Part shown: positions 1-64,000 of the stretch, piece after piece
How positions within the stretch are numbered: the stretch's first letter is position 1
How the letters are laid out: every line of letters starts with the position of its first letter
From: Urechidicola croceus
Lineage (GTDB): Bacteria > Bacteroidota > Bacteroidia > Flavobacteriales > Flavobacteriaceae
Reading direction: 5' to 3'
Assembly (NCBI RefSeq): GCF_001761325.1
Contig: NZ_CP017478.1
Coordinates: 316,001-380,000 of the forward strand
DNA length: 64,000 nucleotides
Position numbers and translations under genes: made by a program
Notes under the pieces: generated by a model
The model's input: the letters and a program-made list of their open reading frames with translations, nothing else
What the model was told of the DNA's origin: nothing
Databases searched by the model: none

Positions 1-35
1 ATTGGTCCGTTTAATAAGTCTAAAATCCCTGCCAT
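1..35 (-). CDS. Partial 5' end of a DUF937/YidB-like protein
   Basis: Only the first 11 codons are inside the window. Read on the minus strand from an ATG at 33-35 they give MAGILDLLNGP. This resembles the start of flavobacterial DUF937 (YidB-like) proteins, which often begin M(A/S)GILDLLN. The call rests on this short match alone. The gene would be divergent from the symporter that starts at 183. No clear promoter box was found for it. Confidence 0.35.
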   Translation of the reverse strand, partial: MAGILDLLNGP

Positions 36-182
36 TTTTAATTTTTTTAAGTTGTTCTTTATTTGTTTACATAATTAGGACACAATATACGAAATTATGT
101 CACTAAATTTTAATTTATGTAAATTGTAAATAAAATTAAATTTAACTTTAGTAACTTTCAAGTCAAATTTTAAATTAGAAAT

Positions 183-1511
183 ATGAAGAGACTACCACTA
201 CATTGGAAAATAATGATAGGAATGGTATTAGGGATTTTATTTGGACTGCTTATGACAAGGTTTTCTACTGGTACACAGTTTGTTACTGATTGGATAAAAC
301 CATTAGGAGATATTTTTGTAAAAATGTTAAAACTAATTGCTGTACCATTAATAGTTGCTTCTTTGATAAAGGGTATTTCAGATTTAAAAGATATTTCGAA
401 ATTTAAAGTAATGGGATTGCGAACAATAGGAATATATATAGTTACTACCATAATTGCAATTTCAATAGGATTGACTTTAGTGAATACATTTAAGCCAGGT
501 AATGGTATTTCACAAGAGACAGTTCAAAATTTAAAAGATAAGTATGCTTCAAATACAAGTATTCAAGAAAAAATGGAAGAAGCAACTAAGCAAAAAGAAA
601 GTAGTCCGTTACAATTTATTGTTGACATGGTTCCTGACAATGCAATTTCGGCAATGGGCGATAATAAATTAATGCTGCAAGTTATTTTCTTTACTATATT
701 ATTAGGAATTAGTTTATTATTAATTGATGAAAAAAATGCAAAACCATTAAAAGAGTTTTTTGATTCTCTTAATGATGTTGTGCTCAAAATGGTTGATTTA
801 ATAATGCTATTAGCACCATATGCTGTTTTTGCTTTATTAGCTACAGTTGTTGTTACAGCTGATGATCCTGATGTGCTGTTAGCCTTATTGAAATATGCTG
901 GAGTTGTAGTTTTCGGACTGTTTTTAATGGTTGTTTTCTACTCTACTTTAGTGGGAGTTTATACAAAAAAGTCGCCTATTTGGTTTTTAACACAAATAGC
1001 ACCAGCGCAATTGTTAGCATTTTCAACTAGTAGTAGTGCCGCAACACTTCCAGTAACAATGGAAAGAGTAGAAGAACATATAGGAGTAGATAAGGAAGTC
1101 TCAAGTTTTGTATTGCCAGTTGGGGCTACAATTAATATGGATGGAACAAGTTTATATCAAGCAGTTGCCTCAGTATTTATAATGCAAGTTTTATGGCCTG
1201 AAGGATTAACTTTTAGCAATCAATTAATCATTATATTAACAGCATTAATGGCATCAATTGGCTCGGCAGCTGTACCAGGAGCAGGAATGGTAATGTTGGT
1301 AATAGTATTAGATAGTATTGGTTTTCCTGCAGATTTATTACCAATAGGTTTGGCATTAATATTTGCTGTTGATAGACCTCTTGATATGTGTAGAACAATG
1401 ATTAATGTTACTGGTGATGCAACAGTGTCAATGGTTGTGGCTAAATCAGTTGGTAAACTTGGTAAACCTCACGTACAAGAATGGGATGATAATTATGAAA
1501 AAGTTAAGTAG
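183..1511 (+). CDS. Dicarboxylate/amino acid:cation symporter (DAACS, GltP/GltPh family)
   Basis: An inner-membrane secondary transporter of 442 residues, the usual family length. It is expected to import acidic amino acids or C4-dicarboxylates with Na+ or H+. Visible family signatures are the serine-rich hairpin motif STSSSAATLP (281-290), NMDGTS (318-323), SAAVPGAG (361-368) and DRPLDMCRTMINVTGDA (397-413). The Arg at about 404 in this last motif corresponds to the residue that binds the side-chain carboxylate in GltPh, which favours aspartate, glutamate or dicarboxylates as substrate. The ATG at 183 starts a hydrophobic first helix. Its 3' end overlaps the next gene by 17 bases, so the two are probably co-transcribed. 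Confidence 0.9.
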   Translation: MKRLPLHWKIMIGMVLGILFGLLMTRFSTGTQFVTDWIKPLGDIFVKMLKLIAVPLIVASLIKGISDLKDISKFKVMGLRTIGIYIVTTIIAISIGLTLVNTFKPGNGISQETVQNLKDKYASNTSIQEKMEEATKQKESSPLQFIVDMVPDNAISAMGDNKLMLQVIFFTILLGISLLLIDEKNAKPLKEFFDSLNDVVLKMVDLIMLLAPYAVFALLATVVVTADDPDVLLALLKYAGVVVFGLFLMVVFYSTLVGVYTKKSPIWFLTQIAPAQLLAFSTSSSAATLPVTMERVEEHIGVDKEVSSFVLPVGATINMDGTSLYQAVASVFIMQVLWPEGLTFSNQLIIILTALMASIGSAAVPGAGMVMLVIVLDSIGFPADLLPIGLALIFAVDRPLDMCRTMINVTGDATVSMVVAKSVGKLGKPHVQEWDDNYEKVK

Positions 1512-1953
1512 CATAGAATCGTTCAATATTATTGGAATTTCAGTAAGAACAATCAATAGTGGTGGTCAGGCCGGTATTGATATTAAGAAACTTTGGGATA
1601 AATGGTTTTCAGAAAATTGCAGTTCTAAAATTTCTAATAAAATGAATGATGATATAATTAATCTGTATACAGACTATGATTCTGATGAATATGGATATTA
1701 TACAACAATTGTAGGTAATAAAGTAACAGATTTAGAATCGATTCCTGAAGGTTTTGTCGGGAAGTATATTCCTGCAACTAATTATGAAAAATTTATTTCA
1801 AAAGGGAAACTCCCAGAGTGTGTTTTAAATACTTGGGAAACTATTTGGAAATCAAAAAATAATAGAATTTATATTGCAGATTTTGACGTTTACCGTTTAG
1901 AAGAGATGAATCCAGAAAATGCAATTGTAGAAACTTTCGTTTCAGTAATTTAA
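1495..1953 (+). CDS. GyrI-like / AraC effector-binding domain protein
   Basis: A stand-alone cytoplasmic protein of 152 residues with the look of the GyrI-like small-molecule-binding fold. It has an N-terminal strand (FNIIGISVRT), a central YTDYDSDEYGYYTTIVG segment typical of these domains, an IPATNYEKF strand and a C-terminal IYIADFDVY strand followed by acidic residues. No DNA-binding domain is attached. I chose the ATG at 1495, inside the symporter gene, because the reading frame upstream belongs to the symporter's coding sequence; the overlap is 17 bases. Such proteins bind amphipathic ligands or act as enzymes on them; the ligand here is unknown. Confidence 0.7.
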   Translation: MKKLSSIESFNIIGISVRTINSGGQAGIDIKKLWDKWFSENCSSKISNKMNDDIINLYTDYDSDEYGYYTTIVGNKVTDLESIPEGFVGKYIPATNYEKFISKGKLPECVLNTWETIWKSKNNRIYIADFDVYRLEEMNPENAIVETFVSVI

Positions 1954-1967
1954 TAAAAATATATAAA

Positions 1968-2999
1968 ATGAATATTTGTTTTTTAATGTATCCTTGGGAG
2001 CAAATTGACCCTGAAAATGATACAAGTTTAACCTTAATTCACGAATGTGTAAAAAGAGGTCACGGAGTTGCGCTTTGTTCACCTGCAAACTTAACAATAC
2101 AAAATAGTGTAACGAATGCTTTTTGTAATGTTATTGGAAGAATGGATAAAGTCCCTTCTTCAATGAAATCTTTTTATAATAAAGCAAAATTAAGAGAAGA
2201 AATGTTGCCTTTAGCAGGTTTTGATGTGTTATTTTTTAGAGCCAACCCTCCATTAGACCCCTTGATGCTGAATTTTTTAGATTCAGTTAAAGATGATGTT
2301 TTTATAATGAATTCTTTACAAGGAATGCGAGAAGCTAATAATAAATTATATACTGCTGCATTTGGAGATTCACACAGTAATATTATTCCACCTACACATG
2401 TATCTAAAAACAAAAAATATTTAATTCGTCAAATTAAAGAATCAAAATCTGATAAAATGATTTTAAAACCATTGAATGGGTTTGGTGGTTCAGGTGTTAT
2501 TTTGATTGAAAAATCGGCAATGTCAAATGTCAATTCATTGTTAGATTTTTATATAACAAGTTCCGATGGAACTTCGAATTATGTTATTCTTCAAGAATAT
2601 ATCGAAGGTGCTGATCAAGGAGATATAAGAATCTTGATTTTAAATGGAGAACCTATTGGAGCTATGAAAAGAGTACCAGGAAGTGATGATCATCGCTCAA
2701 ATGTTTCTGCTGGCGGAACAGTACAAAGGCATACCTTGACAAAAGAAGAAAAAGCATTGTGTAAGCAAATCGGCCCAAAATTAGTCAATGACGGATTGTT
2801 TTTTGTTGGGATTGATGTGATTGGTGGTAAATTAGTTGAGGTTAATGTAATGAGTCCGGGAGGGATTACTTATATCAACAAAGTATATAAAACTAAAATT
2901 CAAGCAAAGGTTATTGATTTTGTTGAAAGTCAGGTTTTAGATAAGTTAGAAGCGTTTGATCGAAGATCAAGATTACGTAAAGCTGTTGAAGATGCTTAA
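1968..2999 (+). CDS. gshB: Glutathione-synthetase-type ATP-grasp ligase (GshB-like)
   Basis: A 343-residue cytoplasmic ATP-dependent ligase. GshB joins gamma-glutamylcysteine to glycine. Similarity to prokaryotic GshB runs along the whole length: the N-terminal MYPWEQIDPENDTSLTLI segment, the nucleotide-binding ILKPLNGFGGSGV loop, DIRILILNGEPIGAMKRVP, the SAGGT loop, and the Mg-binding VGIDVIGGKLVEVNVMSP segment near the C-terminus. The reading ends in ATGCTTAA, so its stop overlaps the start of the sulfurtransferase by 8 bases. No gshA is seen in the window, and the organism also carries bshB1 (bacillithiol). The true acceptor may therefore not be glycine. The fold is certain; the product is not. 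Confidence 0.82.
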   Translation: MNICFLMYPWEQIDPENDTSLTLIHECVKRGHGVALCSPANLTIQNSVTNAFCNVIGRMDKVPSSMKSFYNKAKLREEMLPLAGFDVLFFRANPPLDPLMLNFLDSVKDDVFIMNSLQGMREANNKLYTAAFGDSHSNIIPPTHVSKNKKYLIRQIKESKSDKMILKPLNGFGGSGVILIEKSAMSNVNSLLDFYITSSDGTSNYVILQEYIEGADQGDIRILILNGEPIGAMKRVPGSDDHRSNVSAGGTVQRHTLTKEEKALCKQIGPKLVNDGLFFVGIDVIGGKLVEVNVMSPGGITYINKVYKTKIQAKVIDFVESQVLDKLEAFDRRSRLRKAVEDA

Positions 3000-3831
3000 T
3001 ATTTCAGAACCTTTAGTTTCTGTAAATTGGTTAAATGAGCATATCAATAAGCCAAACCTAATAGTTATTGATGCAACGATGAAAAAGATAACTTGGGAGA
3101 AAAATGAATATGAAAATCAAGATATTCAGATTAAAAATGCTCGATTTTTAGATATAAAAAATGTGTTTTCTGATACTACAGCATCATTTCCAAATACAAT
3201 GTTGTCAGCTCAAGAATTTCAGGAACAAGCAAGGTTATTAGGCATTAATAAAGATTCTACTATAATTGTTTATGATGATATTGGAATATACACAAGCCCA
3301 AGAGTTTGGTGGATGTTTAAGTCTATGGGGCATGATAATATAGCAGTATTGGATGGAGGGCTTCCTATATGGGTAAAAGCAGGTTATACTACAGAAAAGC
3401 CTAAAAAATTTATTGGTAAGAAAGGAAATTTCATAGCAAATTTTAATCAAAATTTCTTCAAAAACTATACAAATGTTTTACAAGCGATTAATATAGGTAC
3501 TGAAATTTTAGATGCTAGATCTATAGATAGATTTGACGGTTCAAAACCAGAACCTAGAGAAGGATTAAGAAGCGGTCATATCCCAACTTCAAAAAATATT
3601 CATTATAACGATTTGTTAAATGGTACTTTATTAAAACCAGTTGACGATTTAAAAAAAATATTTGCTTCTAAATTAAAAAAAGAAGATGACATTATTTTTT
3701 CTTGTGGTTCCGGAATAACAGCCTGTATTTTGGCTTTAGGTGCAACAGTTTCAGGTTATAAAAAACTATCAGTTTATGATGGTTCTTGGACAGAATGGGG
3801 AAGTTTATCAGAGTTACCAATTGAAAAATAG
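2992..3831 (+). CDS. Sulfurtransferase with two rhodanese domains (thiosulfate/3-mercaptopyruvate type)
   Basis: A 279-residue protein that moves sulfane sulfur from a donor such as thiosulfate or 3-mercaptopyruvate to a thiol acceptor. It has an inactive N-terminal rhodanese domain (VSVNWLNEHI ... IVYDDIGIYTSPRVWWMFKSMG) and an active C-terminal one with the loop CGSGITAC. The nucleophile is Cys of about residue 238. CGSG(V/I)T loops are typical of the mercaptopyruvate type. I start it at the ATG at 2992, which overlaps the ligase stop (ATGCTTAA); this is translational coupling. A further upstream start at 2956 would lie entirely within the ligase gene. The next gene begins 5 bases after its stop. 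Confidence 0.85.
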   Translation: MLNISEPLVSVNWLNEHINKPNLIVIDATMKKITWEKNEYENQDIQIKNARFLDIKNVFSDTTASFPNTMLSAQEFQEQARLLGINKDSTIIVYDDIGIYTSPRVWWMFKSMGHDNIAVLDGGLPIWVKAGYTTEKPKKFIGKKGNFIANFNQNFFKNYTNVLQAINIGTEILDARSIDRFDGSKPEPREGLRSGHIPTSKNIHYNDLLNGTLLKPVDDLKKIFASKLKKEDDIIFSCGSGITACILALGATVSGYKKLSVYDGSWTEWGSLSELPIEK

Positions 3832-3836
3832 ATTTT

Positions 3837-4673
3837 ATGTTACGACTTTCTATTGATGAAATAATTGAAAAAATACAATTAGAAGAAATATTTGAGGCTG
3901 TTTCAGACGATTATTCTTTTACACTTAAGATTGATAAGTATGTACACTTTATTTGTGGAGCAGTACATGATGGACATCAATTTAGAAAATCACTTTGGAA
4001 TAACTGTTTGCACTCAGAATATGATCGCTGGTTTGAAGAAGACCCAGCAACTAAAGAAATGGTACAATCATTTCCAATAGTAATTGCTGGTTGTGATTCT
4101 CGTTTTGAATACGATTTAAACCGTGCTCCCGAAACTGCTATTTATACTGATGCTTGGGGAAAACAATTGTGGAAAAACCCGCTTCCTGATTCAGAAAGAA
4201 AATATAGTTTAGAAAAACACACAAATTTTTATAGAGTAGTTGATGCATTAGTTCGAAAAATTGAAGAAATATTTACTGTTGCTGTAGTTTACGACATGCA
4301 TTCATATAATTGGAAACGTTGGAATAGGGAAGTACCAACATTTAATTTGGGAACTGGAAATATTGATAATAACCGCTTTGGTGATGATGCAGAATCTTGG
4401 CGAAAATCATTATCAGAAATTAAATTACCACACAATATTAAAAGTACTTCATTAATCAATGATACCTTTCAAGGAAATGGATATTTCTTAAAATTTATTA
4501 CGTCAAAATTCAAAAATACATTAGTTTTGGCAACTGAAGTTAAGAAAGTTTATTGCGATGAATACATGCAAATTATGTATCCAGAAGTTGTACGTTCAAT
4601 AGAAGAACAATTAAAGGTTTTATTGCTTTTACATGCAACAAAATTTTATAGTAAACACAGAAAAGATTTATGA
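3837..4673 (+). CDS. N-formylglutamate amidohydrolase-like protein
   Basis: A 278-residue hydrolase of the N-formylglutamate amidohydrolase superfamily, which cleaves an N-acyl group from glutamate-like substrates with a metal ion. Likely metal and catalytic segments are VHDGHQFR (near 40), VYDMHSYNWKRW (near 155) and EVKKVYCDEY near the C-terminus. The first motif departs from the usual PHSG, so the substrate may differ from N-formylglutamate. It sits in a four-gene run with an ATP-grasp ligase, a sulfurtransferase and a QEGLA peptidase, and its stop overlaps the start of the latter (ATGA). A role in trimming or activating a small peptide is inference. Confidence 0.75.
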   Translation: MLRLSIDEIIEKIQLEEIFEAVSDDYSFTLKIDKYVHFICGAVHDGHQFRKSLWNNCLHSEYDRWFEEDPATKEMVQSFPIVIAGCDSRFEYDLNRAPETAIYTDAWGKQLWKNPLPDSERKYSLEKHTNFYRVVDALVRKIEEIFTVAVVYDMHSYNWKRWNREVPTFNLGTGNIDNNRFGDDAESWRKSLSEIKLPHNIKSTSLINDTFQGNGYFLKFITSKFKNTLVLATEVKKVYCDEYMQIMYPEVVRSIEEQLKVLLLLHATKFYSKHRKDL

Positions 4674-5815
4674 AGTTGACACAAGATAAAGCATTAATTG
4701 ATATAGATAATAAAATAGATTTTTTAGTAAAAAAAATTGAACTTTTAAACTACATCAACCCTACAAATATCCAAGAGCAAAAAGCACTATTTTTTGCCTC
4801 AAAATTTACAGTTGAACCAAAATTTGAATATCCACAAGTTGATTTTAACTCCTATGAACTGCAAAGAGCACTTTTTTCAGTTAAAATTGAAGAAATTGAT
4901 GATAAAGTACTTCGCAATTTATATGAGGACATTATTTATGAATACTCAGGTCTAATAGAATGTATTGATACGATTGGAAAAGGTAAAAAATTCTATTATA
5001 ATAGTCTACGATGTTTTGGTTCTCCAAAAGAAGTAGATGTTGAGAATGCTAAATTTATACTCCATTTTGAAAACGAAAATGTTTCATTAAAGTCCAAACA
5101 TCGTTTTAATGTCGATGAAACTGAAGAGCAATTTAGAGCATATTCTAAACGTTATGAATTTTCTTATTCTATAAAGCATTCAGATAAATTAACTGCTATT
5201 GCCATGGTTTTGAATAATGAACAATCTTTGATTTTAAATTCAAACTACACTTTTTCTCAGGCAGATATTGATATATTAACCAATCATGAGATTGGAGTCC
5301 ATATGGTTACTACTATGAACGCTTTACGTAACCCCTTGAAGATTTTTTCTCATGGATTCCCAAATAATACCGAAACACAAGAAGGCTTGGCAGTCTTTTC
5401 AGAATTTATGTCTGATAGTTTAAATATGAGTCGTCTAAAACGAATAGCATATCGTGTTTTGGCTGTTGATTCTTTAGCAAAAGGGTATACTTTCTCTAAG
5501 ACATTTAGAATGTTGTGCAACTATGGAATGTCAGAAGAAGGTGCATATACCGTATCAGTTCGTGTACATCGAGGTGGTGGATTTACCAAGGATTATTTAT
5601 ATTTAACAGGGCTTAGGAATATATATGACTTTTACAGCAAAGGTTTTGATTTAAAACCATTATTGACAGGAAAGGTTTCACTTGAATATATTGATTCAAT
5701 AGAATATTTAATTGATAACGGCTTTGCAGTTCCTTCAAAGCATATTACAGATTCTTATCAAAAGAACAGTAATACCAATAAAAATATAGCGTTTATCTTA
5801 GAAAATTTAAAATAA
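4670..5815 (+). CDS. QEGLA-motif metallopeptidase-like protein (DUF1704/tyrosine carboxypeptidase family)
   Basis: A 381-residue protein of the DUF1704 family, annotated in bacteria as flavohemoglobin-expression-modulating QEGLA protein. Its eukaryotic relatives (MATCAP/KIAA0895) are tubulin tyrosine carboxypeptidases with a HExxxH zinc motif. Here HEIGVH lies at residues 206-211 and QEGLA at 237-241, whose Glu238 is a plausible third ligand. The N-terminal 130 residues are helical and acidic. It overlaps the preceding gene by 4 bases and ends the run. Zinc peptidase activity on a short acidic peptide or C-terminal amino acid is inference from family and context. Bacterial substrates are not known to me. 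Confidence 0.78.
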   Translation: MKLTQDKALIDIDNKIDFLVKKIELLNYINPTNIQEQKALFFASKFTVEPKFEYPQVDFNSYELQRALFSVKIEEIDDKVLRNLYEDIIYEYSGLIECIDTIGKGKKFYYNSLRCFGSPKEVDVENAKFILHFENENVSLKSKHRFNVDETEEQFRAYSKRYEFSYSIKHSDKLTAIAMVLNNEQSLILNSNYTFSQADIDILTNHEIGVHMVTTMNALRNPLKIFSHGFPNNTETQEGLAVFSEFMSDSLNMSRLKRIAYRVLAVDSLAKGYTFSKTFRMLCNYGMSEEGAYTVSVRVHRGGGFTKDYLYLTGLRNIYDFYSKGFDLKPLLTGKVSLEYIDSIEYLIDNGFAVPSKHITDSYQKNSNTNKNIAFILENLK

Positions 5816-5836
5816 TATAGTTTGAATTAAATTTCA

Positions 5837-5844
5837 TAACTTTG
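5837..5844 (+). promoter_or_regulatory. Candidate -7 box (TAACTTTG) before the sugar dehydrogenase
   Basis: A perfect match to the Bacteroidota -7 consensus TAnnTTTG, 20 bases before the ATG. There is no well-spaced -33 TTG, so this is a half-site only. Confidence 0.35.
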
Positions 5845-5864
5845 AGATATAAAATCTTAACGTT

Positions 5865-7268
5865 ATGAAAAACAATTACTTAATTTTATTATTCTGTATT
5901 TTTTTGTTAAACGCAAATGCACAAGAAGTTTCAGTAGAAAGTATTGCTACGGGCCTTACAAATCCTGTAGATATTCAAAATGCTGGAGATTCACGATTGT
6001 TTATTGTAGAAAAGTCGGGTATAATAAAAATTCTAAATGATGATTATAGTATAAACCCAATAAACTTTTTAAACATTGAACCATTAGTTTTTTCTATTGG
6101 TGGAGAACAAGGATTATTAGGTTTAGCATTTCATCCAAACTATTCTTCAAATGGCTACTTTTTTGTAAATTATATAGATCTAAATGGAAATACAGTGATT
6201 TCTAGATTTTCAGTGTCTTCTGATCCAAATATTGGTGATGAATCTACAGAAGAAGTCATCTTAAGAGTTGAACAACCTTATTCGAATCATAATGGAGGTC
6301 ATATTGAATTTGGATTGGATGGGTATTTATATATTGGCCTTGGTGATGGCGGTGATGGCGGTGATCCACAAGACAGAGCACAAAACGGAAATACGTTTTT
6401 AGGCAAAATGCTAAGAATAGATGTTGATAATGGTTTACCTTATTCTATTCCTTCTGACAATCCATTTATTGGTAATAGTGAAGTTTTAGATGAAATATGG
6501 GCATTAGGATTAAGAAATCCTTGGAAATTTTCATTTGAGCGACTAACTGGGCATTTAAGAATTGCTGATGTTGGACAAGGACAAAACGAAGAGGTAAATT
6601 TTGTGTTAAATGGAGTTGGTGGTCAAAACTATGGGTGGAGATGTTACGAAGGTAACTCAGAATTTAACACAACAGGTTTAAACTGTTCCGAAGGTGATTT
6701 TACATATCCAATAGCAGAATATAGCCATACGGCAGGTAGATGCTCTATAACTGGTGGATTTAGTTACTACAATACCGAATTTCCTGCTTTGTATGGATTG
6801 TACTTTTTTGCAGATTTTTGCACCAATGAAATAGGATCCATTGATGACTCTAATGAATTAAATTTTAGCGGTCCTTTTTTTAGTGGTGGGATTTCCACCT
6901 TTGGTTTAAATGTAGATGGCGATATTTTTGTTGCAACCTTAAATGATGGTAGTTCTAGGAGAAATACAGCTTCCATATATAAGATTATAGATGCGGCTTT
7001 AGGTGTAGATCAATACAATCTCAATTCTTCCATAGCAATTTTTCCAAATCCTGTAAATGATCTACTACATTTTAATATTTCTAATACTGATGTTCAAATT
7101 TCAGAGGTTAGAATTTATGATACTATTGGAAAAAATATACTAAATAAAACTGTTGTTGGTGAAGAAGAAAATTACCTAGATGTTTCATCAATTTCAGAAG
7201 GAATATATCAAATGAAAATATACTTAACTAATGGAAATATAGGAAATAAAAAAATAGTGGTTCGTTAA
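5865..7268 (+). CDS. Secreted PQQ-dependent sugar dehydrogenase-like protein with type IX secretion tail
   Basis: A 467-residue protein with a signal peptide (MKNNYLILLFCIFLLNANA, cut before QE). It carries a six-bladed glucose/sorbosone dehydrogenase propeller: GLTNPVDIQ, GEQGLLGLAFHP, NHNGGHIEFGLDGYLYIGLGDGG, GLRNPWKFSFE and a C-rich DVGQGQNEEVNF...NYGWRCYEG stretch. The family oxidises aldoses with PQQ. About the last 75 residues (IAIFPNPVNDLLHFNI ... GNKKIVVR) form a type A T9SS C-terminal domain, so the enzyme is expected to be exported through the outer membrane. It overlaps the convergent next gene by 4 bases with no terminator between them. Confidence 0.85.
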   Translation: MKNNYLILLFCIFLLNANAQEVSVESIATGLTNPVDIQNAGDSRLFIVEKSGIIKILNDDYSINPINFLNIEPLVFSIGGEQGLLGLAFHPNYSSNGYFFVNYIDLNGNTVISRFSVSSDPNIGDESTEEVILRVEQPYSNHNGGHIEFGLDGYLYIGLGDGGDGGDPQDRAQNGNTFLGKMLRIDVDNGLPYSIPSDNPFIGNSEVLDEIWALGLRNPWKFSFERLTGHLRIADVGQGQNEEVNFVLNGVGGQNYGWRCYEGNSEFNTTGLNCSEGDFTYPIAEYSHTAGRCSITGGFSYYNTEFPALYGLYFFADFCTNEIGSIDDSNELNFSGPFFSGGISTFGLNVDGDIFVATLNDGSSRRNTASIYKIIDAALGVDQYNLNSSIAIFPNPVNDLLHFNISNTDVQISEVRIYDTIGKNILNKTVVGEEENYLDVSSISEGIYQMKIYLTNGNIGNKKIVVR

Positions 7269-7675
7269 GATAGAAATCTATTTTTTAATTGAGATGATGG
7301 TACCATACAACTCTCTCTTTGTCCAAACCATTTGTATCGATTTTTAGCAATAAAATCATACATCCAGTTTCTAAGAGGTTTTGGAATAACTATAAAAAAA
7401 TATGCCATTTTATGAAAACCTCCTAATATTTTCGCAACCCTTAATATTGCTGATGATTTTGAGTAAATTTTATCATTATGAATTAATAAAATTGAATCTA
7501 ATTTAGAATTTGTCTCCTCAAATTGTAACAAAATATTTTTTACAGCGTCTGATTGTAAAGAAGCGAATGTAAACTGATTATTTTTATCATGCTTTATAAT
7601 GTATTGAACAGATGAATTGCAAAGATTGCAAACACCATCAAAAAATAGCAGCGGCTGTTGAGGAATGTTTTTCAC
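7265..7675 (-). CDS. DCC-family thiol-disulfide oxidoreductase (DUF393)
   Basis: A 136-residue protein of the DCC family, named for the motif here read as DGVCNLCN (about residues 14-21). This holds a CxxC pair close to the N-terminus as in a thioredoxin-like active site. The rest matches the family: a FASLQSDA segment, a SILLIHNDKIYSKSSAILRV stretch, and a basic amphipathic C-terminus (RNRYKWFGQRESCMVP). Its partner is unknown. It stands alone on the minus strand, divergent from the ABC exporter operon. Confidence 0.85.
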   Translation of the reverse strand: MKNIPQQPLLFFDGVCNLCNSSVQYIIKHDKNNQFTFASLQSDAVKNILLQFEETNSKLDSILLIHNDKIYSKSSAILRVAKILGGFHKMAYFFIVIPKPLRNWMYDFIAKNRYKWFGQRESCMVPSSQLKNRFLS

Positions 7676-7774
7676 ATTACAAAGTTACGAATTCAGTTTT
7701 GATTCGTCTTTTAACAAAATCTTAATAATAGTTTGACCGCTTATTATTAAATTCGTTTAAAATTAACAAACCAA

Positions 7775-8482
7775 ATGATAGAGTTAAAAAATCTTCACAA
7801 ATCTTATCCTATAGGAAAGAAAGATTATTTGCATGTACTTAAAGGAATTAATTTAAAAATAAATGAGGGTGAGTTTGTATCCATAATGGGATCTTCTGGT
7901 TCAGGTAAATCAACATTAATGAATATTGTTGGTTTATTAGATATACACGATGAAGGTGAGTATTTTTTAAATAATCAAAAAATTGAAAAGTTAGATGAAA
8001 AAAAAGCAGCCGTTTTAAGAAATAAGTTTCTTGGTTTTGTATTTCAATCTTTTAACTTAATTGGATATAAAACAGCGCTAGAAAATGTTGCACTTCCATT
8101 ATATTACAAAGGAATCCCTAGAAAAGAACGTCAAAAAATAGCTTTAGAATATTTAGATAAAGTTGGTCTAAAAGAATGGGCAACTCATTTGCCCAATGAA
8201 TTATCAGGAGGACAAAAACAACGTGTTGCAATTGCAAGAGCATTGGCAACCAACCCAAAAGTTGTTTTGGCGGATGAACCTACAGGAGCATTAGATTCTA
8301 CAACTACTGATTCTGTTATGGATTTATTAAAAGATATTAATGACAGTGGAATGACTGTATTTGTAATTACCCATGAAGAAGAAGTAGCTGAACAAACAGA
8401 TAGAGTTGTAAGATTGAAAGATGGTAAAATCATCAGTGATGAACTAACCGAAAAAGGTAAAAAAAGATTGAATTATGTTTGA
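7775..8482 (+). CDS. ABC transporter ATP-binding protein (MacB/LolD type)
   Basis: A 235-residue ATPase that energises the two FtsX-type permeases that follow. It shows Walker A GSSGSGKS (about 38-45), a Q-loop (FVFQSFNL), the signature [15 protein letters not shown], Walker [14 protein letters not shown] and a switch His in FVITHEEE. These are the hallmarks of the MacB/LolD/FtsE branch. Its stop overlaps the start of the first permease by 8 bases. The group ATPase - permease - permease - periplasmic adaptor is a MacAB-like tripartite exporter; no TolC-like outer-membrane gene lies beside it. Confidence 0.92.
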
Positions 8483-9704
8483 TATTGATCGTTGGAGAGA
8501 AATATTTGAATCAATCAACAAGAATAAGTTGAGAACTGTTCTAGGTGCATTTACTGTAGCCTTGGGAATTTTTATTTTCACGGTACTTTTTGGAATGGGT
8601 AATGGATTAAAAAATACATTTAACTCTTTTTTTATTGATGATGCGCAGAATATGATTTTTATTAGACCTGGATATACTTCAATGGCTCATAAAGGGTTCA
8701 AAGAGAATAGAAGAATTCAATTTAAAAATGAAGATTTAGAGTTACTTAAAAAAGAGTTTGGAAGTAAAATTGAATATATCTCGGCAAGATTTTACAACGG
8801 AGTTACAGCAAGAAATAAAAAAGAATCTGGAGTTTATACAGTTAGAGCAGTACATCCTGATCATCAATATTTAGAAAATACTATTATTACTGAAGGACGA
8901 TTTATAGATGGTAACGATATAATTAATAGAACAAGGTATATAGTAATAGGGCGATTAGTTGAGCAAGATTTATTTAAAAATCAAACGGCGCTTGGTAAAT
9001 TTTTGAATTTAAACGGTATAATGTATAAAGTTGTAGGCGTTTTTAGAGATGAAGGAGGTGATCAAGAAGAGAGAAATATTTATGCACCAGTTACAACTTT
9101 ACAAGGAATTTATAAAGGAACTGATCATATACACCAAATAGCATTGTCATACAATTTGGCTATTGGTGTAGATGGTGCAAGAAGGTTGGCAAGGGATATT
9201 GAATCAACTTTAAAAGAAAAACATTTTATTGCTAAAGAAGATAGAAGCGGAATAAGAGTCCGTTCAGCATTTGAAGATGTTGCTCAAAATATGGCATTTG
9301 CCAACATGTTACAGTTGATTGTATTGTGGATAGGTATTGGAACTTTGTTTGCAGGAGCAATTGCCATCGGTAATATTATGGTATTTGTTGTTAAAGAAAG
9401 AACCAAAGAACTTGGTATAAGAAAAGCACTTGGTGCAAAACCTGGATCTATAGTAGGTTTGATCTTGCAAGAGTCAATATTTATTACAGCAGTTGCAGGG
9501 TATGTAGGAATTATTTTTGCAATTTTTACGCTTAATAGTATTGGTGATAAGTTAGAAGATTATTTTATTACTGATCCTCAGGTAAATAAAAGTACTATAA
9601 TTTGGGCTACAATTATTTTGATTCTTGTAGGAGCAATTGCTGGTTTTATTCCAGCAAGAAGAGCCGCAAAAATTAAACCAGTTGAAGCATTAGCAGAAGA
9701 TTAA
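8475..9704 (+). CDS. MacB-like ABC transporter permease, first of two
   Basis: A 409-residue FtsX-type permease with one N-terminal transmembrane helix (about 18-40, after the basic [22 protein letters not shown]), a large periplasmic MacB_PCD domain (about 45-275) and three C-terminal helices. The coupling motif [20 protein letters not shown] lies before the penultimate helices, and the protein ends [17 protein letters not shown]. This is the canonical MacB permease layout without the fused ATPase. The permease after it is similar but clearly distinct, so the exporter is probably a heterodimer. Confidence 0.9.
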
Positions 9705-9716
9705 AAACCAAACTAA

Positions 9717-10982
9717 ATGAAATTTATTTTTGATAAAGATTCGTGGCAAGAAATTTTCGGTTCTATCCGAAAAAGTAAATTACGTACAGCAATTACTGTT
9801 TTAGGAGTACTGTGGGGAATCTTTTTGTTTATTACATTATTAGGAGCAACTCGAGGTATGGAAAATGGTTTTGACAGAGAGTTTGGAAATATGGCAACTA
9901 ATAGTATCTTTTTGTGGGGAGAAAGAACTTCAATACCCTACAAAGGTTTTCAAAGAGGAAAGTATATGCAGTTGAAAATTCAAGATGTTGATGAATTAAA
10001 AAAGAAAATTCCAGAAATTCAATTTGTTGCACCAAGAACACAACAAGGAGTATTTGGTGGTTCAGGAGCATTAGTTAAAAGAAGTACAAATAGTAAAAAT
10101 TATAAAGTTTTTGGAGATTATCCAATCATTGATGAAGTGAGTAAAGTAAAATTACTTGAAGGTCGATTTTTAAATATGACAGATATCAATGAATCAAAGA
10201 AAGTTTGTATAATTGGAGAAAAAATTGTTGATGAACTTTATGAAAAGGATGATGAGAAGGTTGGGAGTTTTATAGAAATAAATGGTAGCTTTTTTCAAGT
10301 AGTAGGTGTTTATAAGGAAAACTCAAGTTCGTTTTTTGAGCAAGATGATTCAATTTATATGCCATTTACAACTTTTAGAAAAATGTATAACCTTGGTGAT
10401 AATATTGGTTGGATGGTAATTTCGGCATATAAAGATGCTGATATAGTTAAAGTAGAAGAAGAGGTAAAATCAATTTTAAGATTAAGGCATAGTGTACACC
10501 CAGATGATGATAGAGCCTTTGGATCAGCCAATTTGGGTGAAATGTTTGGTAAACTGATGGGTTTTGTAACTGGTATGCAATTTTTAACTTGGTTTGTTGG
10601 TATATCTACATTGCTAGCAGGAGTTATTGCAATAGGTAGTATTTTATTGATTACCGTTAAGGAACGAACTAAAGAAATAGGAGTAAGAAGAGCAATTGGA
10701 GCGACGCCAAGTAAAATTAGAGGACAAATAGTCTTAGAATCAGTATTTTTAACAACTATTGCAGGTGCTTTAGGAATTATTTTTGCAGGATTTGTTTTAT
10801 GGTTCTTAAATTCACAATTTGGTGAAAATGCAAGTGATTTTCCTTTCACCAACCCAACAGTAAATATACCTATTGCTTTAGGAGCAGTAGCAGCATTAGT
10901 AATATTTGGCTCATTAATAGGAATGATTCCAGCACAAAGAGCAGTAAGTATAAGACCCATAGAGGCCTTAAGAGAAGAATAA
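9717..10982 (+). CDS. MacB-like ABC transporter permease, second of two
   Basis: A 421-residue paralogue of the preceding permease with the same four-helix plan. It begins DSWQEIFGSIRKSKLRTAITVLGVLWG, and near the C-terminus has KERTKEIGVRRAIGATPSKI and PAQRAVSIRPIEALREE. The periplasmic domains of the two permeases differ in loops, as expected for a heterodimer. It starts 12 bases after the first permease, and the adaptor gene follows after 32 bases. Confidence 0.9.
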   Translation: MKFIFDKDSWQEIFGSIRKSKLRTAITVLGVLWGIFLFITLLGATRGMENGFDREFGNMATNSIFLWGERTSIPYKGFQRGKYMQLKIQDVDELKKKIPEIQFVAPRTQQGVFGGSGALVKRSTNSKNYKVFGDYPIIDEVSKVKLLEGRFLNMTDINESKKVCIIGEKIVDELYEKDDEKVGSFIEINGSFFQVVGVYKENSSSFFEQDDSIYMPFTTFRKMYNLGDNIGWMVISAYKDADIVKVEEEVKSILRLRHSVHPDDDRAFGSANLGEMFGKLMGFVTGMQFLTWFVGISTLLAGVIAIGSILLITVKERTKEIGVRRAIGATPSKIRGQIVLESVFLTTIAGALGIIFAGFVLWFLNSQFGENASDFPFTNPTVNIPIALGAVAALVIFGSLIGMIPAQRAVSIRPIEALREE

Positions 10983-11014
10983 AAACAATTAAACCAACGA
11001 ATAAATTATTTCAA

Positions 11015-12133
11015 ATGAAAAAAACAATTTTATTTTCAATTATAGGATTAGCATTAGTGGCTGTTTTAATATGGTTCGGAAAAATGAATAAAAAAGCTCC
11101 TGAAACTTATGAAACAGAAAAGCCATTTAAAACGACTATAATTAAGAAAACAGTTGCAACAGGAAAAGTCACTCCGCTTGAAGAAGTTGAAATTAAACCT
11201 CAAATTTCTGGAATTATCGATAAAATTCTTTTAGAAGAAGGTGATAAGGTTAAAAAAGGAGATTTAATAGCAACAGTTAGAGTTGTTCCAAATGAGCAAT
11301 CTTTAACAAGCGCTAGAGGTAGGGTAAGTAATTTGCAATTGTCATTAAATAATTCTAAAGTTGTTTATGATCGAAATAAATCTTTATTTGATAAAGGGGT
11401 TATTGCACGTCAAGAGTTTGAAAATGCTGAATTAGCGTATAATCAAGCTTTGCAAAATTTAAGAAACGCTCAAAACGATTATCAAATAATTAAAAAAGGT
11501 TCTGCAAGTGGCTCTGGTGGTTCATCAAATACCAATATTAGAGCTACAGCTAGTGGTACAATTCTTGAAATTCCTGTTGAAGAAGGTGATCAAGTTATTG
11601 AGTCTAATAATTTCAATGCAGGAACTAGTATAGCATCTATTGCCGATATGTCTAAAATGATTTTTGAAGGTCAAGTTGACGAAGCAGAAGTTGGAAAAAT
11701 TAAAGTTAATACAGATTTAGAAATTGCTATAGGTGCAATTGATGATATTAAATTTCCAGCAAAATTAAATTTTATCGCACCAAAAGGTACGGAAGAAAGT
11801 GGAACTGTTCAATTTACCATAAAGGCTAATGTAACTTTAGAAGATGATTATTTTTTAAGAGCAGGTTATAGTGCTAATGCTGAGATTATTTTAGAACAAA
11901 AAGATAGTGTAATGTCAATTAAAGAGTCTGTTATGCAATTTGATAAAACGACTGAAAAACCATACGTAGAGGTGCTTGTGGGAGATCAGCAATTTGAAAG
12001 ACGAGATATAGAAATTGGAATTTCTGACGGTGTAAATGTAGAAGTTATTTCTGGTGTTACGAGTGAAGATGATATCAAAATTTGGAATAAAAAAGCAACT
12101 AAAGATACAACAGACGAAAATAATAATGATTAA
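11015..12133 (+). CDS. MacA/HlyD-family periplasmic adaptor
   Basis: A 372-residue membrane-fusion protein with an N-terminal anchor helix (ILFSIIGLALVAVLIWFG, about 4-21). Next comes a biotinyl-lipoyl-like half (VATGKVTPLEEVEIKPQISG ... EGDKVKKGDLIATV), a coiled-coil hairpin (about 95-160) and the second lipoyl half (IRATASGTILEIPVEEGDQV). A beta-barrel (FEGQVDEAEVGKIKVNT) leads to a membrane-proximal domain. It would connect the MacB-like permeases to an outer-membrane channel encoded elsewhere. A strong terminator follows at 12171. Confidence 0.9.
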   Translation: MKKTILFSIIGLALVAVLIWFGKMNKKAPETYETEKPFKTTIIKKTVATGKVTPLEEVEIKPQISGIIDKILLEEGDKVKKGDLIATVRVVPNEQSLTSARGRVSNLQLSLNNSKVVYDRNKSLFDKGVIARQEFENAELAYNQALQNLRNAQNDYQIIKKGSASGSGGSSNTNIRATASGTILEIPVEEGDQVIESNNFNAGTSIASIADMSKMIFEGQVDEAEVGKIKVNTDLEIAIGAIDDIKFPAKLNFIAPKGTEESGTVQFTIKANVTLEDDYFLRAGYSANAEIILEQKDSVMSIKESVMQFDKTTEKPYVEVLVGDQQFERRDIEIGISDGVNVEVISGVTSEDDIKIWNKKATKDTTDENNND

Positions 12134-12170
12134 AACAGTTTAGGTTAGTAATTGGTTTTAATTATAAAAA

Positions 12171-12202
12171 AACTCCCAAATTATATAAATTTGGGAGTTT
12201 TT
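12171..12202. terminator. Bidirectional intrinsic terminator after the MacAB-like operon
   Basis: A perfect 12-base inverted repeat (12171-12182 and 12188-12199) with a 5-base loop, flanked by an A-run before and T-run after. It can stop the exporter operon on the plus strand and the hydroxybutyryl-CoA dehydrogenase gene on the minus strand. Confidence 0.9.
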
Positions 12203-12224
12203 AGTTGTTATTGTTTTTTTAGTT

Positions 12225-13112
12225 TCAATTAAACTGCTTTGAAATTTTTTCTGCTTTTCTATTCTCAGAATAATCGTAAAAGCCTTCACCACTTTTCACA
12301 CCATATTTTCCTGCGTTTACCATATTTACCAGTAAAGGACAAGGAGCATATTTTGGGTTTTTGAAACCTTCATACATTACATTTAAAATTGATAAACAAA
12401 CGTCTAAACCTATGAAATCGGCTAATTGTAAAGGTCCCATTGGATGTGCCATTCCTAATTTCATCACCGTGTCTATTTCATGAACTCCAGCAACACCGTT
12501 GTATAAGGTTTCAATAGATTCATTGATCATTGGCATTAAAATCCTATTTGCAACAAAACCAGGATAATCATTAACTTCTACTGGAATTTTACCAAGTTTT
12601 TTAGATAATGTCATTATTAACCCTGTCACTTCATCAGAAGTATTATAACCTCTTATAATTTCTACCAATTTCATAATTGGTACAGGATTCATAAAGTGCA
12701 TTCCAATTACAAGTTCGGGTCTATTAGTAACTGATGCAATTTGAGTAATAGATATTGATGAGGTGTTAGTTGCCAAAATGGTATCTTCTGGACATACATT
12801 ATCTAACTCTTTAAAAATTGAAAGTTTTAACTCGGTATTTTCTGTTGCAGCTTCAACAACTAAACTTGCATATTGAACACCTTCTTTGATATTGTTATAA
12901 GTAGTAATATTCGCTAATGTTTCATATTTATCATCTTCAGAAATTTTTTCTTTTGCAACCATTCTATCCAAATTTTTAGATATAGTTGCCATTCCATTTT
13001 TTAAAGATTTTTCAGAAACATCAATTAATTGAACTTTAAAACCACATTGAGCGAAAGTATGAGCAATACCATTACCCATTGTTCCAGCCCCAATTACTGC
13101 TATATTTTTCAT
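12225..13112 (-). CDS. hbd: 3-hydroxybutyryl-CoA dehydrogenase
   Basis: A 295-residue cytoplasmic enzyme that interconverts acetoacetyl-CoA and 3-hydroxybutyryl-CoA with NAD(P)H. It has an N-terminal Rossmann motif (GAGTMGNGIAHTFAQCG), the ATNTSSISITQIA segment, GMHFMNPVPIMKLVEII with the catalytic His, and NDYPGFVANRILMPMINE. A C-terminal helical domain contains MAHPMGPLQLADFIGLDV. Length and motifs are typical of the single-function dehydrogenase rather than the FadB fusion. It is monocistronic in this window. A TACTTTTG box lies at 13288-13295 on the minus strand, about 175 bases upstream, without a good -33. Confidence 0.92.
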   Translation of the reverse strand: MKNIAVIGAGTMGNGIAHTFAQCGFKVQLIDVSEKSLKNGMATISKNLDRMVAKEKISEDDKYETLANITTYNNIKEGVQYASLVVEAATENTELKLSIFKELDNVCPEDTILATNTSSISITQIASVTNRPELVIGMHFMNPVPIMKLVEIIRGYNTSDEVTGLIMTLSKKLGKIPVEVNDYPGFVANRILMPMINESIETLYNGVAGVHEIDTVMKLGMAHPMGPLQLADFIGLDVCLSILNVMYEGFKNPKYAPCPLLVNMVNAGKYGVKSGEGFYDYSENRKAEKISKQFN

Positions 13113-13330
13113 AATTAGTTAATTTTTAAAATTGTTTTATTATAATTTTTAAAAGATAACACATAAAAATTACTGTTGATTTTTATACGTTATCGGTCTT
13201 GGATGTTGTTCAGTGAGGAAAAGTACGCGAATAATTTTTCACTAGGAAAATCGGCTGTATAAAAATGTAAATACTTTAGAACTTGACCAAAAGTAAGCAT
13301 TGATTATTAACATTATTGTGCTCAGGCGTT

Positions 13331-13852
13331 TTACTTATCACGTCTTTTTCTTAATGCAACTATTTCTTTTTCTAATTCAATTTTAGCCTTTTTTTTGCTG
13401 TCCTTTTTTCTTTCAATTTCTAGTGTTTTTATTTCTGAACTTTTATATTTTCGATAATTAATTTGAGGTGTACTATCCTGTATTATACCTGAAACCCATT
13501 CAGGGTGTTCAAAACTTCGACTAATTCCACACATATTGAGCCTTAAAAATCCTTCTTCAATATTTCCGTAAACAATCCATTTGCCTGTAGTACTGATATA
13601 AGGGGAGCAATATTTCCAGTTTTTCCCGATATATATATTATTTATCTCATCTCCGCCGTCTAACGATTCTATAACTCTTATTTCAAAAGTGTTTCTATCT
13701 TCACTTACCTTTACTACTTCTCCAATGAAAATACACTCAGAATTTTCCAATTCCTCTTTCTGTGCGGTACTAATTATTGTAGGAGCACAAGAACATGCGA
13801 AAATTTGAATTTGAGAAATTAATAAAAATGTAAATAAAAGTAGTTTTTTCAT
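13331..13852 (-). CDS. Secreted or lipoprotein with a TIMP/netrin-like N-terminal CxC segment
   Basis: A 173-residue exported protein of unknown function. The signal peptide (MKKLLLFTFLLISQIQIFA) is followed directly by CSCAP. Cys20 could be a lipobox cysteine, or the CxC could start a netrin/TIMP-like fold, as in other bacterial proteins where CSC is followed by SECIFIGEVVKV-type strands. Further cysteines (YCSP, NMCG) could form disulfides. The C-terminal 25 residues are highly charged (KKDSKKKAKIELEKEIVALRK), probably helical. It lies between two unrelated genes and shows no operon partner. Confidence 0.55.
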   Translation of the reverse strand: MKKLLLFTFLLISQIQIFACSCAPTIISTAQKEELENSECIFIGEVVKVSEDRNTFEIRVIESLDGGDEINNIYIGKNWKYCSPYISTTGKWIVYGNIEEGFLRLNMCGISRSFEHPEWVSGIIQDSTPQINYRKYKSSEIKTLEIERKKDSKKKAKIELEKEIVALRKRRDK

Positions 13853-13895
13853 AAATATTCAGTTTCTCACTTGCTTACATCATTGAATAAATGTT

Positions 13896-14858
13896 TTATT
13901 TAAAACAATCAATTATTTGATGTGCGACTCTTAATGCTCTTGTACCATCACCTAAAGTTACTTTAGGTTTTGAATCATTTTCGATTGCATCAGCAAATGT
14001 ATTTAATTCATCCAAAATTGCATTATTCATTTCAACTTCAGGATTTTCAAAATAGATTTGTTTTTTTACACCTTCAGCATTTTGAAGTATCATTGCAAAC
14101 TTATCAGGGTTTTGTGGAACATCTTTCATTCTTACAACCTCACTTTTTTTATCTAAAAAATCTACAGATATATAGGCATCTTTTTGAAAAAAACGAGTTT
14201 TACGCATATTTTTTAATGAAATTCTACTAGCGGTAAGATTTGCTACACATCCATTTTCAAATTCAATACGAGCATTTGCAATATCTGGTGTTTCTGAAAT
14301 AACAGAAACGCCACTAGCGTGTACACTTTTTACTTTCGATTTAACAACACTAAGTATAATATCAATATCATGTATCATTAAATCTAGCACAACAGGCACA
14401 TCAGTGCCTCTAGGGTTGAATTCGGCAAGTCTATGACATTCTATAAACATAGGGTTATCAATAGTTTCATTTACTGCAGTAAATGCTGGATTGAATCGTT
14501 CAACATGACCAACCTGACCTTTTACATGGTGTTGACTTACAAGAGTTCTTAATGCTTCAGCCTCTTCAAGTGTATTTGTTATAGGTTTTTCTATAAAAAC
14601 GTGTTTACCTGCTATAATTGCTTCTTTTGCGCAATCAAAATGAGAAAGAGTGGGCGTAACAATATCGACAACATCAGCCGTATCAATCAATTCAGAAACT
14701 GTTTCAAAAGATGTATATCCAAACTCTTCAGAAACTTTTTGAGCATTTTCTTTAACAGGATCATAGAACCCAATTAGGTCATATTTTGTAGATTGTTGTA
14801 ATAATTTTAAATGTATTTTTCCTAGGTGTCCAGCACCTAAAACTCCCACTTTCAGCAT
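13896..14858 (-). CDS. Gfo/Idh/MocA-family oxidoreductase
   Basis: A 320-residue NAD(P)-dependent dehydrogenase. The N-terminal Rossmann fold shows GVLGAGHLGKIHLKLL, a DIVTPTLSHFDCAKEAI segment and the family motif EKPITNTLEEAE with the conserved Lys of EKP. The C-terminal half contains the GHVERFNPAF and DLMIHDIDIIL segments with the conserved His. The substrate cannot be told from the sequence; members act on sugars, inositols, biliverdin or nucleotide sugars. It is monocistronic, divergent from pcm. Confidence 0.85.
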   Translation of the reverse strand: MLKVGVLGAGHLGKIHLKLLQQSTKYDLIGFYDPVKENAQKVSEEFGYTSFETVSELIDTADVVDIVTPTLSHFDCAKEAIIAGKHVFIEKPITNTLEEAEALRTLVSQHHVKGQVGHVERFNPAFTAVNETIDNPMFIECHRLAEFNPRGTDVPVVLDLMIHDIDIILSVVKSKVKSVHASGVSVISETPDIANARIEFENGCVANLTASRISLKNMRKTRFFQKDAYISVDFLDKKSEVVRMKDVPQNPDKFAMILQNAEGVKKQIYFENPEVEMNNAILDELNTFADAIENDSKPKVTLGDGTRALRVAHQIIDCFK

Positions 14859-14872
14859 AATTTAAGTTTTTT

Positions 14873-14880
14873 CAAAAATA
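14873..14880 (-). promoter_or_regulatory. Candidate -7 box (TATTTTTG) of the Gfo/Idh/MocA gene
   Basis: Read on the minus strand it fits TAnnTTTG and lies 14 bases before the ATG, implying a very short leader. No good -33 element is present. Confidence 0.35.
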
Positions 14881-14931
14881 ATAATCTTTTGTTGATTTAT
14901 TACTATTTTTAGCATTCCAAATTTTACTAGA

Positions 14932-15573
14932 TTGAAAGATACTTTAAGGCATCAGGGCTTACGAAATAGGTTGGTTAACACTTTAATTAAAAAAGGTATA
15001 CAAGATAAAAACGTGTTAGAGGCAATAAAACGTATTCCACGACATTTGTTCATGGATTCGAGTTTTGTTGATTTTGCTTACCAAGATAAGGCATTTCCAA
15101 TAGCTGCTGACCAAACAATTTCTCAACCATATACTGTTGCTTTTCAAACAGAATTATTACTGCTGAAACCAAATGCCAAAATTTTAGAAATAGGTACTGG
15201 TTCGGGTTATCAAACTGCAGTTTTACTAGAAATGAAGGCTAAAGTCTTTTCTATAGAACGTCAAAAAGAACTTTTTAAAAAAACGAAATCATTTCTACCT
15301 AAATTAGGATACAAGCCTAAAGCACTTATTTTTGGAGATGGTTATATTGGTTTGGAAGAACAAGCACCATATGATGGAATTATAGTAACTGCTGGTGCAC
15401 CATTTGTTCCAAAGCCATTATTAAGCCAATTAAAAATAGGAGGAAGGCTAGTGATTCCTGTGGGTGATGAATCACAAATAATGACATTATTTATAAGAAA
15501 ATCAGAAAAAGAATTTGAAAAACATGAATTTGGTGATTTCCGTTTTGTTCCTATGCTGAAGGAGAAGAATTAA
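14932..15573 (+). CDS. pcm: Protein-L-isoaspartate O-methyltransferase
   Basis: A 213-residue SAM-dependent repair enzyme that methylates isoaspartyl residues in damaged proteins. It shows the AFPIAADQTISQPYTVAFQTELL substrate segment, the SAM motif ILEIGTGSGYQTAVLLEM, a motif II region (YDGIIVTAGAPFVPKPLL) and GGRLVIPVGD. I take the TTG at 14932 as the start, because an in-frame stop lies upstream with no ATG or GTG between, and the next Met (FMDSS) is well inside the conserved domain. The 3' end overlaps the convergent membrane-protein gene by 23 bases. Confidence 0.9.
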   Translation: MKDTLRHQGLRNRLVNTLIKKGIQDKNVLEAIKRIPRHLFMDSSFVDFAYQDKAFPIAADQTISQPYTVAFQTELLLLKPNAKILEIGTGSGYQTAVLLEMKAKVFSIERQKELFKKTKSFLPKLGYKPKALIFGDGYIGLEEQAPYDGIIVTAGAPFVPKPLLSQLKIGGRLVIPVGDESQIMTLFIRKSEKEFEKHEFGDFRFVPMLKEKN

Positions 15574-16144
15574 ATTTGTAAAATATTTTTATAAATCTTA
15601 AAAGCCAAACACTTATTGCAATTATCAATAACGGTATGAAAAATAGTTCATTATTAAGAATTCTTTTTGAATATGCTATTGTAAAGATAATTAGTATAAA
15701 ATAACTACCAATAGTATGAGTTCCCATCCATAGTTTTTTACTTATTTTTTTTGAAAACACATTAAAAGAAGTCAAAAGAAGTATTGCAACAAAAGCATAG
15801 GCAATAATTCCAGGAATTAATGATTTTGTGGTACGTAATTGAAATACAGGATCAAAGAAAATATCCTTAATTAAAATTAATAGTAAATGATAGATATGAA
15901 TTAAAGCAAATGAAATACCTAAATATTTTCGATTTGCAAGTAATGACCTTGTAAAGTTAGTTTTCTTTAATTTATATAAAACGGATACTGAAAATGCTGT
16001 GCAGAATACAATAAATGATGTTCTAGCAGAAGTTCGAATTAGTACATCATTGGTTTCTTGATTAAAACCATTTATAAGAAAATATAAGAGAGAAAATAAA
16101 ACAAAACCTCCAAAAAGTGTAAAAACTAGATTCCAGTTTTTCAT
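15551..16144 (-). CDS. Ferric-reductase-like / MsrQ-like transmembrane protein
   Basis: A 197-residue inner-membrane protein with about six helices. Paired His residues in FALIHIYHLLL and WMGTHTIGSYF are positioned as haem ligands in the ferric-reductase transmembrane superfamily (YedZ/MsrQ). It lacks a flavin or NAD domain, as does MsrQ, but no msrP-like partner is seen nearby. It is the last gene of a minus-strand run after the DUF2520 and KdsC-like genes, starting directly after the latter's stop. Function remains tentative. Confidence 0.55.
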   Translation of the reverse strand: MKNWNLVFTLFGGFVLFSLLYFLINGFNQETNDVLIRTSARTSFIVFCTAFSVSVLYKLKKTNFTRSLLANRKYLGISFALIHIYHLLLILIKDIFFDPVFQLRTTKSLIPGIIAYAFVAILLLTSFNVFSKKISKKLWMGTHTIGSYFILIIFTIAYSKRILNNELFFIPLLIIAISVWLLRFIKIFYKFNSSPSA

Positions 16145-16672
16145 TTAATCATATTTTGCATCAAATTTTCCATTCCATTTTCCTTGAACTTTTAAAACTT
16201 GTTCTATTACATCTCTCGCGCAACCTTTACCGCCATTTTTTTGAGATATATATTTTGATATACCTTGTATCTCAGAAGCCGCATCTTTTGGGCAACAAGG
16301 TAAACCAACTCTAGTCATTACTGGGTAATCTGGAATATCATCACCCATATAAAGTACATTTTCAGGATTTAATTTATACTTCTTTATAATCTCATCAAAT
16401 TGGTCAATTTTATTATGAGCACCTAAATAAATATCTGTTAAACCTAATTTTTTTAATCTTGAACGTACACCTTCATTACTACCTCCTGAAATAATACAAA
16501 CTTTAAAACCAGCATCAACAGCAGTTTTAAGAGCATAGCCATCTTTAATGTTCATTTGTCTTACCAATTCTCCATTTTGGAAAACATGAACAACTCCATC
16601 AGTTAAAACTCCATCAACATCAAATATAAATGTTGTTATTTGTGGCATTATTTCTTTGTAACTTTTCTCCAT
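16145..16672 (-). CDS. kdsC: KdsC-like HAD phosphatase (3-deoxy-manno-octulosonate-8-phosphate phosphatase type)
   Basis: A 175-residue C0-type HAD phosphatase. It shows the nucleophile motif FDVDGVLTDG (about 15-24), motif II IISGGSNEGV, the Lys segment and motif IV VLYMGDDIPDYPVM. KdsC removes phosphate from Kdo-8-P in lipopolysaccharide synthesis. In Bacteroidota this gene commonly follows a DUF2520 gene, as here. Its ATG overlaps the DUF2520 stop by one base (TAATG on the minus strand). Related HADs act on nonulosonate-9-phosphates, which is possible since the window also has neuB, but the location favours Kdo. Confidence 0.82.
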   Translation of the reverse strand: MEKSYKEIMPQITTFIFDVDGVLTDGVVHVFQNGELVRQMNIKDGYALKTAVDAGFKVCIISGGSNEGVRSRLKKLGLTDIYLGAHNKIDQFDEIIKKYKLNPENVLYMGDDIPDYPVMTRVGLPCCPKDAASEIQGISKYISQKNGGKGCARDVIEQVLKVQGKWNGKFDAKYD

Positions 16673-17424
16673 TAGTTGTGTGACTTTTTTATTGAATCTG
16701 TTAATATTTTATATATTTCTTTTTGATTATTATCTAATTGTGATAAATGTTTTGCAATTGTGCTCTGATCATTTCTTTGTGCAGGGCCAGTTTGCGCTTC
16801 TTTTGGATTAATATGCTGAACTTTATCAGCAGTTTCTTTAATCAAAGGCTGTAAAACCTGAAAAGGGACTTTATTATCTTGACATATCTTATTTCCTATT
16901 GTGTATAGGTGATTGACGAAATTATTAACAAATACAGCTGCTAAATGCAATTTTTGACGTTGTTTGGAGTCAATTAAATATACATTTTTTGAAATTGAAG
17001 AGCCTAATTTTTCCAAAATAATAAGATCTTCTTTTCTTTCTGATTCAATACAAATTGGGACTTTCTTAAAACTTATTTTTTTTGTTGTTGAAAATGTTTG
17101 AAGTGGATAAAAAACCCCTTTGTTAGATTCACTATTGAGGTCATTCATTTTTACACTACCTGAAGTATGAACAACTAATTTGTCGTTTAGAATTAACTCT
17201 TTTGAAAAATCTGAAATTGCATCATCTGAAATTGCAATAATATAGATGTCAGCATCTTTTAATTTTTTTAAACTATCGGTAATTGCAACCTTCTTTGTTA
17301 AATAAAGTATATTTTCAATAGTTCGGCTGTAAACTTGTACTAAGTTTACATCTTTTGCTTTAATAAAAGCACGTGTTAAATGTGTAGCCACATTACCACT
17401 TCCAAAAATTACAACTTTTATCAT
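16672..17424 (-). CDS. Rossmann-like DUF2520 protein
   Basis: A 250-residue ProC-like dehydrogenase-fold protein. The N-terminus has the nucleotide-binding motif VVIFGSGNVATHLTRAF, and the centre has DADIYIIAISDDAISDF and VVHTSGSVKMNDL. The C-terminal DUF2520 helical part has KLHLAAVFVNNFVNHLYTIG and ETADKVQHINPKEAQTGPAQRND. The substrate is unknown. It heads an operon with the KdsC-like phosphatase and the haem-like membrane protein. Confidence 0.8.
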   Translation of the reverse strand: MIKVVIFGSGNVATHLTRAFIKAKDVNLVQVYSRTIENILYLTKKVAITDSLKKLKDADIYIIAISDDAISDFSKELILNDKLVVHTSGSVKMNDLNSESNKGVFYPLQTFSTTKKISFKKVPICIESERKEDLIILEKLGSSISKNVYLIDSKQRQKLHLAAVFVNNFVNHLYTIGNKICQDNKVPFQVLQPLIKETADKVQHINPKEAQTGPAQRNDQSTIAKHLSQLDNNQKEIYKILTDSIKKSHN

Positions 17425-17469
17425 ATAGCGAATATAGACATTAATAATAATTTAACTTTATTCAGATAG

Positions 17470-17477
17470 TAATTTTG
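17470..17477 (+). promoter_or_regulatory. Candidate -7 box (TAATTTTG) of the glutathione peroxidase gene
   Basis: It matches TAnnTTTG and lies 35 bases before the ATG at 17513. No clear -33 TTG is seen upstream. Confidence 0.35.
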
Positions 17478-17512
17478 TAATTTTACGTACAAATTTATAA
17501 ATCTATTCAGAT

Positions 17513-18106
17513 ATGAAAAAATTAGTAGTGTTATTCTTTGCATCAGTAATTTTGATAAGTTGTAAGAATGAAAAGAAAACAGATATAGTTAAGGAGGTTG
17601 AAAATAAAGTTGAAAAGAATATGGAAACAGAAAACATCTATCAATTTAATGTAAAAGATTTATATGGAAATGATTTTAATTTTGAATCATTGAAAGGAAA
17701 GAAAATAATGGTTGTAAATACAGCATCTAAATGTGGATTGACCCCACAATATGAACAGTTACAAGCTTTGTACGATGCTCATAAAGATGAAAATTTTACC
17801 ATTATAGGTTTTCCAGCAAATAATTTTGCAGGACAGGAGCCTGGTACAAATGCTGAAATTGCTTCTTTTTGTAAAGAAAATTACGGTGTAAGTTTTCCAA
17901 TGATGAGTAAGGTGTCTGTTAAGGGAGATGATATATGTGATTTGTATAAATTCTTAACTCAAAAAAACAAGAATGGTTTACAAGATTCTGAAGTAGCATG
18001 GAACTTTCAAAAATATTTATTAAATGAAAAAGGTGAGTTGGTTAAAGTAATTGATCCTAAAACATTACCAACTGATAATTCAATTATTGATTGGATTAAA
18101 AGTTAA
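17513..18106 (+). CDS. Glutathione peroxidase-family thiol peroxidase, lipoprotein
   Basis: A 197-residue peroxidase of the Cys-GPx type. The N-terminus is a lipoprotein signal (lipobox LISC at about residue 17), then a charged linker to about residue 42. The catalytic domain has TASKCGLTPQYEQLQ (peroxidatic Cys), GFPANNFAGQEPG (Gln) and VAWNFQKYLL (Trp-Asn). Enzymes of this type usually use thioredoxin rather than glutathione. It should reduce hydroperoxides on the periplasmic side. A clear terminator follows. Confidence 0.88.
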   Translation: MKKLVVLFFASVILISCKNEKKTDIVKEVENKVEKNMETENIYQFNVKDLYGNDFNFESLKGKKIMVVNTASKCGLTPQYEQLQALYDAHKDENFTIIGFPANNFAGQEPGTNAEIASFCKENYGVSFPMMSKVSVKGDDICDLYKFLTQKNKNGLQDSEVAWNFQKYLLNEKGELVKVIDPKTLPTDNSIIDWIKS

Positions 18107-18136
18107 TTTTTTTTTAAAACTAAACATAAAAAAAAC

Positions 18137-18170
18137 AATCCGTAAAGTAACACTTTACGGATTTGTTTTT
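18137..18170 (+). terminator. Intrinsic terminator after the glutathione peroxidase gene
   Basis: A perfect 12-base stem (18137-18148 and 18152-18163) with a 3-base loop and a T-rich tail. An A-rich leader on the other side may let it act on the LRR gene as well. Confidence 0.88.
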
Positions 18171-18202
18171 TGATCAAAATTTTGTTTTGAAGATACAATG
18201 TT

Positions 18203-19117
18203 TTAGTCCGAAACTAATGTATTGTGTATTCCAAAACTAGCTTTAATCCTTGGGGACGAAAATTTTATATCTACCAAAGTGGGGATTTTAGAGATAATTT
18301 CATCGATGTTACCTTTAAGTTTATTATTGCTAAGTATTAATGTTACTAACTGCTTTAAGTTAGATAACTCAGTTGGCACATGTCCTTCTAATTTATTGTC
18401 ACCTAATGATAGTTCAGTAAGTTTATTAAGATTTCCAATTGAAGAAGGAATATTTCCTGCTAGTTGATTGTCATAAATACTTAATGTTTGTAATTCTGTT
18501 AATTGAGAAATTTCTTTTGGTAATTGCCCTTCAATATTGTTATTACTTAAATGTAGTACTTCTAAATTTTTAAGCGTTCCAATACTTGTAGGGAGTTGAC
18601 CACTAATATTATTGTTGAATAAAGTTAATTCTTTCAAGTTTTCTAAATTTCCAATACTCTGAGGAATAGAACCTGAAATTTTATTCATAAATAAGATTAA
18701 GTTTTCTAAAGACTTTACATTACAAATCGATGAAGGAATATCACCAGTAAGGCTGTTAAATGATAGATTTAATTCTTTAAGATTAGCAATTTCCCCAATA
18801 CTTTCTGGGATTAATCCTTCTACCGAATTCATATGTAAATTGAGTCTTTGGAGGTTGGTTAATAGTCCTAAGTCTTGGGGTAGTTTTCCGGACAAGTTGT
18901 TTGCGCTTAAATCTAATTCTACAACTGTACCATCAATAACAGTTACACCAAACCATTTTTCAACAGGTTCAGAAAGGTCCCATTTATGAGTCCAGTTATC
19001 TCCATTAGTAGATTGATAAAGTGAAAGTAAAATTTCTTTTTCTGATTTTGAAACTCTGGCAAAGGTTACCGAAGTAAATAAAAGAAATAGTGATACAACT
19101 ATTTTAAAAGTTTTCAT
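18203..19117 (-). CDS. Secreted leucine-rich repeat protein
   Basis: A 304-residue exported protein. I use the inner ATG at 19115-19117, because it begins a good signal peptide (MKTFKIVVSLFLLFTSVTFA); an ATG 42 bases upstream would add a non-signal-like leader. After a cap (LLSLYQSTNGDNWTHKWD...VEKWFGVTV, as in plant-type LRR proteins) come about eight 24-residue repeats of the type LxxLxxLxLxxNxLxGxIPxxIGxLxN. The lack of a T9SS tail leaves its final location open. Such repeats usually bind proteins or glycans. Confidence 0.8.
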   Translation of the reverse strand: MKTFKIVVSLFLLFTSVTFARVSKSEKEILLSLYQSTNGDNWTHKWDLSEPVEKWFGVTVIDGTVVELDLSANNLSGKLPQDLGLLTNLQRLNLHMNSVEGLIPESIGEIANLKELNLSFNSLTGDIPSSICNVKSLENLILFMNKISGSIPQSIGNLENLKELTLFNNNISGQLPTSIGTLKNLEVLHLSNNNIEGQLPKEISQLTELQTLSIYDNQLAGNIPSSIGNLNKLTELSLGDNKLEGHVPTELSNLKQLVTLILSNNKLKGNIDEIISKIPTLVDIKFSSPRIKASFGIHNTLVSD

Positions 19118-19263
19118 TTTTGTGGGGATTGTGGGGTTATGTAAACTTATCTGTATCAAATTAAAGTAAAAAAAAGTTATTAAACAAATTAATTGTAAAA
19201 ATATTTACATTATTATGACACAGCAATATCTAATAAGTCACATAGTCAAGATAAGATATTTAG

Positions 19264-19271
19264 TATATTTG
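19264..19271 (+). promoter_or_regulatory. Candidate -7 box (TATATTTG) of bshB1
   Basis: A perfect TAnnTTTG match 16 bases before the TTG start at 19288, implying a leader of about ten bases. No good -33 element. Confidence 0.4.
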
Positions 19272-19287
19272 CTATAAAATAGATATT

Positions 19288-20004
19288 TTGAAATTAGACA
19301 TATTAGCGATAGGAGCACACCCAGATGATGTTGAATTGGGTTGTGGTGCCACAATAGCCAAAGAAATATCTTTGGGAAAAAAAGTTGGAATTTTAGATTT
19401 AACTCGTGGAGAATTGGGAACTAGAGGTTCTGCTGAAATCCGTAAAATAGAAGCAACTAAAGGAGCACAAGTTTTAGGAATTCAAATACGTGAGAATTTA
19501 GGTTTTGCTGATGGTTTTTTTGTAAATGATAAGGAACATCAGTTAAAAATTATTGAAATAATAAGAAAGTATCAACCAGAAGTCGTTTTGTGTAATGCGA
19601 TTGAAGATAGACATATTGATCATGGCAAGGGAAGTAAGTTAGTTTCAGATGCTTGTTTTTTATCTGGATTACGTAAAATTGAAACTATATATGATGGTAA
19701 ACAGCAAAGTTCTTGGAGACCTAAGCATGTGTATCATTATATTCAATGGAAAAATATAGAGCCTGATTTTGTAATTGATGTTTCAGGGTTTATGGATAAA
19801 AAATTAGAAGCTGTTAAAGCATATTCTTCACAGTTTTATGATCCAAATAGTAAAGAGCCTGTGTCTCCAATTACAAGTAAAAACTTTTTAGATAGTGTTA
19901 TTTATAGAGGTCAAGACTTGGGAAGGCTTATTGGAACAGATTTTGGAGAAGGTTTTACTGTTGAAAGATACGTTGCTGTAAATAGTTTAAGTGATTTAAT
20001 GTAA
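19288..20004 (+). CDS. bshB1: Bacillithiol biosynthesis deacetylase BshB1
   Basis: A 238-residue zinc deacetylase that removes acetate from GlcNAc-malate, the second step of bacillithiol synthesis. It has the AHPDDVELGCGATI metal motif at the N-terminus, TRGELGTRGS, GFADGFF, and DRHIDHGKGSKLV with the second metal His. The C-terminal SQFYDP and RGQDLG segments are characteristic of BshB1. The start is TTG at 19288; there is no in-frame ATG between it and the upstream region. It implies that this organism uses bacillithiol as a low-molecular-weight thiol. Confidence 0.9.
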   Translation: MKLDILAIGAHPDDVELGCGATIAKEISLGKKVGILDLTRGELGTRGSAEIRKIEATKGAQVLGIQIRENLGFADGFFVNDKEHQLKIIEIIRKYQPEVVLCNAIEDRHIDHGKGSKLVSDACFLSGLRKIETIYDGKQQSSWRPKHVYHYIQWKNIEPDFVIDVSGFMDKKLEAVKAYSSQFYDPNSKEPVSPITSKNFLDSVIYRGQDLGRLIGTDFGEGFTVERYVAVNSLSDLM

Positions 20005-20021
20005 AATTTACGAAAAAAGTT

Positions 20022-20052
20022 TTTGTAGAAAATAGGAAATAACTTACATTTG
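20022..20052 (+). promoter_or_regulatory. Textbook Bacteroidota promoter of tRNA-His
   Basis: TTTG at 20022-20025 and TACATTTG at 20045-20052 are separated by exactly 19 bases, the consensus layout of the Bacteroidota housekeeping sigma factor. Transcription should begin near 20059, about ten bases before the tRNA. Confidence 0.85.
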
Positions 20053-20069
20053 CACCCGCAAGTTACATG

Positions 20070-20143
20070 GTGGTTGTAGCTCAGTTGGTTAGAGCATCGG
20101 TTTGTGGTACCGAGGGTCGTGGGTTCGAGCCCCATCTTCCACC
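20070..20143 (+). tRNA. tRNA-His (anticodon GTG)
   Basis: The cloverleaf is readable: D arm GCTC...GAGC, anticodon stem TCGGT/ACCGA around the loop TTGTGGT (anticodon GTG at 20104-20106), and T arm GTGGG-TTCGAGC-CCCAT. A G at 20069 can serve as the extra G-1 typical of tRNA-His, opposite C73 at 20143. CCA is not encoded. The acceptor stem GTGGTTG/CTTCCAC contains two consecutive U-U oppositions (positions 5-68 and 6-67). A terminator follows. Confidence 0.95.
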
Positions 20144-20148
20144 CAAAA

Positions 20149-20177
20149 AAGTCTTCTCAAAATGAGAGGACTTTTTT
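20149..20177. terminator. Terminator after tRNA-His, also facing the aldehyde dehydrogenase gene
   Basis: A 10-base stem (20149-20158 with 20164-20173, one G-T pair), 5-base loop and a T-run on the plus strand. The A-run at 20145-20150 makes it usable on the minus strand too, where the aldehyde dehydrogenase gene ends at 20176. Confidence 0.85.
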
Positions 20178-21540
20178 ATTTTAATCCCATAACTCTTTTA
20201 ATTAGAGATAGTTTGCCTTTTGTGTGTGGGTAGTATTTTAAGTTTGGTTCTATAAGATTAGATTTTTCTAATATACTCTTATAGTGTGAAAATGCTTTAA
20301 AACCATCTTCACCATGATAAGATCCTATACCACTATCACCAACTCCACCAAAACCAAAATGACTATTAGAAATATGCATTACTGCATCGTTCACACATCC
20401 TCCACCAAAAGAAATTTCATTTAAAATTTTATTTTTTATTTTAGAGTTGTTTGTAAAAACATAACAAGACAATGGTTTTGGTCTAGATTTCACTTTAGAA
20501 ATAACTTCATCTAAATTGGAATAGGTAATTATTGGTAGAATTGGTCCAAAAATTTCTTCTTCCATTATTTTGTCTTCAAATGTCACATTCGTTAAAACTG
20601 TAGGTTCAATAATTCTACTATCAATATTATAATTACCACCAATAAAAACTTTTGACTTATCAATCAAATTAATTAACCGTTCGGTATTTTTTGAATTTAC
20701 GATTTGAACATAATTCCCGTTTTCTGTTGAAAAGTGAGAGTTTTTTATTTCTTCTTTTAATAATGCTAAGAATTTATCTTTAATTTGATTATCAAGTAGT
20801 ATGTAATCTGGAGCAATACATGTTTGTCCAGAATTCAAGAACTTAGACCATACCAACCGTTTTACAGTCTTTTTTAAATCACAATCATTCGTTATAAAAG
20901 CAGGACTTTTACCGCCTAATTCAAGTGTAACTGGCGTTAAGTGTTTTGCAGCGGCTTGATATACTATTCTTCCAACTGCTGTGCTTCCTGTAAAAAATAT
21001 TTTATCAAATTTTTGATTTAATAACTCTGTAGTTTGAGGAATTCCACCTTCAACAACTTTAAAATAATTTGGGTCAAAATTTGTATTGATTATTTGAGCA
21101 ATTGCAGCACTAGTATTTGAAGGTATTTCACTAGGTTTTAAAATAACTGTACAACCTGCAACAATTGCTGATACAGCAGGAGCAAAAGATAATTGGTAAG
21201 GATAATTCCACGCACCAATAACCAATGAAACTCCTAATGGTTCAGGTATTACGTAACTTTTTGCAGGTAAATTAACCAAGTTGGTTCGTTTACGTTTTCT
21301 TTTAGACCATTTTTTAACTTTCTTTTTTGCCTCAATTATATCATTGTAAATTAAAGCCAACTCTGTTGTAAATGTATCAAACTCAGATTTTTTAAAATCT
21401 TTATAAATAGCATCATACAACAATTGTTCGTTTGATTTTATAGCATCATATAATTTTTGAAGTTGCTGTTTTCTAAAGTTTATATCTTTAGTAGCATTGG
21501 TATTAAAAAAATCTCTTTGTTGTTCAATTAATTGGGGCAT
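20176..21540 (-). CDS. Aldehyde dehydrogenase (class 3-like)
   Basis: A 454-residue NAD(P)-dependent dehydrogenase that oxidises aldehydes to acids. It shows PLGVSLVIGAWNYPYQLSFAP, ILKPSEIPSNTSA, FTGSTAVGRIVYQAAAKHLTPVTLELGGKSP (general-base Glu) and NSGQTCIAPDYIL (catalytic Cys). The C-terminal FGGVGDSGIGSYHGEDGFKAFSHYKSIL is typical of the short, membrane-associable class 3 (ALDH3) group, which handles fatty aldehydes. The short basic C-terminus (GKLSLIKRVMGLK) may touch the membrane. It is monocistronic. Confidence 0.9.
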   Translation of the reverse strand: MPQLIEQQRDFFNTNATKDINFRKQQLQKLYDAIKSNEQLLYDAIYKDFKKSEFDTFTTELALIYNDIIEAKKKVKKWSKRKRKRTNLVNLPAKSYVIPEPLGVSLVIGAWNYPYQLSFAPAVSAIVAGCTVILKPSEIPSNTSAAIAQIINTNFDPNYFKVVEGGIPQTTELLNQKFDKIFFTGSTAVGRIVYQAAAKHLTPVTLELGGKSPAFITNDCDLKKTVKRLVWSKFLNSGQTCIAPDYILLDNQIKDKFLALLKEEIKNSHFSTENGNYVQIVNSKNTERLINLIDKSKVFIGGNYNIDSRIIEPTVLTNVTFEDKIMEEEIFGPILPIITYSNLDEVISKVKSRPKPLSCYVFTNNSKIKNKILNEISFGGGCVNDAVMHISNSHFGFGGVGDSGIGSYHGEDGFKAFSHYKSILEKSNLIEPNLKYYPHTKGKLSLIKRVMGLK

Positions 21541-21680
21541 AATAGTATTTATAATAGTTGTAGCAAGTTACAATTTTATTGTGACTTGACTTTGTTAAAT
21601 AAATAAGGTATTTTCGTTTATTGATTGATAAAATCAAATAGCACTGAATTTATTAAGTTATAGTATTTGATAAGAAAAAC

Positions 21681-22937
21681 ATGAAAATTTCAAAATACTC
21701 AATAGGAATAGGTGATAGATTTGGGCATGAGGCAAAAGCGCAACTCAAGGCAATTGTTGAAGCAAATAAGAAACTGATTCATATTGTTCCTGTATGGAAT
21801 AAATCATTTCGTGAACATAGTATCACAAAAACAAAACCTTGCGATACTCGTGTTGCTGCTGATAAGGCTGTAGAGGAATTGAATTGGAAAGATCAATACT
21901 TTATTGATGCTGATCATATTAATATGTCTAACGTTGATGAGTTTATTGATCATTCAGATTTTTTCACCATAGATATTGCCGAGTTTATAGGTAATAAAAA
22001 TGACGAAGGAAAATTAACAGAGTCGTTAAACCAAAATTCTAAATTAATTGGAAAAATTTCAATTCCTAACATTACTAAAACTTTTAAGTTAAGTAAAGAC
22101 GAATTAGAACTTATAATTAAAAAATATTTACCCGCTATTATAGAAGCAGGTGTAATATATCGCCATATAGAAAGTAAAAAAGGTAAAGATAATTTTGTAA
22201 CAGAAATTTCAATTGACGAAGTATTGGAGCCTCAATCTCCAATAGAATTACTAATCATTTTATCGTTAATAGCACATGAAAAAATACCAATTCAAACGAT
22301 TGCACCAAGATTTACTGGAAGATTCAACAAAGGTGTAGATTATGTTGGAGATTTATCCAAATTTGAAAAAGAATTTGAAGAGGATATTTTAGTTATTGAT
22401 TATGCAATTCGAGAATTTGGTTTACCAGAAAATCTAAAATTGAGTGTCCATTCTGGAAGTGATAAGTTTTCTATTTACCCAATAATCACAAAAATTATTA
22501 ATAAGCATAATAAAGGAATTCATATAAAAACGGCTGGCACAACTTGGCTTGAAGAAGTAATAGGCTTGGCAATGGCAGAAGATGAAGCCCTTAAACTTGC
22601 AAAATTATTTTATAGTGAAGCATTGGTACGTATTGACGAACTTTGTGCTCCATATGCACAGGTTATTGATATTGACATTGAAAAATTACCATCAATAAAT
22701 GAAGTAGAAAAATGGAGTGGAGAAAAATTTGCCAACACACTACGTCATATTCCAGATAATCCAGATTATAACCCAAATTTCAGACAATTAATTCATGTAG
22801 GGTATAAAATTGCTGTTGAACATAGCGAAGAATTTAATTTATATCTTACAAAGTATGCCGACATTATCGGTCAACAAGTTTATGAAAACATATATGACAG
22901 ACACCTATACAAACTATTCAACAAAAATGAACAATAA
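21681..22937 (+). CDS. uxaE: Tagaturonate epimerase family protein (UxaE-like)
   Basis: A 418-residue cytoplasmic protein whose start (KYSIGIGDRFGHEAKAQLKAI) and general pattern match the UxaE family, which interconverts D-tagaturonate and D-fructuronate. Candidate metal or catalytic residues lie in YFIDADHINMSNVDEFI, SVHSGSDKFSIYP and HIKTAGTTWLEEVIGLA. It overlaps the following beta-glucuronidase-like gene by 11 bases, which supports a shared role in uronic acid use. Recognition is from memory of the family, so the name carries moderate confidence. Confidence 0.68.
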   Translation: MKISKYSIGIGDRFGHEAKAQLKAIVEANKKLIHIVPVWNKSFREHSITKTKPCDTRVAADKAVEELNWKDQYFIDADHINMSNVDEFIDHSDFFTIDIAEFIGNKNDEGKLTESLNQNSKLIGKISIPNITKTFKLSKDELELIIKKYLPAIIEAGVIYRHIESKKGKDNFVTEISIDEVLEPQSPIELLIILSLIAHEKIPIQTIAPRFTGRFNKGVDYVGDLSKFEKEFEEDILVIDYAIREFGLPENLKLSVHSGSDKFSIYPIITKIINKHNKGIHIKTAGTTWLEEVIGLAMAEDEALKLAKLFYSEALVRIDELCAPYAQVIDIDIEKLPSINEVEKWSGEKFANTLRHIPDNPDYNPNFRQLIHVGYKIAVEHSEEFNLYLTKYADIIGQQVYENIYDRHLYKLFNKNEQ

Positions 22938-24726
22938 ACTATTTACAAAAATAAAGAGTATTGCTTTTTTAGTAACCCTATTTTTCTGTTGTACTTCATT
23001 ATATTCTCAAAGTGCTATGACAAATGTAGAGTCGCGTAATACCACAAATTTAAATGGTGATTGGACAGTCATTATTGACCCAACTGGTACTGGAGATTGG
23101 AGGCAAGTTTGGAAAGAAAAAAAACCAGAAAAGAAAACCGATTTTTATGAATACTCATTTGAGGGAAGTCCTACAATGAAAGTCCCTGGAGACTTCAATT
23201 CTCAAATGGTTGAGATTACTTACCTTGAAGGAATTGTTTGGTATAAAAAAGAATTTACGCATACAACCAAATCTAACAAAAGGAACTTTATTCATTTTGG
23301 TGCAGTAAATTATGTTGCTGATGTTTATTTAAATGGAGAACATATTGGAAGTCACGAAGGAGGATTTACACCTTTTCAGTTTGAAATTACTGACAAAATT
23401 AAAAGTGGAAAAAATGCATTAGTGGTTAAAGTCAACAACAAACGCTTAAAAAATGGATTACCAAGTTTAGGCTTTGATTGGTTCAATTATGGAGGAATAA
23501 CAAGAGATGTTAACCTAATAGAAACAAGCAAATGCTATATTGAAGATTACCATATTCAATTAGAAAAACATTCGGATAACGAAGTATTAGGTTGGGTTCA
23601 ATTAAATGGAGTTAGTAAATCTGAAAAGGTAAAAATTAAAATTCCAGAATTGAATATTGAATACGAAACAATTTCCAATAAAAATGGTTTAGCAGAAGTT
23701 AAATTTTCAGGAGAATTTGAACTTTGGTCCCCTCAAAACCCTAAATTATATAGTGTTATTATAAAAAGTAAAAATGACGAGGTAACAGATGAGATAGGTT
23801 TTAGAACTATTGAAATTAAAGGAAAAGAGGTTTTATTAAATAATAAACCAATATTTTTTAAAAGTGTCAATATCCATGAAGAAAATCCATATAAAGCAGC
23901 AAAAGCATATTCTGAAGAAGATGCTTTAATTTTATTGAATTGGGCAAAAGAATTAGGTTGTAACATGGTTCGTTTGGCTCATTATCCTCATAGTGAACAT
24001 ATGGTAAAACTTGCCGAAAAAATGGGCTTAATGGTTTGGAGTGAATTACCAGTTTACCAACATATTGAATTTTCAAATCCTGATGTACCTCAAAAAATGG
24101 ACTTGATGATGAAAGAAATGATTCGTAGAGATAGAAACCGTGCAGCAGTTGTACTTTGGAGTCTTTCTAACGAAACGTATTCTTTTACTGAAAATCGTGA
24201 CAATGCTTTAATTGAATTAACAAAACAATGTAAATTATTAGATGATACACGATTAATAACACATGTTATCAATAATCAAGGATATGATAACAATACATTT
24301 AATGTTTGGGATACTTTATACAATCATGTTGATATCATCGCATTGAATGAATATCTAGGATGGTACGTTCCTTGGCAGGGGAAACCTTCTGAAACTAAGT
24401 GGAAATTTGTTAACGATAAACCAGTTTTTATTTCTGAATTTGGAGGAGAATCTCTATACGGAAGTAATTACGGCCCAAAAGATGAGGCTGCTTCTTGGAG
24501 TGAGGAGTATCAAGAAAAAATTTATCAAGACCAGATAGAAATGTTTAATAATGTTCCAAATTTAATAGGTGTTTGCCCTTGGATCTTAGTTGATTATCGT
24601 TCTTCTGGAAGAATGCATCCTGTTTATCAAAAAGGTTATAATAGAAAAGGATTAATCTCTGAAAATGGAGAAAAAAAGAAGTCTTGGTATATAATGAAAG
24701 AATATTTTCAAACTGAAAACAATTAA
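22927..24726 (+). CDS. Secreted GH2 glycoside hydrolase, probable beta-glucuronidase
   Basis: A 599-residue enzyme with a signal peptide (MNNKLFTKIKSIAFLVTLFFCCTSLYS). I start it at the ATG at 22927, which overlaps the epimerase gene by 11 bases; longer readings lack a signal. Domains are a jelly-roll (about 40-200), an immunoglobulin-like domain (about 205-295) and the TIM barrel (about 300-595). The acid/base is Glu416 in LSNE and the nucleophile Glu504 in ISEFGGES. LNEYLGWY (473-480) and the NRK motif (572-574), an NxK triad that in beta-glucuronidases holds the uronate carboxylate, support glucuronide cleavage. With the UxaE-like neighbour it makes a small uronate-use unit. Confidence 0.82.
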   Translation: MNNKLFTKIKSIAFLVTLFFCCTSLYSQSAMTNVESRNTTNLNGDWTVIIDPTGTGDWRQVWKEKKPEKKTDFYEYSFEGSPTMKVPGDFNSQMVEITYLEGIVWYKKEFTHTTKSNKRNFIHFGAVNYVADVYLNGEHIGSHEGGFTPFQFEITDKIKSGKNALVVKVNNKRLKNGLPSLGFDWFNYGGITRDVNLIETSKCYIEDYHIQLEKHSDNEVLGWVQLNGVSKSEKVKIKIPELNIEYETISNKNGLAEVKFSGEFELWSPQNPKLYSVIIKSKNDEVTDEIGFRTIEIKGKEVLLNNKPIFFKSVNIHEENPYKAAKAYSEEDALILLNWAKELGCNMVRLAHYPHSEHMVKLAEKMGLMVWSELPVYQHIEFSNPDVPQKMDLMMKEMIRRDRNRAAVVLWSLSNETYSFTENRDNALIELTKQCKLLDDTRLITHVINNQGYDNNTFNVWDTLYNHVDIIALNEYLGWYVPWQGKPSETKWKFVNDKPVFISEFGGESLYGSNYGPKDEAASWSEEYQEKIYQDQIEMFNNVPNLIGVCPWILVDYRSSGRMHPVYQKGYNRKGLISENGEKKKSWYIMKEYFQTENN

Positions 24727-24740
24727 TAAAAAGCTGACCT

Positions 24741-24760
24741 AATAATGGCTATTATTTTTT
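24741..24760 (+). terminator. Weak possible terminator after the GH2 gene
   Basis: A 6-base AT-only stem (24741-24746 with 24751-24756) followed by Ts. The position is right, but the stem is weak. Confidence 0.3.
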
Positions 24761-24802
24761 GGTTTTGTACCACACCAAATTATAGACAAACTTTTCTTAA
24801 CT

Positions 24803-24982
24803 ATTGAGAAAAAAATAACAATCATATTAACCTTGCTAAATTCTTTAATTTTTAGTTGCAAATCAAATTCTACTGAATTAAACGGCTTTGAAATATTAAA
24901 TTTATCAGAATTAAAAATTGACAAAATAACAAAATGGCCTCAAAACATTTCTGGAATTCACTCTGAAAAAGAAATTCTATAA
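24803..24982 (+). pseudogene. Lipoprotein-like gene fragment without a normal start
   Basis: An open frame of 59 codons from ATT at 24803 to TAA at 24980-24982. It reads as a basic start (IEKK), a hydrophobic stretch and a lipobox-like LIFSC, then a Ser/Asn-rich linker and GFEILNLSELKIDKITKWP. No ATG or GTG is available in frame; the TTG inside the hydrophobic stretch would destroy the signal. It therefore looks like a decayed or truncated lipoprotein gene, or a tiny lipoprotein using a rare ATT start. I do not recognise the family. Confidence 0.35.
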
Positions 24983-25119
24983 ACAATAGAAAAATAACTT
25001 TGTAGAACAATTTGTATAAAAACACCAACTTTAGTGCTTAGTCTAATGTAGTTAAAAGTTTGTTATGTTTGATTTTTCAGAGGAAAATCAGATAATCACA
25101 AAAACTAAATAATATAACC

Positions 25120-27921
25120 TTACAATTTTTCCGCTAAATATTTAGCAGTAAAACCTTTATTGTTTTTTACTAATTCTTCTGGAGTTCCTTGAAACACTAA
25201 GTTCCCACCTTTTTTTCCACCTTCGAGCCCTAAATCAATTATATAATCGGCACATTTTATCAATTCAATATTATGTTCAATAACTATTATCGAATGTCCG
25301 TTTTTAATAAGAGCGTTGAATGATGCTAATAACTTTTTAATATCGTGAAAATGCAATCCAGTAGTTGGTTCATCAAAAATGAATAGAGATTTACTTTGAC
25401 GAGTTCCTTTCACTAAAAATGATGCAAGTTTAATACGCTGTGCTTCACCACCAGAAAGGGTAGAAGACGATTGCCCTAAGGTTACATAACCTAACCCAAC
25501 ATCTTGTAATGGTTGCAATTTTTTTGATATTTTTAATTCGTTATGTTCGGTGAAAAAAGAAATAGCATCATCAATCGTCATCGATAAAACATCATTGATT
25601 GACTTGTCGTTAAACTTAACTTCAAGAACTTCTTTTTTAAATCGTTTTCCTTGACATGTTTCACATTCTAAATGGACATCTGCCATAAATTGCATTTCAA
25701 TTGTTACCTCTCCATCACCTTTACAAGTTTCACAGCGTCCACCTTCAACATTAAAAGAAAAATGTTTTGGTTTGTAATTTCGTATCGTTGATAGTTTTTG
25801 TGAAGAAAATAAGCTTCTTATATCGTCATAGACTTTAATATAAGTCACAGGATTTGATCGGCTAGAGCGTCCGATAGGGTTTTGATCGATAAACTCAATA
25901 TGTTCTATTTTATGAATTTCACCTTTTAATTCAGTAAATTGCCCCACTTTATCACCATATCCACCTATTTTTTTTTGTAATGATGGAAACAATATTTTAC
26001 GAACTAATGTGCTTTTACCACTACCAGAAACTCCTGTAACTACTGTAAGTACTCCTAAAGGAAATTTTACATTTATATTTTTTAAATTATTTTCTCTTGC
26101 TCCAATGATTTCTACAAAATTCTTAATTGTACGACGTTTATTAGGGATTTCAATTTCTAGTTTTCCATTTAAGTATTGAGCAGTTAATGAATTAGATTTA
26201 AGTATTTCTTTAAAATTTCCTTCTGCGACTACCTCACCACCATAAGTTCCTGCTTCAGGACCAATATCAATAATCATATCAGCCGATTTCATAATATCTT
26301 CATCGTGTTCAACAACAATAACAGTATTTCCTAAATCACGTAAGTTTTTTAAAACATTGATAAGTCTTTCAGTATCTTTTGGGTGCAGACCAATGCTTGG
26401 TTCATCGAGAATATACATTGATCCAACCAAACTACTACCAAGGGAAGTTGCTAAATTAATTCGCTGACTTTCACCTCCTGAAAGTGTATTGGAAGTTCGG
26501 TTTAAGGTTAAATAATTTAAACCAACATTGGTTAAAAATGCCAGTCTGTTATTAATTTCAACTAATAATCGTTTGGCAATATCTTTTTCGTGATTTGTAA
26601 GTTTGATGTTTTTAAAAAAGTGTGACAATTCATCTAAAGGTAAATCAACCAATTCAGAAATTGTTTTACCATCAACTCTAACATAATTTGCTTCTTTTCT
26701 TAATCTTTGTCCATTACAAGTATCACATTTTGTTTTTCCTCGATAGCGAGAAAGCATTACTCTATATTGAATTTTGTAACTCTGTTCCTCTAAGAATTTA
26801 AAGAAGCGATGTAATCCTTCGAAATATTGATTACCGTTCCATAGTACTTCTTTTTGTTGATCTGTTAATTCAAAATATGGTCTATGAATTGGAAAGTCAA
26901 ATTTATAAGCGTTATCGATTAAATTGTTCTTATATTCTGAAAAAGAGTCAGATTTCCAAGGTACTATAGCATCATCATATATAGATAAGCCAGTATTTGG
27001 TATCACTAAATCAGTATCAATACCAATAATGTTTCCATAGCCTTCACAACTTGGGCAAGCTCCATAAGGATTATTAAAACTAAATAAATGCGTGTTAGGT
27101 TCTAAGAAAGTCAATCCGTCTAATTCAAACGAATTACTAAAATTGGTTAGTTTTTTAGTATTTAAATTTTCTAAAGTACATTTTCCTTTTCCTTCAAAAA
27201 AAGCAATTTGAACAGCATCCGCCAAGCGATTGTAAAAGTCATCTTCGTGCTGTACTACAATTCTATCGACAACCAATTCAAAATCATGTCCTGTATTTTC
27301 TGGATTTTCTTCAACGGTTTTAGCAAAATCTTCAATTCTGATAACTTCATCTTTATATTTTATACGTGCATATCCTTGTTGAGATAAGATGTTTAAAGAT
27401 TTAGAAACACTTCTGTCTTTAGGAATATGAACAGTAGCAAGTAACAATAATTTAGTTTTTACGTTTAATTTTTTGACAAAATTAACTACATCAGAAACTG
27501 TATCTTTTCTAACTTCGTCACCAGAAATAGGAGAGTAGGTTCTACCAATTCTTGCAAAAAGAAGTTTTAAATAATCATATATTTCAGTAGATGTTCCAAC
27601 TGTAGATCTTGGATTTGTACTATTTACTTTTTGTTCAATAGCAATTGCAGGAGCAATACCTTTAATATAATCTACTTGTGGTTTATTCAATCTACCTAAA
27701 AACTGACGCGCGTAAGATGACAAACTTTCAACATAGCGTCTTTGGCCTTCAGCATACAATGTGTCAAAAGCCAAACTTGACTTTCCAGAACCAGAAAGCC
27801 CAGTAATAACTACTAACTTATTTCTAGGAATAGCAACATCAATATTTTTTAAATTATGAAGTTTAGCACCTTTTATGATGATATTTTCTTTGGGATTTAA
27901 TGTTGCGACATTTTGAGTCAT
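25120..27921 (-). CDS. uvrA: Excinuclease ABC subunit A
   Basis: A 933-residue DNA-damage recognition ATPase of nucleotide excision repair, normal family length. The first nucleotide-binding site has Walker [10 protein letters not shown] (41-49) and signature [12 protein letters not shown]; the second has GVSGSGKST and [12 protein letters not shown] with Walker [10 protein letters not shown]. Zinc-binding cysteines are present: CPSC and CDTCNGQR in the first half, CETC...CETCQGKR in the second half. The N-terminus begins with a short extension before [19 protein letters not shown]. uvrA appears monocistronic. Confidence 0.97.
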
Positions 27922-27945
27922 TCTGGCTAAAATTTAGAATAAACA

Positions 27946-27953
27946 CAAAGATA
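27946..27953 (-). promoter_or_regulatory. Candidate -7 box (TATCTTTG) of uvrA
   Basis: Minus-strand match to TAnnTTTG, 25 bases before the uvrA ATG. No well-spaced -33. The same octamer precedes the endonuclease III gene. Confidence 0.4.
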
Positions 27954-28045
27954 AAATAAAGATTCTTTATTAATGATGAGGTTTGATAATAATCTATGAT
28001 AACTATGATTTAAATAAAAAAAAACGAAATAAATATCCAATGTAT

Positions 28046-28076
28046 TTGGTTTTTAAATAAAAATATTACATATTTG
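28046..28076 (+). promoter_or_regulatory. Candidate promoter of the ECF sigma factor gene
   Basis: TTGG at 28046-28049 and CATATTTG at 28069-28076 are 19 bases apart. The -7 differs from TAnnTTTG only in its first base. It would leave a leader of roughly 105 bases before the ATG at 28189. Confidence 0.4.
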
Positions 28077-28188
28077 CCTCATACTTACAAAAATACTTAT
28101 ACTTATAACATACTATTACTTTTAAAATTTTAACATTGATTAAAGGCTAATGATAGCCCCCAATATTTAGTTTTTTAAATTTATAGTT

Positions 28189-28773
28189 ATGGATAAATTA
28201 AAAGTATTAGACAGTGCACTAGTTTCAAAATACATCAAAGGTGATGAAAAATGTTTTGAAATTCTAATTACTAGGCATAAACAAAAAGTTTACAATTTCA
28301 TTTTTTCTAAAGTATTAGATAGAGATATCACAGAAGATATTTTTCAGGATACCTTTATTAAGGTGATAAAGACCTTAAAGAAGGGAGCTTACAATGAAGA
28401 AGGTAAGTTTCTACCATGGGTAATGCGTATAGCTCACAACTTGATAATTGATCATTTTAGAAAGAGTAATCGTATGCCTACTTTTAAAAATACCGATGAA
28501 TTTGATATATTTTCTGTATTAGGAGATGGAGAGTTAAATGCTGAAAAACAGTTAATTAGAGAGCAGATATTATCTGATGTACGTCGAATTATAACTGAAC
28601 TTCCTGAAGATCAAAAAGAAGTTTTGTTGATGCGTATGTATAAAGACATGAGTTTTAAAGAAATTTCAGAGTCTACAGGAGTAAGTATTAATACTGCGTT
28701 GGGTAGAATGAGATATGCACTTATCAATATGAGAAAATTGATAGAAAAACATAACATAATTTTAGTGAATTAA
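28189..28773 (+). CDS. RNA polymerase sigma factor, sigma-70 family (ECF type)
   Basis: A 194-residue sigma factor. Region 2 spans about 20-90 (EILITRHKQKVYNFIFSKV ... DIFQDTFIKVIKTL ... WVMRIAHNLIIDHFRKSNR). Region 4 spans about 130-185 (ELPEDQKEVLLMRMYKDMSFKEISESTGVSINTALGRMRYALINMRK). There is no anti-sigma factor gene beside it. Instead a 46-codon ORF follows, then a terminator. In Flavobacteriia such a sigma plus tiny ORF arrangement seems common (from memory). Its regulon is unknown. Confidence 0.92.
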   Translation: MDKLKVLDSALVSKYIKGDEKCFEILITRHKQKVYNFIFSKVLDRDITEDIFQDTFIKVIKTLKKGAYNEEGKFLPWVMRIAHNLIIDHFRKSNRMPTFKNTDEFDIFSVLGDGELNAEKQLIREQILSDVRRIITELPEDQKEVLLMRMYKDMSFKEISESTGVSINTALGRMRYALINMRKLIEKHNIILVN

Positions 28774-28850
28774 CAAAATATTATGTAATAAAACAATATT
28801 TTCAAATTTACTCCGTTAAAAAAACAGTAATAACATTTTAATCGGGGTTT

Positions 28851-28991
28851 ATGATGAAACTTTACACTGAAAGACCTTCTTCACAGAAGGAACCAAAACA
28901 AGAAACAGTTCAATTCTTACTCAACTTTTCTAAGGCGTTGAAAATAGTGAAAACGAAGAGTAATACTCATATTGAACTGCATTTGAATTAA
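28851..28991 (+). CDS. Small 46-residue protein downstream of the ECF sigma factor
   Basis: An ORF of 47 codons beginning ATGATG, stop at 28989-28991. The protein reads MMKLYTERPSSQKEPKQETV, then VQFLLNFSKALKIVKT and a short tail ending HLN. The central FLLNFSKALKIVKTK is probably an amphipathic helix. Similar short ORFs with a F/YSKAL...VVK core occur next to sigma genes in flavobacteria (from memory). It is cytoplasmic, with no signal or transmembrane segment. A role as a modulator of the sigma factor is speculation. The terminator immediately after it supports it as the last gene of the unit. Confidence 0.6.
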   Translation: MMKLYTERPSSQKEPKQETVQFLLNFSKALKIVKTKSNTHIELHLN

Positions 28992-28997
28992 GGGAGA

Positions 28998-29031
28998 AAA
29001 GACCTATTTAGATTTAAATAGGTCTTTTTTT
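28998..29031 (+). terminator. Intrinsic terminator after the sigma factor unit
   Basis: A 13-base perfect stem (28998-29010 with 29015-29027), 4-base loop and a T-run. The T-run is part of a 19-base tandem duplication. Confidence 0.9.
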
Positions 29032-29061
29032 ATCCCATATTTCTTTTTTTATCCCATATTT
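29024..29061. repeat. Perfect 19-base tandem duplication
   Basis: Two adjacent identical 19-base units (29024-29042 and 29043-29061), each C, seven T, then ATCCCATATTT. The first overlaps the terminator's T-run; the second runs into the stop codon region of the endonuclease III gene. Confidence 0.9.
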
Positions 29062-29695
29062 ATTTTAAAATTGATTTCCTTCCAATTTTTTTAAAAATGA
29101 TATCATTTTCAATATTCCATCCACGAGCAGGTGAATATTCTCTTCCATAATATATAATTTGAAGATGTAATTTGTTCCATAACTCTTTTGGAAACAATCT
29201 TTTTGCGTCTTTTTCAGTTTGAACAACATTTTTTCCATTAGTAAGTCCCCACCTATACATTAATCTATGTATATGTGTATCTACTGGAAATGCCGGAATA
29301 TTAAATGCTTGGCTCATTACAACACTCGCTGTTTTATGCCCAACTGCTGGTAATTCTTCTAAATACTCAAAACTTTGTGGCACTTTACCATCGTGCTTTT
29401 TAATTAAAATTTCTGAAAGTCCATGAATTCCTTTTGATTTCATTGGAGATAAACCTACTGGGCGTATAATTTCTTTAATTTCTTCAATTGTTAGTTTCAC
29501 CATATCATATGGATTATCTGCTTTGGCAAATAATAATGGAGTTATGGTATTTACACGTGCATCTGTACTTTGGGCAGAGAGTAATACGGCAATTAGCAAT
29601 GTATATGGATCTTTATGATCTAGTGGAATTGGTGTTTCAGGATATAATTCTTCAAGTGTGTCAATTACAAATTGTACCTTTTCTTGTTTAGTCAT
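29060..29695 (-). CDS. nth: Endonuclease III-type DNA glycosylase lacking the iron-sulfur cluster
   Basis: A 211-residue base-excision repair glycosylase/AP lyase. The helix-hairpin-helix LPAVGHKTASVV carries catalytic Lys121, and VDTHIHRLMYRW carries Asp139, as in Nth. At the C-terminus, where Nth has the CX6CX2CX5C cluster loop, this protein reads YYGREYSPARGWNIENDIIF. The whole protein contains no cysteine, so no [4Fe-4S] cluster can form. The catalytic residues remain, so activity on oxidised pyrimidines is still likely. Confidence 0.88.
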   Translation of the reverse strand: MTKQEKVQFVIDTLEELYPETPIPLDHKDPYTLLIAVLLSAQSTDARVNTITPLLFAKADNPYDMVKLTIEEIKEIIRPVGLSPMKSKGIHGLSEILIKKHDGKVPQSFEYLEELPAVGHKTASVVMSQAFNIPAFPVDTHIHRLMYRWGLTNGKNVVQTEKDAKRLFPKELWNKLHLQIIYYGREYSPARGWNIENDIIFKKIGRKSILK

Positions 29696-29717
29696 TATGT
29701 AGTTTTTACTAAAAAAT

Positions 29718-29725
29718 CAAAGATA
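29718..29725 (-). promoter_or_regulatory. Candidate -7 box (TATCTTTG) of nth
   Basis: Minus-strand TAnnTTTG match 22 bases before the ATG, identical to the octamer before uvrA. No clear -33. Confidence 0.4.
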
Positions 29726-29812
29726 GATATTTAATGATAAAATATATCTATGGTAATGCTATCAATTTTACGATGTAATAGATAAATTAGCATAAAAATT
29801 AAAATATTATTT

Positions 29813-30265
29813 ATGACGAATTTAAAGATAGGGGATAAAGCACCAAATTTTAATAGCTTAGATCAGGATGGTAATACAATTCAATTATCGGATTATAAAG
29901 GTAAGAAGTTAGTGTTGTTTTTTTATCCAAAAGCAAGTACACCAGGTTGTACTAATGAAGCATGTAATTTAAGAGATAATTATCATACGTTTTTATCAAA
30001 AGGATATGATGTTTTGGGTGTAAGTGCAGATTCACAGAAAAGACAAAAGAATTTTATAAATAAATATGAATTCCCGTTCCCATTACTTGCAGATGAAGAA
30101 AAGGAAGTAATTAATGCTTATGGAGTTTGGGGGCCAAAGAAATTTATGGGTCGCGAATATGATGGAATTCACCGAACAACATTTGTTATAGATGAATCAG
30201 GTAATATTGAAGATATAATTTTAAAAGTTAAGACTAAAGAACATTCAGATCAGATATTGAAATAA
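29813..30265 (+). CDS. bcp: Thioredoxin-dependent peroxiredoxin (Bcp/PrxQ)
   Basis: A 150-residue cytoplasmic thiol peroxidase. It has the peroxidatic Cys in FYPKASTPGCTNEACNLRD, with a second Cys five residues on as resolving residue, the pattern of alpha-type PrxQ. It also has GVSADSQKRQKNF, FPLLADEEKEVINAYGVWG and a conserved Arg in HRTTFVID. It reduces H2O2 and organic hydroperoxides. Monocistronic, with a strong terminator. Confidence 0.93.
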   Translation: MTNLKIGDKAPNFNSLDQDGNTIQLSDYKGKKLVLFFYPKASTPGCTNEACNLRDNYHTFLSKGYDVLGVSADSQKRQKNFINKYEFPFPLLADEEKEVINAYGVWGPKKFMGREYDGIHRTTFVIDESGNIEDIILKVKTKEHSDQILK

Positions 30266-30300
30266 AAAAAGTCCCAATATAAAATATTGGGACTTTTTTT
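30264..30300. terminator. Bidirectional intrinsic terminator between bcp and the acidic-tail protein gene
   Basis: A perfect stem of 10 bases (30271-30280 with 30284-30293) around a 3-base loop, extended by A and T runs of seven on either side. The symmetry suits termination in both directions. Confidence 0.92.
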
Positions 30301-30696
30301 TTAAAGTTCTTCTTCTAATTCATCGTCTAAATCTTCTAACTCTTGATCTAATTCATTGAGTTCTTCATCTAATTCTTCAATATCTTTTATTGCATCTTCT
30401 TTTGAATCTTCTGCTTTATCAATAAACTCAGTATCTACCTTTACTGAATTTTCAGTTAACAATTTTTTGCCACTTGAAATTATAATTGCTAATAATGATA
30501 GTATCATGACTATTCTTGGAAATGAATAACTAAAATTTTGTTTTTTAGAAAAATAATAAGCAATTACTCCAAGTAAGAGCCCAACAATTGCTGGTATAAT
30601 AGCTAATTCACTAATTGGTAAAAAAGAAAATACCAATCCTAAAATTGCTCCTATAATTCCTAAAATTGCTAATAATTTAATTACTGTTTTGTTCAT
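30301..30696 (-). CDS. Small membrane protein with a strongly acidic C-terminal coiled coil
   Basis: A 131-residue protein with three predicted helices (about 7-27, 30-50 and 58-76), the first two rich in small residues. A soluble tail of about 50 residues follows, where Glu/Asp/Leu repeat in near-heptads (IEELDEELNELDQELEDLDD). I do not recognise a family. It is 24 bases downstream of the thioredoxin-lipoprotein gene, so it is probably co-transcribed with it. A low-complexity tail of this type could bind basic partners or cations (inference). Confidence 0.6.
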   Translation of the reverse strand: MNKTVIKLLAILGIIGAILGLVFSFLPISELAIIPAIVGLLLGVIAYYFSKKQNFSYSFPRIVMILSLLAIIISSGKKLLTENSVKVDTEFIDKAEDSKEDAIKDIEELDEELNELDQELEDLDDELEEEL

Positions 30697-30720
30697 ATCG
30701 TTTGAGATTTAATTTAGTTG

Positions 30721-31917
30721 TTAAAAATAACGACCAATCATTTTATGGTCGACAATTACTTTTTTTAGTTCGTGAAAATCAATTTCCCCTTGTTTTTTCC
30801 AAGCAACATGACCATTTGGTTCAATAAGGAGTGTGTATGGAAGTGCTCCATTCCAATTGGGGTCTATAGTTTCTATTAATGCATATTTATCATCGCTATC
30901 AAACAAATAGTTTGTTACTGCAGAATTTCTACTTTTAAGGAAATTTAATACACTTTTTTCATTTTCTGGCTTATCTGCTGATAAGGAAATAAATTCAAAA
31001 TCACGATCTTTATACATTCTATGTACATTAATAAACTCAGGATACTCTACTTTACAGGGTCCACACCAAGTTGCCCAAATATTAATTAACCTTAATTTAT
31101 CAGAATTATTTTTTAATAATTGATTGATTCCGTTTGTATTGATTTTAGTAACACTTACAGGTAATTCTGCCCATTGTGTGTTTACTGTTTTTCTCATTTC
31201 AGTTTTCCATCCCCATTTAGTAGAACAACCAAAAGTTTTTGTTACTGGATTTTCAACTTTTTCACCTTTAAGAAGTGAGTTTACAGCATTACGCAAATCT
31301 TCTGAATTGGCTGACCCAGGTTTTTCAATAGCATCTAATCTTCCAACATATTTTAAAGTTCTACTTTTATCAAATACAAATGCTTGAGGGGTGGCAACAG
31401 GGCCATATTTTAAAGAAACTTCTTGATTGTCGCCATCATATAAATATGGAAAATTATATCCTTTATCTTTTGCTCTGATAATCATTTCGTCAAAACTATC
31501 ATTCAAATCAGAATAACCCAATTCTTCTAAAAGTACTCCAATAGGGCTGTTTGGAGAAATAGCAACAAGTTCAACATTTTTATCTTTGTAATCATCTACA
31601 AATTTAATAACTCTGTCTTCGTATGCTTGTGCAGTTGGACAATGGTTACAAGTAAATAATACAATTAATACATCAGAAGTATAATCTGCTAAAGAATGAA
31701 ATTCACCATCAATACCAGGTAATTTAAAGTCTGGTGCTTTTTGACCAATTTCTAAAGTTTGAACTTCTTGTTTTTCTATTACCTGTGGATTTGGAACAAA
31801 ATTAGTGGATACTATTTCGGTAATTTTTTCGGCTTTATTTGAAGAGGCCTTTTGGTTACAAGAAAATTGGACTAACGCTAAAAGAATTAATCCAATTTTT
31901 ATAATTTTTGTGTTCAT
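30721..31917 (-). CDS. Lipoprotein with two thioredoxin-like domains (redoxin + TlpA)
   Basis: A 398-residue protein with a lipoprotein signal (lipobox QFSC, Cys20). Domain 1 (about 55-210) is an AhpC/TSA-like redoxin with FTCNHCP as a CxxC-type site. Domain 2 (about 250-395) is TlpA/ResA-like with INIWATWCGPCKVEYPEF. A fused pair of this kind anchored in the envelope probably handles disulfide or peroxide chemistry in the periplasm. It lies 21 bases downstream of the DUF3108 gene on the same strand. Confidence 0.8.
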   Translation of the reverse strand: MNTKIIKIGLILLALVQFSCNQKASSNKAEKITEIVSTNFVPNPQVIEKQEVQTLEIGQKAPDFKLPGIDGEFHSLADYTSDVLIVLFTCNHCPTAQAYEDRVIKFVDDYKDKNVELVAISPNSPIGVLLEELGYSDLNDSFDEMIIRAKDKGYNFPYLYDGDNQEVSLKYGPVATPQAFVFDKSRTLKYVGRLDAIEKPGSANSEDLRNAVNSLLKGEKVENPVTKTFGCSTKWGWKTEMRKTVNTQWAELPVSVTKINTNGINQLLKNNSDKLRLINIWATWCGPCKVEYPEFINVHRMYKDRDFEFISLSADKPENEKSVLNFLKSRNSAVTNYLFDSDDKYALIETIDPNWNGALPYTLLIEPNGHVAWKKQGEIDFHELKKVIVDHKMIGRYF

Positions 31918-31938
31918 AAGTTAGTTAGTTTGAGAATT

Positions 31939-32718
31939 TTACTTTGTAAAGTTACTCAATCTAATTTGAACTGCACCTAAAGGAATATCTGCTTTTATAA
32001 GTGCAGGTAATCTATCTTCATCTGCAGTAATCCAAATGTACTTACCACCTTTCACATTTTCTAATTCTTTTCCTCCAAACCCAATTGATAATTTATGGCA
32101 AGATTTAGACCCATTATTTGCAACGTTTATATTTTCTTGTCCTAAATATTTTACTGTAAGAGTTTGTACTTTTGAATCAAGAACAAAATCTAATGAAGTT
32201 GTTTGTCCTATTCCAAAGTTTTCGAAATCTAAAGTTCGAACCTTGTAAATTGAAGATACAATATCCATTGTATTGTAATCAATAGGTACATTAACTTTAT
32301 AGTCTTTATAACCTTTTTTATTCATTGTAGAAACTGCTGTTCTAGATCTACGCTTGAATAAATATTTTAATTCTTTTTTATAAGTTCCTTCTTCAATTTT
32401 CCTATTGAATAATGCAGGAACTAAAGTTTCAGGATTAACGTATGATTCGTATAAATCTCTTACTCTGAAGTAACTATCCCATTTAGAATAAGTTGAAGCA
32501 GTACACTTTAACCTTAATAGTTCTCTAGTTTTAGTTTTTACTGTTGATGTTTCCATATTGATTTGAGCAATGTCAGTCATTATTCCTGACATTTTATAGG
32601 AAGCAACCAATGTTAATTTTTCTCCACTTGTGATTGTTGTATTATTAGTTGATGTAGACGTCGTGTTAAACGAAGTTACTATTAATAAAAGTCCAATAAA
32701 TAAGAATTTCTGTAACAT
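31939..32718 (-). CDS. DUF3108-family exported protein
   Basis: A 259-residue protein with a signal peptide (MLQKFLFIGLLLIVTSFNTTS) and a DUF3108-like beta-rich body. This starts with GEKLTLVASYKMSGIMTDIAQINMET and ends with GGKYIWITADEDRLPALIKADIPLGAVQIRL, a pattern typical of the family. Function unknown; probably an envelope beta-barrel-like or carrier protein. It stands between the TonB receptor and the thioredoxin lipoprotein in a minus-strand run. Confidence 0.72.
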   Translation of the reverse strand: MLQKFLFIGLLLIVTSFNTTSTSTNNTTITSGEKLTLVASYKMSGIMTDIAQINMETSTVKTKTRELLRLKCTASTYSKWDSYFRVRDLYESYVNPETLVPALFNRKIEEGTYKKELKYLFKRRSRTAVSTMNKKGYKDYKVNVPIDYNTMDIVSSIYKVRTLDFENFGIGQTTSLDFVLDSKVQTLTVKYLGQENINVANNGSKSCHKLSIGFGGKELENVKGGKYIWITADEDRLPALIKADIPLGAVQIRLSNFTK

Positions 32719-32770
32719 ATTTTTAGTTTTATTTAATAAGGAAGTTATTATTCAATAAGTGTGCCAATAA

Positions 32771-35227
32771 TTAAAATTTCATATCTAGTTTAACATTAAA
32801 AACACGACTAGTCATATAATTTGGGATACCATAAGATCGTTTTGAATACACATCTCTCACCCAAGTATTTGTAATTGAATTTTGAACATCAAACATATTA
32901 AATATTTCAACTCCAAATGTTAACTCTTTGAAACTTTTTAATAAACCTGAATTAAATTGTTTGTTTTCATCTGCAATAACATAAGAAATTCCTATATCAG
33001 CTCTTTTATAGGAGTTGAGCCTAGTTTGAAATTCGTATGGATTTGCGTAAGATGGTGATCCGCCTGGAACCCCAGAGTTATAAACTAAATTTAAATACAT
33101 TTTTAAATCTGGTATATTTGGAACGTAATCTTGAAAAAGTATAGCGAATTTAAATCGCTGATCTGTTGGTCGAGATATTTCACCTTGGTTGTCTATATTC
33201 TCTTTTGTTGATAGAAGACCTAAACTAACCCAGCTTTCGGTGCCAGGAACAAATTCCCCATTTAATCTAAAATCAAGTCCAGCAGCATAGGCAGTAGCAT
33301 TATTTGTAGCTGCATATCTTATTCGTACATTATCAACTGTATATGGATTTACATCTGTTAAATGTTTATAATACGCCTCAGAAACTAATTTAAATGGCCT
33401 ATCCCACATTTTAAAACTATAATCATTTCCTAATACAAAATGAATACTTTGCTGTGCTTTTACATCAGGTTGTACAATTCCGTTTGCATCACGTAATTCT
33501 TTATAGAAAGGAGGTTGGTAATAAAAACCTGTTGAAAAGCGAAATAGCATATCCTTTTCCCAATCTGGCTTTATGGCCAATTGTGCTCTAGGGCTTATAA
33601 CAGTTTGACTTTTTGAAGAATTGATGTTATCACCCTTTACAGTCCAATTTTGTGCACGAACACCAATATTATACCAGACTTCATTTTCACCCCATTCTTC
33701 TTTTTTACTCCATTGAGCAAAAGCCGACAATCTATTTATTTGTGTATTGTTTTTCGCTCTAACATCTTGATAAGGAGTTATTTCTCCTTCATAAGGTTCG
33801 TAAGGTTGATTGTTAACAATTTGATTTGGAGGACGGATAGAAAATCCAGCCGAGTCAATAACCTCCCATTCAATTATACGATCTCTAATATCTTCGTTTT
33901 GAAATTTTAAACCAAAATCATATTGATTATTATCTTTTCTTAAAGTAGCTTTTAATTGAACATTAGAAATAAGTGCATCTAAATTATTTCTAGCGTGATT
34001 TAATTGAGAACCTATTCCTTCTGAAAACTCAACTTCTCCAAAATTTTCGGATCCTAAGTTTGAATCAACTTCTCCTAAATTATATGAAGCTAAAATATCG
34101 TAATGTTCTGCTTCTTGTGTGTTATAAGTTGAAGTAGTAAGGCTCATTTGTAAATCATCATTTACTAAATAGGTACCTTTTAATGCTCCAAATGCGGTTA
34201 AGTATTTATCTTTTTCTTGTCCGTTATAAAAAACTGTAAGTTCAAGAGGGTTGGCAATAGTTCCGAATTTAGTACGTCTAGTAATAGGAGTATAATTATA
34301 TTCATTAAATGAAAAATTCCCTAAAAAGTCCACTTTAAAACGTTCATTAACTTGATATGATAAAAATGATTGCGCATCAGTAAATTTTGGTTTGTAATTG
34401 GTTTCAGTATCCTTACTGTTTACAAGTAAACTATTATCCCTATACCTCACACCAACTATTGCAGATAGTTTATTGTCAAATAATTTACCTTCAATTGTAG
34501 CACTACCTCCAAGTAAATTAAGATTTACTCTTGTAGCAAATTCTTGTGGTGTTCGATAGGTTATGTCTAATACTGAAGAAAGTTTATCTCCGAATTTGGC
34601 TTGAAAACCACCAGCCGAAAAACTTACATTTTGAGTCATTTCAGAATTGACAAAACTCAATCCTTCTTGTTGACCAGATCTTACTAAAAATGGTCTATAA
34701 ACTTCAATTCCATTTACATAAACAAGGTTTTCATCAAAATTACCACCACGAACATTGTATTGTGTACTTAATTCATTACTATTATTAACACCTGCAAATG
34801 TCATCAGAATATTTTCAACTCCAGAATTTGCACCTGGAATTTCTCTTACATCCTGCATGTTAATTTCTACAACACCTTCAGCGTCTTTTCTTCTATTTTC
34901 AATATCTACAACCTCTAATTCTTCAGTTTTTGGTTTTAGTCTCGGTGAAAAATTAACAACTTTCCCATTACTAATGTCAAATGTTTTTATAAGATCGTTA
35001 AATGAAATATGACTAAAAGTTACAGTTACTTTTTTGTCAGATGTAACAATTATAGAGTATTCACCATTTTGATTGGTTGTAGTTCCAGAATTTTCGTAGG
35101 AGATATTTACATCATAAATAGGCTTACCTTTATCATCTTTTACAATACCTTTTATAGTAGCGGTTTGCGTAAAAACACAGTGTGAAATGAAAAATAAAAA
35201 TAGCGAAATACTGAGTTTTGCTTTCAA
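32771..35227 (-). CDS. TonB-dependent outer-membrane receptor with carboxypeptidase-like regulatory domain
   Basis: An 818-residue receptor. I take the TTG at 35225-35227 as the start, because it opens an ideal signal peptide (MKAKLSISLFLFFISHCVFT) 19 bases after the upstream peptidase gene ends. An ATG at 35293 lies inside that gene and adds an unsuitable leader. After the signal is a carboxypeptidase-like domain (TATIKGIVKDDKGKPIYDVN), then the plug (MQDVREIPGANSGVENILM ... YNVRGGNFDENLVYVNGIEVY) and the barrel, ending in an aromatic C-terminus (SRVFNVKLDMKF). The substrate is not evident; no SusD-like partner is present. Confidence 0.88.
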   Translation of the reverse strand: MKAKLSISLFLFFISHCVFTQTATIKGIVKDDKGKPIYDVNISYENSGTTTNQNGEYSIIVTSDKKVTVTFSHISFNDLIKTFDISNGKVVNFSPRLKPKTEELEVVDIENRRKDAEGVVEINMQDVREIPGANSGVENILMTFAGVNNSNELSTQYNVRGGNFDENLVYVNGIEVYRPFLVRSGQQEGLSFVNSEMTQNVSFSAGGFQAKFGDKLSSVLDITYRTPQEFATRVNLNLLGGSATIEGKLFDNKLSAIVGVRYRDNSLLVNSKDTETNYKPKFTDAQSFLSYQVNERFKVDFLGNFSFNEYNYTPITRRTKFGTIANPLELTVFYNGQEKDKYLTAFGALKGTYLVNDDLQMSLTTSTYNTQEAEHYDILASYNLGEVDSNLGSENFGEVEFSEGIGSQLNHARNNLDALISNVQLKATLRKDNNQYDFGLKFQNEDIRDRIIEWEVIDSAGFSIRPPNQIVNNQPYEPYEGEITPYQDVRAKNNTQINRLSAFAQWSKKEEWGENEVWYNIGVRAQNWTVKGDNINSSKSQTVISPRAQLAIKPDWEKDMLFRFSTGFYYQPPFYKELRDANGIVQPDVKAQQSIHFVLGNDYSFKMWDRPFKLVSEAYYKHLTDVNPYTVDNVRIRYAATNNATAYAAGLDFRLNGEFVPGTESWVSLGLLSTKENIDNQGEISRPTDQRFKFAILFQDYVPNIPDLKMYLNLVYNSGVPGGSPSYANPYEFQTRLNSYKRADIGISYVIADENKQFNSGLLKSFKELTFGVEIFNMFDVQNSITNTWVRDVYSKRSYGIPNYMTSRVFNVKLDMKF

Positions 35228-35246
35228 ATTATAATTAGGCTTAAGA

Positions 35247-36947
35247 TTATTGTTTTCTATAAAACGTTGTTTCCAATATATTAGTATTACCAACAGAATC
35301 TTCGACTATAACTCTTAAATTGTGCTTTGTACCACTTAATTTTTTATCAGAAAAGTCATAGGTTAAAGTTCCATATTTTGGGTTGTACTCCAATAAAATC
35401 CATTCACCATCAATTTCACCTCTATATGTCTTTAATCCAGATAAATTATCAGATACTTTTAAAATTAATCGTTTGTAGTTTGTCACCCATTGTTCATCTT
35501 TAAAATTGGATGTTCTGATACTTGGTTTTTCATTATCAGATAATAAAGTGTATGTACCCAAACTTTTAGTATTTGTGTAAAAAGTGCTTGTTTTTTTATG
35601 TGTAGTTTTATATGAAGGATTTCCTTTACTGTTAAACCCAGCAATAAATAATTTTTTCTTTTCTTCATCAGAATACTTTGAAACATCAAAAGTTAAGGTG
35701 TAATTATTATCCAAAGCTTCATTAGGTTCATGAATTTGTGCAATGCCTTCTTTAACGTCAAAATCTAAATAGAAATCACGATAAAAAGTATTTTTAGGAA
35801 ATGCTATTGTAACACCTTCTTTAGTGAATTTATTAAACTCTTTTGAAGAAATATAATAAGGAGTTATTTTTTCTGTTTTTTTGATAGTAATACTATCATT
35901 TTTACCTTGAATAGGCACAATTAATTTTTTTTCATTTCCTTTAAAATCTTTGGCCGTAATTTCAACATTATAAGTCATCCCATCTTGTACGGAAATATAC
36001 CCATGATTTACAACGTCTCTGTATATACTTAAAGGATTATTAGAGTCAACATAACAACGTTGAATGCGTTGATTTATATTAGCGTAACGTTGATAATCGA
36101 TTAAAAGATTAATATATTTTGTTTCTGAAAAAGAAAATCTATCAGCGTAGAGGCTAAATGTTTTCTCTCCATTTACTGACATTTCTAAACTGTAAATACC
36201 ATTTTTGTTTAAAGCACCATTCAACCTGTCAAAAGCATTTATACCTAACCCTATAGTACCAGAAGCACTAATTTTATTTGCTTTTAAATTTCCATTTGGT
36301 AATTGTTTGAAATTAATTTGAAGAGGAATATTAGATTGATTAACATGTGAAAAATCATCAAGAGGATAGGCCATTAAAACATTTATACTAGGTGATTTAT
36401 CATCTTCAACAGTTATTCCAAAATGCATAGGGTTTACCGGTCTTGCGGCTGAATCTCTGATTTCAAAATGTAAATGCGGACCAACATAACCACCTGTACT
36501 ACCTGTATAGGCAATTACTTCTCCTTTTTTAAGTTGAAGTTCAGTATTGTTAGGAAAAAGTTGAATTTCAAAACTTTCTTTTTCATATTGATGTTTTTTA
36601 ATATAAGCCTCTATTTTATCACTATACTTTTTTAAATGTGCATATACTGAAGTATAACCGTTTGGATGAGTTACATACAATGCCTTTCCATATCCCCAAT
36701 GTGATACTTTTATTCTAGAAACATAACCATCAGCAATAGAAAACACTTTAAAACCTTCTTTTTGCTGTGTTTTAATATCTAACCCAGAATGAAAATGATT
36801 TGACCTTAATTCAGCAAAAGTTCCAGATAAATACATTGGTATATCTAATGGATTTTGAAAATAGTCTTTTGGGTAATTCTGTTGTGAAAAAGCACTTGTT
36901 AGAATTAATAGAAATATAGATAAAATAAAATTGTTCAAATTGTTCAT
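35247..36947 (-). CDS. M23-family metallopeptidase, exported
   Basis: A 566-residue envelope protein with a signal peptide (MNNLNNFILSIFLLILTSAFS). The LytM/M23 domain is near the N-terminus: SNHFHSGLDIKTQ supplies the first metal His and Asp, and GPHLHFEIRD the HLH motif. The domain appears complete. The remaining 380 residues are beta-rich modules (Ig-like repeats, the last RVIVEDSVGNTNILETTFYRKQ) of unknown role. It sits just upstream of the TonB receptor gene and starts the minus-strand run. Peptidoglycan cross-link cleavage is the family activity. Confidence 0.85.
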   Translation of the reverse strand: MNNLNNFILSIFLLILTSAFSQQNYPKDYFQNPLDIPMYLSGTFAELRSNHFHSGLDIKTQQKEGFKVFSIADGYVSRIKVSHWGYGKALYVTHPNGYTSVYAHLKKYSDKIEAYIKKHQYEKESFEIQLFPNNTELQLKKGEVIAYTGSTGGYVGPHLHFEIRDSAARPVNPMHFGITVEDDKSPSINVLMAYPLDDFSHVNQSNIPLQINFKQLPNGNLKANKISASGTIGLGINAFDRLNGALNKNGIYSLEMSVNGEKTFSLYADRFSFSETKYINLLIDYQRYANINQRIQRCYVDSNNPLSIYRDVVNHGYISVQDGMTYNVEITAKDFKGNEKKLIVPIQGKNDSITIKKTEKITPYYISSKEFNKFTKEGVTIAFPKNTFYRDFYLDFDVKEGIAQIHEPNEALDNNYTLTFDVSKYSDEEKKKLFIAGFNSKGNPSYKTTHKKTSTFYTNTKSLGTYTLLSDNEKPSIRTSNFKDEQWVTNYKRLILKVSDNLSGLKTYRGEIDGEWILLEYNPKYGTLTYDFSDKKLSGTKHNLRVIVEDSVGNTNILETTFYRKQ

Positions 36948-37051
36948 AATTTTTTGCTAAAATAGTAATTAAATGTATACATAACAACGCATAAATAAGG
37001 AGTTGTATATAAATGAATTAACCATAATTGTACCGAAAAACTATAAAACAG

Positions 37052-37082
37052 TTGTTTAATTAAGATAACTATACTAAATTTG
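37052..37082 (+). promoter_or_regulatory. Promoter of the coiled-coil/zapA unit
   Basis: TTGT at 37052-37055 and TAAATTTG at 37075-37082 are exactly 19 bases apart. Transcription would begin near 37089, giving a leader of about 22 bases before the ATG at 37111. Confidence 0.75.
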
Positions 37083-37110
37083 ATGCATAGTTTTGATATC
37101 TTGGAAATTA

Positions 37111-37401
37111 ATGAGTAAAATAATTGAAGTAACTAATTCACTGGAAGATAAACTCGAAAAACTTTTGGAATCGTTTACGTTTTTAAAAGAAGAAAATGAG
37201 TTTTTACATCAAAAATTGATTAATTTAGAAAATTTGCTTACCAAGAAGCAACAAGAACTTGAAGAAAAAGAAAATTCGTATCAGTTGTTGAAAATTGCCA
37301 AAACTATAGAAGGCAGTAATGAAAGTACAAGAGAAACCAAACTCAAGATAAATGCTTTAATTCGTGATATTGACAAATGTATTGTTCAATTAGGCGAATA
37401 A
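37111..37401 (+). CDS. Small coiled-coil protein upstream of zapA
   Basis: A 96-residue cytoplasmic protein that is almost entirely predicted coiled coil (LEDKLEKLLESFTFLKEENEF ... LENLLTKKQQELEEKENSY), with a short C-terminal RDIDKCIVQLGE. The start is the ATG at 37111; an in-frame TTG at 37093 would add MISWKL with no support. It is 15 bases upstream of zapA. Size, coiled-coil nature and context are those of a ZapB-like division co-factor, but sequence similarity to ZapB is not evident to me. Confidence 0.7.
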   Translation: MSKIIEVTNSLEDKLEKLLESFTFLKEENEFLHQKLINLENLLTKKQQELEEKENSYQLLKIAKTIEGSNESTRETKLKINALIRDIDKCIVQLGE

Positions 37402-37416
37402 GTTCTTTACTAAACT

Positions 37417-37710
37417 ATGGATGAAAAACTCAAAATAAAAATTACCATTGGTGGTCGCGTATATCCTTTAAGCATTAATAATGCAACTGAAGAAGAGGGA
37501 ATGCGTAAAGCAGCAAATAAGATAAATGCTTTGGTAACTAAGTTTGAGCAAAATTATGCTGTAAGCGATAAGCAAGATGTTCTTGCTATGTGTGCGTTAC
37601 AGTTTGCTTCACAGTTAGAAATTCAAGATATAAGTAATGAATTAGAATTAGAAAAAGCTACAAATAAAATAAATACACTCAATGCAAAATTGGATTTGCA
37701 TTTAAAATAA
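37417..37710 (+). CDS. zapA: Cell division protein ZapA
   Basis: A 97-residue protein with the ZapA pattern: an N-terminal beta-hairpin (LKIKITIGGRVYPLSI), then NNATEEEGMRKAANKINALVTKFEQNY and a C-terminal coiled coil with MCALQFASQLEIQ. It stabilises FtsZ bundles at the septum. In many bacteria zapA lies next to the 6S RNA gene, and here a structured RNA candidate follows immediately. Confidence 0.88.
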   Translation: MDEKLKIKITIGGRVYPLSINNATEEEGMRKAANKINALVTKFEQNYAVSDKQDVLAMCALQFASQLEIQDISNELELEKATNKINTLNAKLDLHLK

Positions 37711-37734
37711 GTTCTTTAAAATAAACAATAATAC

Positions 37735-37898
37735 TGCCTACATTAGTCATTGTTCGTCAAACTCAACAGGAATTAATTCTGAAGGATGAGTCATAATTGT
37801 TAAAGCAAGCCGTCTTGAACGGATCCTTGATCAGTTAGTTAATCCTATATATGTATAAATTGGAGTTTGCAGAAACTTCACTAATGTGGGCTTTTTTT
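37735..37898 (+). ncRNA. ssrS: Structured RNA of about 160 nt, likely 6S RNA (6S-Flavo type)
   Basis: The stretch folds into one long rod. A closing helix of 12 pairs (37736-37747 with 37880-37891, one G-U) is followed by seven Ts. Inside it lie CAAACTC (37758-37764) with GAGTTTG (37863-37869), AGGAATTAA (37768-37776) with TTAATCCT (37839-37846, one bulge), CTGAAGGAT (37779-37787) with ATCCTT...CAG (37823-37834), and a tip hairpin CCGT/ACGG (37810-37822). A long rod with an asymmetric bubble, immediately after zapA, is the pattern of 6S RNA, which binds RNA polymerase. The bubble strand at 37847-37862 is AT-rich. The 5' end is not fixed; processing from the zapA transcript is possible. Confidence 0.7.
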
Positions 37899-37916
37899 AT
37901 ATTTAAAATTAACCAT

Positions 37917-39485
37917 ATGGAAGGAATTATAATGCCAATTATTATTGGTGTGATTATAGGATTGGCAGTAGGATATTTAATTGCTAAATCATTAGAGAAA
38001 AAGAAAGCTTCAGGTACTATAAAACGTGCAAATAAAAGTGCAGCATCGATACTGAAAGCAGCTAAGAATGATGCCGAAGCAATAAAAAAAGATAAAATAT
38101 TACAGGCTAAAGAAAAATTTATTGAGTTAAAATCAGAACATGAAAAAGTAATTTTAGCGAGAGATAAGAAGATTAATGAAGCGGAAAAAAGAATTAGAGA
38201 TAAAGAATCTCAATTATCAAGTGAATTAGATAAGAATAAAAAGGCTAATTTAAATTTAGAGAAGAAGACCTCTGAATATGAATATAAGATAGAATTTCTA
38301 GAACGTAAAGAAAACGAAATAGAAAAACTACATAAAAAACAAGTTGAAAACTTAGAGGTAATTTCAGGACTTTCAGCAGAAGATGCTAAAAAAGAGTTAG
38401 TTACATCATTGAAAGAGGAGGCGAAATCTGATGCGATGAGTTTCATTCAAGATAAGATGGAAGAGGCAAAACTTACCGCTGAACAAGATGCTCGTAAAAT
38501 CATTTTAAATACTATTCAAAGAGTTGGAGTAGAGCAAACTGTTGAAAACTGTGTTTCAGTTTTTAATTTAGAATCTGATGATGTTAAGGGTAGAATTATA
38601 GGTCGTGAAGGTCGTAATATTAGAGCCTTAGAAGCAGCTACAGGAGTAGAGATAATTGTTGATGACACGCCAGAAGCAATTATTCTATCATGTTTTGATC
38701 CTGTGCGTCGTGAAGTTGCCCGTTTATCATTACACAATTTAGTTACTGATGGTAGAATACACCCAGCACGAATTGAAGAGATTGTTAAAAAGACTGAAAA
38801 ACAAATTGGACAAGAAATAATTGAAGTTGGAAAACGAACTGTTATTGATTTAGGAATTCATGGATTGCATCCAGAATTAATTAAGACAGTTGGTCGTATG
38901 AAGTATCGTTCTTCATATGGGCAAAACTTATTGCAACATTCACGTGAAGTAGCAAACTTATGTGGGCTAATGGCAGCTGAGTTAGGATTGAATCCAAAAG
39001 TTGCCAAAAGAGCAGGACTATTACATGATATTGGTAAAGTGCCAGATACAGAAAGCGAATTACCACATGCATTATTAGGTATGGAATGGGCGAAAAAATA
39101 TGGTGAAAAACCAGATGTATGTAATGCAATTGGAGCCCACCATGATGAAATAGAAATGAAGTCTATGATTTCACCTATTGTTCAAGTTTGTGATGCTATT
39201 TCTGGAGCTAGACCAGGAGCAAGACGTCAAGTGTTAGATTCTTATATTCAAAGGTTAAAGGATCTAGAAGATGTTGCTTTCGGATTTTCGGGTGTTCAAA
39301 AGGCATACGCAATTCAGGCGGGTAGAGAATTAAGAGTTATAGTTGAAAGTGAAAAAGTGAATGATACTAAAGCAGCAGAATTATCATTTAATATTTCGCA
39401 AAAAATTCAAAATGATATGACTTATCCTGGGCAAGTACGTGTAACTGTAATTCGTGAAACTAGAGCTGTGAATGTAGCGAAGTAA
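37917..39485 (+). CDS. rny: Ribonuclease Y
   Basis: A 522-residue membrane-anchored endoribonuclease that starts mRNA decay. It has an N-terminal helix ([21 protein letters not shown]), a long coiled coil (about 30-200), a KH domain ([21 protein letters not shown]) and an HD domain with [13 protein letters not shown] and [10 protein letters not shown]. The C-terminal [20 protein letters not shown] is typical. I choose the ATG at 37917; the ATG at 37932 is possible. A reading from 37851 would run through the terminator of the structured RNA and adds no family sequence. Confidence 0.95.
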
Positions 39486-39503
39486 ATAAAAAATAATTAA
39501 AAT

Positions 39504-39531
39504 AAAAAAGCAGCCAATTGGCTGCTTTTTT
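39504..39531. terminator. Bidirectional intrinsic terminator between rny and xerD
   Basis: A perfect stem of 12 bases (39504-39515 with 39520-39531) around a 4-base AATT loop, with A-run before and T-run after. Serves both convergent genes. Confidence 0.92.
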
Positions 39532-40426
39532 ATTTTCTAGGATGAAATTGCTCCATAACATTTTTTAAATGACTTTTATCTAAGTGCATATATATTTCGG
39601 TAGTTGTAATGCTTTCGTGTCCAAGCATTTGTTGTATAGCTCTTAAATCGGCACCTCTTTCCAATAAGTGAGTAGCAAAAGAATGTCTAAATGTATGTGG
39701 ACTTATATTTTTTTCTATTCCAGCCTCAATAGCGAGATTTTTAACAATTGTAAATATCATAACGCGAGTCAATTGTTTTCCTCTTCGATTTAAGAAAACA
39801 GTATCTTCATAACCTTTTTGTACGTTGATGATATTTCTAATATTTGTTAAGTAAAGATTAATATATTTTTGAGTTTGTATGTTTATTGGCACAAAACGTT
39901 GTTTATCTCCTTTACCATTAACTCTAATAAAACCTTCTTCAAAGAATAAATCTGAAATTTGAAGTGTAATTAACTCAGATACACGCAATCCACAACTATA
40001 CAAAGTCTCAATAATAGTTCTATTTCGTTCTCCATGAGGATGGCTGAGGTCAATTGAATTTATTAATTTATCAATATCTGCAATAGCCAAAGTGTCTGGT
40101 AGTTTTCGACCAGTTTTTGGTGATTCAATTAAATCTGTGGGATTATTAGTTCTATAATCTTCAAATATTAAATAATCAAAAAAACTTCTTAGCCCAGATA
40201 TTAATCTTGACTGTGAACGAGCATTAATAGATTTAGATGTATGGTAAATAAACTCTTGAATAGATTCATTTTCAATGTGAATAGGAGAAATCGAAATAGA
40301 ATTATCTTCTAAAAATAAAACTAACTTTTTTATGTCTCGTACATAACTTTCAATTGAGTTTAGTGATAAACCTCTTTCAATTTTTAAATATAACTTATAG
40401 TCTTTTAATGCATTGTTCCATTTCAT
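39530..40426 (-). CDS. xerD: Tyrosine recombinase XerC/XerD
   Basis: A 298-residue site-specific recombinase, the standard Xer length, which resolves chromosome dimers at dif. The N-terminal SAM-like domain covers 1-100. Catalytic residues are Arg in YSCGLRVSEL, Lys in NGKGDKQRFVP, His and Arg in SPHTFRHSFATHLLERGAD, His in LGHESITTTEIYMHL, and the nucleophile Tyr in the same segment. The family call is certain; XerC or XerD identity is not separable by eye. No phage or island genes surround it, so it is the housekeeping enzyme. Confidence 0.93.
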   Translation of the reverse strand: MKWNNALKDYKLYLKIERGLSLNSIESYVRDIKKLVLFLEDNSISISPIHIENESIQEFIYHTSKSINARSQSRLISGLRSFFDYLIFEDYRTNNPTDLIESPKTGRKLPDTLAIADIDKLINSIDLSHPHGERNRTIIETLYSCGLRVSELITLQISDLFFEEGFIRVNGKGDKQRFVPINIQTQKYINLYLTNIRNIINVQKGYEDTVFLNRRGKQLTRVMIFTIVKNLAIEAGIEKNISPHTFRHSFATHLLERGADLRAIQQMLGHESITTTEIYMHLDKSHLKNVMEQFHPRK

Positions 40427-40518
40427 CTTGTAAATATAAAGATATTGATTAATAATTATTAGAGATAATTTTATAAGGCTTATAGAATATGCTATTAATT
40501 ATTATTACTTTTGGTTTT

Positions 40519-40932
40519 ATGAAAATAATAATTATTAATGGCCCAAACTTAAATTTATTAGGTAAAAGAGAGCCAACTATTTATGGAAATTCCACTTTTG
40601 AAGATTATTTCAAAACATTAAAAAGTAAGTTTAATGAAGTTGAATTGTTTTATTTCCAATCTAATATTGAAGGAGAAATTATTGATAAACTTCATGAAGT
40701 AGGGTTTTCTTATGATGGAATTATTTTAAATGCAGCTGCATATACACACACTTCAGTAGGTATTGGTGATGCCGTTAAAGGAATAGAAACACCAGTAATA
40801 GAAGTTCATATTTCCAATATACATGCTCGCGAAGAATTTCGTCACAATTCATTTATTGCACCAAATGCTGCAGGAATCATTGTTGGTTTTGGTTTGAAAG
40901 GATATGAATTAGCAATTCAAAGTTTTTTATAA
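40519..40932 (+). CDS. aroQ: 3-dehydroquinate dehydratase, type II
   Basis: A 137-residue shikimate-pathway enzyme. It has the N-terminal signature IIIINGPNLNLLGKREPTIYG (with Arg and Tyr of the lid), FFQSNIEGEIIDKLHE-like FYFQSNIEGEI, the ILNAAAYTHTSVGIGDAV substrate loop and VEVHISNIHAREEFRHNSF. The ATG at 40519 gives the exact family start; ten extra codons upstream are not conserved-looking. Its stop overlaps the convergent acetyltransferase gene by 6 bases. A TACTTTTG box at 40506-40513 is too close to the start to be useful unless the mRNA is leaderless. Confidence 0.93.
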   Translation: MKIIIINGPNLNLLGKREPTIYGNSTFEDYFKTLKSKFNEVELFYFQSNIEGEIIDKLHEVGFSYDGIILNAAAYTHTSVGIGDAVKGIETPVIEVHISNIHAREEFRHNSFIAPNAAGIIVGFGLKGYELAIQSFL

Positions 40933-41391
40933 TTTTAAAATCATTTTAATATTACAACGTTCATAATCGCAATTTTCTTGAACAGGAATTTCAACAAAAC
41001 CATTTTTTCGATACATATTTATTGCTGGAGTAAGTTTTGTATTTGAATAAAGTATCAATTCATTCCACTTTTTCTCTTTTGCAAATTCAATACACTTACT
41101 CATTAATTTTTGCCCAATTTTCAAGCCTTGAAATTTAGGGCTAACTGCCATTTTACTCAGTTCATAGCCTTCTTCATTATTAATCAACGCAACTGTTCCA
41201 GCAATTTTATTATTGTATTTAGCAAAGAAAATATAACCATTATTATCTATTATGAATGACTTTGCATTTTCTAATACTTCTTTATCATGTGGTTCAACAT
41301 AAAAATATTTTTCTAACCATTCAGTGTTTAAGTCATGAAAAGTTTGAGAATATTTTGGGTTAAAATCAATTATTTCAATTGTATTATTCAT
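40927..41391 (-). CDS. GNAT-family N-acetyltransferase
   Basis: A 154-residue acetyl-CoA-dependent acetyltransferase. The GNAT fold is evident: GTVALINN (strand 4), YELSKMAVSPKFQGLKIGQKLM with the acetyl-CoA-binding Q-G-x-x-I-G loop, and LYSNTKLTPAINMYRKNGF. I use the inner ATG at 41391, which gives a normal start 13 bases after the upstream gene; the ATG at 41421 lies inside that gene. The substrate is unknown. Confidence 0.85.
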   Translation of the reverse strand: MNNTIEIIDFNPKYSQTFHDLNTEWLEKYFYVEPHDKEVLENAKSFIIDNNGYIFFAKYNNKIAGTVALINNEEGYELSKMAVSPKFQGLKIGQKLMSKCIEFAKEKKWNELILYSNTKLTPAINMYRKNGFVEIPVQENCDYERCNIKMILKL

Positions 41392-41404
41392 AATTATTTT
41401 ATTA

Positions 41405-42451
41405 TTATAAATTATAATCAATTATATTTTTTTCAGGATTAAATGACTTCAATTCATTAAGCCCTAATTTATTTATAGAATAATTAATTTTATCTTTTTC
41501 AGATATATTTATTGATTGATTTTCCTTTTTTAGGAAATAATCGGCAGTATCAATCATTGATTGTAACGGAATTAATCCAATTAATTCCGAACCTGTAACT
41601 TTTACACCAAATTTTTTAGCAGTTTTAACGGTTTCTTCAAATACAATGTGAAGCGGTGTAATATCAATATCTGTTAAGTTATAGGATACTTGTGCTTTTT
41701 TAAAATCTTCTATATACCAGCCTATACCTTTCAAAGCTTTTAGTTTTCCAGGAATTCGAATAGTTTTACCTTTTTTGTCTAAAACTTTAAAACCATTTTC
41801 ATCTCTTTTTATTTTACCAGACTCCCTTAATTCTGAGGCTATTTGATGTGCAATTTTTTTTGAAGATGTATTCAAGTTTATATTATATGCAATCAATATT
41901 TTTCTTGCACCAATTGCAATTGCCCCAGTTTTTTTTACAGATTCATTAAATATTGATGGTCCGAAATCAGGTTTCCATTTTGGAATTAACATTTTATTTG
42001 CAAGACCTTCATATTCACCAGCCCTACAATTTGCTAAATTAATTCTCTCTTTACTAGTTGCTGAACTTTCATAAAGATAAACAGGAATTTCAAGTTCATT
42101 ACCAACTTTTTTTCCAAGGTTATTGGCATACTCAATAGTTTCTTCAATAGAAATATTTGAAATTGGAATAAGTGGACAAACATCTGTAGCACCAAACCTT
42201 GGATGTTCGCCTTTTTGTATTGACATATCAATCAATTCGGAAGTTTTCTTTATTAATTTAAAAGCTGCTTTAACAACATTTTCTGGTTCACCAAGAAAAG
42301 TAAAAACGGTTCTGTTTGCAGCTTCACCAGAATCAATGTTGATAAGTTTTATACCCTTAACTGATTTAATTTCATTAGCAATGGTATTTATTATAGAAGA
42401 ATTAGACCCTTCACTTATATTTGGTACACATTCAATAATTTTATTTTTCAT
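41405..42451 (-). CDS. ftcD: Glutamate formimidoyltransferase
   Basis: A 348-residue enzyme that moves the formimino group from N-formimino-glutamate to tetrahydrofolate in histidine breakdown. It shows ECVPNISEGSN at the N-terminus, MSIQKGEHPRFGATDVCPLIPI (substrate-binding His), VYLYESSATS, KPDFGP and GARKILIAYNINL. The FTCD cyclodeaminase half is absent, as in many bacteria. It is followed by the acetyltransferase gene 14 bases later, on the same strand. Confidence 0.92.
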   Translation of the reverse strand: MKNKIIECVPNISEGSNSSIINTIANEIKSVKGIKLINIDSGEAANRTVFTFLGEPENVVKAAFKLIKKTSELIDMSIQKGEHPRFGATDVCPLIPISNISIEETIEYANNLGKKVGNELEIPVYLYESSATSKERINLANCRAGEYEGLANKMLIPKWKPDFGPSIFNESVKKTGAIAIGARKILIAYNINLNTSSKKIAHQIASELRESGKIKRDENGFKVLDKKGKTIRIPGKLKALKGIGWYIEDFKKAQVSYNLTDIDITPLHIVFEETVKTAKKFGVKVTGSELIGLIPLQSMIDTADYFLKKENQSINISEKDKINYSINKLGLNELKSFNPEKNIIDYNL

Positions 42452-42470
42452 TTGTAAAAAAATATGAAGT

Positions 42471-42478
42471 CAAATTTA
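42471..42478 (-). promoter_or_regulatory. Candidate -7 box (TAAATTTG) of ftcD
   Basis: Minus-strand TAnnTTTG match 19 bases before the ATG; no good -33. Confidence 0.4.
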
Positions 42479-42577
42479 TAAAAGTTTTATTTCTAAATTA
42501 TAAATTAGACGTAAATCATTATTAATAATTTAAGGGAAAATAACTAGAAAAAAATAAGCCTATTCTTTAATTAATTT

Positions 42578-42595
42578 TAAATTTGTTTATATTTG
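42578..42595 (+). promoter_or_regulatory. Two overlapping -7 boxes before the polysaccharide locus
   Basis: TAAATTTG at 42578-42585 and TATATTTG at 42588-42595, ten bases apart, precede the first gene (ATG 42603). Either could serve. The second would give an almost leaderless mRNA. Neither has a TTG at 19 bases. Confidence 0.45.
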
Positions 42596-42602
42596 AAAAT
42601 AA

Positions 42603-43889
42603 ATGAAAAACATAAAGATTGCAATCATTGGATTAGGGTATGTCGGTTTGCCGCTAGCTGTTGAATTTTCTAAGAAATATAAGGTAATAGGATTTGATAT
42701 AAATACTGATAGAATCAATGATTTGAACAAAGGTTTGGATCATACATTTGAAGTTGATTCTAAGGATTTACAAAGTGTTTTGTCAAATGTTTCTAATAAA
42801 AAAGGATTGTCATTGACTCATAGATTAGATGAGTTGTCCTCAGCCAATTTTTACATAATAACAGTTCCAACACCAATAGATGAAAATAAAAAACCAGATT
42901 TAAGACCGCTTTATGGTGCGAGTAATACTGTAGGTAAGGTTTTAAAAAAGGGAGATATTATAGTCTATGAATCTACAGTTTATCCTGGAGCAACGGAGGA
43001 GGAATGTGTGCCGATTCTAGAAGAAGTTTCAGGTTTAGAATTCAACAAGGATTTTTTTGTAGGATACTCACCTGAACGTATCAATCCTGGAGATAAGGCT
43101 AGAACTGTTACCAAAATATTAAAAGTTACTTCAGGTTCAACTCCTGAAATTGCAGATAAAGTTGATGAAGTTTATAGTTCTATTATAACGGCAGGAACTC
43201 ATAAAGCATCATCAATTAAAGTTGCAGAGGCTGCAAAAGTAATAGAGAATGCACAACGAGACATTAATATTGCGTTTGTAAATGAGTTGTCTAAAATTTT
43301 TCGTTTGATGAACATAGACACAAATGAAGTATTGGAAGCCGCAGGTACAAAATGGAATTTTCTTCCATTTAAACCAGGATTGGTTGGTGGACATTGTATT
43401 GGAGTAGATCCTTATTATCTAGCACAGAAAGCAATTAGTTTAGGATATAGCCCAGAAATAATTTTATCTGGAAGAAGATTGAATGATAGTATGGGTGCAT
43501 TTGTAGCAGTAGAAACTGTTAAGATGATGGTAAAAAATGATATTCCTGTCAACAATGCTGATGTTTTAGTATTAGGAATAGCATTTAAAGAGAATTGTCC
43601 AGATATAAGAAATTCGAGAGCAATTGATATAATTACTGAATTGAGATCTTATAATATTAATGTAGATGTTTTCGATCCTTGGGCAACTGTTGCTGCGGTA
43701 AAACATGAATATGATATTGATTTGATTTCGTCATTGAAGGATGTTGATAAAAAATATCAAGCAATTATTATTGCTGTTGCACACAATGAATTTAAAGAAT
43801 TAGATTTAGAAAAATACTTGGACAATGCTCATATTATCTTTGATGTAAAAGCAATGTTACCAAAAGAAAAATCACATATAAGATTGTAA
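42603..43889 (+). CDS. Nucleotide sugar dehydrogenase (UDP-N-acetyl-hexosamine 6-dehydrogenase type)
   Basis: A 428-residue NAD-dependent enzyme that oxidises C6 of a UDP-sugar to a uronic acid. It has the N-terminal [17 protein letters not shown] Rossmann motif, [27 protein letters not shown], the catalytic Cys in [12 protein letters not shown] (about 262) and the [18 protein letters not shown]-closing segment. Its length and the [11 protein letters not shown] segment favour the WbpA/TviB group (UDP-GlcNAc or UDP-GalNAc) over UDP-glucose dehydrogenase. It shares TAATG with the epimerase gene, so the two are translationally coupled. Confidence 0.88.
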
Positions 43890-44941
43890 TGAAAAAAGTA
43901 TTAGTTACAGGAGCAGCAGGCTTCATAGGATTTCATTTGTCAAAAAAATTAGTTCAAGAAGGATTTGAAGTAATAGGAATTGATAATATCAATGATTATT
44001 ACGATCCGAATTTAAAATTAGCGCGATTAAAAGAGTTGAATATTAACACTTCAGTTATTGAAGATAATGAAGAAAATTACGGAGATATAACCTTTGTTAA
44101 ATTGGATTTAAAGGATTTAGACGAGTTAAAGTCTTTATTTGAATTACATAAATTTGATTATGTTGTTAATTTAGCAGCACAAGCAGGAGTAAGGTATTCG
44201 TTAATTAACCCTCATTCTTATGTAGATAATAATATTACTGGTTTTTTAAATTTATTAGAATGTTGTAGAGCATTTCCAATCGAACATTTAGTTTTTGCTT
44301 CATCTAGTTCGGTGTATGGGTTAAGTGAAGAAATACCTTTTCATGAAGATAATTCCACAGATCATCCATTAGCAATGTATGCGGCTAGTAAAAAGGCCAA
44401 TGAAATGATGGCACATTCATATGCTCATTTATACGATATTCCAAGTACAGGTTTGCGCTTTTTTACAGTTTATGGACCATGGGGAAGACCCGATATGGCT
44501 TTATACCTTTTTACTGATGCAATGTTTAAAGATGAAGAATTTTATATCTTTAACAACGGTGAAATGAGTCGTGACTTTACATATATAGATGATATCGTTG
44601 AAAGTATAAAGCGACTAATTCCAAAACCGCCTAAAAGAGGTAATCCAGAATTTGACATAAAACATCCAAAACCATCAAAAAGCACTGCTCCATATCAAAT
44701 ATTCAATATTGGAAACAATAGCCCTGTAGCGTTGATGGATTTTGTTGATATTTTAGAAAAAGTTTTAGGAAAAGAAGGAAAAAAAGTATTTAAACCAATG
44801 CAGCCTGGAGATGTAACATCTACCTATGCCAATGTTGAAAGTTTATTTGAATATATAGATTTTAAACCATCTACAAAGTTGGAAGATGGTGTAAAAGCAT
44901 TTGTTGATTTTTATATGAATTATAAAAAAAATAAAAATTGA
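43889..44941 (+). CDS. NAD-dependent epimerase (UDP-glucuronate 4-epimerase type)
   Basis: A 350-residue short-chain dehydrogenase-type epimerase. It has VTGAAGFIGFHLSKKLV (NAD), the GIDNINDYYDPNLKLARL segment typical of UDP-glucuronate and UDP-N-acetylglucuronate 4-epimerases, YVVNLAAQAGVRYSL, the Ser of SSSSVYG, YxxxK as YAASK, and FFTVYGPWGRPDMAL. It probably turns the sugar made by the preceding dehydrogenase into its galacto epimer, giving a UDP-galacturonate-type donor for the polysaccharide. Confidence 0.87.
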   Translation: MKKVLVTGAAGFIGFHLSKKLVQEGFEVIGIDNINDYYDPNLKLARLKELNINTSVIEDNEENYGDITFVKLDLKDLDELKSLFELHKFDYVVNLAAQAGVRYSLINPHSYVDNNITGFLNLLECCRAFPIEHLVFASSSSVYGLSEEIPFHEDNSTDHPLAMYAASKKANEMMAHSYAHLYDIPSTGLRFFTVYGPWGRPDMALYLFTDAMFKDEEFYIFNNGEMSRDFTYIDDIVESIKRLIPKPPKRGNPEFDIKHPKPSKSTAPYQIFNIGNNSPVALMDFVDILEKVLGKEGKKVFKPMQPGDVTSTYANVESLFEYIDFKPSTKLEDGVKAFVDFYMNYKKNKN

Positions 44942-44952
44942 TATATTTTTAA

Positions 44953-45795
44953 ATGGAATTACAAACTAGAATATATCAAAAACAGAATACTAAAAGTCTT
45001 TGGACCTTAATTAAAGAAAGTTTAAATGATATCTATACCTCTAGGTTTTTAGCAAAACAATTAACAATAAGAGATATAAAGGCACAGTACAGGCAATCAT
45101 ATTTTGGTATTTTATGGGCGTTTATTGGACCTTTAACTACTGCTTTAGTTTGGATTTTTTTAAATAATTCTGGAACCATAAAATTATCTGATACAGGTAT
45201 TCCATATCCAGTTTATGTTTTTTCTGGTACTTTATTATGGTCTATTATGATTGAAGCAATTAACTCACCTATGTTAAGTACCAATTCTGCAAGAAGTATT
45301 ATCTCTAAAATTAATTTTCCAAAAGAGGCATTGATAATTTCTGGTATTTATAAATTATTGTTTAACAGTAGTATTAAAATTGCTTTATTAGTGATTTTTT
45401 TACTTATTTATCAAATTCCTATCAGTTGGACAATATTACTATTTCCATTTACATTATTAGCAATAATAATTTTTGGTACAACATTAGGCTTATTTATTAC
45501 TCCACTAGGATTATTATATACTGATGTTTCTAAAGCAATATCTTTTACTTTCCGTTTTATTATGTATTTAACACCTGTTATTTATGTAGTGCCAAAAACA
45601 GGAATAATGAAAACGTTGATGGAACTAAACCCATTAACGCCTTTACTATTAACAGCACGTGATGTTTTGGTAGGCCAACCACCACAATACTTAACATATT
45701 ATTGTGTGATACTTAGTTTAAGTTTTTTGCTATTATTGGTTGCTTTAGCAATTTATAGAGTTTCAATACCAATTTTAACCGAAAGAATAGGGTAG
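44953..45795 (+). CDS. wzm: ABC-2 polysaccharide export permease (Wzm type)
   Basis: A 280-residue inner-membrane permease with six helices and the LAKQLTIRDIKAQYRQSYFGILWAF N-terminal motif of O-antigen/teichoic acid exporters. It pairs with the ATPase just downstream (one base between the genes). It moves finished, lipid-linked polysaccharide across the inner membrane, so the product of this locus is assembled in the cytoplasm rather than by Wzx/Wzy. Confidence 0.9.
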   Translation: MELQTRIYQKQNTKSLWTLIKESLNDIYTSRFLAKQLTIRDIKAQYRQSYFGILWAFIGPLTTALVWIFLNNSGTIKLSDTGIPYPVYVFSGTLLWSIMIEAINSPMLSTNSARSIISKINFPKEALIISGIYKLLFNSSIKIALLVIFLLIYQIPISWTILLFPFTLLAIIIFGTTLGLFITPLGLLYTDVSKAISFTFRFIMYLTPVIYVVPKTGIMKTLMELNPLTPLLLTARDVLVGQPPQYLTYYCVILSLSFLLLLVALAIYRVSIPILTERIG

Positions 45796-45796
45796 T

Positions 45797-47014
45797 ATGG
45801 AAAATGAAATATTGGTGAGAGTAGAAGGAGTTTCTAAGAAATTTTCTAAAGATTTAAAAACAGGACTTAAATACGGTGTAAAAGATGTATTTAGTAATAT
45901 TTTTGGTAAAAATAATTCTAAAAATGAGTTAAGATCCAAAGAATTTTGGTCGTTAAAAGATATTAATTTTGAGTTAAGAAGAGGTGAGTGTTTAGGTTTG
46001 ATAGGTCATAATGGTGCAGGTAAATCAACACTATTAAAAATATTGAATGGTCTTATTAATCCTGATGAAGGTAAAGTAACGATCAAAGGTAGAGTTGGAG
46101 CGTTGATTGAGTTAGGAGCAGGTTTTAATCCAATACTTACTGGACGAGAAAATATATATAATAATGGAGCAGTTTTAGGGTTTACTAAAGCTGAAATTGA
46201 TGCAAAAGTTGAAGAAATTATTGATTTTGCCGAAATAAGAGAATTTATAGATATGCCAGTACAAAATTATAGTAGTGGTATGAAGGTAAGATTAGGGTTT
46301 GCTGTCGCATCTCAAATGGAACCTGATATTTTACTAATTGATGAAGTACTTGCGGTTGGTGATGTTGGGTTTAGAGTAAAATGTTTGAACAGAATTTCAG
46401 AATTAATAAATCAATGTGCCGTTATTTTTGTTAGCCATTCAATGCCTCAAGTTGCTAGAGTCTCTACGGATGTCATCTTGTTAGCACTTGGCCGTATAGA
46501 ATATTTAGGAAATAACATTGGTAATGGAATTAAACTATATCAAGATGCGTTTCAACTTGAAGAAAAATCAATTATAGGAAATGGTATAAAAATTAATAAA
46601 CTAAAGTTTAATGGAGTTGAAAATAATTCAAAAAATTATATAGATTGGGGAAGTAAAATAAATATATCTTTTGAATTTGAAAATATATCAAATAATAAAA
46701 ACTTCTATATTAATTTAAGTTTTGTTGATTCAAATTTAAATGGAATTTTGATACTTACAATTAAACCTAAAAATATCCAGTTAAATGAGATTAAAAAAGG
46801 AAAAATTTCTATAGATACAATAAATAGATTAGTCCCTGGAAAATATACTTTAAATATTGGTTTTATAGAGCGATTATCTGAAGAGGGATATAAATATGGT
46901 GAAAATATTGTTATATATAGAAATTACCTAACAATAAATGTTATTAATGGAGATTTAGTAGGGAGTATACCAGTTAAATTACATTGTAATTGGGATATTG
47001 AAAAAATATCTTAA
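45797..47014 (+). CDS. wzt: ABC polysaccharide export ATPase (Wzt type) with C-terminal carbohydrate-binding-like domain
   Basis: A 405-residue ATPase. Walker A GHNGAGKST is near 73-81, signature YSSGMKVRLGFAVA and Walker B ILLIDEVLAVGD follow, as in Wzt proteins, together with an LIELGAGFNPILTGRENIYNNG loop. Residues beyond about 255 form a beta-rich domain (IKINKLKFNGVENN...) resembling the Wzt C-terminal domain that recognises a terminal cap of the glycan. The DNA becomes clearly more AT-rich at this domain boundary (near base 46580). The cap could be added by the sulfotransferase or methyltransferase nearby (inference). Confidence 0.9.
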   Translation: MENEILVRVEGVSKKFSKDLKTGLKYGVKDVFSNIFGKNNSKNELRSKEFWSLKDINFELRRGECLGLIGHNGAGKSTLLKILNGLINPDEGKVTIKGRVGALIELGAGFNPILTGRENIYNNGAVLGFTKAEIDAKVEEIIDFAEIREFIDMPVQNYSSGMKVRLGFAVASQMEPDILLIDEVLAVGDVGFRVKCLNRISELINQCAVIFVSHSMPQVARVSTDVILLALGRIEYLGNNIGNGIKLYQDAFQLEEKSIIGNGIKINKLKFNGVENNSKNYIDWGSKINISFEFENISNNKNFYINLSFVDSNLNGILILTIKPKNIQLNEIKKGKISIDTINRLVPGKYTLNIGFIERLSEEGYKYGENIVIYRNYLTINVINGDLVGSIPVKLHCNWDIEKIS

Positions 47015-47051
47015 GATTTTGCTAATTATTATATTAAGAGAGAAAATTAAA

Positions 47052-48041
47052 ATGTGGTTTTTTAAAAAGAAAAAAGAAAAAACAAACTTAACTGTTTTTG
47101 CATCGACAATTATTAGAAATGTAGAGGGTGATGAGTATTCGGGTTACTTGTATAAGATAAATTGGGATTCAGGAAATATATTAAAGAAAATTCCTATTCT
47201 TTCTCAAAATAAAGAAACTTGGAATGAACGAGGAGGAAATAGAGGAGGAAGAGGAGTTTCAATTTTTAAAGACAGAGTATATTTAGCAACAGCAGTAACT
47301 ATTTACATATATGATTTTGAATTAAATTTATTAGGTGAAATTACAAATGATTTATTTAAAGGATTACATGAGTTATTTATTGTAAATGATGGGATTTGGG
47401 TTACATGTACTTTACATGATCTTATTTTAAAGGTTGATTTTGAAGGGAATACTATGTTTGAATGGTGGGGAAGTAACTCTAAATATTTACAAACTTCTTT
47501 AGGGTTTGAATCAAGAGAACTGAATCTCGATTTTAGCTTTCCAAAAGAGAATTTTGCTGAACATTATGATCGCTATTCTAAAGAAGAACGATTACATATA
47601 AATACTGTATGGGTAGATGATAATAATGTTTACATATTAGCTAATAGAAAAAATGCACTAATTAAAATTTATCCAAATGAAAAAATTGTATTTCAAGATA
47701 ATAATTTAATGAGCCCTCATAATGGAATACTAAGTATTGAAGGTAATTTTATTCTAAACAATACACAAAAGCAAAAACTTCATATTTATTCAAAAGAAGG
47801 AAGGTTTAAGCGCAGTATAAATACTAAAATTTACAAAGAAGACTTATCAAGTCAATTTGCTAAATCTGGATGGCAAAGAGGGTTAAATAATTATAAAAAA
47901 GGAAAAGTTCTTATTGGTACATCTCCAGCTACAATTTTTGAATTAGATTATAATAAAGGTAAATTAGGTAAAAAAATTAAATTAGAAGAAAAAACTACTC
48001 ATTGTATTCATGGTTTGACTTCATGTATAATATCAGAATAA
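47052..48041 (+). CDS. Uncharacterised propeller-like protein of the polysaccharide locus
   Basis: A 329-residue cytoplasmic protein without signal peptide. It is built from repeated short strands with GxxxxDGIWVTxTxxxxLxxxDxEG-like spacing (GLHELFIVNDGIWVTCTLHDLILKVD, NTVWVDDNNVYILANRKNALIKIY, HNGILSIEGNFILNNTQKQKLHIY). That is the rhythm of a six- or seven-bladed beta-propeller. The N-terminus has a basic cluster (MWFFKKKKEKTN). I start it at the ATG at 47052, 37 bases after wzt; an in-frame TTG at 46998 would overlap wzt. It directly precedes the sulfotransferase (6-base gap). No function is known to me. Confidence 0.6.
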   Translation: MWFFKKKKEKTNLTVFASTIIRNVEGDEYSGYLYKINWDSGNILKKIPILSQNKETWNERGGNRGGRGVSIFKDRVYLATAVTIYIYDFELNLLGEITNDLFKGLHELFIVNDGIWVTCTLHDLILKVDFEGNTMFEWWGSNSKYLQTSLGFESRELNLDFSFPKENFAEHYDRYSKEERLHINTVWVDDNNVYILANRKNALIKIYPNEKIVFQDNNLMSPHNGILSIEGNFILNNTQKQKLHIYSKEGRFKRSINTKIYKEDLSSQFAKSGWQRGLNNYKKGKVLIGTSPATIFELDYNKGKLGKKIKLEEKTTHCIHGLTSCIISE

Positions 48042-48047
48042 GTAAAT

Positions 48048-48746
48048 ATGTTTTCAATATTTAAACGTAATAATTTTGTTAAAGAATCATACGAAATTCT
48101 TGATCGTGAAATATGGAATAAATACTTATCAAAAAAAGATTTTCCATATTTGATAAGTTTTCCAAGAACAGGCAGTCATTGGTTGAGAAATGTAATGGAA
48201 CTTTATTTTGAAAAACCTTCTTTGATGAGAGTTTTTTTTTATAAAAACCCAACCGATTTTACTTGTTTTCATATCCATGATGAAGATTTATTATTTAATG
48301 AAAAAAGAAGAGTTATATATTTGTATAGAAATCCTGTTGAAACAATTTATTCTCAAATGAATTTTTATGATGAAGATTTAAATGATAATGTAAGGATTAA
48401 ATACTGGGCAGTTTTATACGGGAAGCATTTAGAAAAGTGGTTGTTAAAAGATGAAAGGTCTATTGAAAAGGTGGTTTTGAGTTATGAGAATTTAAAAAAT
48501 AATTTTGATTTAGAGTTTAGAAAACTTTCTGATTTTTTAAATGAACCTTTTGATGTTAATAAATTAGAAAAAGCAAAAAAGAATGCATCAAAAGATAAAA
48601 TTAAAAAAAAGGTTACAGATGATTTAAGGGTAATAAAATCCACAAATAATTATGATGAAAAACGAAAATTATTTATAGAAATGAACACTTCAACTATTGA
48701 AGATTGTATATTACAAGTTAATCAAAAATTAGTTAATTTTTTATAA
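48048..48746 (+). CDS. Sulfotransferase-domain protein
   Basis: A 232-residue PAPS-dependent sulfotransferase. The 5'-phosphosulfate-binding loop reads SFPRTGSHWLRN (about 37-48), and the 3'-phosphate-binding segment reads VIYLYRNPVETIYSQ. It sulfates a sugar hydroxyl, presumably on the polysaccharide built by this locus. Neighbours are the propeller-like protein and a GT2 glycosyltransferase. Sulfation of surface glycans is common in marine bacteria. The PAPS-supplying genes are not in the window. Confidence 0.82.
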   Translation: MFSIFKRNNFVKESYEILDREIWNKYLSKKDFPYLISFPRTGSHWLRNVMELYFEKPSLMRVFFYKNPTDFTCFHIHDEDLLFNEKRRVIYLYRNPVETIYSQMNFYDEDLNDNVRIKYWAVLYGKHLEKWLLKDERSIEKVVLSYENLKNNFDLEFRKLSDFLNEPFDVNKLEKAKKNASKDKIKKKVTDDLRVIKSTNNYDEKRKLFIEMNTSTIEDCILQVNQKLVNFL

Positions 48747-48750
48747 ATAA

Positions 48751-49539
48751 ATGATTTCAGCAGTAGTAGTTAGTCATAATGAAGGTCATTTGTTAGATGC
48801 CTGTTTAAAATCTATTTTATTTTGTGATGAAATTATAGTTGTAGACTTAGAATCAACTGATAATACAAAAGAAATTGCTGAAAAATATGAGGCAAAGTAT
48901 ATTTATCATCAAAAAGTTCCAGTTGTAGAAATTATTCACACATGGATACAGGATAAAACAAAATATGATTGGATATTAATTACTGATCCAGATGAAGTTT
49001 GCTCTAATGATTTAAGTAAAGAATTGCTAGAGATATTGCCTAGTGTACCTTTAGATATAGGATTAATTGATGTTCCATGGAAATTTTATTTTGGTAATCA
49101 TTTATTAAAAGGAACTCAATGGGGAGGCGTTCAAAGAAGAGTTTTTTTAGTTAATAAAAACAGATTTATTTTTACTAAAGAAGTACACAGAGGAAGACAT
49201 CTAAAAAAAGGATATAAACCTTATATAGTGAAAAATAAAGGAAATAATTTTGTACACCATTTTTGGATGCAAAATTTAAGACAATTAACTGCAAAACATA
49301 AAAGGTATTTAAACAGAGAAGCAGAATCTAGATATAATTCAGGTGAAAGAAGTACAATAAAACAAATACTTAAAACTCCATTAAATGAATTCTATTCTTC
49401 TTTTTGGATTAAGAATGGTTTTAAAGACGGTTTTACAGGTTTTTTTTTAAGTTTGTTTTGGGCATGGTATGAAACAAAAGCTAAGTTAAAATTATATATA
49501 TATTCAAATAAGATAAAACAAAATAATTTAATGTTTTAA
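48751..49539 (+). CDS. Glycosyltransferase family 2 (WaaE-like)
   Basis: A 262-residue GT-A enzyme with ISAVVVSHNEGHLLDACLKSI, EIIVVDLESTDNTKEIA and the DPD metal motif in LITDPDEVC. The short form with SILFCDEIIVVD resembles WaaE/KdtX core transferases. The gene begins 4 bases after the sulfotransferase stop. Sugar donor and acceptor are unknown. Confidence 0.85.
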   Translation: MISAVVVSHNEGHLLDACLKSILFCDEIIVVDLESTDNTKEIAEKYEAKYIYHQKVPVVEIIHTWIQDKTKYDWILITDPDEVCSNDLSKELLEILPSVPLDIGLIDVPWKFYFGNHLLKGTQWGGVQRRVFLVNKNRFIFTKEVHRGRHLKKGYKPYIVKNKGNNFVHHFWMQNLRQLTAKHKRYLNREAESRYNSGERSTIKQILKTPLNEFYSSFWIKNGFKDGFTGFFLSLFWAWYETKAKLKLYIYSNKIKQNNLMF

Positions 49540-49547
49540 TAATTATA

Positions 49548-50531
49548 ATGATAAGTATAGTTTTACCTACATACAATAGTATAGAGTTTTTAGAAGAAAG
49601 AGTAGATACGATTTTAAATCAAACATTAAGTGATTGGGAATGTATTATTATAGATGGTAACTCAACTGATGGAACTTGGGAATATTTAAACACTGTTACG
49701 TTAAAAGATAATCGTTTTAAAATGTACCAATTTACTCCTAGAGGAGTTTACAATGCTTGGAATATTGGTGTAAAAAAAGCAATAGGAGAATATATTTACT
49801 TTGCAACTAGTGATGATACAATGAAATTAAATTGTTTAGAAGAATTTCTAAAAAGTTTTGAATTAGCACCAAGTTGTAGTATTGCACATTGTAATTTGAA
49901 AATTATTGATGAAAATTCAGAAAAAATTCGAGATTTAGATTGGAAAACTTTTCCAGCCCAGCAATACTTTGGAGAGTTAACAAATAAATACCATATTAGA
50001 AAGGCTCCCCTTGTAGGGCTTTTATATGCAACACATCAAACAATTATACATTCTTTTACTCAAATTCTAATTAAGAAATCAGTTTTTGAAAATTGTGGTT
50101 ATTTTTTAGAAAATCTTGGACCAACTGCAGATTTAGAATGGGGAATGCGAATTGGCTTAACAGAAAACATTATTCATATACCTCATGAGTTGGCCACGTG
50201 GAGAGTGCATAAAAATCAATTAACTGTTCAGAAAACTAGTTTTAATTCAAAATATAAGTTGATTAAATTAATGGTTTTAGCAATTGAAAATTCTAAATGT
50301 TCAAAGAAGATTAAACAAAATAAAAATCTACTTCTAGGGTTAGAATCATATCTATTATTTTCTAAAACACCATTTTTAGAAAAAATTTTAAAAAGACCAT
50401 TTTTAAATATTGTTAAATTGAATTTTTTAAATAAAGATTTTAAAAAATCATTATTTAGCCGAAGAAAATACCAATCTTTTTTGCAAAAAGAGTTGAAAAT
50501 TATAGACAAAAATTTAATTGAACTAATTTAA
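49548..50531 (+). CDS. Glycosyltransferase family 2
   Basis: A 327-residue GT-A enzyme: ISIVLPTYNSIEFLEERVDTI, ECIIIDGNSTDGTWEY and TSDDTMKLN with the Asp-Asp metal motif. A C-terminal LGPTADLEWGMRIG motif precedes the ATWRVH segment. Long basic C-terminal helices follow. The next gene starts 14 bases later. Confidence 0.85.
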   Translation: MISIVLPTYNSIEFLEERVDTILNQTLSDWECIIIDGNSTDGTWEYLNTVTLKDNRFKMYQFTPRGVYNAWNIGVKKAIGEYIYFATSDDTMKLNCLEEFLKSFELAPSCSIAHCNLKIIDENSEKIRDLDWKTFPAQQYFGELTNKYHIRKAPLVGLLYATHQTIIHSFTQILIKKSVFENCGYFLENLGPTADLEWGMRIGLTENIIHIPHELATWRVHKNQLTVQKTSFNSKYKLIKLMVLAIENSKCSKKIKQNKNLLLGLESYLLFSKTPFLEKILKRPFLNIVKLNFLNKDFKKSLFSRRKYQSFLQKELKIIDKNLIELI

Positions 50532-50545
50532 TAAAGTCATAATAA

Positions 50546-51643
50546 ATGATAATTAGATATACTTTATTTAATGATGATGAATTTGGTAATGGTGCTTTAA
50601 AGCGGACTCATCAAATTTCTACTATTTTATCAAAAGTTGATAGAGAAGTGGTAACAGTTTCTAAATATCCAAAATTGCATTTAGGAAAAAGTGTTATAAG
50701 TAGATTGAAGATTGGTAGAAATTATTATTCCTTTTTTGGAATAAAAATGTTTAATAGAAAGAAATTAGTTGAAAAAGCTATTGACATAATTTCATGGAAG
50801 CAATGGCTATTAGAACTTCAAAAAAATGAAAAAAAACTTATAGTTGTATATGAACTATCTTATTATGCAGATTATTCTTTAATATTTGCATGCGTTCAAT
50901 TAGGAATTAAAATTATTGGTTTACCGCATAATTTAGAATCTTTAGTTTATAGACAAAAATCCATACTGTCTAATAAAATAGCACCTAATTGGTTTAATGA
51001 AGAAATTAAATTATTAGGATTGTTCTCAGAAATATATACAATATCAAGAGAAGAACAATGGTTATTAAATTTGTATAATATAAATGCAAATTATCTACCT
51101 TATTACCCATCCAAAAAAGTAATTAAAAACTGTTTGAAAATTAGAAAACTTAGGACGTCAACTGATAAAGATTTTATTTTGAGTCTAGGTTCAGCTTCAA
51201 ATCCGCCAACTTTGGAAGGATTTAAAGAACTAGTAAGCTATTATGAAGAATCAAAAATAAAAGAAGATTTAGTTATTGCTGGTTTTGATACTGAAAGATT
51301 AAAAGAACACTTTACAAATTTCCCTCCAAATATAAAATTAAAAGGATCTTTAAATAATAGTGAATTAGAATTAGCACTTGTAACTTGTAAGGCTATTATT
51401 ATTTATCAAAAACCATCTACTGGTGCACTTACCAAAATCCCAGAATTATTATTATGTGGTATTCCAGTAATTTGTAATAACGTTACAGCTAGAACTTATT
51501 TTAATTTAGAAGGAGTTACACTCTTTAATTCTAAAAATCAACTTAAAACTATTTTAAAAAACAAGTTAGTTGTTAGTAAAATGAAAGATATATCTTTTGA
51601 TTATTATTATGACTTTTTAAAAGAATTTAAAATAAAAATATAA
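50546..51643 (+). CDS. GT-B-fold glycosyltransferase (GT4-like)
   Basis: A 365-residue protein with two Rossmann-like halves. The N-terminal half ends with KIIGLPHNLESLV; the C-terminal half starts FILSLGSASNPPTLEGFKELV and has PSTGALTKIPELLLCGIPVICNN, a donor-binding pattern with the family's acidic residue replaced (PELLLCG for the usual E...A.G). It is the only non-GT2 glycosyltransferase with this fold in the block. Donor unknown. Confidence 0.72.
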   Translation: MIIRYTLFNDDEFGNGALKRTHQISTILSKVDREVVTVSKYPKLHLGKSVISRLKIGRNYYSFFGIKMFNRKKLVEKAIDIISWKQWLLELQKNEKKLIVVYELSYYADYSLIFACVQLGIKIIGLPHNLESLVYRQKSILSNKIAPNWFNEEIKLLGLFSEIYTISREEQWLLNLYNINANYLPYYPSKKVIKNCLKIRKLRTSTDKDFILSLGSASNPPTLEGFKELVSYYEESKIKEDLVIAGFDTERLKEHFTNFPPNIKLKGSLNNSELELALVTCKAIIIYQKPSTGALTKIPELLLCGIPVICNNVTARTYFNLEGVTLFNSKNQLKTILKNKLVVSKMKDISFDYYYDFLKEFKIKI

Positions 51644-51652
51644 TTAATAGCA

Positions 51653-52402
51653 ATGATTAAAAAAATATTAAAAAAAACATTCAACTTTTTTGGTTATTCA
51701 TTACATAAAAAAAAGAAACATGTTAAGCAATCCAAACCAATTTTAGACAATGTCTTTAGTATGGAAAGTGCACTTGTACGATGTGTTAAAAGAGGATTGG
51801 AAATAAACACTGTTATTGATGTAGGAGCATCAGATGGTAGATGGTCGAATATGTGTATGAATATTTTTCCCAAAGCGAGTTATATACTTGTTGAAGCACA
51901 ACCTGAACATGAAGAAGGTTTATTAGAGTTTAAAAATGAAAATCCAAATATTGATTATATACTTGCTGCAGCAGGAAAAAAAAATGGAACAATTTATTTT
52001 GATAATACAGAACTTTTCAGTGGTTTGGCAACAGAAAAAAAACTAGATGAAAATTGTATTGAAGTGCCAATGATAAGTTTAGATAGCGAAATAAAAAAAA
52101 GAAATTTAGACGGCCCCTATTTACTTAAATTAGATACCCATGGTTTTGAAATACCAATTTTAGAAGGAGCCAAAGAACTTATTAAAAAAGCGGAATTAAT
52201 AATTATTGAAACCTATAATTATAAGTTGACAGATGATAGCCTAAAGTATTATGAAATGTGCAGTTATATGGAAGGTTTAGGATTTTCATCAATTGAAATG
52301 GTTGATTTTATGAGGAGAAAATATGATGACTCCTTTTGGCAAATGGATACTTTTTTTATTCCTTCAAGTAGCAAAGAGTTTACTTATAATTCTTATTCGT
52401 AA
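51653..52402 (+). CDS. FkbM-family methyltransferase
   Basis: A 249-residue SAM-dependent methyltransferase. Motif I is VIDVGASDGRWSNMC, motif II YILVEAQPEHEEGL, and the FkbM-specific segment LLKLDTHGFEIPILEGA follows. FkbM enzymes methylate hydroxyls; in polysaccharide loci they usually put O-methyl groups on sugars. Methylation could be the cap read by the Wzt C-terminal domain (inference). Basic N-terminus, no signal. Confidence 0.88.
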   Translation: MIKKILKKTFNFFGYSLHKKKKHVKQSKPILDNVFSMESALVRCVKRGLEINTVIDVGASDGRWSNMCMNIFPKASYILVEAQPEHEEGLLEFKNENPNIDYILAAAGKKNGTIYFDNTELFSGLATEKKLDENCIEVPMISLDSEIKKRNLDGPYLLKLDTHGFEIPILEGAKELIKKAELIIIETYNYKLTDDSLKYYEMCSYMEGLGFSSIEMVDFMRRKYDDSFWQMDTFFIPSSSKEFTYNSYS

Positions 52403-52405
52403 ATT

Positions 52406-53242
52406 TTGAAATTTATAGAAAAATATCCTAAAATATCAGTTATTACACCTAATTACAATCAAGGTGATTTTATTGAAAAAACTATTCAATCAGTTTTAGA
52501 TCAAAAGTACCCTAACCTAGAATACATAATAATTGATGGTGGGAGTACTGATAACTCTATTGAAATAATTAAAAAATATCAAGATAAATTATCTTATTGG
52601 ACTAGTAAAAAAGATTCAGGTATGTATGATGCATTAAATATTGGTTTTGCTAAATCAACAGGTGATATTATGTGTTGGATAAATTCTGATGATATCCTTT
52701 GGAAAAAATCTTTAGAAACAATAGCATTGATTTTCACATCTAATTCACAAGTTAAATGGCTACAAGGTTATCCGTCAGTAATTGATGAGCAAGAAAACCT
52801 GAAATATCAAAGAAAACATGTTTTTTCAAAAATGTATTTTTACTTATTAAAACATGAAACTAGTTTTGCGTTCATACAACAAGAATCTACTGTTTGGTCA
52901 AGAGATTTGTGGGAAAAGGCAGGAGGTTATTTAAACTTAGATTATAAATTAGCCTCAGATTTTGACTTATGGATGCGATTTTTTAAGTACGAAAATTTAT
53001 ATTGTACAAATAAACAATTAGCAGCATTTAGAACCCGTATTGATCAAATGTCTAGCGATAAAAACACCTATTTGATAGAGGTGAAAAAATCAATAAAAGA
53101 AAATTATAAGAACTTAAATTTAATTAATAAAATTATAATTAAAAGCATTATTTTTTTTAAAACCAATGTTAAAAATAAATTTATTAAAAGAATAATTAAT
53201 AAAGTTAGTACATTGTTAATTGGAAAACCAAAAATGGTTTAA
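52406..53242 (+). CDS. Glycosyltransferase family 2
   Basis: A 278-residue GT-A enzyme starting at a TTG (52406), because the preceding stop leaves no ATG before the conserved VITPNYNQGDFIEKTIQSV. It shows DGGSTDNSIEIIKKY, CWINSDDILW (SDD metal motif) and the acceptor-side WEKAGGYLNLDYKLASDFDLW. The tail is strongly basic. The WTSKKDSGMYDALNIGF segment is shared with the next gene's family. Confidence 0.85.
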   Translation: MKFIEKYPKISVITPNYNQGDFIEKTIQSVLDQKYPNLEYIIIDGGSTDNSIEIIKKYQDKLSYWTSKKDSGMYDALNIGFAKSTGDIMCWINSDDILWKKSLETIALIFTSNSQVKWLQGYPSVIDEQENLKYQRKHVFSKMYFYLLKHETSFAFIQQESTVWSRDLWEKAGGYLNLDYKLASDFDLWMRFFKYENLYCTNKQLAAFRTRIDQMSSDKNTYLIEVKKSIKENYKNLNLINKIIIKSIIFFKTNVKNKFIKRIINKVSTLLIGKPKMV

Positions 53243-53251
53243 TTTATTCAG

Positions 53252-54070
53252 ATGAGATTATCTATTATAATCCCTACATATAATTCAGAAAAAGTATTAA
53301 ATAAAGCACTTAAAAGTATAATTAATCAATCATTTAAAGACGTTGAGGTATTAATAATTGATGGTTTATCTAAGGATAAAACTTTAAAAATTGCTAAAGA
53401 GTTTCAAAAAGAAATACCAAGTATTATTATTAAATCTGAAAAGGATAATGGTATTTATGATGCAATGAACAAGGGAATTAAACTTGCTAATGGAGAGTGG
53501 CTATTCTTTATGGGAAGTGATGATACTTTATTCGATAATTATACTTTAGAAAAAGTATTTGAATCTATTTCAAAAACTAAAGAAAAAGTAATATATGGAA
53601 ATGTTAAAATAGTAGGTGATACAGGATGGGCAAAAAATGGAGATATTTATGATGGAGAATTTTCAATTGAAAAGTTATTTAATCAAAATATTTGTCACCA
53701 ATCAATGTTTTATAATTCCAAATTTATTAAAAAGGATATAGGATTTTTTAATTTAAATTATGATATCTGTTCAGATTGGGATTTTAATTTACGCTGTAGA
53801 GCCAAAACAAACTTTTATTATTGTAATATTATTATAGCAAACTTTTTTTCAGGAGGATTATCTACTAATTCTGGTGATAAAGAGTTTTCAATTGATTTTA
53901 TAAACAATATAATGGACTATTATAAAATTAATTTATTTAATAAACTATTAAATTCACCTAGTTTTAAACGCCATCCAGAAGTGAAAACGCTGCAAAAAAA
54001 GAAACACCCATATAGGTTTAAATTTTTAAAATTGGTTAAACAAATATTTAAAAGACTTGAAATTAAATAA
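53252..54070 (+). CDS. Glycosyltransferase family 2
   Basis: A 272-residue GT-A enzyme: LSIIIPTYNSEKVLNKALKSI, DVEVLIIDGLSKDKTL, EKDNGIYDAMNKGI and FMGSDDTLF as metal motif, with an NICHQSMFYN segment and the SDWDFNLRC motif downstream. The NGIYDAMNKGI and SGMYDALNIGF segments in adjacent genes suggest they are paralogues. Acceptor and donor are not predictable. Confidence 0.85.
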   Translation: MRLSIIIPTYNSEKVLNKALKSIINQSFKDVEVLIIDGLSKDKTLKIAKEFQKEIPSIIIKSEKDNGIYDAMNKGIKLANGEWLFFMGSDDTLFDNYTLEKVFESISKTKEKVIYGNVKIVGDTGWAKNGDIYDGEFSIEKLFNQNICHQSMFYNSKFIKKDIGFFNLNYDICSDWDFNLRCRAKTNFYYCNIIIANFFSGGLSTNSGDKEFSIDFINNIMDYYKINLFNKLLNSPSFKRHPEVKTLQKKKHPYRFKFLKLVKQIFKRLEIK

Positions 54071-54092
54071 ATTTAATTATTATGTTTGAAAA

Positions 54093-55199
54093 ATGAAAAT
54101 TAAACCAATAGCACTCTATTTACCTCAGTACCATCCAATACCAGAAAATGATAAATGGTGGGGAAAAGGTTTTACAGAATGGACTAATGTAGTTAAGGCA
54201 CGTCCTAAGTTTGTTGGACATTATCAACCTCATTTACCATCAGATTTAGGTTTTTATGACCTACGACTAGAAGAATCTCGATTGGCACAAGAAGCATTAG
54301 CCAAGGAATATGGTATGTTTGGCTTCTGCTATTATCATTATTGGTTTAACGGTAAAAGAGTTTTAAATGAGCCTTTGGATAGAAAATTACAAAATCCTAA
54401 AGAAGATTTCCCTTTTATGCTTTGTTGGGCAAATGAAAATTGGACTAGAGCTTGGGATGGTAATATAGAAGATGTATTATTAAAGCAAGATTATTCAGAA
54501 AAAGATGATAGAAAACATATTAAATTTTTAATATCATATTTTAAGGATGAAAGATATATAAAAGTAAATGGTAAACCTTTTTTTATTTTTTACAAACCTG
54601 ATTTATTTCCTGATATGGCAAGAACTATAACCATATTTAGAGAAGAGGCTAAAAAGGAAAATTTAGAACTTTATTTAGGTTGTTTTGAGCGTTGGATCGG
54701 TATGGATAAAAAGCAAATGCAAGAATTAGATTTTGATGCTATTATTGAATTTCAACCTCTTTCTAAATCTATGCATTTATTTAATGCTAAAAAACTTACT
54801 CAAAAACAAGAATTAAAACCAAATTTACTTAATCGAATAAAATCCAAAATTCAAAAGAAATTTAGTTTTAGGAGTGATAATAAAAAGAATAATGATTTAG
54901 TTGTGAATTATAAAGAATTTATTGATTTTGATATTCAAAATTCAAACCCCAATGTATATCCAGGTGTTTGTCCTATGTGGGATAATTCATCAAGGCGAAT
55001 AGGTCAAAATTCAACAATGTTTATCAATAATTCACCTGAATACTTTAAGTACTGGTACCAACAAAAAATAAAAAAAACTAATTTTGAAGATCTTGAAGAT
55101 AGTTTTATTTTTATTAATGCCTGGAATGAATGGGCAGAAGGCAATCATTTAGAACCTTGTCATAAATGGGGAAAAGCATATCTTGAAGCACTATTATGA
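54093..55199 (+). CDS. WbsX-like glycosyltransferase / GH99-like protein
   Basis: A 368-residue protein of the WbsX family, found in many O-antigen clusters and distantly related to GH99 endo-mannosidases. It begins IALYLPQYHPIPENDKWWGK, then GFTEWTNVVKARP, GFCYYHYWFNGKRVL and PFMLCWANENWTRAWDG, and ends with INAWNEWAEGNHLEP. These match the family along its length. Whether it transfers or hydrolyses sugars has been debated. It overlaps the next gene by 4 bases (ATGA). Confidence 0.85.
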   Translation: MKIKPIALYLPQYHPIPENDKWWGKGFTEWTNVVKARPKFVGHYQPHLPSDLGFYDLRLEESRLAQEALAKEYGMFGFCYYHYWFNGKRVLNEPLDRKLQNPKEDFPFMLCWANENWTRAWDGNIEDVLLKQDYSEKDDRKHIKFLISYFKDERYIKVNGKPFFIFYKPDLFPDMARTITIFREEAKKENLELYLGCFERWIGMDKKQMQELDFDAIIEFQPLSKSMHLFNAKKLTQKQELKPNLLNRIKSKIQKKFSFRSDNKKNNDLVVNYKEFIDFDIQNSNPNVYPGVCPMWDNSSRRIGQNSTMFINNSPEYFKYWYQQKIKKTNFEDLEDSFIFINAWNEWAEGNHLEPCHKWGKAYLEALL

Positions 55200-56119
55200 A
55201 AATATATATAGTAATAGTAACATATAATGGTATGAATTGGCTTAAGAAATGTTTAGATAGTGTTTTAAATAGTTCAATCCCATTAGAAATAGTTATAATT
55301 GATAATAATTCCTCAGATGCTACAGTGTCATTTATAAAAAATAATTACCCAGAAATTGTATTATTTGAGCAGAATCAAAATTTAGGTTTTGGCGCAGCAA
55401 ATAATTTAGGGATTAGTTATGCATTAAAAAAATCTTCAGATTTTATTTTTTTACTGAATCAAGATGCTTTTTTATATAAGGATACTGTAGAAACACTAAT
55501 AGAAGTTTATAAAAAAAATAATGATTTTGGTATAATAAGCCCTATTCACTTAAATGGTGTAGGAAATAATTTTGATTTTAATTTTTTAAATTATTTAAAA
55601 AAAAATAAAAAAATTTTATTTGATGCATTAAAAAATAATTACACCAAAAGTATTTATGAAGTACCATTTGTTAATGCTGCAGCTTGGTTATTACCAAGGA
55701 AGACAATAGAATCTGTAGGTGGGTTTGATCCATTGTTTTTTCACTACGGAGAAGACGATAATTTTTGTCAAAGAATACTTTATCACAAATTTAAAATTGG
55801 AGTAGTTCCAAAAGCATATATTAACCATGATAGAGAAAATGTGGAAGAAAAAACAACTTTATCAATTTTAGATAAGTTATCATTGAGGGAACGATATTTA
55901 AAAACCATATGGGCAGATATTAATAAAGATTTCTCAAGAAATGATATGTTAAAGCACCAAGTAGTTTTAAAAAAAATCATATTTAAATTGACATTAAGAT
56001 TAAAGTTTAAAAAAATGAAATACTATTTAGGTGAATATAAAATGATAAAAAAAATTATTCCAAAAATATTAAATAGTAGAAAAATTAATAAGCAAATAGG
56101 AAAATCTTATTTAACTTAA
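55196..56119 (+). CDS. Glycosyltransferase family 2 (WbbL/rhamnosyltransferase-like)
   Basis: A 307-residue enzyme with the VTYNGMNWLKKCLDSVL, VIIDNNSSDATVSFI, NLGFGAANNLGI and FLLNQDAFL motifs. It also has the WbbL-type acceptor segment WLLPRKTIESVGGFDPLFFHYGEDDNFCQRI. Members often use dTDP-rhamnose, though no rhamnose synthesis genes are in the window. The C-terminus is basic. Confidence 0.85.
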   Translation: MKIYIVIVTYNGMNWLKKCLDSVLNSSIPLEIVIIDNNSSDATVSFIKNNYPEIVLFEQNQNLGFGAANNLGISYALKKSSDFIFLLNQDAFLYKDTVETLIEVYKKNNDFGIISPIHLNGVGNNFDFNFLNYLKKNKKILFDALKNNYTKSIYEVPFVNAAAWLLPRKTIESVGGFDPLFFHYGEDDNFCQRILYHKFKIGVVPKAYINHDRENVEEKTTLSILDKLSLRERYLKTIWADINKDFSRNDMLKHQVVLKKIIFKLTLRLKFKKMKYYLGEYKMIKKIIPKILNSRKINKQIGKSYLT

Positions 56120-56169
56120 TAAGTTTTTAAACGATTAATTTGTTGTTATAATAATTATATAAATTAAAT

Positions 56170-57162
56170 ATGAATGAACCATTAGTATCTATTATTATTC
56201 CAACATATAATCGTGCATATTTGATTGCAGAAACAATTGAAAGTATTTTAAAACAAACATTTACTAATTGGGAGTGTATTATTGTTGATGATGGAAGTTC
56301 AGATAATACTGAGCAGTTAATGAATGAGTTTTCTAAAAAAGATTCAAGAATACAATTTTATAAAAGACCAGTTAATAAAATAAAAGGAGCAAATTCGTGT
56401 AGAAATTATGGCTTTGAATTATCTAAAGGAAAATATATTAATTGGTTTGATAGTGATGATTTGATGGCGTATGATTTTTTGGAAACAGGAATATCTACCC
56501 TGAAAAATTCTATTAATGACTTTATTATATTTGATTATGAAATTTTTAAAGAAAATATATCAAATACTATTAAAATTCAAAAAAATCAAACAAAAAATCT
56601 TATTGAAGATTATGCTACTTGGAAAATAAATTTTGGAACATGGGCAATTATTTGGAAAAGAAGTATTGTTAAAAATTATAATTTTGATGAAAGTTTAACT
56701 AGAGCTCAAGATTTAGATTTTAATTTAAGAATATTTTTTAACGAGAAATTTACTTTTGTTAATAGCAATAAGATTGGAGTTTTTTTACGCCAACACGATA
56801 AAAATTTAACATCTAAATTTAATAATAAAAATTTTGAAAGTTTAAAAAGTGAAATTAAAGTTCGCAGTTATTTAATTAATAATTTAATAAAACTCAATAC
56901 AGATAAAAAAGTAATTACTAATAGTATTAAGATTTTAAATATTTCGTTTATAAAATTATATAGGAGTAATGAATATAAAACTTTTATTACTGAAATAAAA
57001 AAATGTATTAATTTTAAAGAAAAGCCTTTAAAAAAAATATTTTGGTATTCAAAAACACGATTACTTTTGTTTATATATAAAGTTTTTAAAAGAGGAGATT
57101 TAAAATTAAAAAAGCATTTATTATCACTTCCATTTGGAAATATTTATAGAATGAATGGCTAA
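56170..57162 (+). CDS. Glycosyltransferase family 2
   Basis: A 330-residue GT-A enzyme: VSIIIPTYNRAYLIAETIESIL, ECIIVDDGSSDNTEQL, KGANSCRNYGFELSKG and INWFDSDDLMAYD (DSDD). It overlaps the next gene by 8 bases. The C-terminal 100 residues are lysine- and asparagine-rich, as in other genes of this AT-rich block. Confidence 0.85.
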   Translation: MNEPLVSIIIPTYNRAYLIAETIESILKQTFTNWECIIVDDGSSDNTEQLMNEFSKKDSRIQFYKRPVNKIKGANSCRNYGFELSKGKYINWFDSDDLMAYDFLETGISTLKNSINDFIIFDYEIFKENISNTIKIQKNQTKNLIEDYATWKINFGTWAIIWKRSIVKNYNFDESLTRAQDLDFNLRIFFNEKFTFVNSNKIGVFLRQHDKNLTSKFNNKNFESLKSEIKVRSYLINNLIKLNTDKKVITNSIKILNISFIKLYRSNEYKTFITEIKKCINFKEKPLKKIFWYSKTRLLLFIYKVFKRGDLKLKKHLLSLPFGNIYRMNG

Positions 57163-58075
57163 AGTTACAATTGTATTACCGAGTTATAATCACGCAAATT
57201 TTCTAAATGATCGTTTAGAATCTATACTTAATCAAACATATAAAGATTGGGAGATTATAATAATTGATGATAAGTCTACCGATAAAAGTATTGATATCTT
57301 AAACCAATTTGTTAAAAAAAATAAATCTAAAATAAAGCATTTTATAGTAAATTCAAAAAATTCGGGAAGTGGTTATTTATCTTGGAAAAAAGGTATTGAA
57401 CTAGCAAAAACAGAGTATATATGGATTGCCGAAACCGATGATTATTCTGACATTAATTTTTTAAGCAATTCAATAAAAGTTTTAAATGAGAACAAAGAGT
57501 GTGCATTAACTTTTTGTACAAGTGTTTATGTTGATATCAATAAAAAAACTTTATATGACTCTACAGCAAGAACTAAGAACTTATACGTTGATAATGATGA
57601 TTGTAAAGTTTTTAATAGTTTGATTTTAGAAAATGTATTGCCATTTAATACATATATAACTAATGGAAGTAGTGTCGTATTTAAAAAGCCAAAAAACAAA
57701 ATTCCAAATGAAATCTTTATAAATAAACAATCTTCGGATATTTTTTTATGGACCTATTTGGTTAAAAATAAATCATTTGCGTTTATAAATAAAAAATTAA
57801 ATTATTTTAGAAGGCATGAAGATTCAACAACATCAAAAATTTCTGAATTAGATAAAGAATCCGTTTATTATGAAAAAGCAAATTATTTAAATTATTTTTC
57901 TTGTCAAGAAAAATATATAGAATTTATAAATCACTATATCAAACATATTGTTAATGCCAACAAGATGAAAATATTTGATATAAGTGCAATTTTAAAAATT
58001 GAAAAAATAAAATTTTTAAGATTAAAATATTTACAGTTACTATTTAAATTTTACTTAAATAAAATATTTAGATGA
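57155..58075 (+). CDS. Glycosyltransferase family 2
   Basis: A 306-residue GT-A enzyme: VTIVLPSYNHANFLNDRLESIL, EIIIIDDKSTDKSIDIL, SGSGYLSWKKGIELAKTEYIWIAETDD (metal motif ETDD) and FLRWTYL-like FLWTYLVKNKSFAFI. Its ATG lies inside the previous gene; its stop overlaps the next start (ATGA, 4 bases). Translational coupling suggests an ordered set of transferases. Confidence 0.85.
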   Translation: MAKVTIVLPSYNHANFLNDRLESILNQTYKDWEIIIIDDKSTDKSIDILNQFVKKNKSKIKHFIVNSKNSGSGYLSWKKGIELAKTEYIWIAETDDYSDINFLSNSIKVLNENKECALTFCTSVYVDINKKTLYDSTARTKNLYVDNDDCKVFNSLILENVLPFNTYITNGSSVVFKKPKNKIPNEIFINKQSSDIFLWTYLVKNKSFAFINKKLNYFRRHEDSTTSKISELDKESVYYEKANYLNYFSCQEKYIEFINHYIKHIVNANKMKIFDISAILKIEKIKFLRLKYLQLLFKFYLNKIFR

Positions 58076-58932
58076 ACCTTCCTTTAGTTAGCGTAATTAT
58101 ACCAACATATAATAGGCCGTATTATTTAAAAGAAACGATTGAAAGTGTAGTTAATCAAACTTATGATAATATAGAAATAATAGTAATAGATGACGGTTCT
58201 AAAAATAATTATGCTGAAAAAATTTGTAATGAGTTTAAAATTTGTAGATATTTTTTTAAACAAAATGGAGGTGTTTCTTCTTCTCGAAATCTAGGAGTTT
58301 TAAAATCTAAAGGAGAATTCATTGCTTTTTTAGATGATGATGATTTATGGAAATCTAAAAAATTAAGTAAGCAAATTGCAATTTTGAATTCACAACCAAA
58401 AATTGATTTAGTACACTCTTCAGCCGAAATTATTAATGAAAATGGGCAACTAACTGGAAAAGTAATTGGAGCTTCTCAAAATAAAATACATTTACGATCA
58501 GGATATGTTTTTTGGAATGCGTTAGGTACTTGGCTTGTTAAATCACCAACACCATTAATCAGAAAATCAGTATTTAAAAAAGACATGATGTTTGATGAGT
58601 CAATTTATGCAGGTGAAGATACAGATTTTTATCAACGGTTATTTTATCGTCATAAAATTAACTACATAAATGAACCATTAGCATATTATAGACAATATGA
58701 AAATCCATCAAGATTATCAACTCAAAAAGAGAAATATATTGGTGTTGAAAAAAAAATGTATAAAAATTTTTTAAAAATGGGTATTAAAAACCCAATAATA
58801 TTGAATAGAATTGCATCTAGATTATTAAAAACAGCTCATAAGAGAAAGATAAGTTTAAAGGGTAATAGTAAGTTGAAGTTAAGTATTTTTGATATTTACT
58901 TTAGACCAATTAAGAAATTACAAGAATATTAA
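58072..58932 (+). CDS. Glycosyltransferase family 2
   Basis: A 286-residue GT-A enzyme: VSVIIPTYNRPYYLKETIESVV, EIIVIDDGSKNN, NGGVSSSRNLGVLKSKGEFIAFLDDDDLW (DDDD), and FDESIYAGEDTDFYQRL as the acceptor-side acidic motif. Typical single-domain family member; donor unknown. Confidence 0.87.
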   Translation: MNLPLVSVIIPTYNRPYYLKETIESVVNQTYDNIEIIVIDDGSKNNYAEKICNEFKICRYFFKQNGGVSSSRNLGVLKSKGEFIAFLDDDDLWKSKKLSKQIAILNSQPKIDLVHSSAEIINENGQLTGKVIGASQNKIHLRSGYVFWNALGTWLVKSPTPLIRKSVFKKDMMFDESIYAGEDTDFYQRLFYRHKINYINEPLAYYRQYENPSRLSTQKEKYIGVEKKMYKNFLKMGIKNPIILNRIASRLLKTAHKRKISLKGNSKLKLSIFDIYFRPIKKLQEY

Positions 58933-58970
58933 CATTGTAATTTTAGAATTTGTAAATAGAATAGAACTCA

Positions 58971-59993
58971 ATGCGAAAAGGATTTAACCCTAATAAAAAT
59001 AAAAAAACTTCAGAATTGGATTATTTCCATCAAGTTATAATTCCAGTATATATTCCATCTAATATTGGGTATTTTAAAGAGAGTTTAGATATTTTAAAAC
59101 TTACAATACAATCCTTACTTAATACATCTCATGAAAAAACATTTGTTACTATTGTTAATAATGGTAGCAATCAAGAAGTATATATTTATTTAGAAAGCCT
59201 ACTTATTTCAAATAAAATTCATGAAGTAATACACACAACTAATATTGGTAAAATCAATGCAATATTGAAAGGTATAGCAGGACATAATTTTCCTCTAATT
59301 ACAATATCTGATGCAGATGTTTTGTTTCTAAATAATTGGCAAAAAGAAACTTATGCTGTATTTGAGGCTTTTCCTAAAACTGGTTTTGTAAGCCCCTGTC
59401 CAATACCTAAATTGGTGAAGTATTATACATATAATATTATTGTTGATACTTTATTTTCTAAACAAGTGAAATTCACAAAAGTTAAGAACTCTGATGCATT
59501 AAGTAGTTTTGCAAAAAGTATAGGTAATCCTAATTTTTATAACCAGCATCATTTAGATCAATATTTAACTATTAATAATAATAAATTCAAAGCTGTTATT
59601 GGAGGAGGACACTTTGTTGGAACTTACCGATCAGATGTCTTTAAAGACATTAATCAACGATATTCTGAATTTAGTTTAGGAGGAACAAGCGAAATTGATT
59701 TTTTAGATAAGCCAATAGTTGAAAATGGTTTTTGGAGACTTTCAACCAATGATAATTATGTTTATCATATGGGAAATACACTTGAAGGTTGGTTTGATAA
59801 AATCGTTATTGAAAAAAAAATAGCGTCTGATTTTAAAAAAAATGAAATGCCTAATTTAGAGCCGGTAAAAAATATAAAAATAATCAATTGGATAAAAAAT
59901 CGTATTTTTCATTTATTTATTAGTAGAGAAATAATTTGGAAAAAGTATTTAAAATTCAAAGGATTAAATAAGAATGCAGCAAATAATTATTAA
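58971..59993 (+). CDS. GT-A-type glycosyltransferase, divergent
   Basis: A 340-residue protein that looks like a GT2 relative with a longer N-terminus (HQVIIPVYIPSNIGYFKESL). It has TIVNNGSNQEVYIYLES in place of the DDGS segment, NIGKINAILKGIAGHNFPLITISDADVLF (DAD metal motif), and a late GGHFVGTYRSDVF segment. It is more divergent than its neighbours, and its position next to neuB suggests it may handle the nonulosonic acid or its acceptor (inference only). Confidence 0.72.
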   Translation: MRKGFNPNKNKKTSELDYFHQVIIPVYIPSNIGYFKESLDILKLTIQSLLNTSHEKTFVTIVNNGSNQEVYIYLESLLISNKIHEVIHTTNIGKINAILKGIAGHNFPLITISDADVLFLNNWQKETYAVFEAFPKTGFVSPCPIPKLVKYYTYNIIVDTLFSKQVKFTKVKNSDALSSFAKSIGNPNFYNQHHLDQYLTINNNKFKAVIGGGHFVGTYRSDVFKDINQRYSEFSLGGTSEIDFLDKPIVENGFWRLSTNDNYVYHMGNTLEGWFDKIVIEKKIASDFKKNEMPNLEPVKNIKIINWIKNRIFHLFISREIIWKKYLKFKGLNKNAANNY

Positions 59994-60002
59994 TATAATT
60001 AT

Positions 60003-61004
60003 ATGACAAAAATAATTGCAGAAATAGCACAAGCTCATGATGGAAGTTTAGGAATAGCACACTCTTATATTGATGCACTTTCTAAAACAGGAGTTGATAC
60101 TATAAAATTTCAAACTCATATTGCAGAAGCTGAAAGTAGTATTTATGAACCTTTTCGTGTTAAGTTTTCAAAACAAGATGCTACACGTTTTGAGTATTGG
60201 AAACGAATGGAATTTAATTTAAATCAATGGAAAGAAATAAAAAAACATTGCGATGAAGTTGGATTAGAATTTATGAGCTCACCATTTAGCAATGCAGCAG
60301 TAGATTTATTAGAAGAAGTAGGAGTAAAGTGTTATAAAGTTGGTTCAGGAGAAGTAAATAACCTTTTGTTGTTAGAAAAAATAGCACAAACAGGTAAGCC
60401 AATAATTATTTCTTCAGGAATGAGTTCTCTTTCTGAATTAGATACAACAGTTGCTTTTTTGAAAGAACGAAATTTAGAGTATTCAATACTTCAATGTACA
60501 ACATCATACCCAACTAGTCCAGAGCAATATGGTTTAAATGTAATTCAAGAATTAAAAGAACGATATCAAGTTCCAATCGGTTTTTCAGATCATTCATCAT
60601 CCATTGAATCTTGTATCGCAGCAACTGCACTTGGTGCTGAAATATTAGAATTTCATGTAGTCTTTGATAAAGAAATGTTTGGTCCAGATGCAAAGTCTTC
60701 TTTAACAATTGCAGAAACCTCACTATTGGTAAATGGAGTCCGAAATATAGAAAAGGCACTTCAAAATCCGATTGATAAGAATAACAATTTTCAATTTTCT
60801 GATTTGAAACAAATTTTTGAAAAATCTTTAGCAGTAAATAAAGATTTAGATATAGGGCATGTACTTACTTTTTCAGATTTAGAAACTAAAAAACCAAAAG
60901 GTTATGGTATTTTAGCAAGTGATTATAAAAATGTTATTGGAAAAACCCTAAATAAACCAATGAAGAAATGGGATTTTTTGAATATTGAAGATATAAATGA
61001 ATGA
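60003..61004 (+). CDS. neuB: N-acetylneuraminate synthase-type nonulosonic acid synthase
   Basis: A 333-residue PEP-dependent condensing enzyme that joins a hexosamine derivative to PEP to make a nine-carbon sialic-type acid. The TIM barrel shows IIAEIAQAHDGSLGIAHSYIDAL, VDTIKFQTHI, SSPFSNAAVDLLEE, YKVGSGEVNNLLLLEKIA, IISSGMSSLSELD and LQCTTSYPTSPEQYGLNVI. A C-terminal SAF domain (LAVNKDLDIGHVLTFSDL...) is present. Whether the product is N-acetylneuraminate, legionaminate or another acid cannot be read off. It overlaps neuC by 4 bases (ATGA). Confidence 0.87.
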   Translation: MTKIIAEIAQAHDGSLGIAHSYIDALSKTGVDTIKFQTHIAEAESSIYEPFRVKFSKQDATRFEYWKRMEFNLNQWKEIKKHCDEVGLEFMSSPFSNAAVDLLEEVGVKCYKVGSGEVNNLLLLEKIAQTGKPIIISSGMSSLSELDTTVAFLKERNLEYSILQCTTSYPTSPEQYGLNVIQELKERYQVPIGFSDHSSSIESCIAATALGAEILEFHVVFDKEMFGPDAKSSLTIAETSLLVNGVRNIEKALQNPIDKNNNFQFSDLKQIFEKSLAVNKDLDIGHVLTFSDLETKKPKGYGILASDYKNVIGKTLNKPMKKWDFLNIEDINE

Positions 61005-62164
61005 ATATGCTAAAAAAGAAGATATGTGTCGTTGTTACTGCACGACCATCTTATAGTAGAATAAAAACAGCACTAACTGCAATTAAAAATCATCCAAAAT
61101 TAGAATTGCAATTAGTAGTTGCAGGTTCAGCATTACTAGGAAGATATGGGAATGCTGTTGATTTTATTGAAAATGACGGTTTTACTGTAGATGAAAAAGT
61201 ATTTATGGTATTAGAAGGAGAAAACCCAACAGCAATGGCTAAAACTACTGGCTTAGGAGTTATGGAATTATCCAATGTTTTTTATAAACTAAATCCAGAT
61301 GCAGTAGTTACAATTGCCGATCGATTTGAAACAATTGCAACTTCTATCGCTGCAGCATATCAAAATATACCATTAATACATATTCAAGGAGGAGAAGTAA
61401 CAGGAAATATTGATGAAAAAGTACGTCATGCCAATACTAAATTAGCAGATGTTCATTTAGTAGCATCAGAAGAAGCAAAGGAAAGAGTTATAAAATTGGG
61501 AGAAAATCCTGATATGGTAGTTAATACAGGTTGCCCTTCAATTGATTTAGCCAAAGAAATAGCTGAAAGCCCAAATCTAGATTTTGATCCTATTGAAAAA
61601 TATGGTGGTGTTGGTGAAAGTATAAATTGGAAAGATGGATATTTGGTAGTAATGCAACATCCAGTAACTACTGAATATAAACAAGCAAAAGTTGATGTAA
61701 CAACAACTTTAAAGGCAATTGATGAATTAAATATTCCAACTTTTTGGTTTTGGCCAAATGTAGATGCAGGTTCAGATGGAACATCAAGTGGAATAAGAAC
61801 TTATAGAGAGATTCATCAGCCTAAAAACATCCATTTTTTCAAAAATATGGAGCCAAATGATTTTTTAAGATTATTAAAAAATTCAAAATGTTTAATTGGA
61901 AATTCTAGTGTTGGAATTAGAGAATGCGCTTATTTAGGAGTTCCTGTTGTGAATATTGGAACAAGACAAAATAGACGAGAAAGAGGTAAAAATGTAATTG
62001 ATGTGATGTATGAAAAAGATGCAATAAAAGATGCTGTTAAAAATAGAATAGATAGTGAGATTATAGTATCAGAGCATATTTATGGAGATGGTGAAGCAGG
62101 AAAAAGAATAGCCGAAGTATTAGCCTCTATTCAGTTACACTTCCATAAAACAATAACATATTAA
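61001..62164 (+). CDS. neuC: UDP-GlcNAc 2-epimerase, hydrolysing (NeuC type)
   Basis: A 387-residue enzyme that turns a UDP-N-acetylhexosamine into the free 2-epimer plus UDP, the precursor sugar for NeuB. It has VVVTARPSYSRIKTAL at the N-terminus, IHIQGGEVTGNIDEKVRHANTKLADVHLVASEEAKERVI and the C-terminal LIGNSSVGIRECAYLGVPVVNIGTRQNRRERG, which binds UDP. NeuC and LegG share these motifs, so the substrate (UDP-GlcNAc or a diacetamido sugar) is unresolved. No legionaminate-specific genes (legB, legC, legH) appear in the window. Confidence 0.87.
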   Translation: MNMLKKKICVVVTARPSYSRIKTALTAIKNHPKLELQLVVAGSALLGRYGNAVDFIENDGFTVDEKVFMVLEGENPTAMAKTTGLGVMELSNVFYKLNPDAVVTIADRFETIATSIAAAYQNIPLIHIQGGEVTGNIDEKVRHANTKLADVHLVASEEAKERVIKLGENPDMVVNTGCPSIDLAKEIAESPNLDFDPIEKYGGVGESINWKDGYLVVMQHPVTTEYKQAKVDVTTTLKAIDELNIPTFWFWPNVDAGSDGTSSGIRTYREIHQPKNIHFFKNMEPNDFLRLLKNSKCLIGNSSVGIRECAYLGVPVVNIGTRQNRRERGKNVIDVMYEKDAIKDAVKNRIDSEIIVSEHIYGDGEAGKRIAEVLASIQLHFHKTITY

Positions 62165-62856
62165 TGAAAGTTCTTGGAATCATACCAGCAAGAGGAGGGT
62201 CAAAAGGGGTTAAGAAAAAAAATATTCGAATTGTTGATGGACTTCCTTTGATTTCTTACACGATTAAGGCTGCTCAAGAAAGTGAACTTTTAACTCATTT
62301 TTTGGTAACAACCGATAGTGATGAAATAATTGATGTTGTTAAAACTACAAATTCAGATTTTTATAAAAGGGATATAAAAAATGCTCAAGATACTTCTCCA
62401 ATAGAACCAGTAATTGAAGAGGTTTTAAACACTTTAGATGACTCATATGATTTGATAGTTTTATTGCAACCAACAGCACCAATACGAACTGGAAAAGACA
62501 TTGATAATGTAATCCAAATGTTTTTTGATAATTCTGATACTAAATCAGTGGTTTCAGTAATTGAGTTGAGCGACATTCACCCTGCAAGGATGTATTCAAT
62601 TGATAATTCTTTAATAATGCACTCTATAAATAAAGAAAATGAACGTAAAAGACGACAAGAATTAGAATCTGTTTATATTAGAAATGGTTGTATTTATGCA
62701 ATTACAACAGATGCTTTTAAACTGCATAAAAAAGTGATTTTAGATACTAAAAAAGCGTATGTTATGCCTGAAAATTTATGGGCAAATGTAGATACTGAAA
62801 GAGACTTATTAATTTTAGAAGTTTTAATAAAAGAGTGGAAGAAGGGAAATTTGTAG
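62164..62856 (+). CDS. neuA: Acylneuraminate cytidylyltransferase (CMP-nonulosonate synthase)
   Basis: A 230-residue enzyme that activates the nonulosonic acid with CTP. It shows the nucleotide-binding IIPARGGSKGVKKKNIR, PLISYTIKAA, VTTDSDEI, LLQPTAPIRTGKDIDN, VVSVIELSDIHP, YIRNGCIYAI and the C-terminal NVDTERDLLILEVL. It overlaps neuC by one base (TAATG) and the following dehydrogenase gene starts one base after its stop. The set neuB-neuC-neuA supplies CMP-sugar for the last steps of the locus. Confidence 0.92.
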   Translation: MKVLGIIPARGGSKGVKKKNIRIVDGLPLISYTIKAAQESELLTHFLVTTDSDEIIDVVKTTNSDFYKRDIKNAQDTSPIEPVIEEVLNTLDDSYDLIVLLQPTAPIRTGKDIDNVIQMFFDNSDTKSVVSVIELSDIHPARMYSIDNSLIMHSINKENERKRRQELESVYIRNGCIYAITTDAFKLHKKVILDTKKAYVMPENLWANVDTERDLLILEVLIKEWKKGNL

Positions 62857-62857
62857 A

Positions 62858-63805
62858 ATGAAAAAGTTTGTCGCACATATTTCGGGTATTAACGAGTTGT
62901 CAAGTGAGGCTTTTGAAGTTTTATCTTCAATGGCTAAAATTGAATACCAAAAGTTAAATACAGATGAAGAATTGAAAAAATCACTTCAAAATTGTGATAT
63001 TTTTTGGTTTCGATTGAATCATTCTTTGACACGAGAAATTTTGAGAGACGTTAGATGTACTTATATTTTGTGTGCGGTAACTGGTTTAGATCATATTGAT
63101 GTAGATGCTTGTAAAGATTTTGGAATAAAAATTATAAGCCTCAAAGGAGAAAAAGAATTTTTAAAAGAAGTTAGAGCAACTGCTGAACATACTATGGGAT
63201 TAATGCTAACACTTATTAGAAAATCAAAAAAAGCATTTTTTCACACCGAATCCAAGCAATGGAATCGCTATATATTTCAAGGAACAGAATTGTATAAAAA
63301 GAAAATAGGAATTTTTGGTTTAGGTAGATTAGGAAAAATAGTAGCACAATATGCTGAAGTATTTGGAATGGAAGTTTATTATTATGATATTGAAGAAATG
63401 ATAACTCCTGAATCTTATAAAAAATGCTCTTCACCAGAAGAATTATGTTCCAAGGTTGATATTCTTTCAATTCATTTGCCATATAATGAGAGTACTCATT
63501 TCCTGATTGATAAAAATTTATTCAAACTGATGAAATCTACAGTTAGCATTGTAAATACAGCAAGAGGAGGGGTTGTGAATGAAACAGATTTGTTAGATTT
63601 TTTAAAACATTCAAATGCAAGATACGCAACAGATGTTTTGTATGGAGAACCAAACATAGAAAATCATCCTTTGATTGAATATGCATCAAAAAATGAACAA
63701 GTAATTATTACGCCTCATATTGCAGGAAATACGTTTGAATCAATTGAAAAAACGGAAAATTTTATTGCTAATAAATTTTATGATACTCTTTTAACAAAAA
63801 TATAG
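62858..63805 (+). CDS. D-isomer-specific 2-hydroxyacid dehydrogenase
   Basis: A 315-residue NAD-dependent dehydrogenase. It has the VTGLDHIDVDACKDFGIKI substrate part, VRATAEHTMGLMLTLIRK, the NAD motif GIFGLGRLGKIVAQYAEVFGM, and catalytic Arg in VNTARGGVVNE, Glu in YGEPN and His in ITPHIAGNT. Its place directly after neuA suggests it makes or changes an acid precursor or a lactyl-like side group of the glycan, but the substrate is unknown. Confidence 0.85.
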   Translation: MKKFVAHISGINELSSEAFEVLSSMAKIEYQKLNTDEELKKSLQNCDIFWFRLNHSLTREILRDVRCTYILCAVTGLDHIDVDACKDFGIKIISLKGEKEFLKEVRATAEHTMGLMLTLIRKSKKAFFHTESKQWNRYIFQGTELYKKKIGIFGLGRLGKIVAQYAEVFGMEVYYYDIEEMITPESYKKCSSPEELCSKVDILSIHLPYNESTHFLIDKNLFKLMKSTVSIVNTARGGVVNETDLLDFLKHSNARYATDVLYGEPNIENHPLIEYASKNEQVIITPHIAGNTFESIEKTENFIANKFYDTLLTKI

Positions 63806-63838
63806 TTATTTTATGAGATTATTTTTAAACTATTCAAT

Positions 63839-64000
63839 TTGAAAAAAATAGGAATCATTATTCCTGATGGAACAGGTATTCGTAATTATTTATACTCAAA
63901 TGTTGTAAAGTCGTTGATAGAAAAAGACTGTGAGATAATATTATTACATTCAATTTCTCAGGCTGCATTAGATGAAATCAATCATGTTCATGGAATACAA
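63839..64000 (+). CDS. Partial gene at the right edge of the polysaccharide locus
   Basis: 54 codons from a TTG at 63839 to the window end. They read MKKIGIIIPDGTGIRNYLYS, then NVVKSLIEKDCEIILLHSISQAALDEI. The start resembles the first Rossmann-like half of GT-B proteins found in nonulosonate and capsule loci. An ATG at 63813 is in another frame and closes after nine codons. The family is not settled. Confidence 0.5.
   Translation, partial: MKKIGIIIPDGTGIRNYLYSNVVKSLIEKDCEIILLHSISQAALDEINHVHGIQ

Follow-up and report, generated by a model that had tools for sequence, protein, structure and literature searches.

The window, a 64,000-nucleotide stretch of the Urechidicola croceus genome, carries a compact run of genes on its forward strand. 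Four of them had been recognised in the initial annotation: a PRK12458-type ATP-grasp ligase (1968..2999; GSH-S_ATP and PRK12458 matches), a two-domain rhodanese resembling 3-mercaptopyruvate sulfurtransferase (2992..3831; two stretches of PF00581), an FGase-family zinc hydrolase (3837..4673; PF05013 and an AlphaFold model) and a MATCAP/QEGLA metallopeptidase (4670..5815; PF08014 and a fold match of its model). All four genes are real and lie where they had been placed. With the sulfurtransferase starting at ATG 2992, the ligase and sulfurtransferase genes overlap by 8 bases, the sulfurtransferase and FGase genes are 5 bases apart, and the FGase and MATCAP genes overlap by 4 bases, as had been described, and the profile scan bore out the family assignments (GSH-S_N/GSH-S_ATP, two rhodanese stretches, FGase and MATCAP PF08014). 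The same-strand run is longer than these four genes. Upstream of the ligase lie an SDF-family symporter of the glutamate/aspartate or C4-dicarboxylate type (183..1511; PF00375), the first gene of the run, and a GyrI/Cass2-like effector-binding protein (1495..1953; PF14526 and PF06445), a probable optional member of the operon. Promoter-like sites in the window scan numbered 46, against a mean of 45.4 in shuffled sequence, and terminator-like sites 2, against 2.6; these counts are at about the shuffled level and so do not inform the operon borders. The downstream GSDH/T9SS gene (5865-7268) was considered as a further member and rejected, as it had no homologue in any of 91 loci. A 108-aa gene, matching no Pfam family above its cut-off in the profile scan, sits between the rhodanese and FGase genes in 39 of 80 related loci; the 5-base gap in the window is too small for it.

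The conserved core of the run is three enzymes, the ligase, the FGase and MATCAP, not four. In every one of 80 related loci, which with few exceptions carry the label Flavobacteriaceae or that of a genus in the family, the FGase gene lay 5' of MATCAP, and the ligase gene lay 5' of MATCAP in 70 of the 72 with at least 4.5 kb of upstream sequence. In a draw of 198 sampled Bacteroidota genomes, the window's own included, MATCAP was found in 12 and an FGase homologue in 11, adjoining MATCAP in 10 (hypergeometric P for the overlap 3.5e-14, with relatedness ignored and the own genome included). In the same draw 13 genomes held ligase homologues scoring at least 119 bits, at 15 places altogether; 13 of these places, in 11 genomes, adjoined MATCAP, and the other two adjoined a gshA-like gene (tested as GCS2 in L111, recognised by eye in L110) and look like true glutathione operons. 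Since L020 and L086 are seemingly one contig (each 136573 long) and the draw contains the window's own genome, the 80-locus and 198-genome samples are not fully independent. Co-occurrence, which the initial annotation had proposed as a check, was far beyond chance for the three core families.

The trio extended beyond the Bacteroidota. FGase, a long MATCAP and the ligase were present in all eight Rhizobiaceae/Phyllobacteriaceae plasmid loci read (six annotated, two by our own profiles). FGase and MATCAP formed a single protein in one Bacteroidota locus (L016), in Vibrio (L104) and in Photobacterium (L108 and L118), and in both Photobacterium loci the ligase frame overlapped that of the fusion. 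Locus L023 had no homologue of the window's FGase and carried instead an AstE/AspA-type gene 3' of the ligase, which points to an acyl-Glu/Asp bond. Some proteins had no full set of partners nearby, namely the FGase homologue of L109, the MATCAPs of L013 and L113, and the Vibrio fusion, which has no ligase nearby, indicating that the parts can work alone.

The remaining genes of the run were less constant companions. The rhodanese carries a CGSGITA loop, an instance of the CGSG(I/V)T loop that we take to be the active-site motif of 3-mercaptopyruvate sulfurtransferase; its best solved match was the E. coli-type 3-mercaptopyruvate sulfurtransferase 1urh, and it scored 217.9 on PRK11493, below the cut-off of 250. 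It was present in 70 of 76 related loci (Flavobacteriaceae). Of the 11 Bacteroidota genomes with the module, just 3 had it next to the core, a position it occupied in no proteobacterial locus among the 12 read. Because it is rarely beside the core outside Flavobacteriaceae-type loci, we regard it as accessory. The four-gene pathway first proposed is thus supported in part, for the three linked enzymes, with the sulfurtransferase only an accessory and the two upstream genes having been missed, and sulfuration as a step of the common pathway was not upheld. The SDF symporter (PF00375, 413.8 bits; best NCBIfam match GltP, 261.6 bits, below its cut-off of 638) lay 5' of the ligase in 63 of the 68 related loci with enough sequence, and likewise in 6 of the 11 Bacteroidota genomes that have the module. 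The GyrI-like protein matched PF14526 (68.8 bits) and PF06445 (49.8 bits) when scanned from a longer frame (1405-1953); its start codon is inferred, the gene then overlapping the SDF gene by 17 bases, and three of the 80 related loci (L073, L088 and L101) have it at the equivalent position.

The window ligase comprises GSH-S_N and GSH-S_ATP domains (GSH-S_ATP, 186.5 bits) and scored 465.5 bits on PRK12458, above the cut-off of 408. It fell below the cut-off of TIGR01380 (239.8 against 299), slightly exceeded that of the glutathione-synthase equivalog PRK05246 (281.2 against 272), and scored lower on RimK than on GshB models (rimK_fam, 96.1 bits, below 143.4). By comparison, two GshB genes adjoining gshA-like genes reached 416 and 428 on PRK05246. 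Many residues invariant in E. coli GshB are kept, and several others, including position 288, are switched. A profile search of the window genome found no GCS2 or Glu_cys_ligase protein (PF04107, PF04262; controls positive) and no PF08886 protein, a weak negative because the PF08886 control was silent. Glutathione is therefore an unlikely product, and the sequence suggests a substrate pair other than gamma-glutamylcysteine and glycine. Against a non-glutathione reading stand the slight pass on PRK05246 and the GCS2-family proteins in some module genomes (3 of the 12 MATCAP genomes of the Bacteroidota draw, with G130 and G171 among the 11 that have the module). PRK12458-type ligases are labelled glutathione synthase elsewhere in annotations, and two ligases of a second type (type 2, below) gave a sub-threshold match to PF03133 TTL.

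The MATCAP protein matched PF08014 at 327.3 bits (cut-off 27) and TIGR02421, a hypothetical equivalog named QEGLA, at 313.3 bits, below its cut-off of 338.65. Both motifs noted initially are present, HExxxH as HEIGVH at 206-211 and QEGLA at 237-241, and H206, E207, H211 and the third-ligand glutamate E238 were invariant in 34 of 34 aligned sequences. Its model (pTM 0.90) matched human MATCAP (7z6s/7z5g; best E 2e-9), the closest solved relative, and the protein is accordingly a predicted zinc carboxypeptidase. In a profile comparison (hhalign probability 66%) the N-terminal domain of the long MATCAPs hinted, not firmly, at an FGase domain that has decayed. The FGase matched PF05013 at 46.7 bits (cut-off 28.9) and scored far below the cut-off for the HutG N-formylglutamate deformylase (TIGR02017, 17.2 bits against 278.75). 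No true match came out of sequence searches of the PDB; the fold search succeeded, its best matches to the AlphaFold model (pTM 0.87) being the FGases 2q7s and 2odf and then carboxypeptidases, with CCP5 matching weakly (rank 18, E 0.018). These matches do not fix the substrate, because identity to solved FGases is only 13-15%.

Trees of the ligase and MATCAP separated two types of each. The 14 type-2 ligases and the 14 long MATCAPs came from the identical 14 loci, which fits a shared substrate; the pairing of types is not strict, since no short MATCAP accompanies the type-1 ligases of L017 and L018. Both trio ligase types stood well apart from three true GshB rows. The ligase tree is unrooted, includes 10 of the 80 Flavobacteriaceae loci and drew a warning of long branches meeting (the MATCAP tree, with the same locus selection, drew similar ones), so a sister relation of the two trio types cannot be read from it.

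Taken together, the sequences suggest that the trio is probably a self-contained ligase/trimming module, acting on an amide-linked acidic compound and probably located in the cytoplasm. Judging from its conserved GshB residues, the ATP-grasp enzyme would activate a carboxylate as an acyl-phosphate and join an amino acid to it, the acceptor most likely being acidic or N-acyl-acidic. By family and fold, MATCAP would then take off the residue that was added, or the C-terminal one, and so expose an acidic or N-acyl-acidic residue whose amide the FGase-type hydrolase would cleave. The two hydrolases would work in sequence on one chain, from which their repeated fusion and adjacency would follow. 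In this way the module may control how abundant or how long one short amide-linked compound is, probably an acidic one, for which the SDF symporter possibly supplies Glu/Asp in Flavobacteriaceae.

Three other explanations were weighed. The operon could serve salvage, with the hydrolases cutting imported acidic peptides, the ligase serving another step, and co-regulation reflecting nutrient uptake alone. The SDF importer heading most related operons fits such a role, which is nevertheless improbable: no importer homologue was found near the core in L016, L019, L021, L022, L023 or the proteobacterial loci, and the common set of 14 loci fits a shared substrate. We give equally little credence to a thiol pathway, in which the ligase would produce a thiol, either glutathione or one related to it, to be given sulfane sulfur by the sulfurtransferase and recycled by the hydrolases. 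The GSH-S domains, the PRK05246 score and the prevalent 3-mercaptopyruvate-type rhodanese speak for it; against it stand the search of the window genome, which detected no glutamate-cysteine ligase, the rarity of the rhodanese beside the core elsewhere, the much higher PRK05246 scores of gshA-adjoining GshBs and the switched residues. Glutathione or persulfide as the common theme was rejected on the first two of these grounds. Of the building, sulfurating and trimming of a peptide or thiol initially envisaged, building and trimming remain the best reading, while the thiol is weakened.

Editing of a protein tail fares somewhat better and is still unlikely. Here a bacterial protein would gain C-terminal residues through the ligase and lose them again to MATCAP and the carboxypeptidase-like FGase, as with RimK/RimB on S6 or TTL/MATCAP/CCP on tubulin, TTL and CCP having established roles in tubulin-tail editing. 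The kinship of the window MATCAP to human MATCAP, the resemblance of the FGase model to metallocarboxypeptidases and the sub-threshold TTL matches of two type-2 ligases agree with this, but the ligase contains a GSH-S_N domain and fits GshB models better by score than RimK models, no candidate protein substrate emerged, and small N-acyl amino acids are the better fit for a separate FGase. Compared with a protein tail, a small dipeptide of N-acyl-acidic type, which may be an osmolyte, is somewhat likelier.

Known systems offer partial parallels to the ligase/trimming module. According to the available text of PMC12239564, RimK/RimB and RloC/RloA are ligase-peptidase pairs in which, as in the module, the gene of an ATP-grasp protein neighbours that of a peptidase. 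Both RimB and RloA cleave poly-glutamate, and mutants in which none of the three RloA peptidases is left fail under hypo-osmotic stress but are restored when RloB or RloC is lost as well. Those peptidases are described there as retropepsin-like aspartic enzymes, whereas the module's belong to two zinc-enzyme families; no aspartic peptidase was found by Pfam among the eight window proteins scanned, and the module ligase, unlike RimK and RloC, is of GshB type with a GSH-S_N domain. The module would most likely be a further pair beside these two. Eukaryotic tubulin-tail editing by TTL/TTLL, MATCAP (TMCP; PMC10499314, in the portion available) and CCP shares three enzyme classes with it, an ATP-grasp ligase, a MATCAP-family carboxypeptidase and a carboxypeptidase-fold zinc hydrolase, but the module ligase is GshB-like, not TTL, and any kinship in fold between the FGase and CCP is distant. 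GshB itself shares domains and many invariant residues with the module ligase, which differs in its PRK12458 subfamily and its switched residues, and in that no GshA was detected in the window genome and 13 of 15 close homologues in the 198-genome draw adjoin MATCAP. The asnO-ngg-peptidase operon for the osmolyte NAGGN likewise unites an amide-bond-forming enzyme and a peptidase in one operon for an N-acylated dipeptide, its families being different (asparagine synthase, GNAT-type synthetase and glutamyl aminopeptidase; PMC8070244, available sections). The NAGGN synthetase model showed only weak ATP-grasp similarity to a GshB (14.9 bits), and the window operon has no acetyltransferase gene. 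A QEGLA gene of Photobacterium damselae, a species other than those of L108 and L118, was 27.5-fold up at 1% versus 3% NaCl in the accessible text of PMC10308900, which is in keeping with the module reading.

The four-gene run had been put forward as a candidate for an undescribed system, and we found no description of the module in the open-access literature searched; Iyer et al. 2009, cited in PMC12239564, reportedly deals with the gene neighbourhoods of ATP-grasp enzymes and may have noted this one. Literature searches by Sinorhizobium locus tags or PA3697 returned no functional study of the trio, and neither DUF1704 nor formylglutamate is mentioned where the available portions of PMC8939145 and PMC4431377 discuss the neighbourhoods of ATP-grasp genes. 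The database labels glutathione synthase, N-formylglutamate amidohydrolase and flavohemoglobin expression-modulating protein hide one conserved module, which gives the bacterial relatives of MATCAP candidate partners and names a few enzymes that a defined assay could start from. Through it the bacterial background of a tubulin-editing enzyme also becomes open to test, including the quite unlikely case that the module is a bacterial forerunner of the tubulin-tail code. In that case the ligase would write residues onto the C-terminus of a cellular peptide or protein, MATCAP and the carboxypeptidase-fold hydrolase would erase them in a reversible cycle, and eukaryotic MATCAP would have been taken from such a bacterial pair.

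The initial annotation had proposed that four genes of Urechidicola croceus build, sulfurate and trim a common product. Its coordinates and overlaps for a PRK12458-type ATP-grasp ligase (1968-2999), a two-domain rhodanese (2992-3831), an FGase-family zinc hydrolase (3837-4673) and a MATCAP/QEGLA metallopeptidase (4670-5815) matched the sequence, and profile scores bore out its family names. The run itself is longer than four genes, as an SDF symporter gene (183-1511) and a GyrI-like gene (1495-1953; 17-base overlap with the SDF gene, 14-base gap to the ligase) lie upstream of the ligase in the same orientation. The latter, a GyrI/Cass2-like small-molecule-binding gene within the operon, occupies the same position in 3 of 80 relatives. 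Downstream, 49 bases separate the MATCAP gene from a GSDH/T9SS gene, which had a homologue in 0/91 related loci. Elsewhere in the window, 21 plus-strand open frames of at least 200 aa, mostly almost touching, form one run (43889-63805) in which GC falls to 21% in one 2-kb step, below the rest of the window.

The predicted FGase structure (pTM 0.87) best matched 2q7s and 2odf, both FGases (E 7e-10 to 3e-7). The next matches were putative and known metallocarboxypeptidases, with E-values of 4e-4 and weaker and poor superposition; CCP5 ranked 18th (E 0.018). The MATCAP model (pTM 0.90) matched human MATCAP (best E 2e-9), as did its sequence.

Scanning genomes with the MATCAP protein as query yielded 234 stretches encoding relatives, of which the best 80 were used; these were labelled mostly as Flavobacteriaceae or its genera, a few just as Flavobacteriia, Bacteroidia or Bacteroidetes. 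Among these 80 loci, picked by similarity and mutually non-independent, FGase lay upstream of MATCAP in all 80, the ligase in 70 of the 72 with enough sequence, and the rhodanese and SDF genes were likewise upstream in 70/76 and 63/68, respectively. A 108-aa gene of no assigned family was found in 39/80 (e.g., L044:7782-8108), placed between rhodanese and FGase, where the window has no space for it; its protein matched no Pfam family above cut-off.

MATCAP (PF08014) was found in 12 of 198 evenly sampled Bacteroidota genomes, a set that contains the window's own; one locus is apparently common to both samples, as L020 and L086 have contigs of equal length. An FGase homologue occurred in 11 genomes, beside MATCAP in 10 and solitary in the other (G128). 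Ligase matches of any strength, mostly weak, were found in 69 genomes, and those of at least 119 bits (next score 68.5) at 15 places in 13 genomes. Thirteen of these places, in 11 genomes, were beside MATCAP, and the two exceptions (G194 and G076) adjoined a gshA-like gene. Genome overlap with MATCAP gave P-values, with kinship ignored, of 3.5e-14 for FGase (198 genomes) and 3.5e-17 for the ligase (the two true-GshB genomes left out). One MATCAP genome, G186 (L013), had neither partner, and another, G053 (L023), had no homologue of the window FGase and carried an AstE/AspA-type gene 87 bases past the ligase. The rhodanese gene adjoined the core in 3 of 11 module genomes (G000, G088 and G103) and the SDF gene in six (the same three plus G118, G130 and G134), all from the window's own family; L023, also of that family, has neither gene.

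Outside the phylum, 127 plasmid records matched MATCAP, and 12 loci were read, two of them (L106 and L115) almost identical. In 8/8 Rhizobiaceae/Phyllobacteriaceae loci the FGase, long MATCAP and ligase genes were consecutive, six of these loci carrying the labels N-formylglutamate amidohydrolase, QEGLA protein (617-632 aa) and glutathione synthase/synthetase, and two recognised by our own profiles. In two Photobacterium records the ligase frame, 60% identical to the window's, overlaps an FGase-MATCAP fusion. Such a fusion is also present in one Bacteroidota genome (L016), with the ligase adjoining, and in one Vibrio record, with no ligase within 6-7 kb; a Pseudoalteromonas MATCAP lies without partners near betaine genes.

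Of the 80 Flavobacteriaceae loci, just 10 entered the ligase and MATCAP trees. The ligases fell, with good support, into three groups: GshB (3 rows), type 1 (18, including the window's) and type 2 (14). The 14 long MATCAPs formed one group in their own tree, and their 14 loci are those that supplied the type-2 ligases. Pairing of type-1 ligases with short MATCAPs was not strict, as two loci have a type-1 ligase without one. In these (L017:7528-13224 and L018:6478-11378) two module versions are stacked: behind a type-1 ligase and an FGase come a long MATCAP and a second ligase, of type 2. In long MATCAPs, the N-terminal domain (240 residues in L017:8643-10481) may be the remnant of an FGase domain that has decayed, as hinted by an hhalign probability of 66%.

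The ligase product is probably not glutathione. The window genome encodes no GCS2 or Glu_cys_ligase protein (controls positive); among the 12 MATCAP genomes, GCS2 was found in three (G130, G171 and G186), Glu_cys_ligase in none, and PF08886 in none, its control being silent too. All 10 trio ligases scanned scored above the PRK12458 cut-off and below that of TIGR01380, the reverse of two GshB beside gshA-like genes. Counting against a non-glutathione product, the five type-1 ligases scanned, including the window's, reached 278-290 bits with PRK05246, slightly over its 272; the same two GshB scored far higher (416 and 428). Compared with three GshB rows, trio ligases have the same residue at E. 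coli positions 86, 125, 160, 208, 210, 225, 233, 273, 281 and 283, and both types differ at 87, 124, 127, 204, 215, 221, 234 and 288. Of the gshA-like genes at the two Bacteroidota ligase places that are not beside MATCAP, the one in L111 tests as GCS2; its counterpart in L110 was judged by eye. Both loci carry an extra gene between gshB and the gshA-like gene (L111:8147-11539, L110:5446-8881), which in L111 matches the DNase II family strongly (244 bits) and in L110 is represented by two shorter frames; a DNase II family gene paired with glutathione genes was unexpected.

No published description of the module was found in the openly accessible literature. The ligase would make an amide bond, after which both zinc enzymes would trim the chain from the C-terminal end, with MATCAP cutting first and FGase next at an acidic or N-acyl-acidic residue. 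Such sequential cutting of one compound fits with the two hydrolases being fused or adjacent, and with an AstE/AspA-type gene taking the place of FGase at one locus. PA3697 is the QEGLA protein from which the family takes its name. Its control of fhp is cited in PMC8070244. According to PMC12239564, mutants without the three RloA peptidases do not withstand hypo-osmotic stress, and PMC10308900 gives a Photobacterium damselae QEGLA gene as 27.5-fold higher at 1% NaCl, with rimK among the top genes in the same data. The last two reports offer no more than a lead that the module may be linked to osmotic change.
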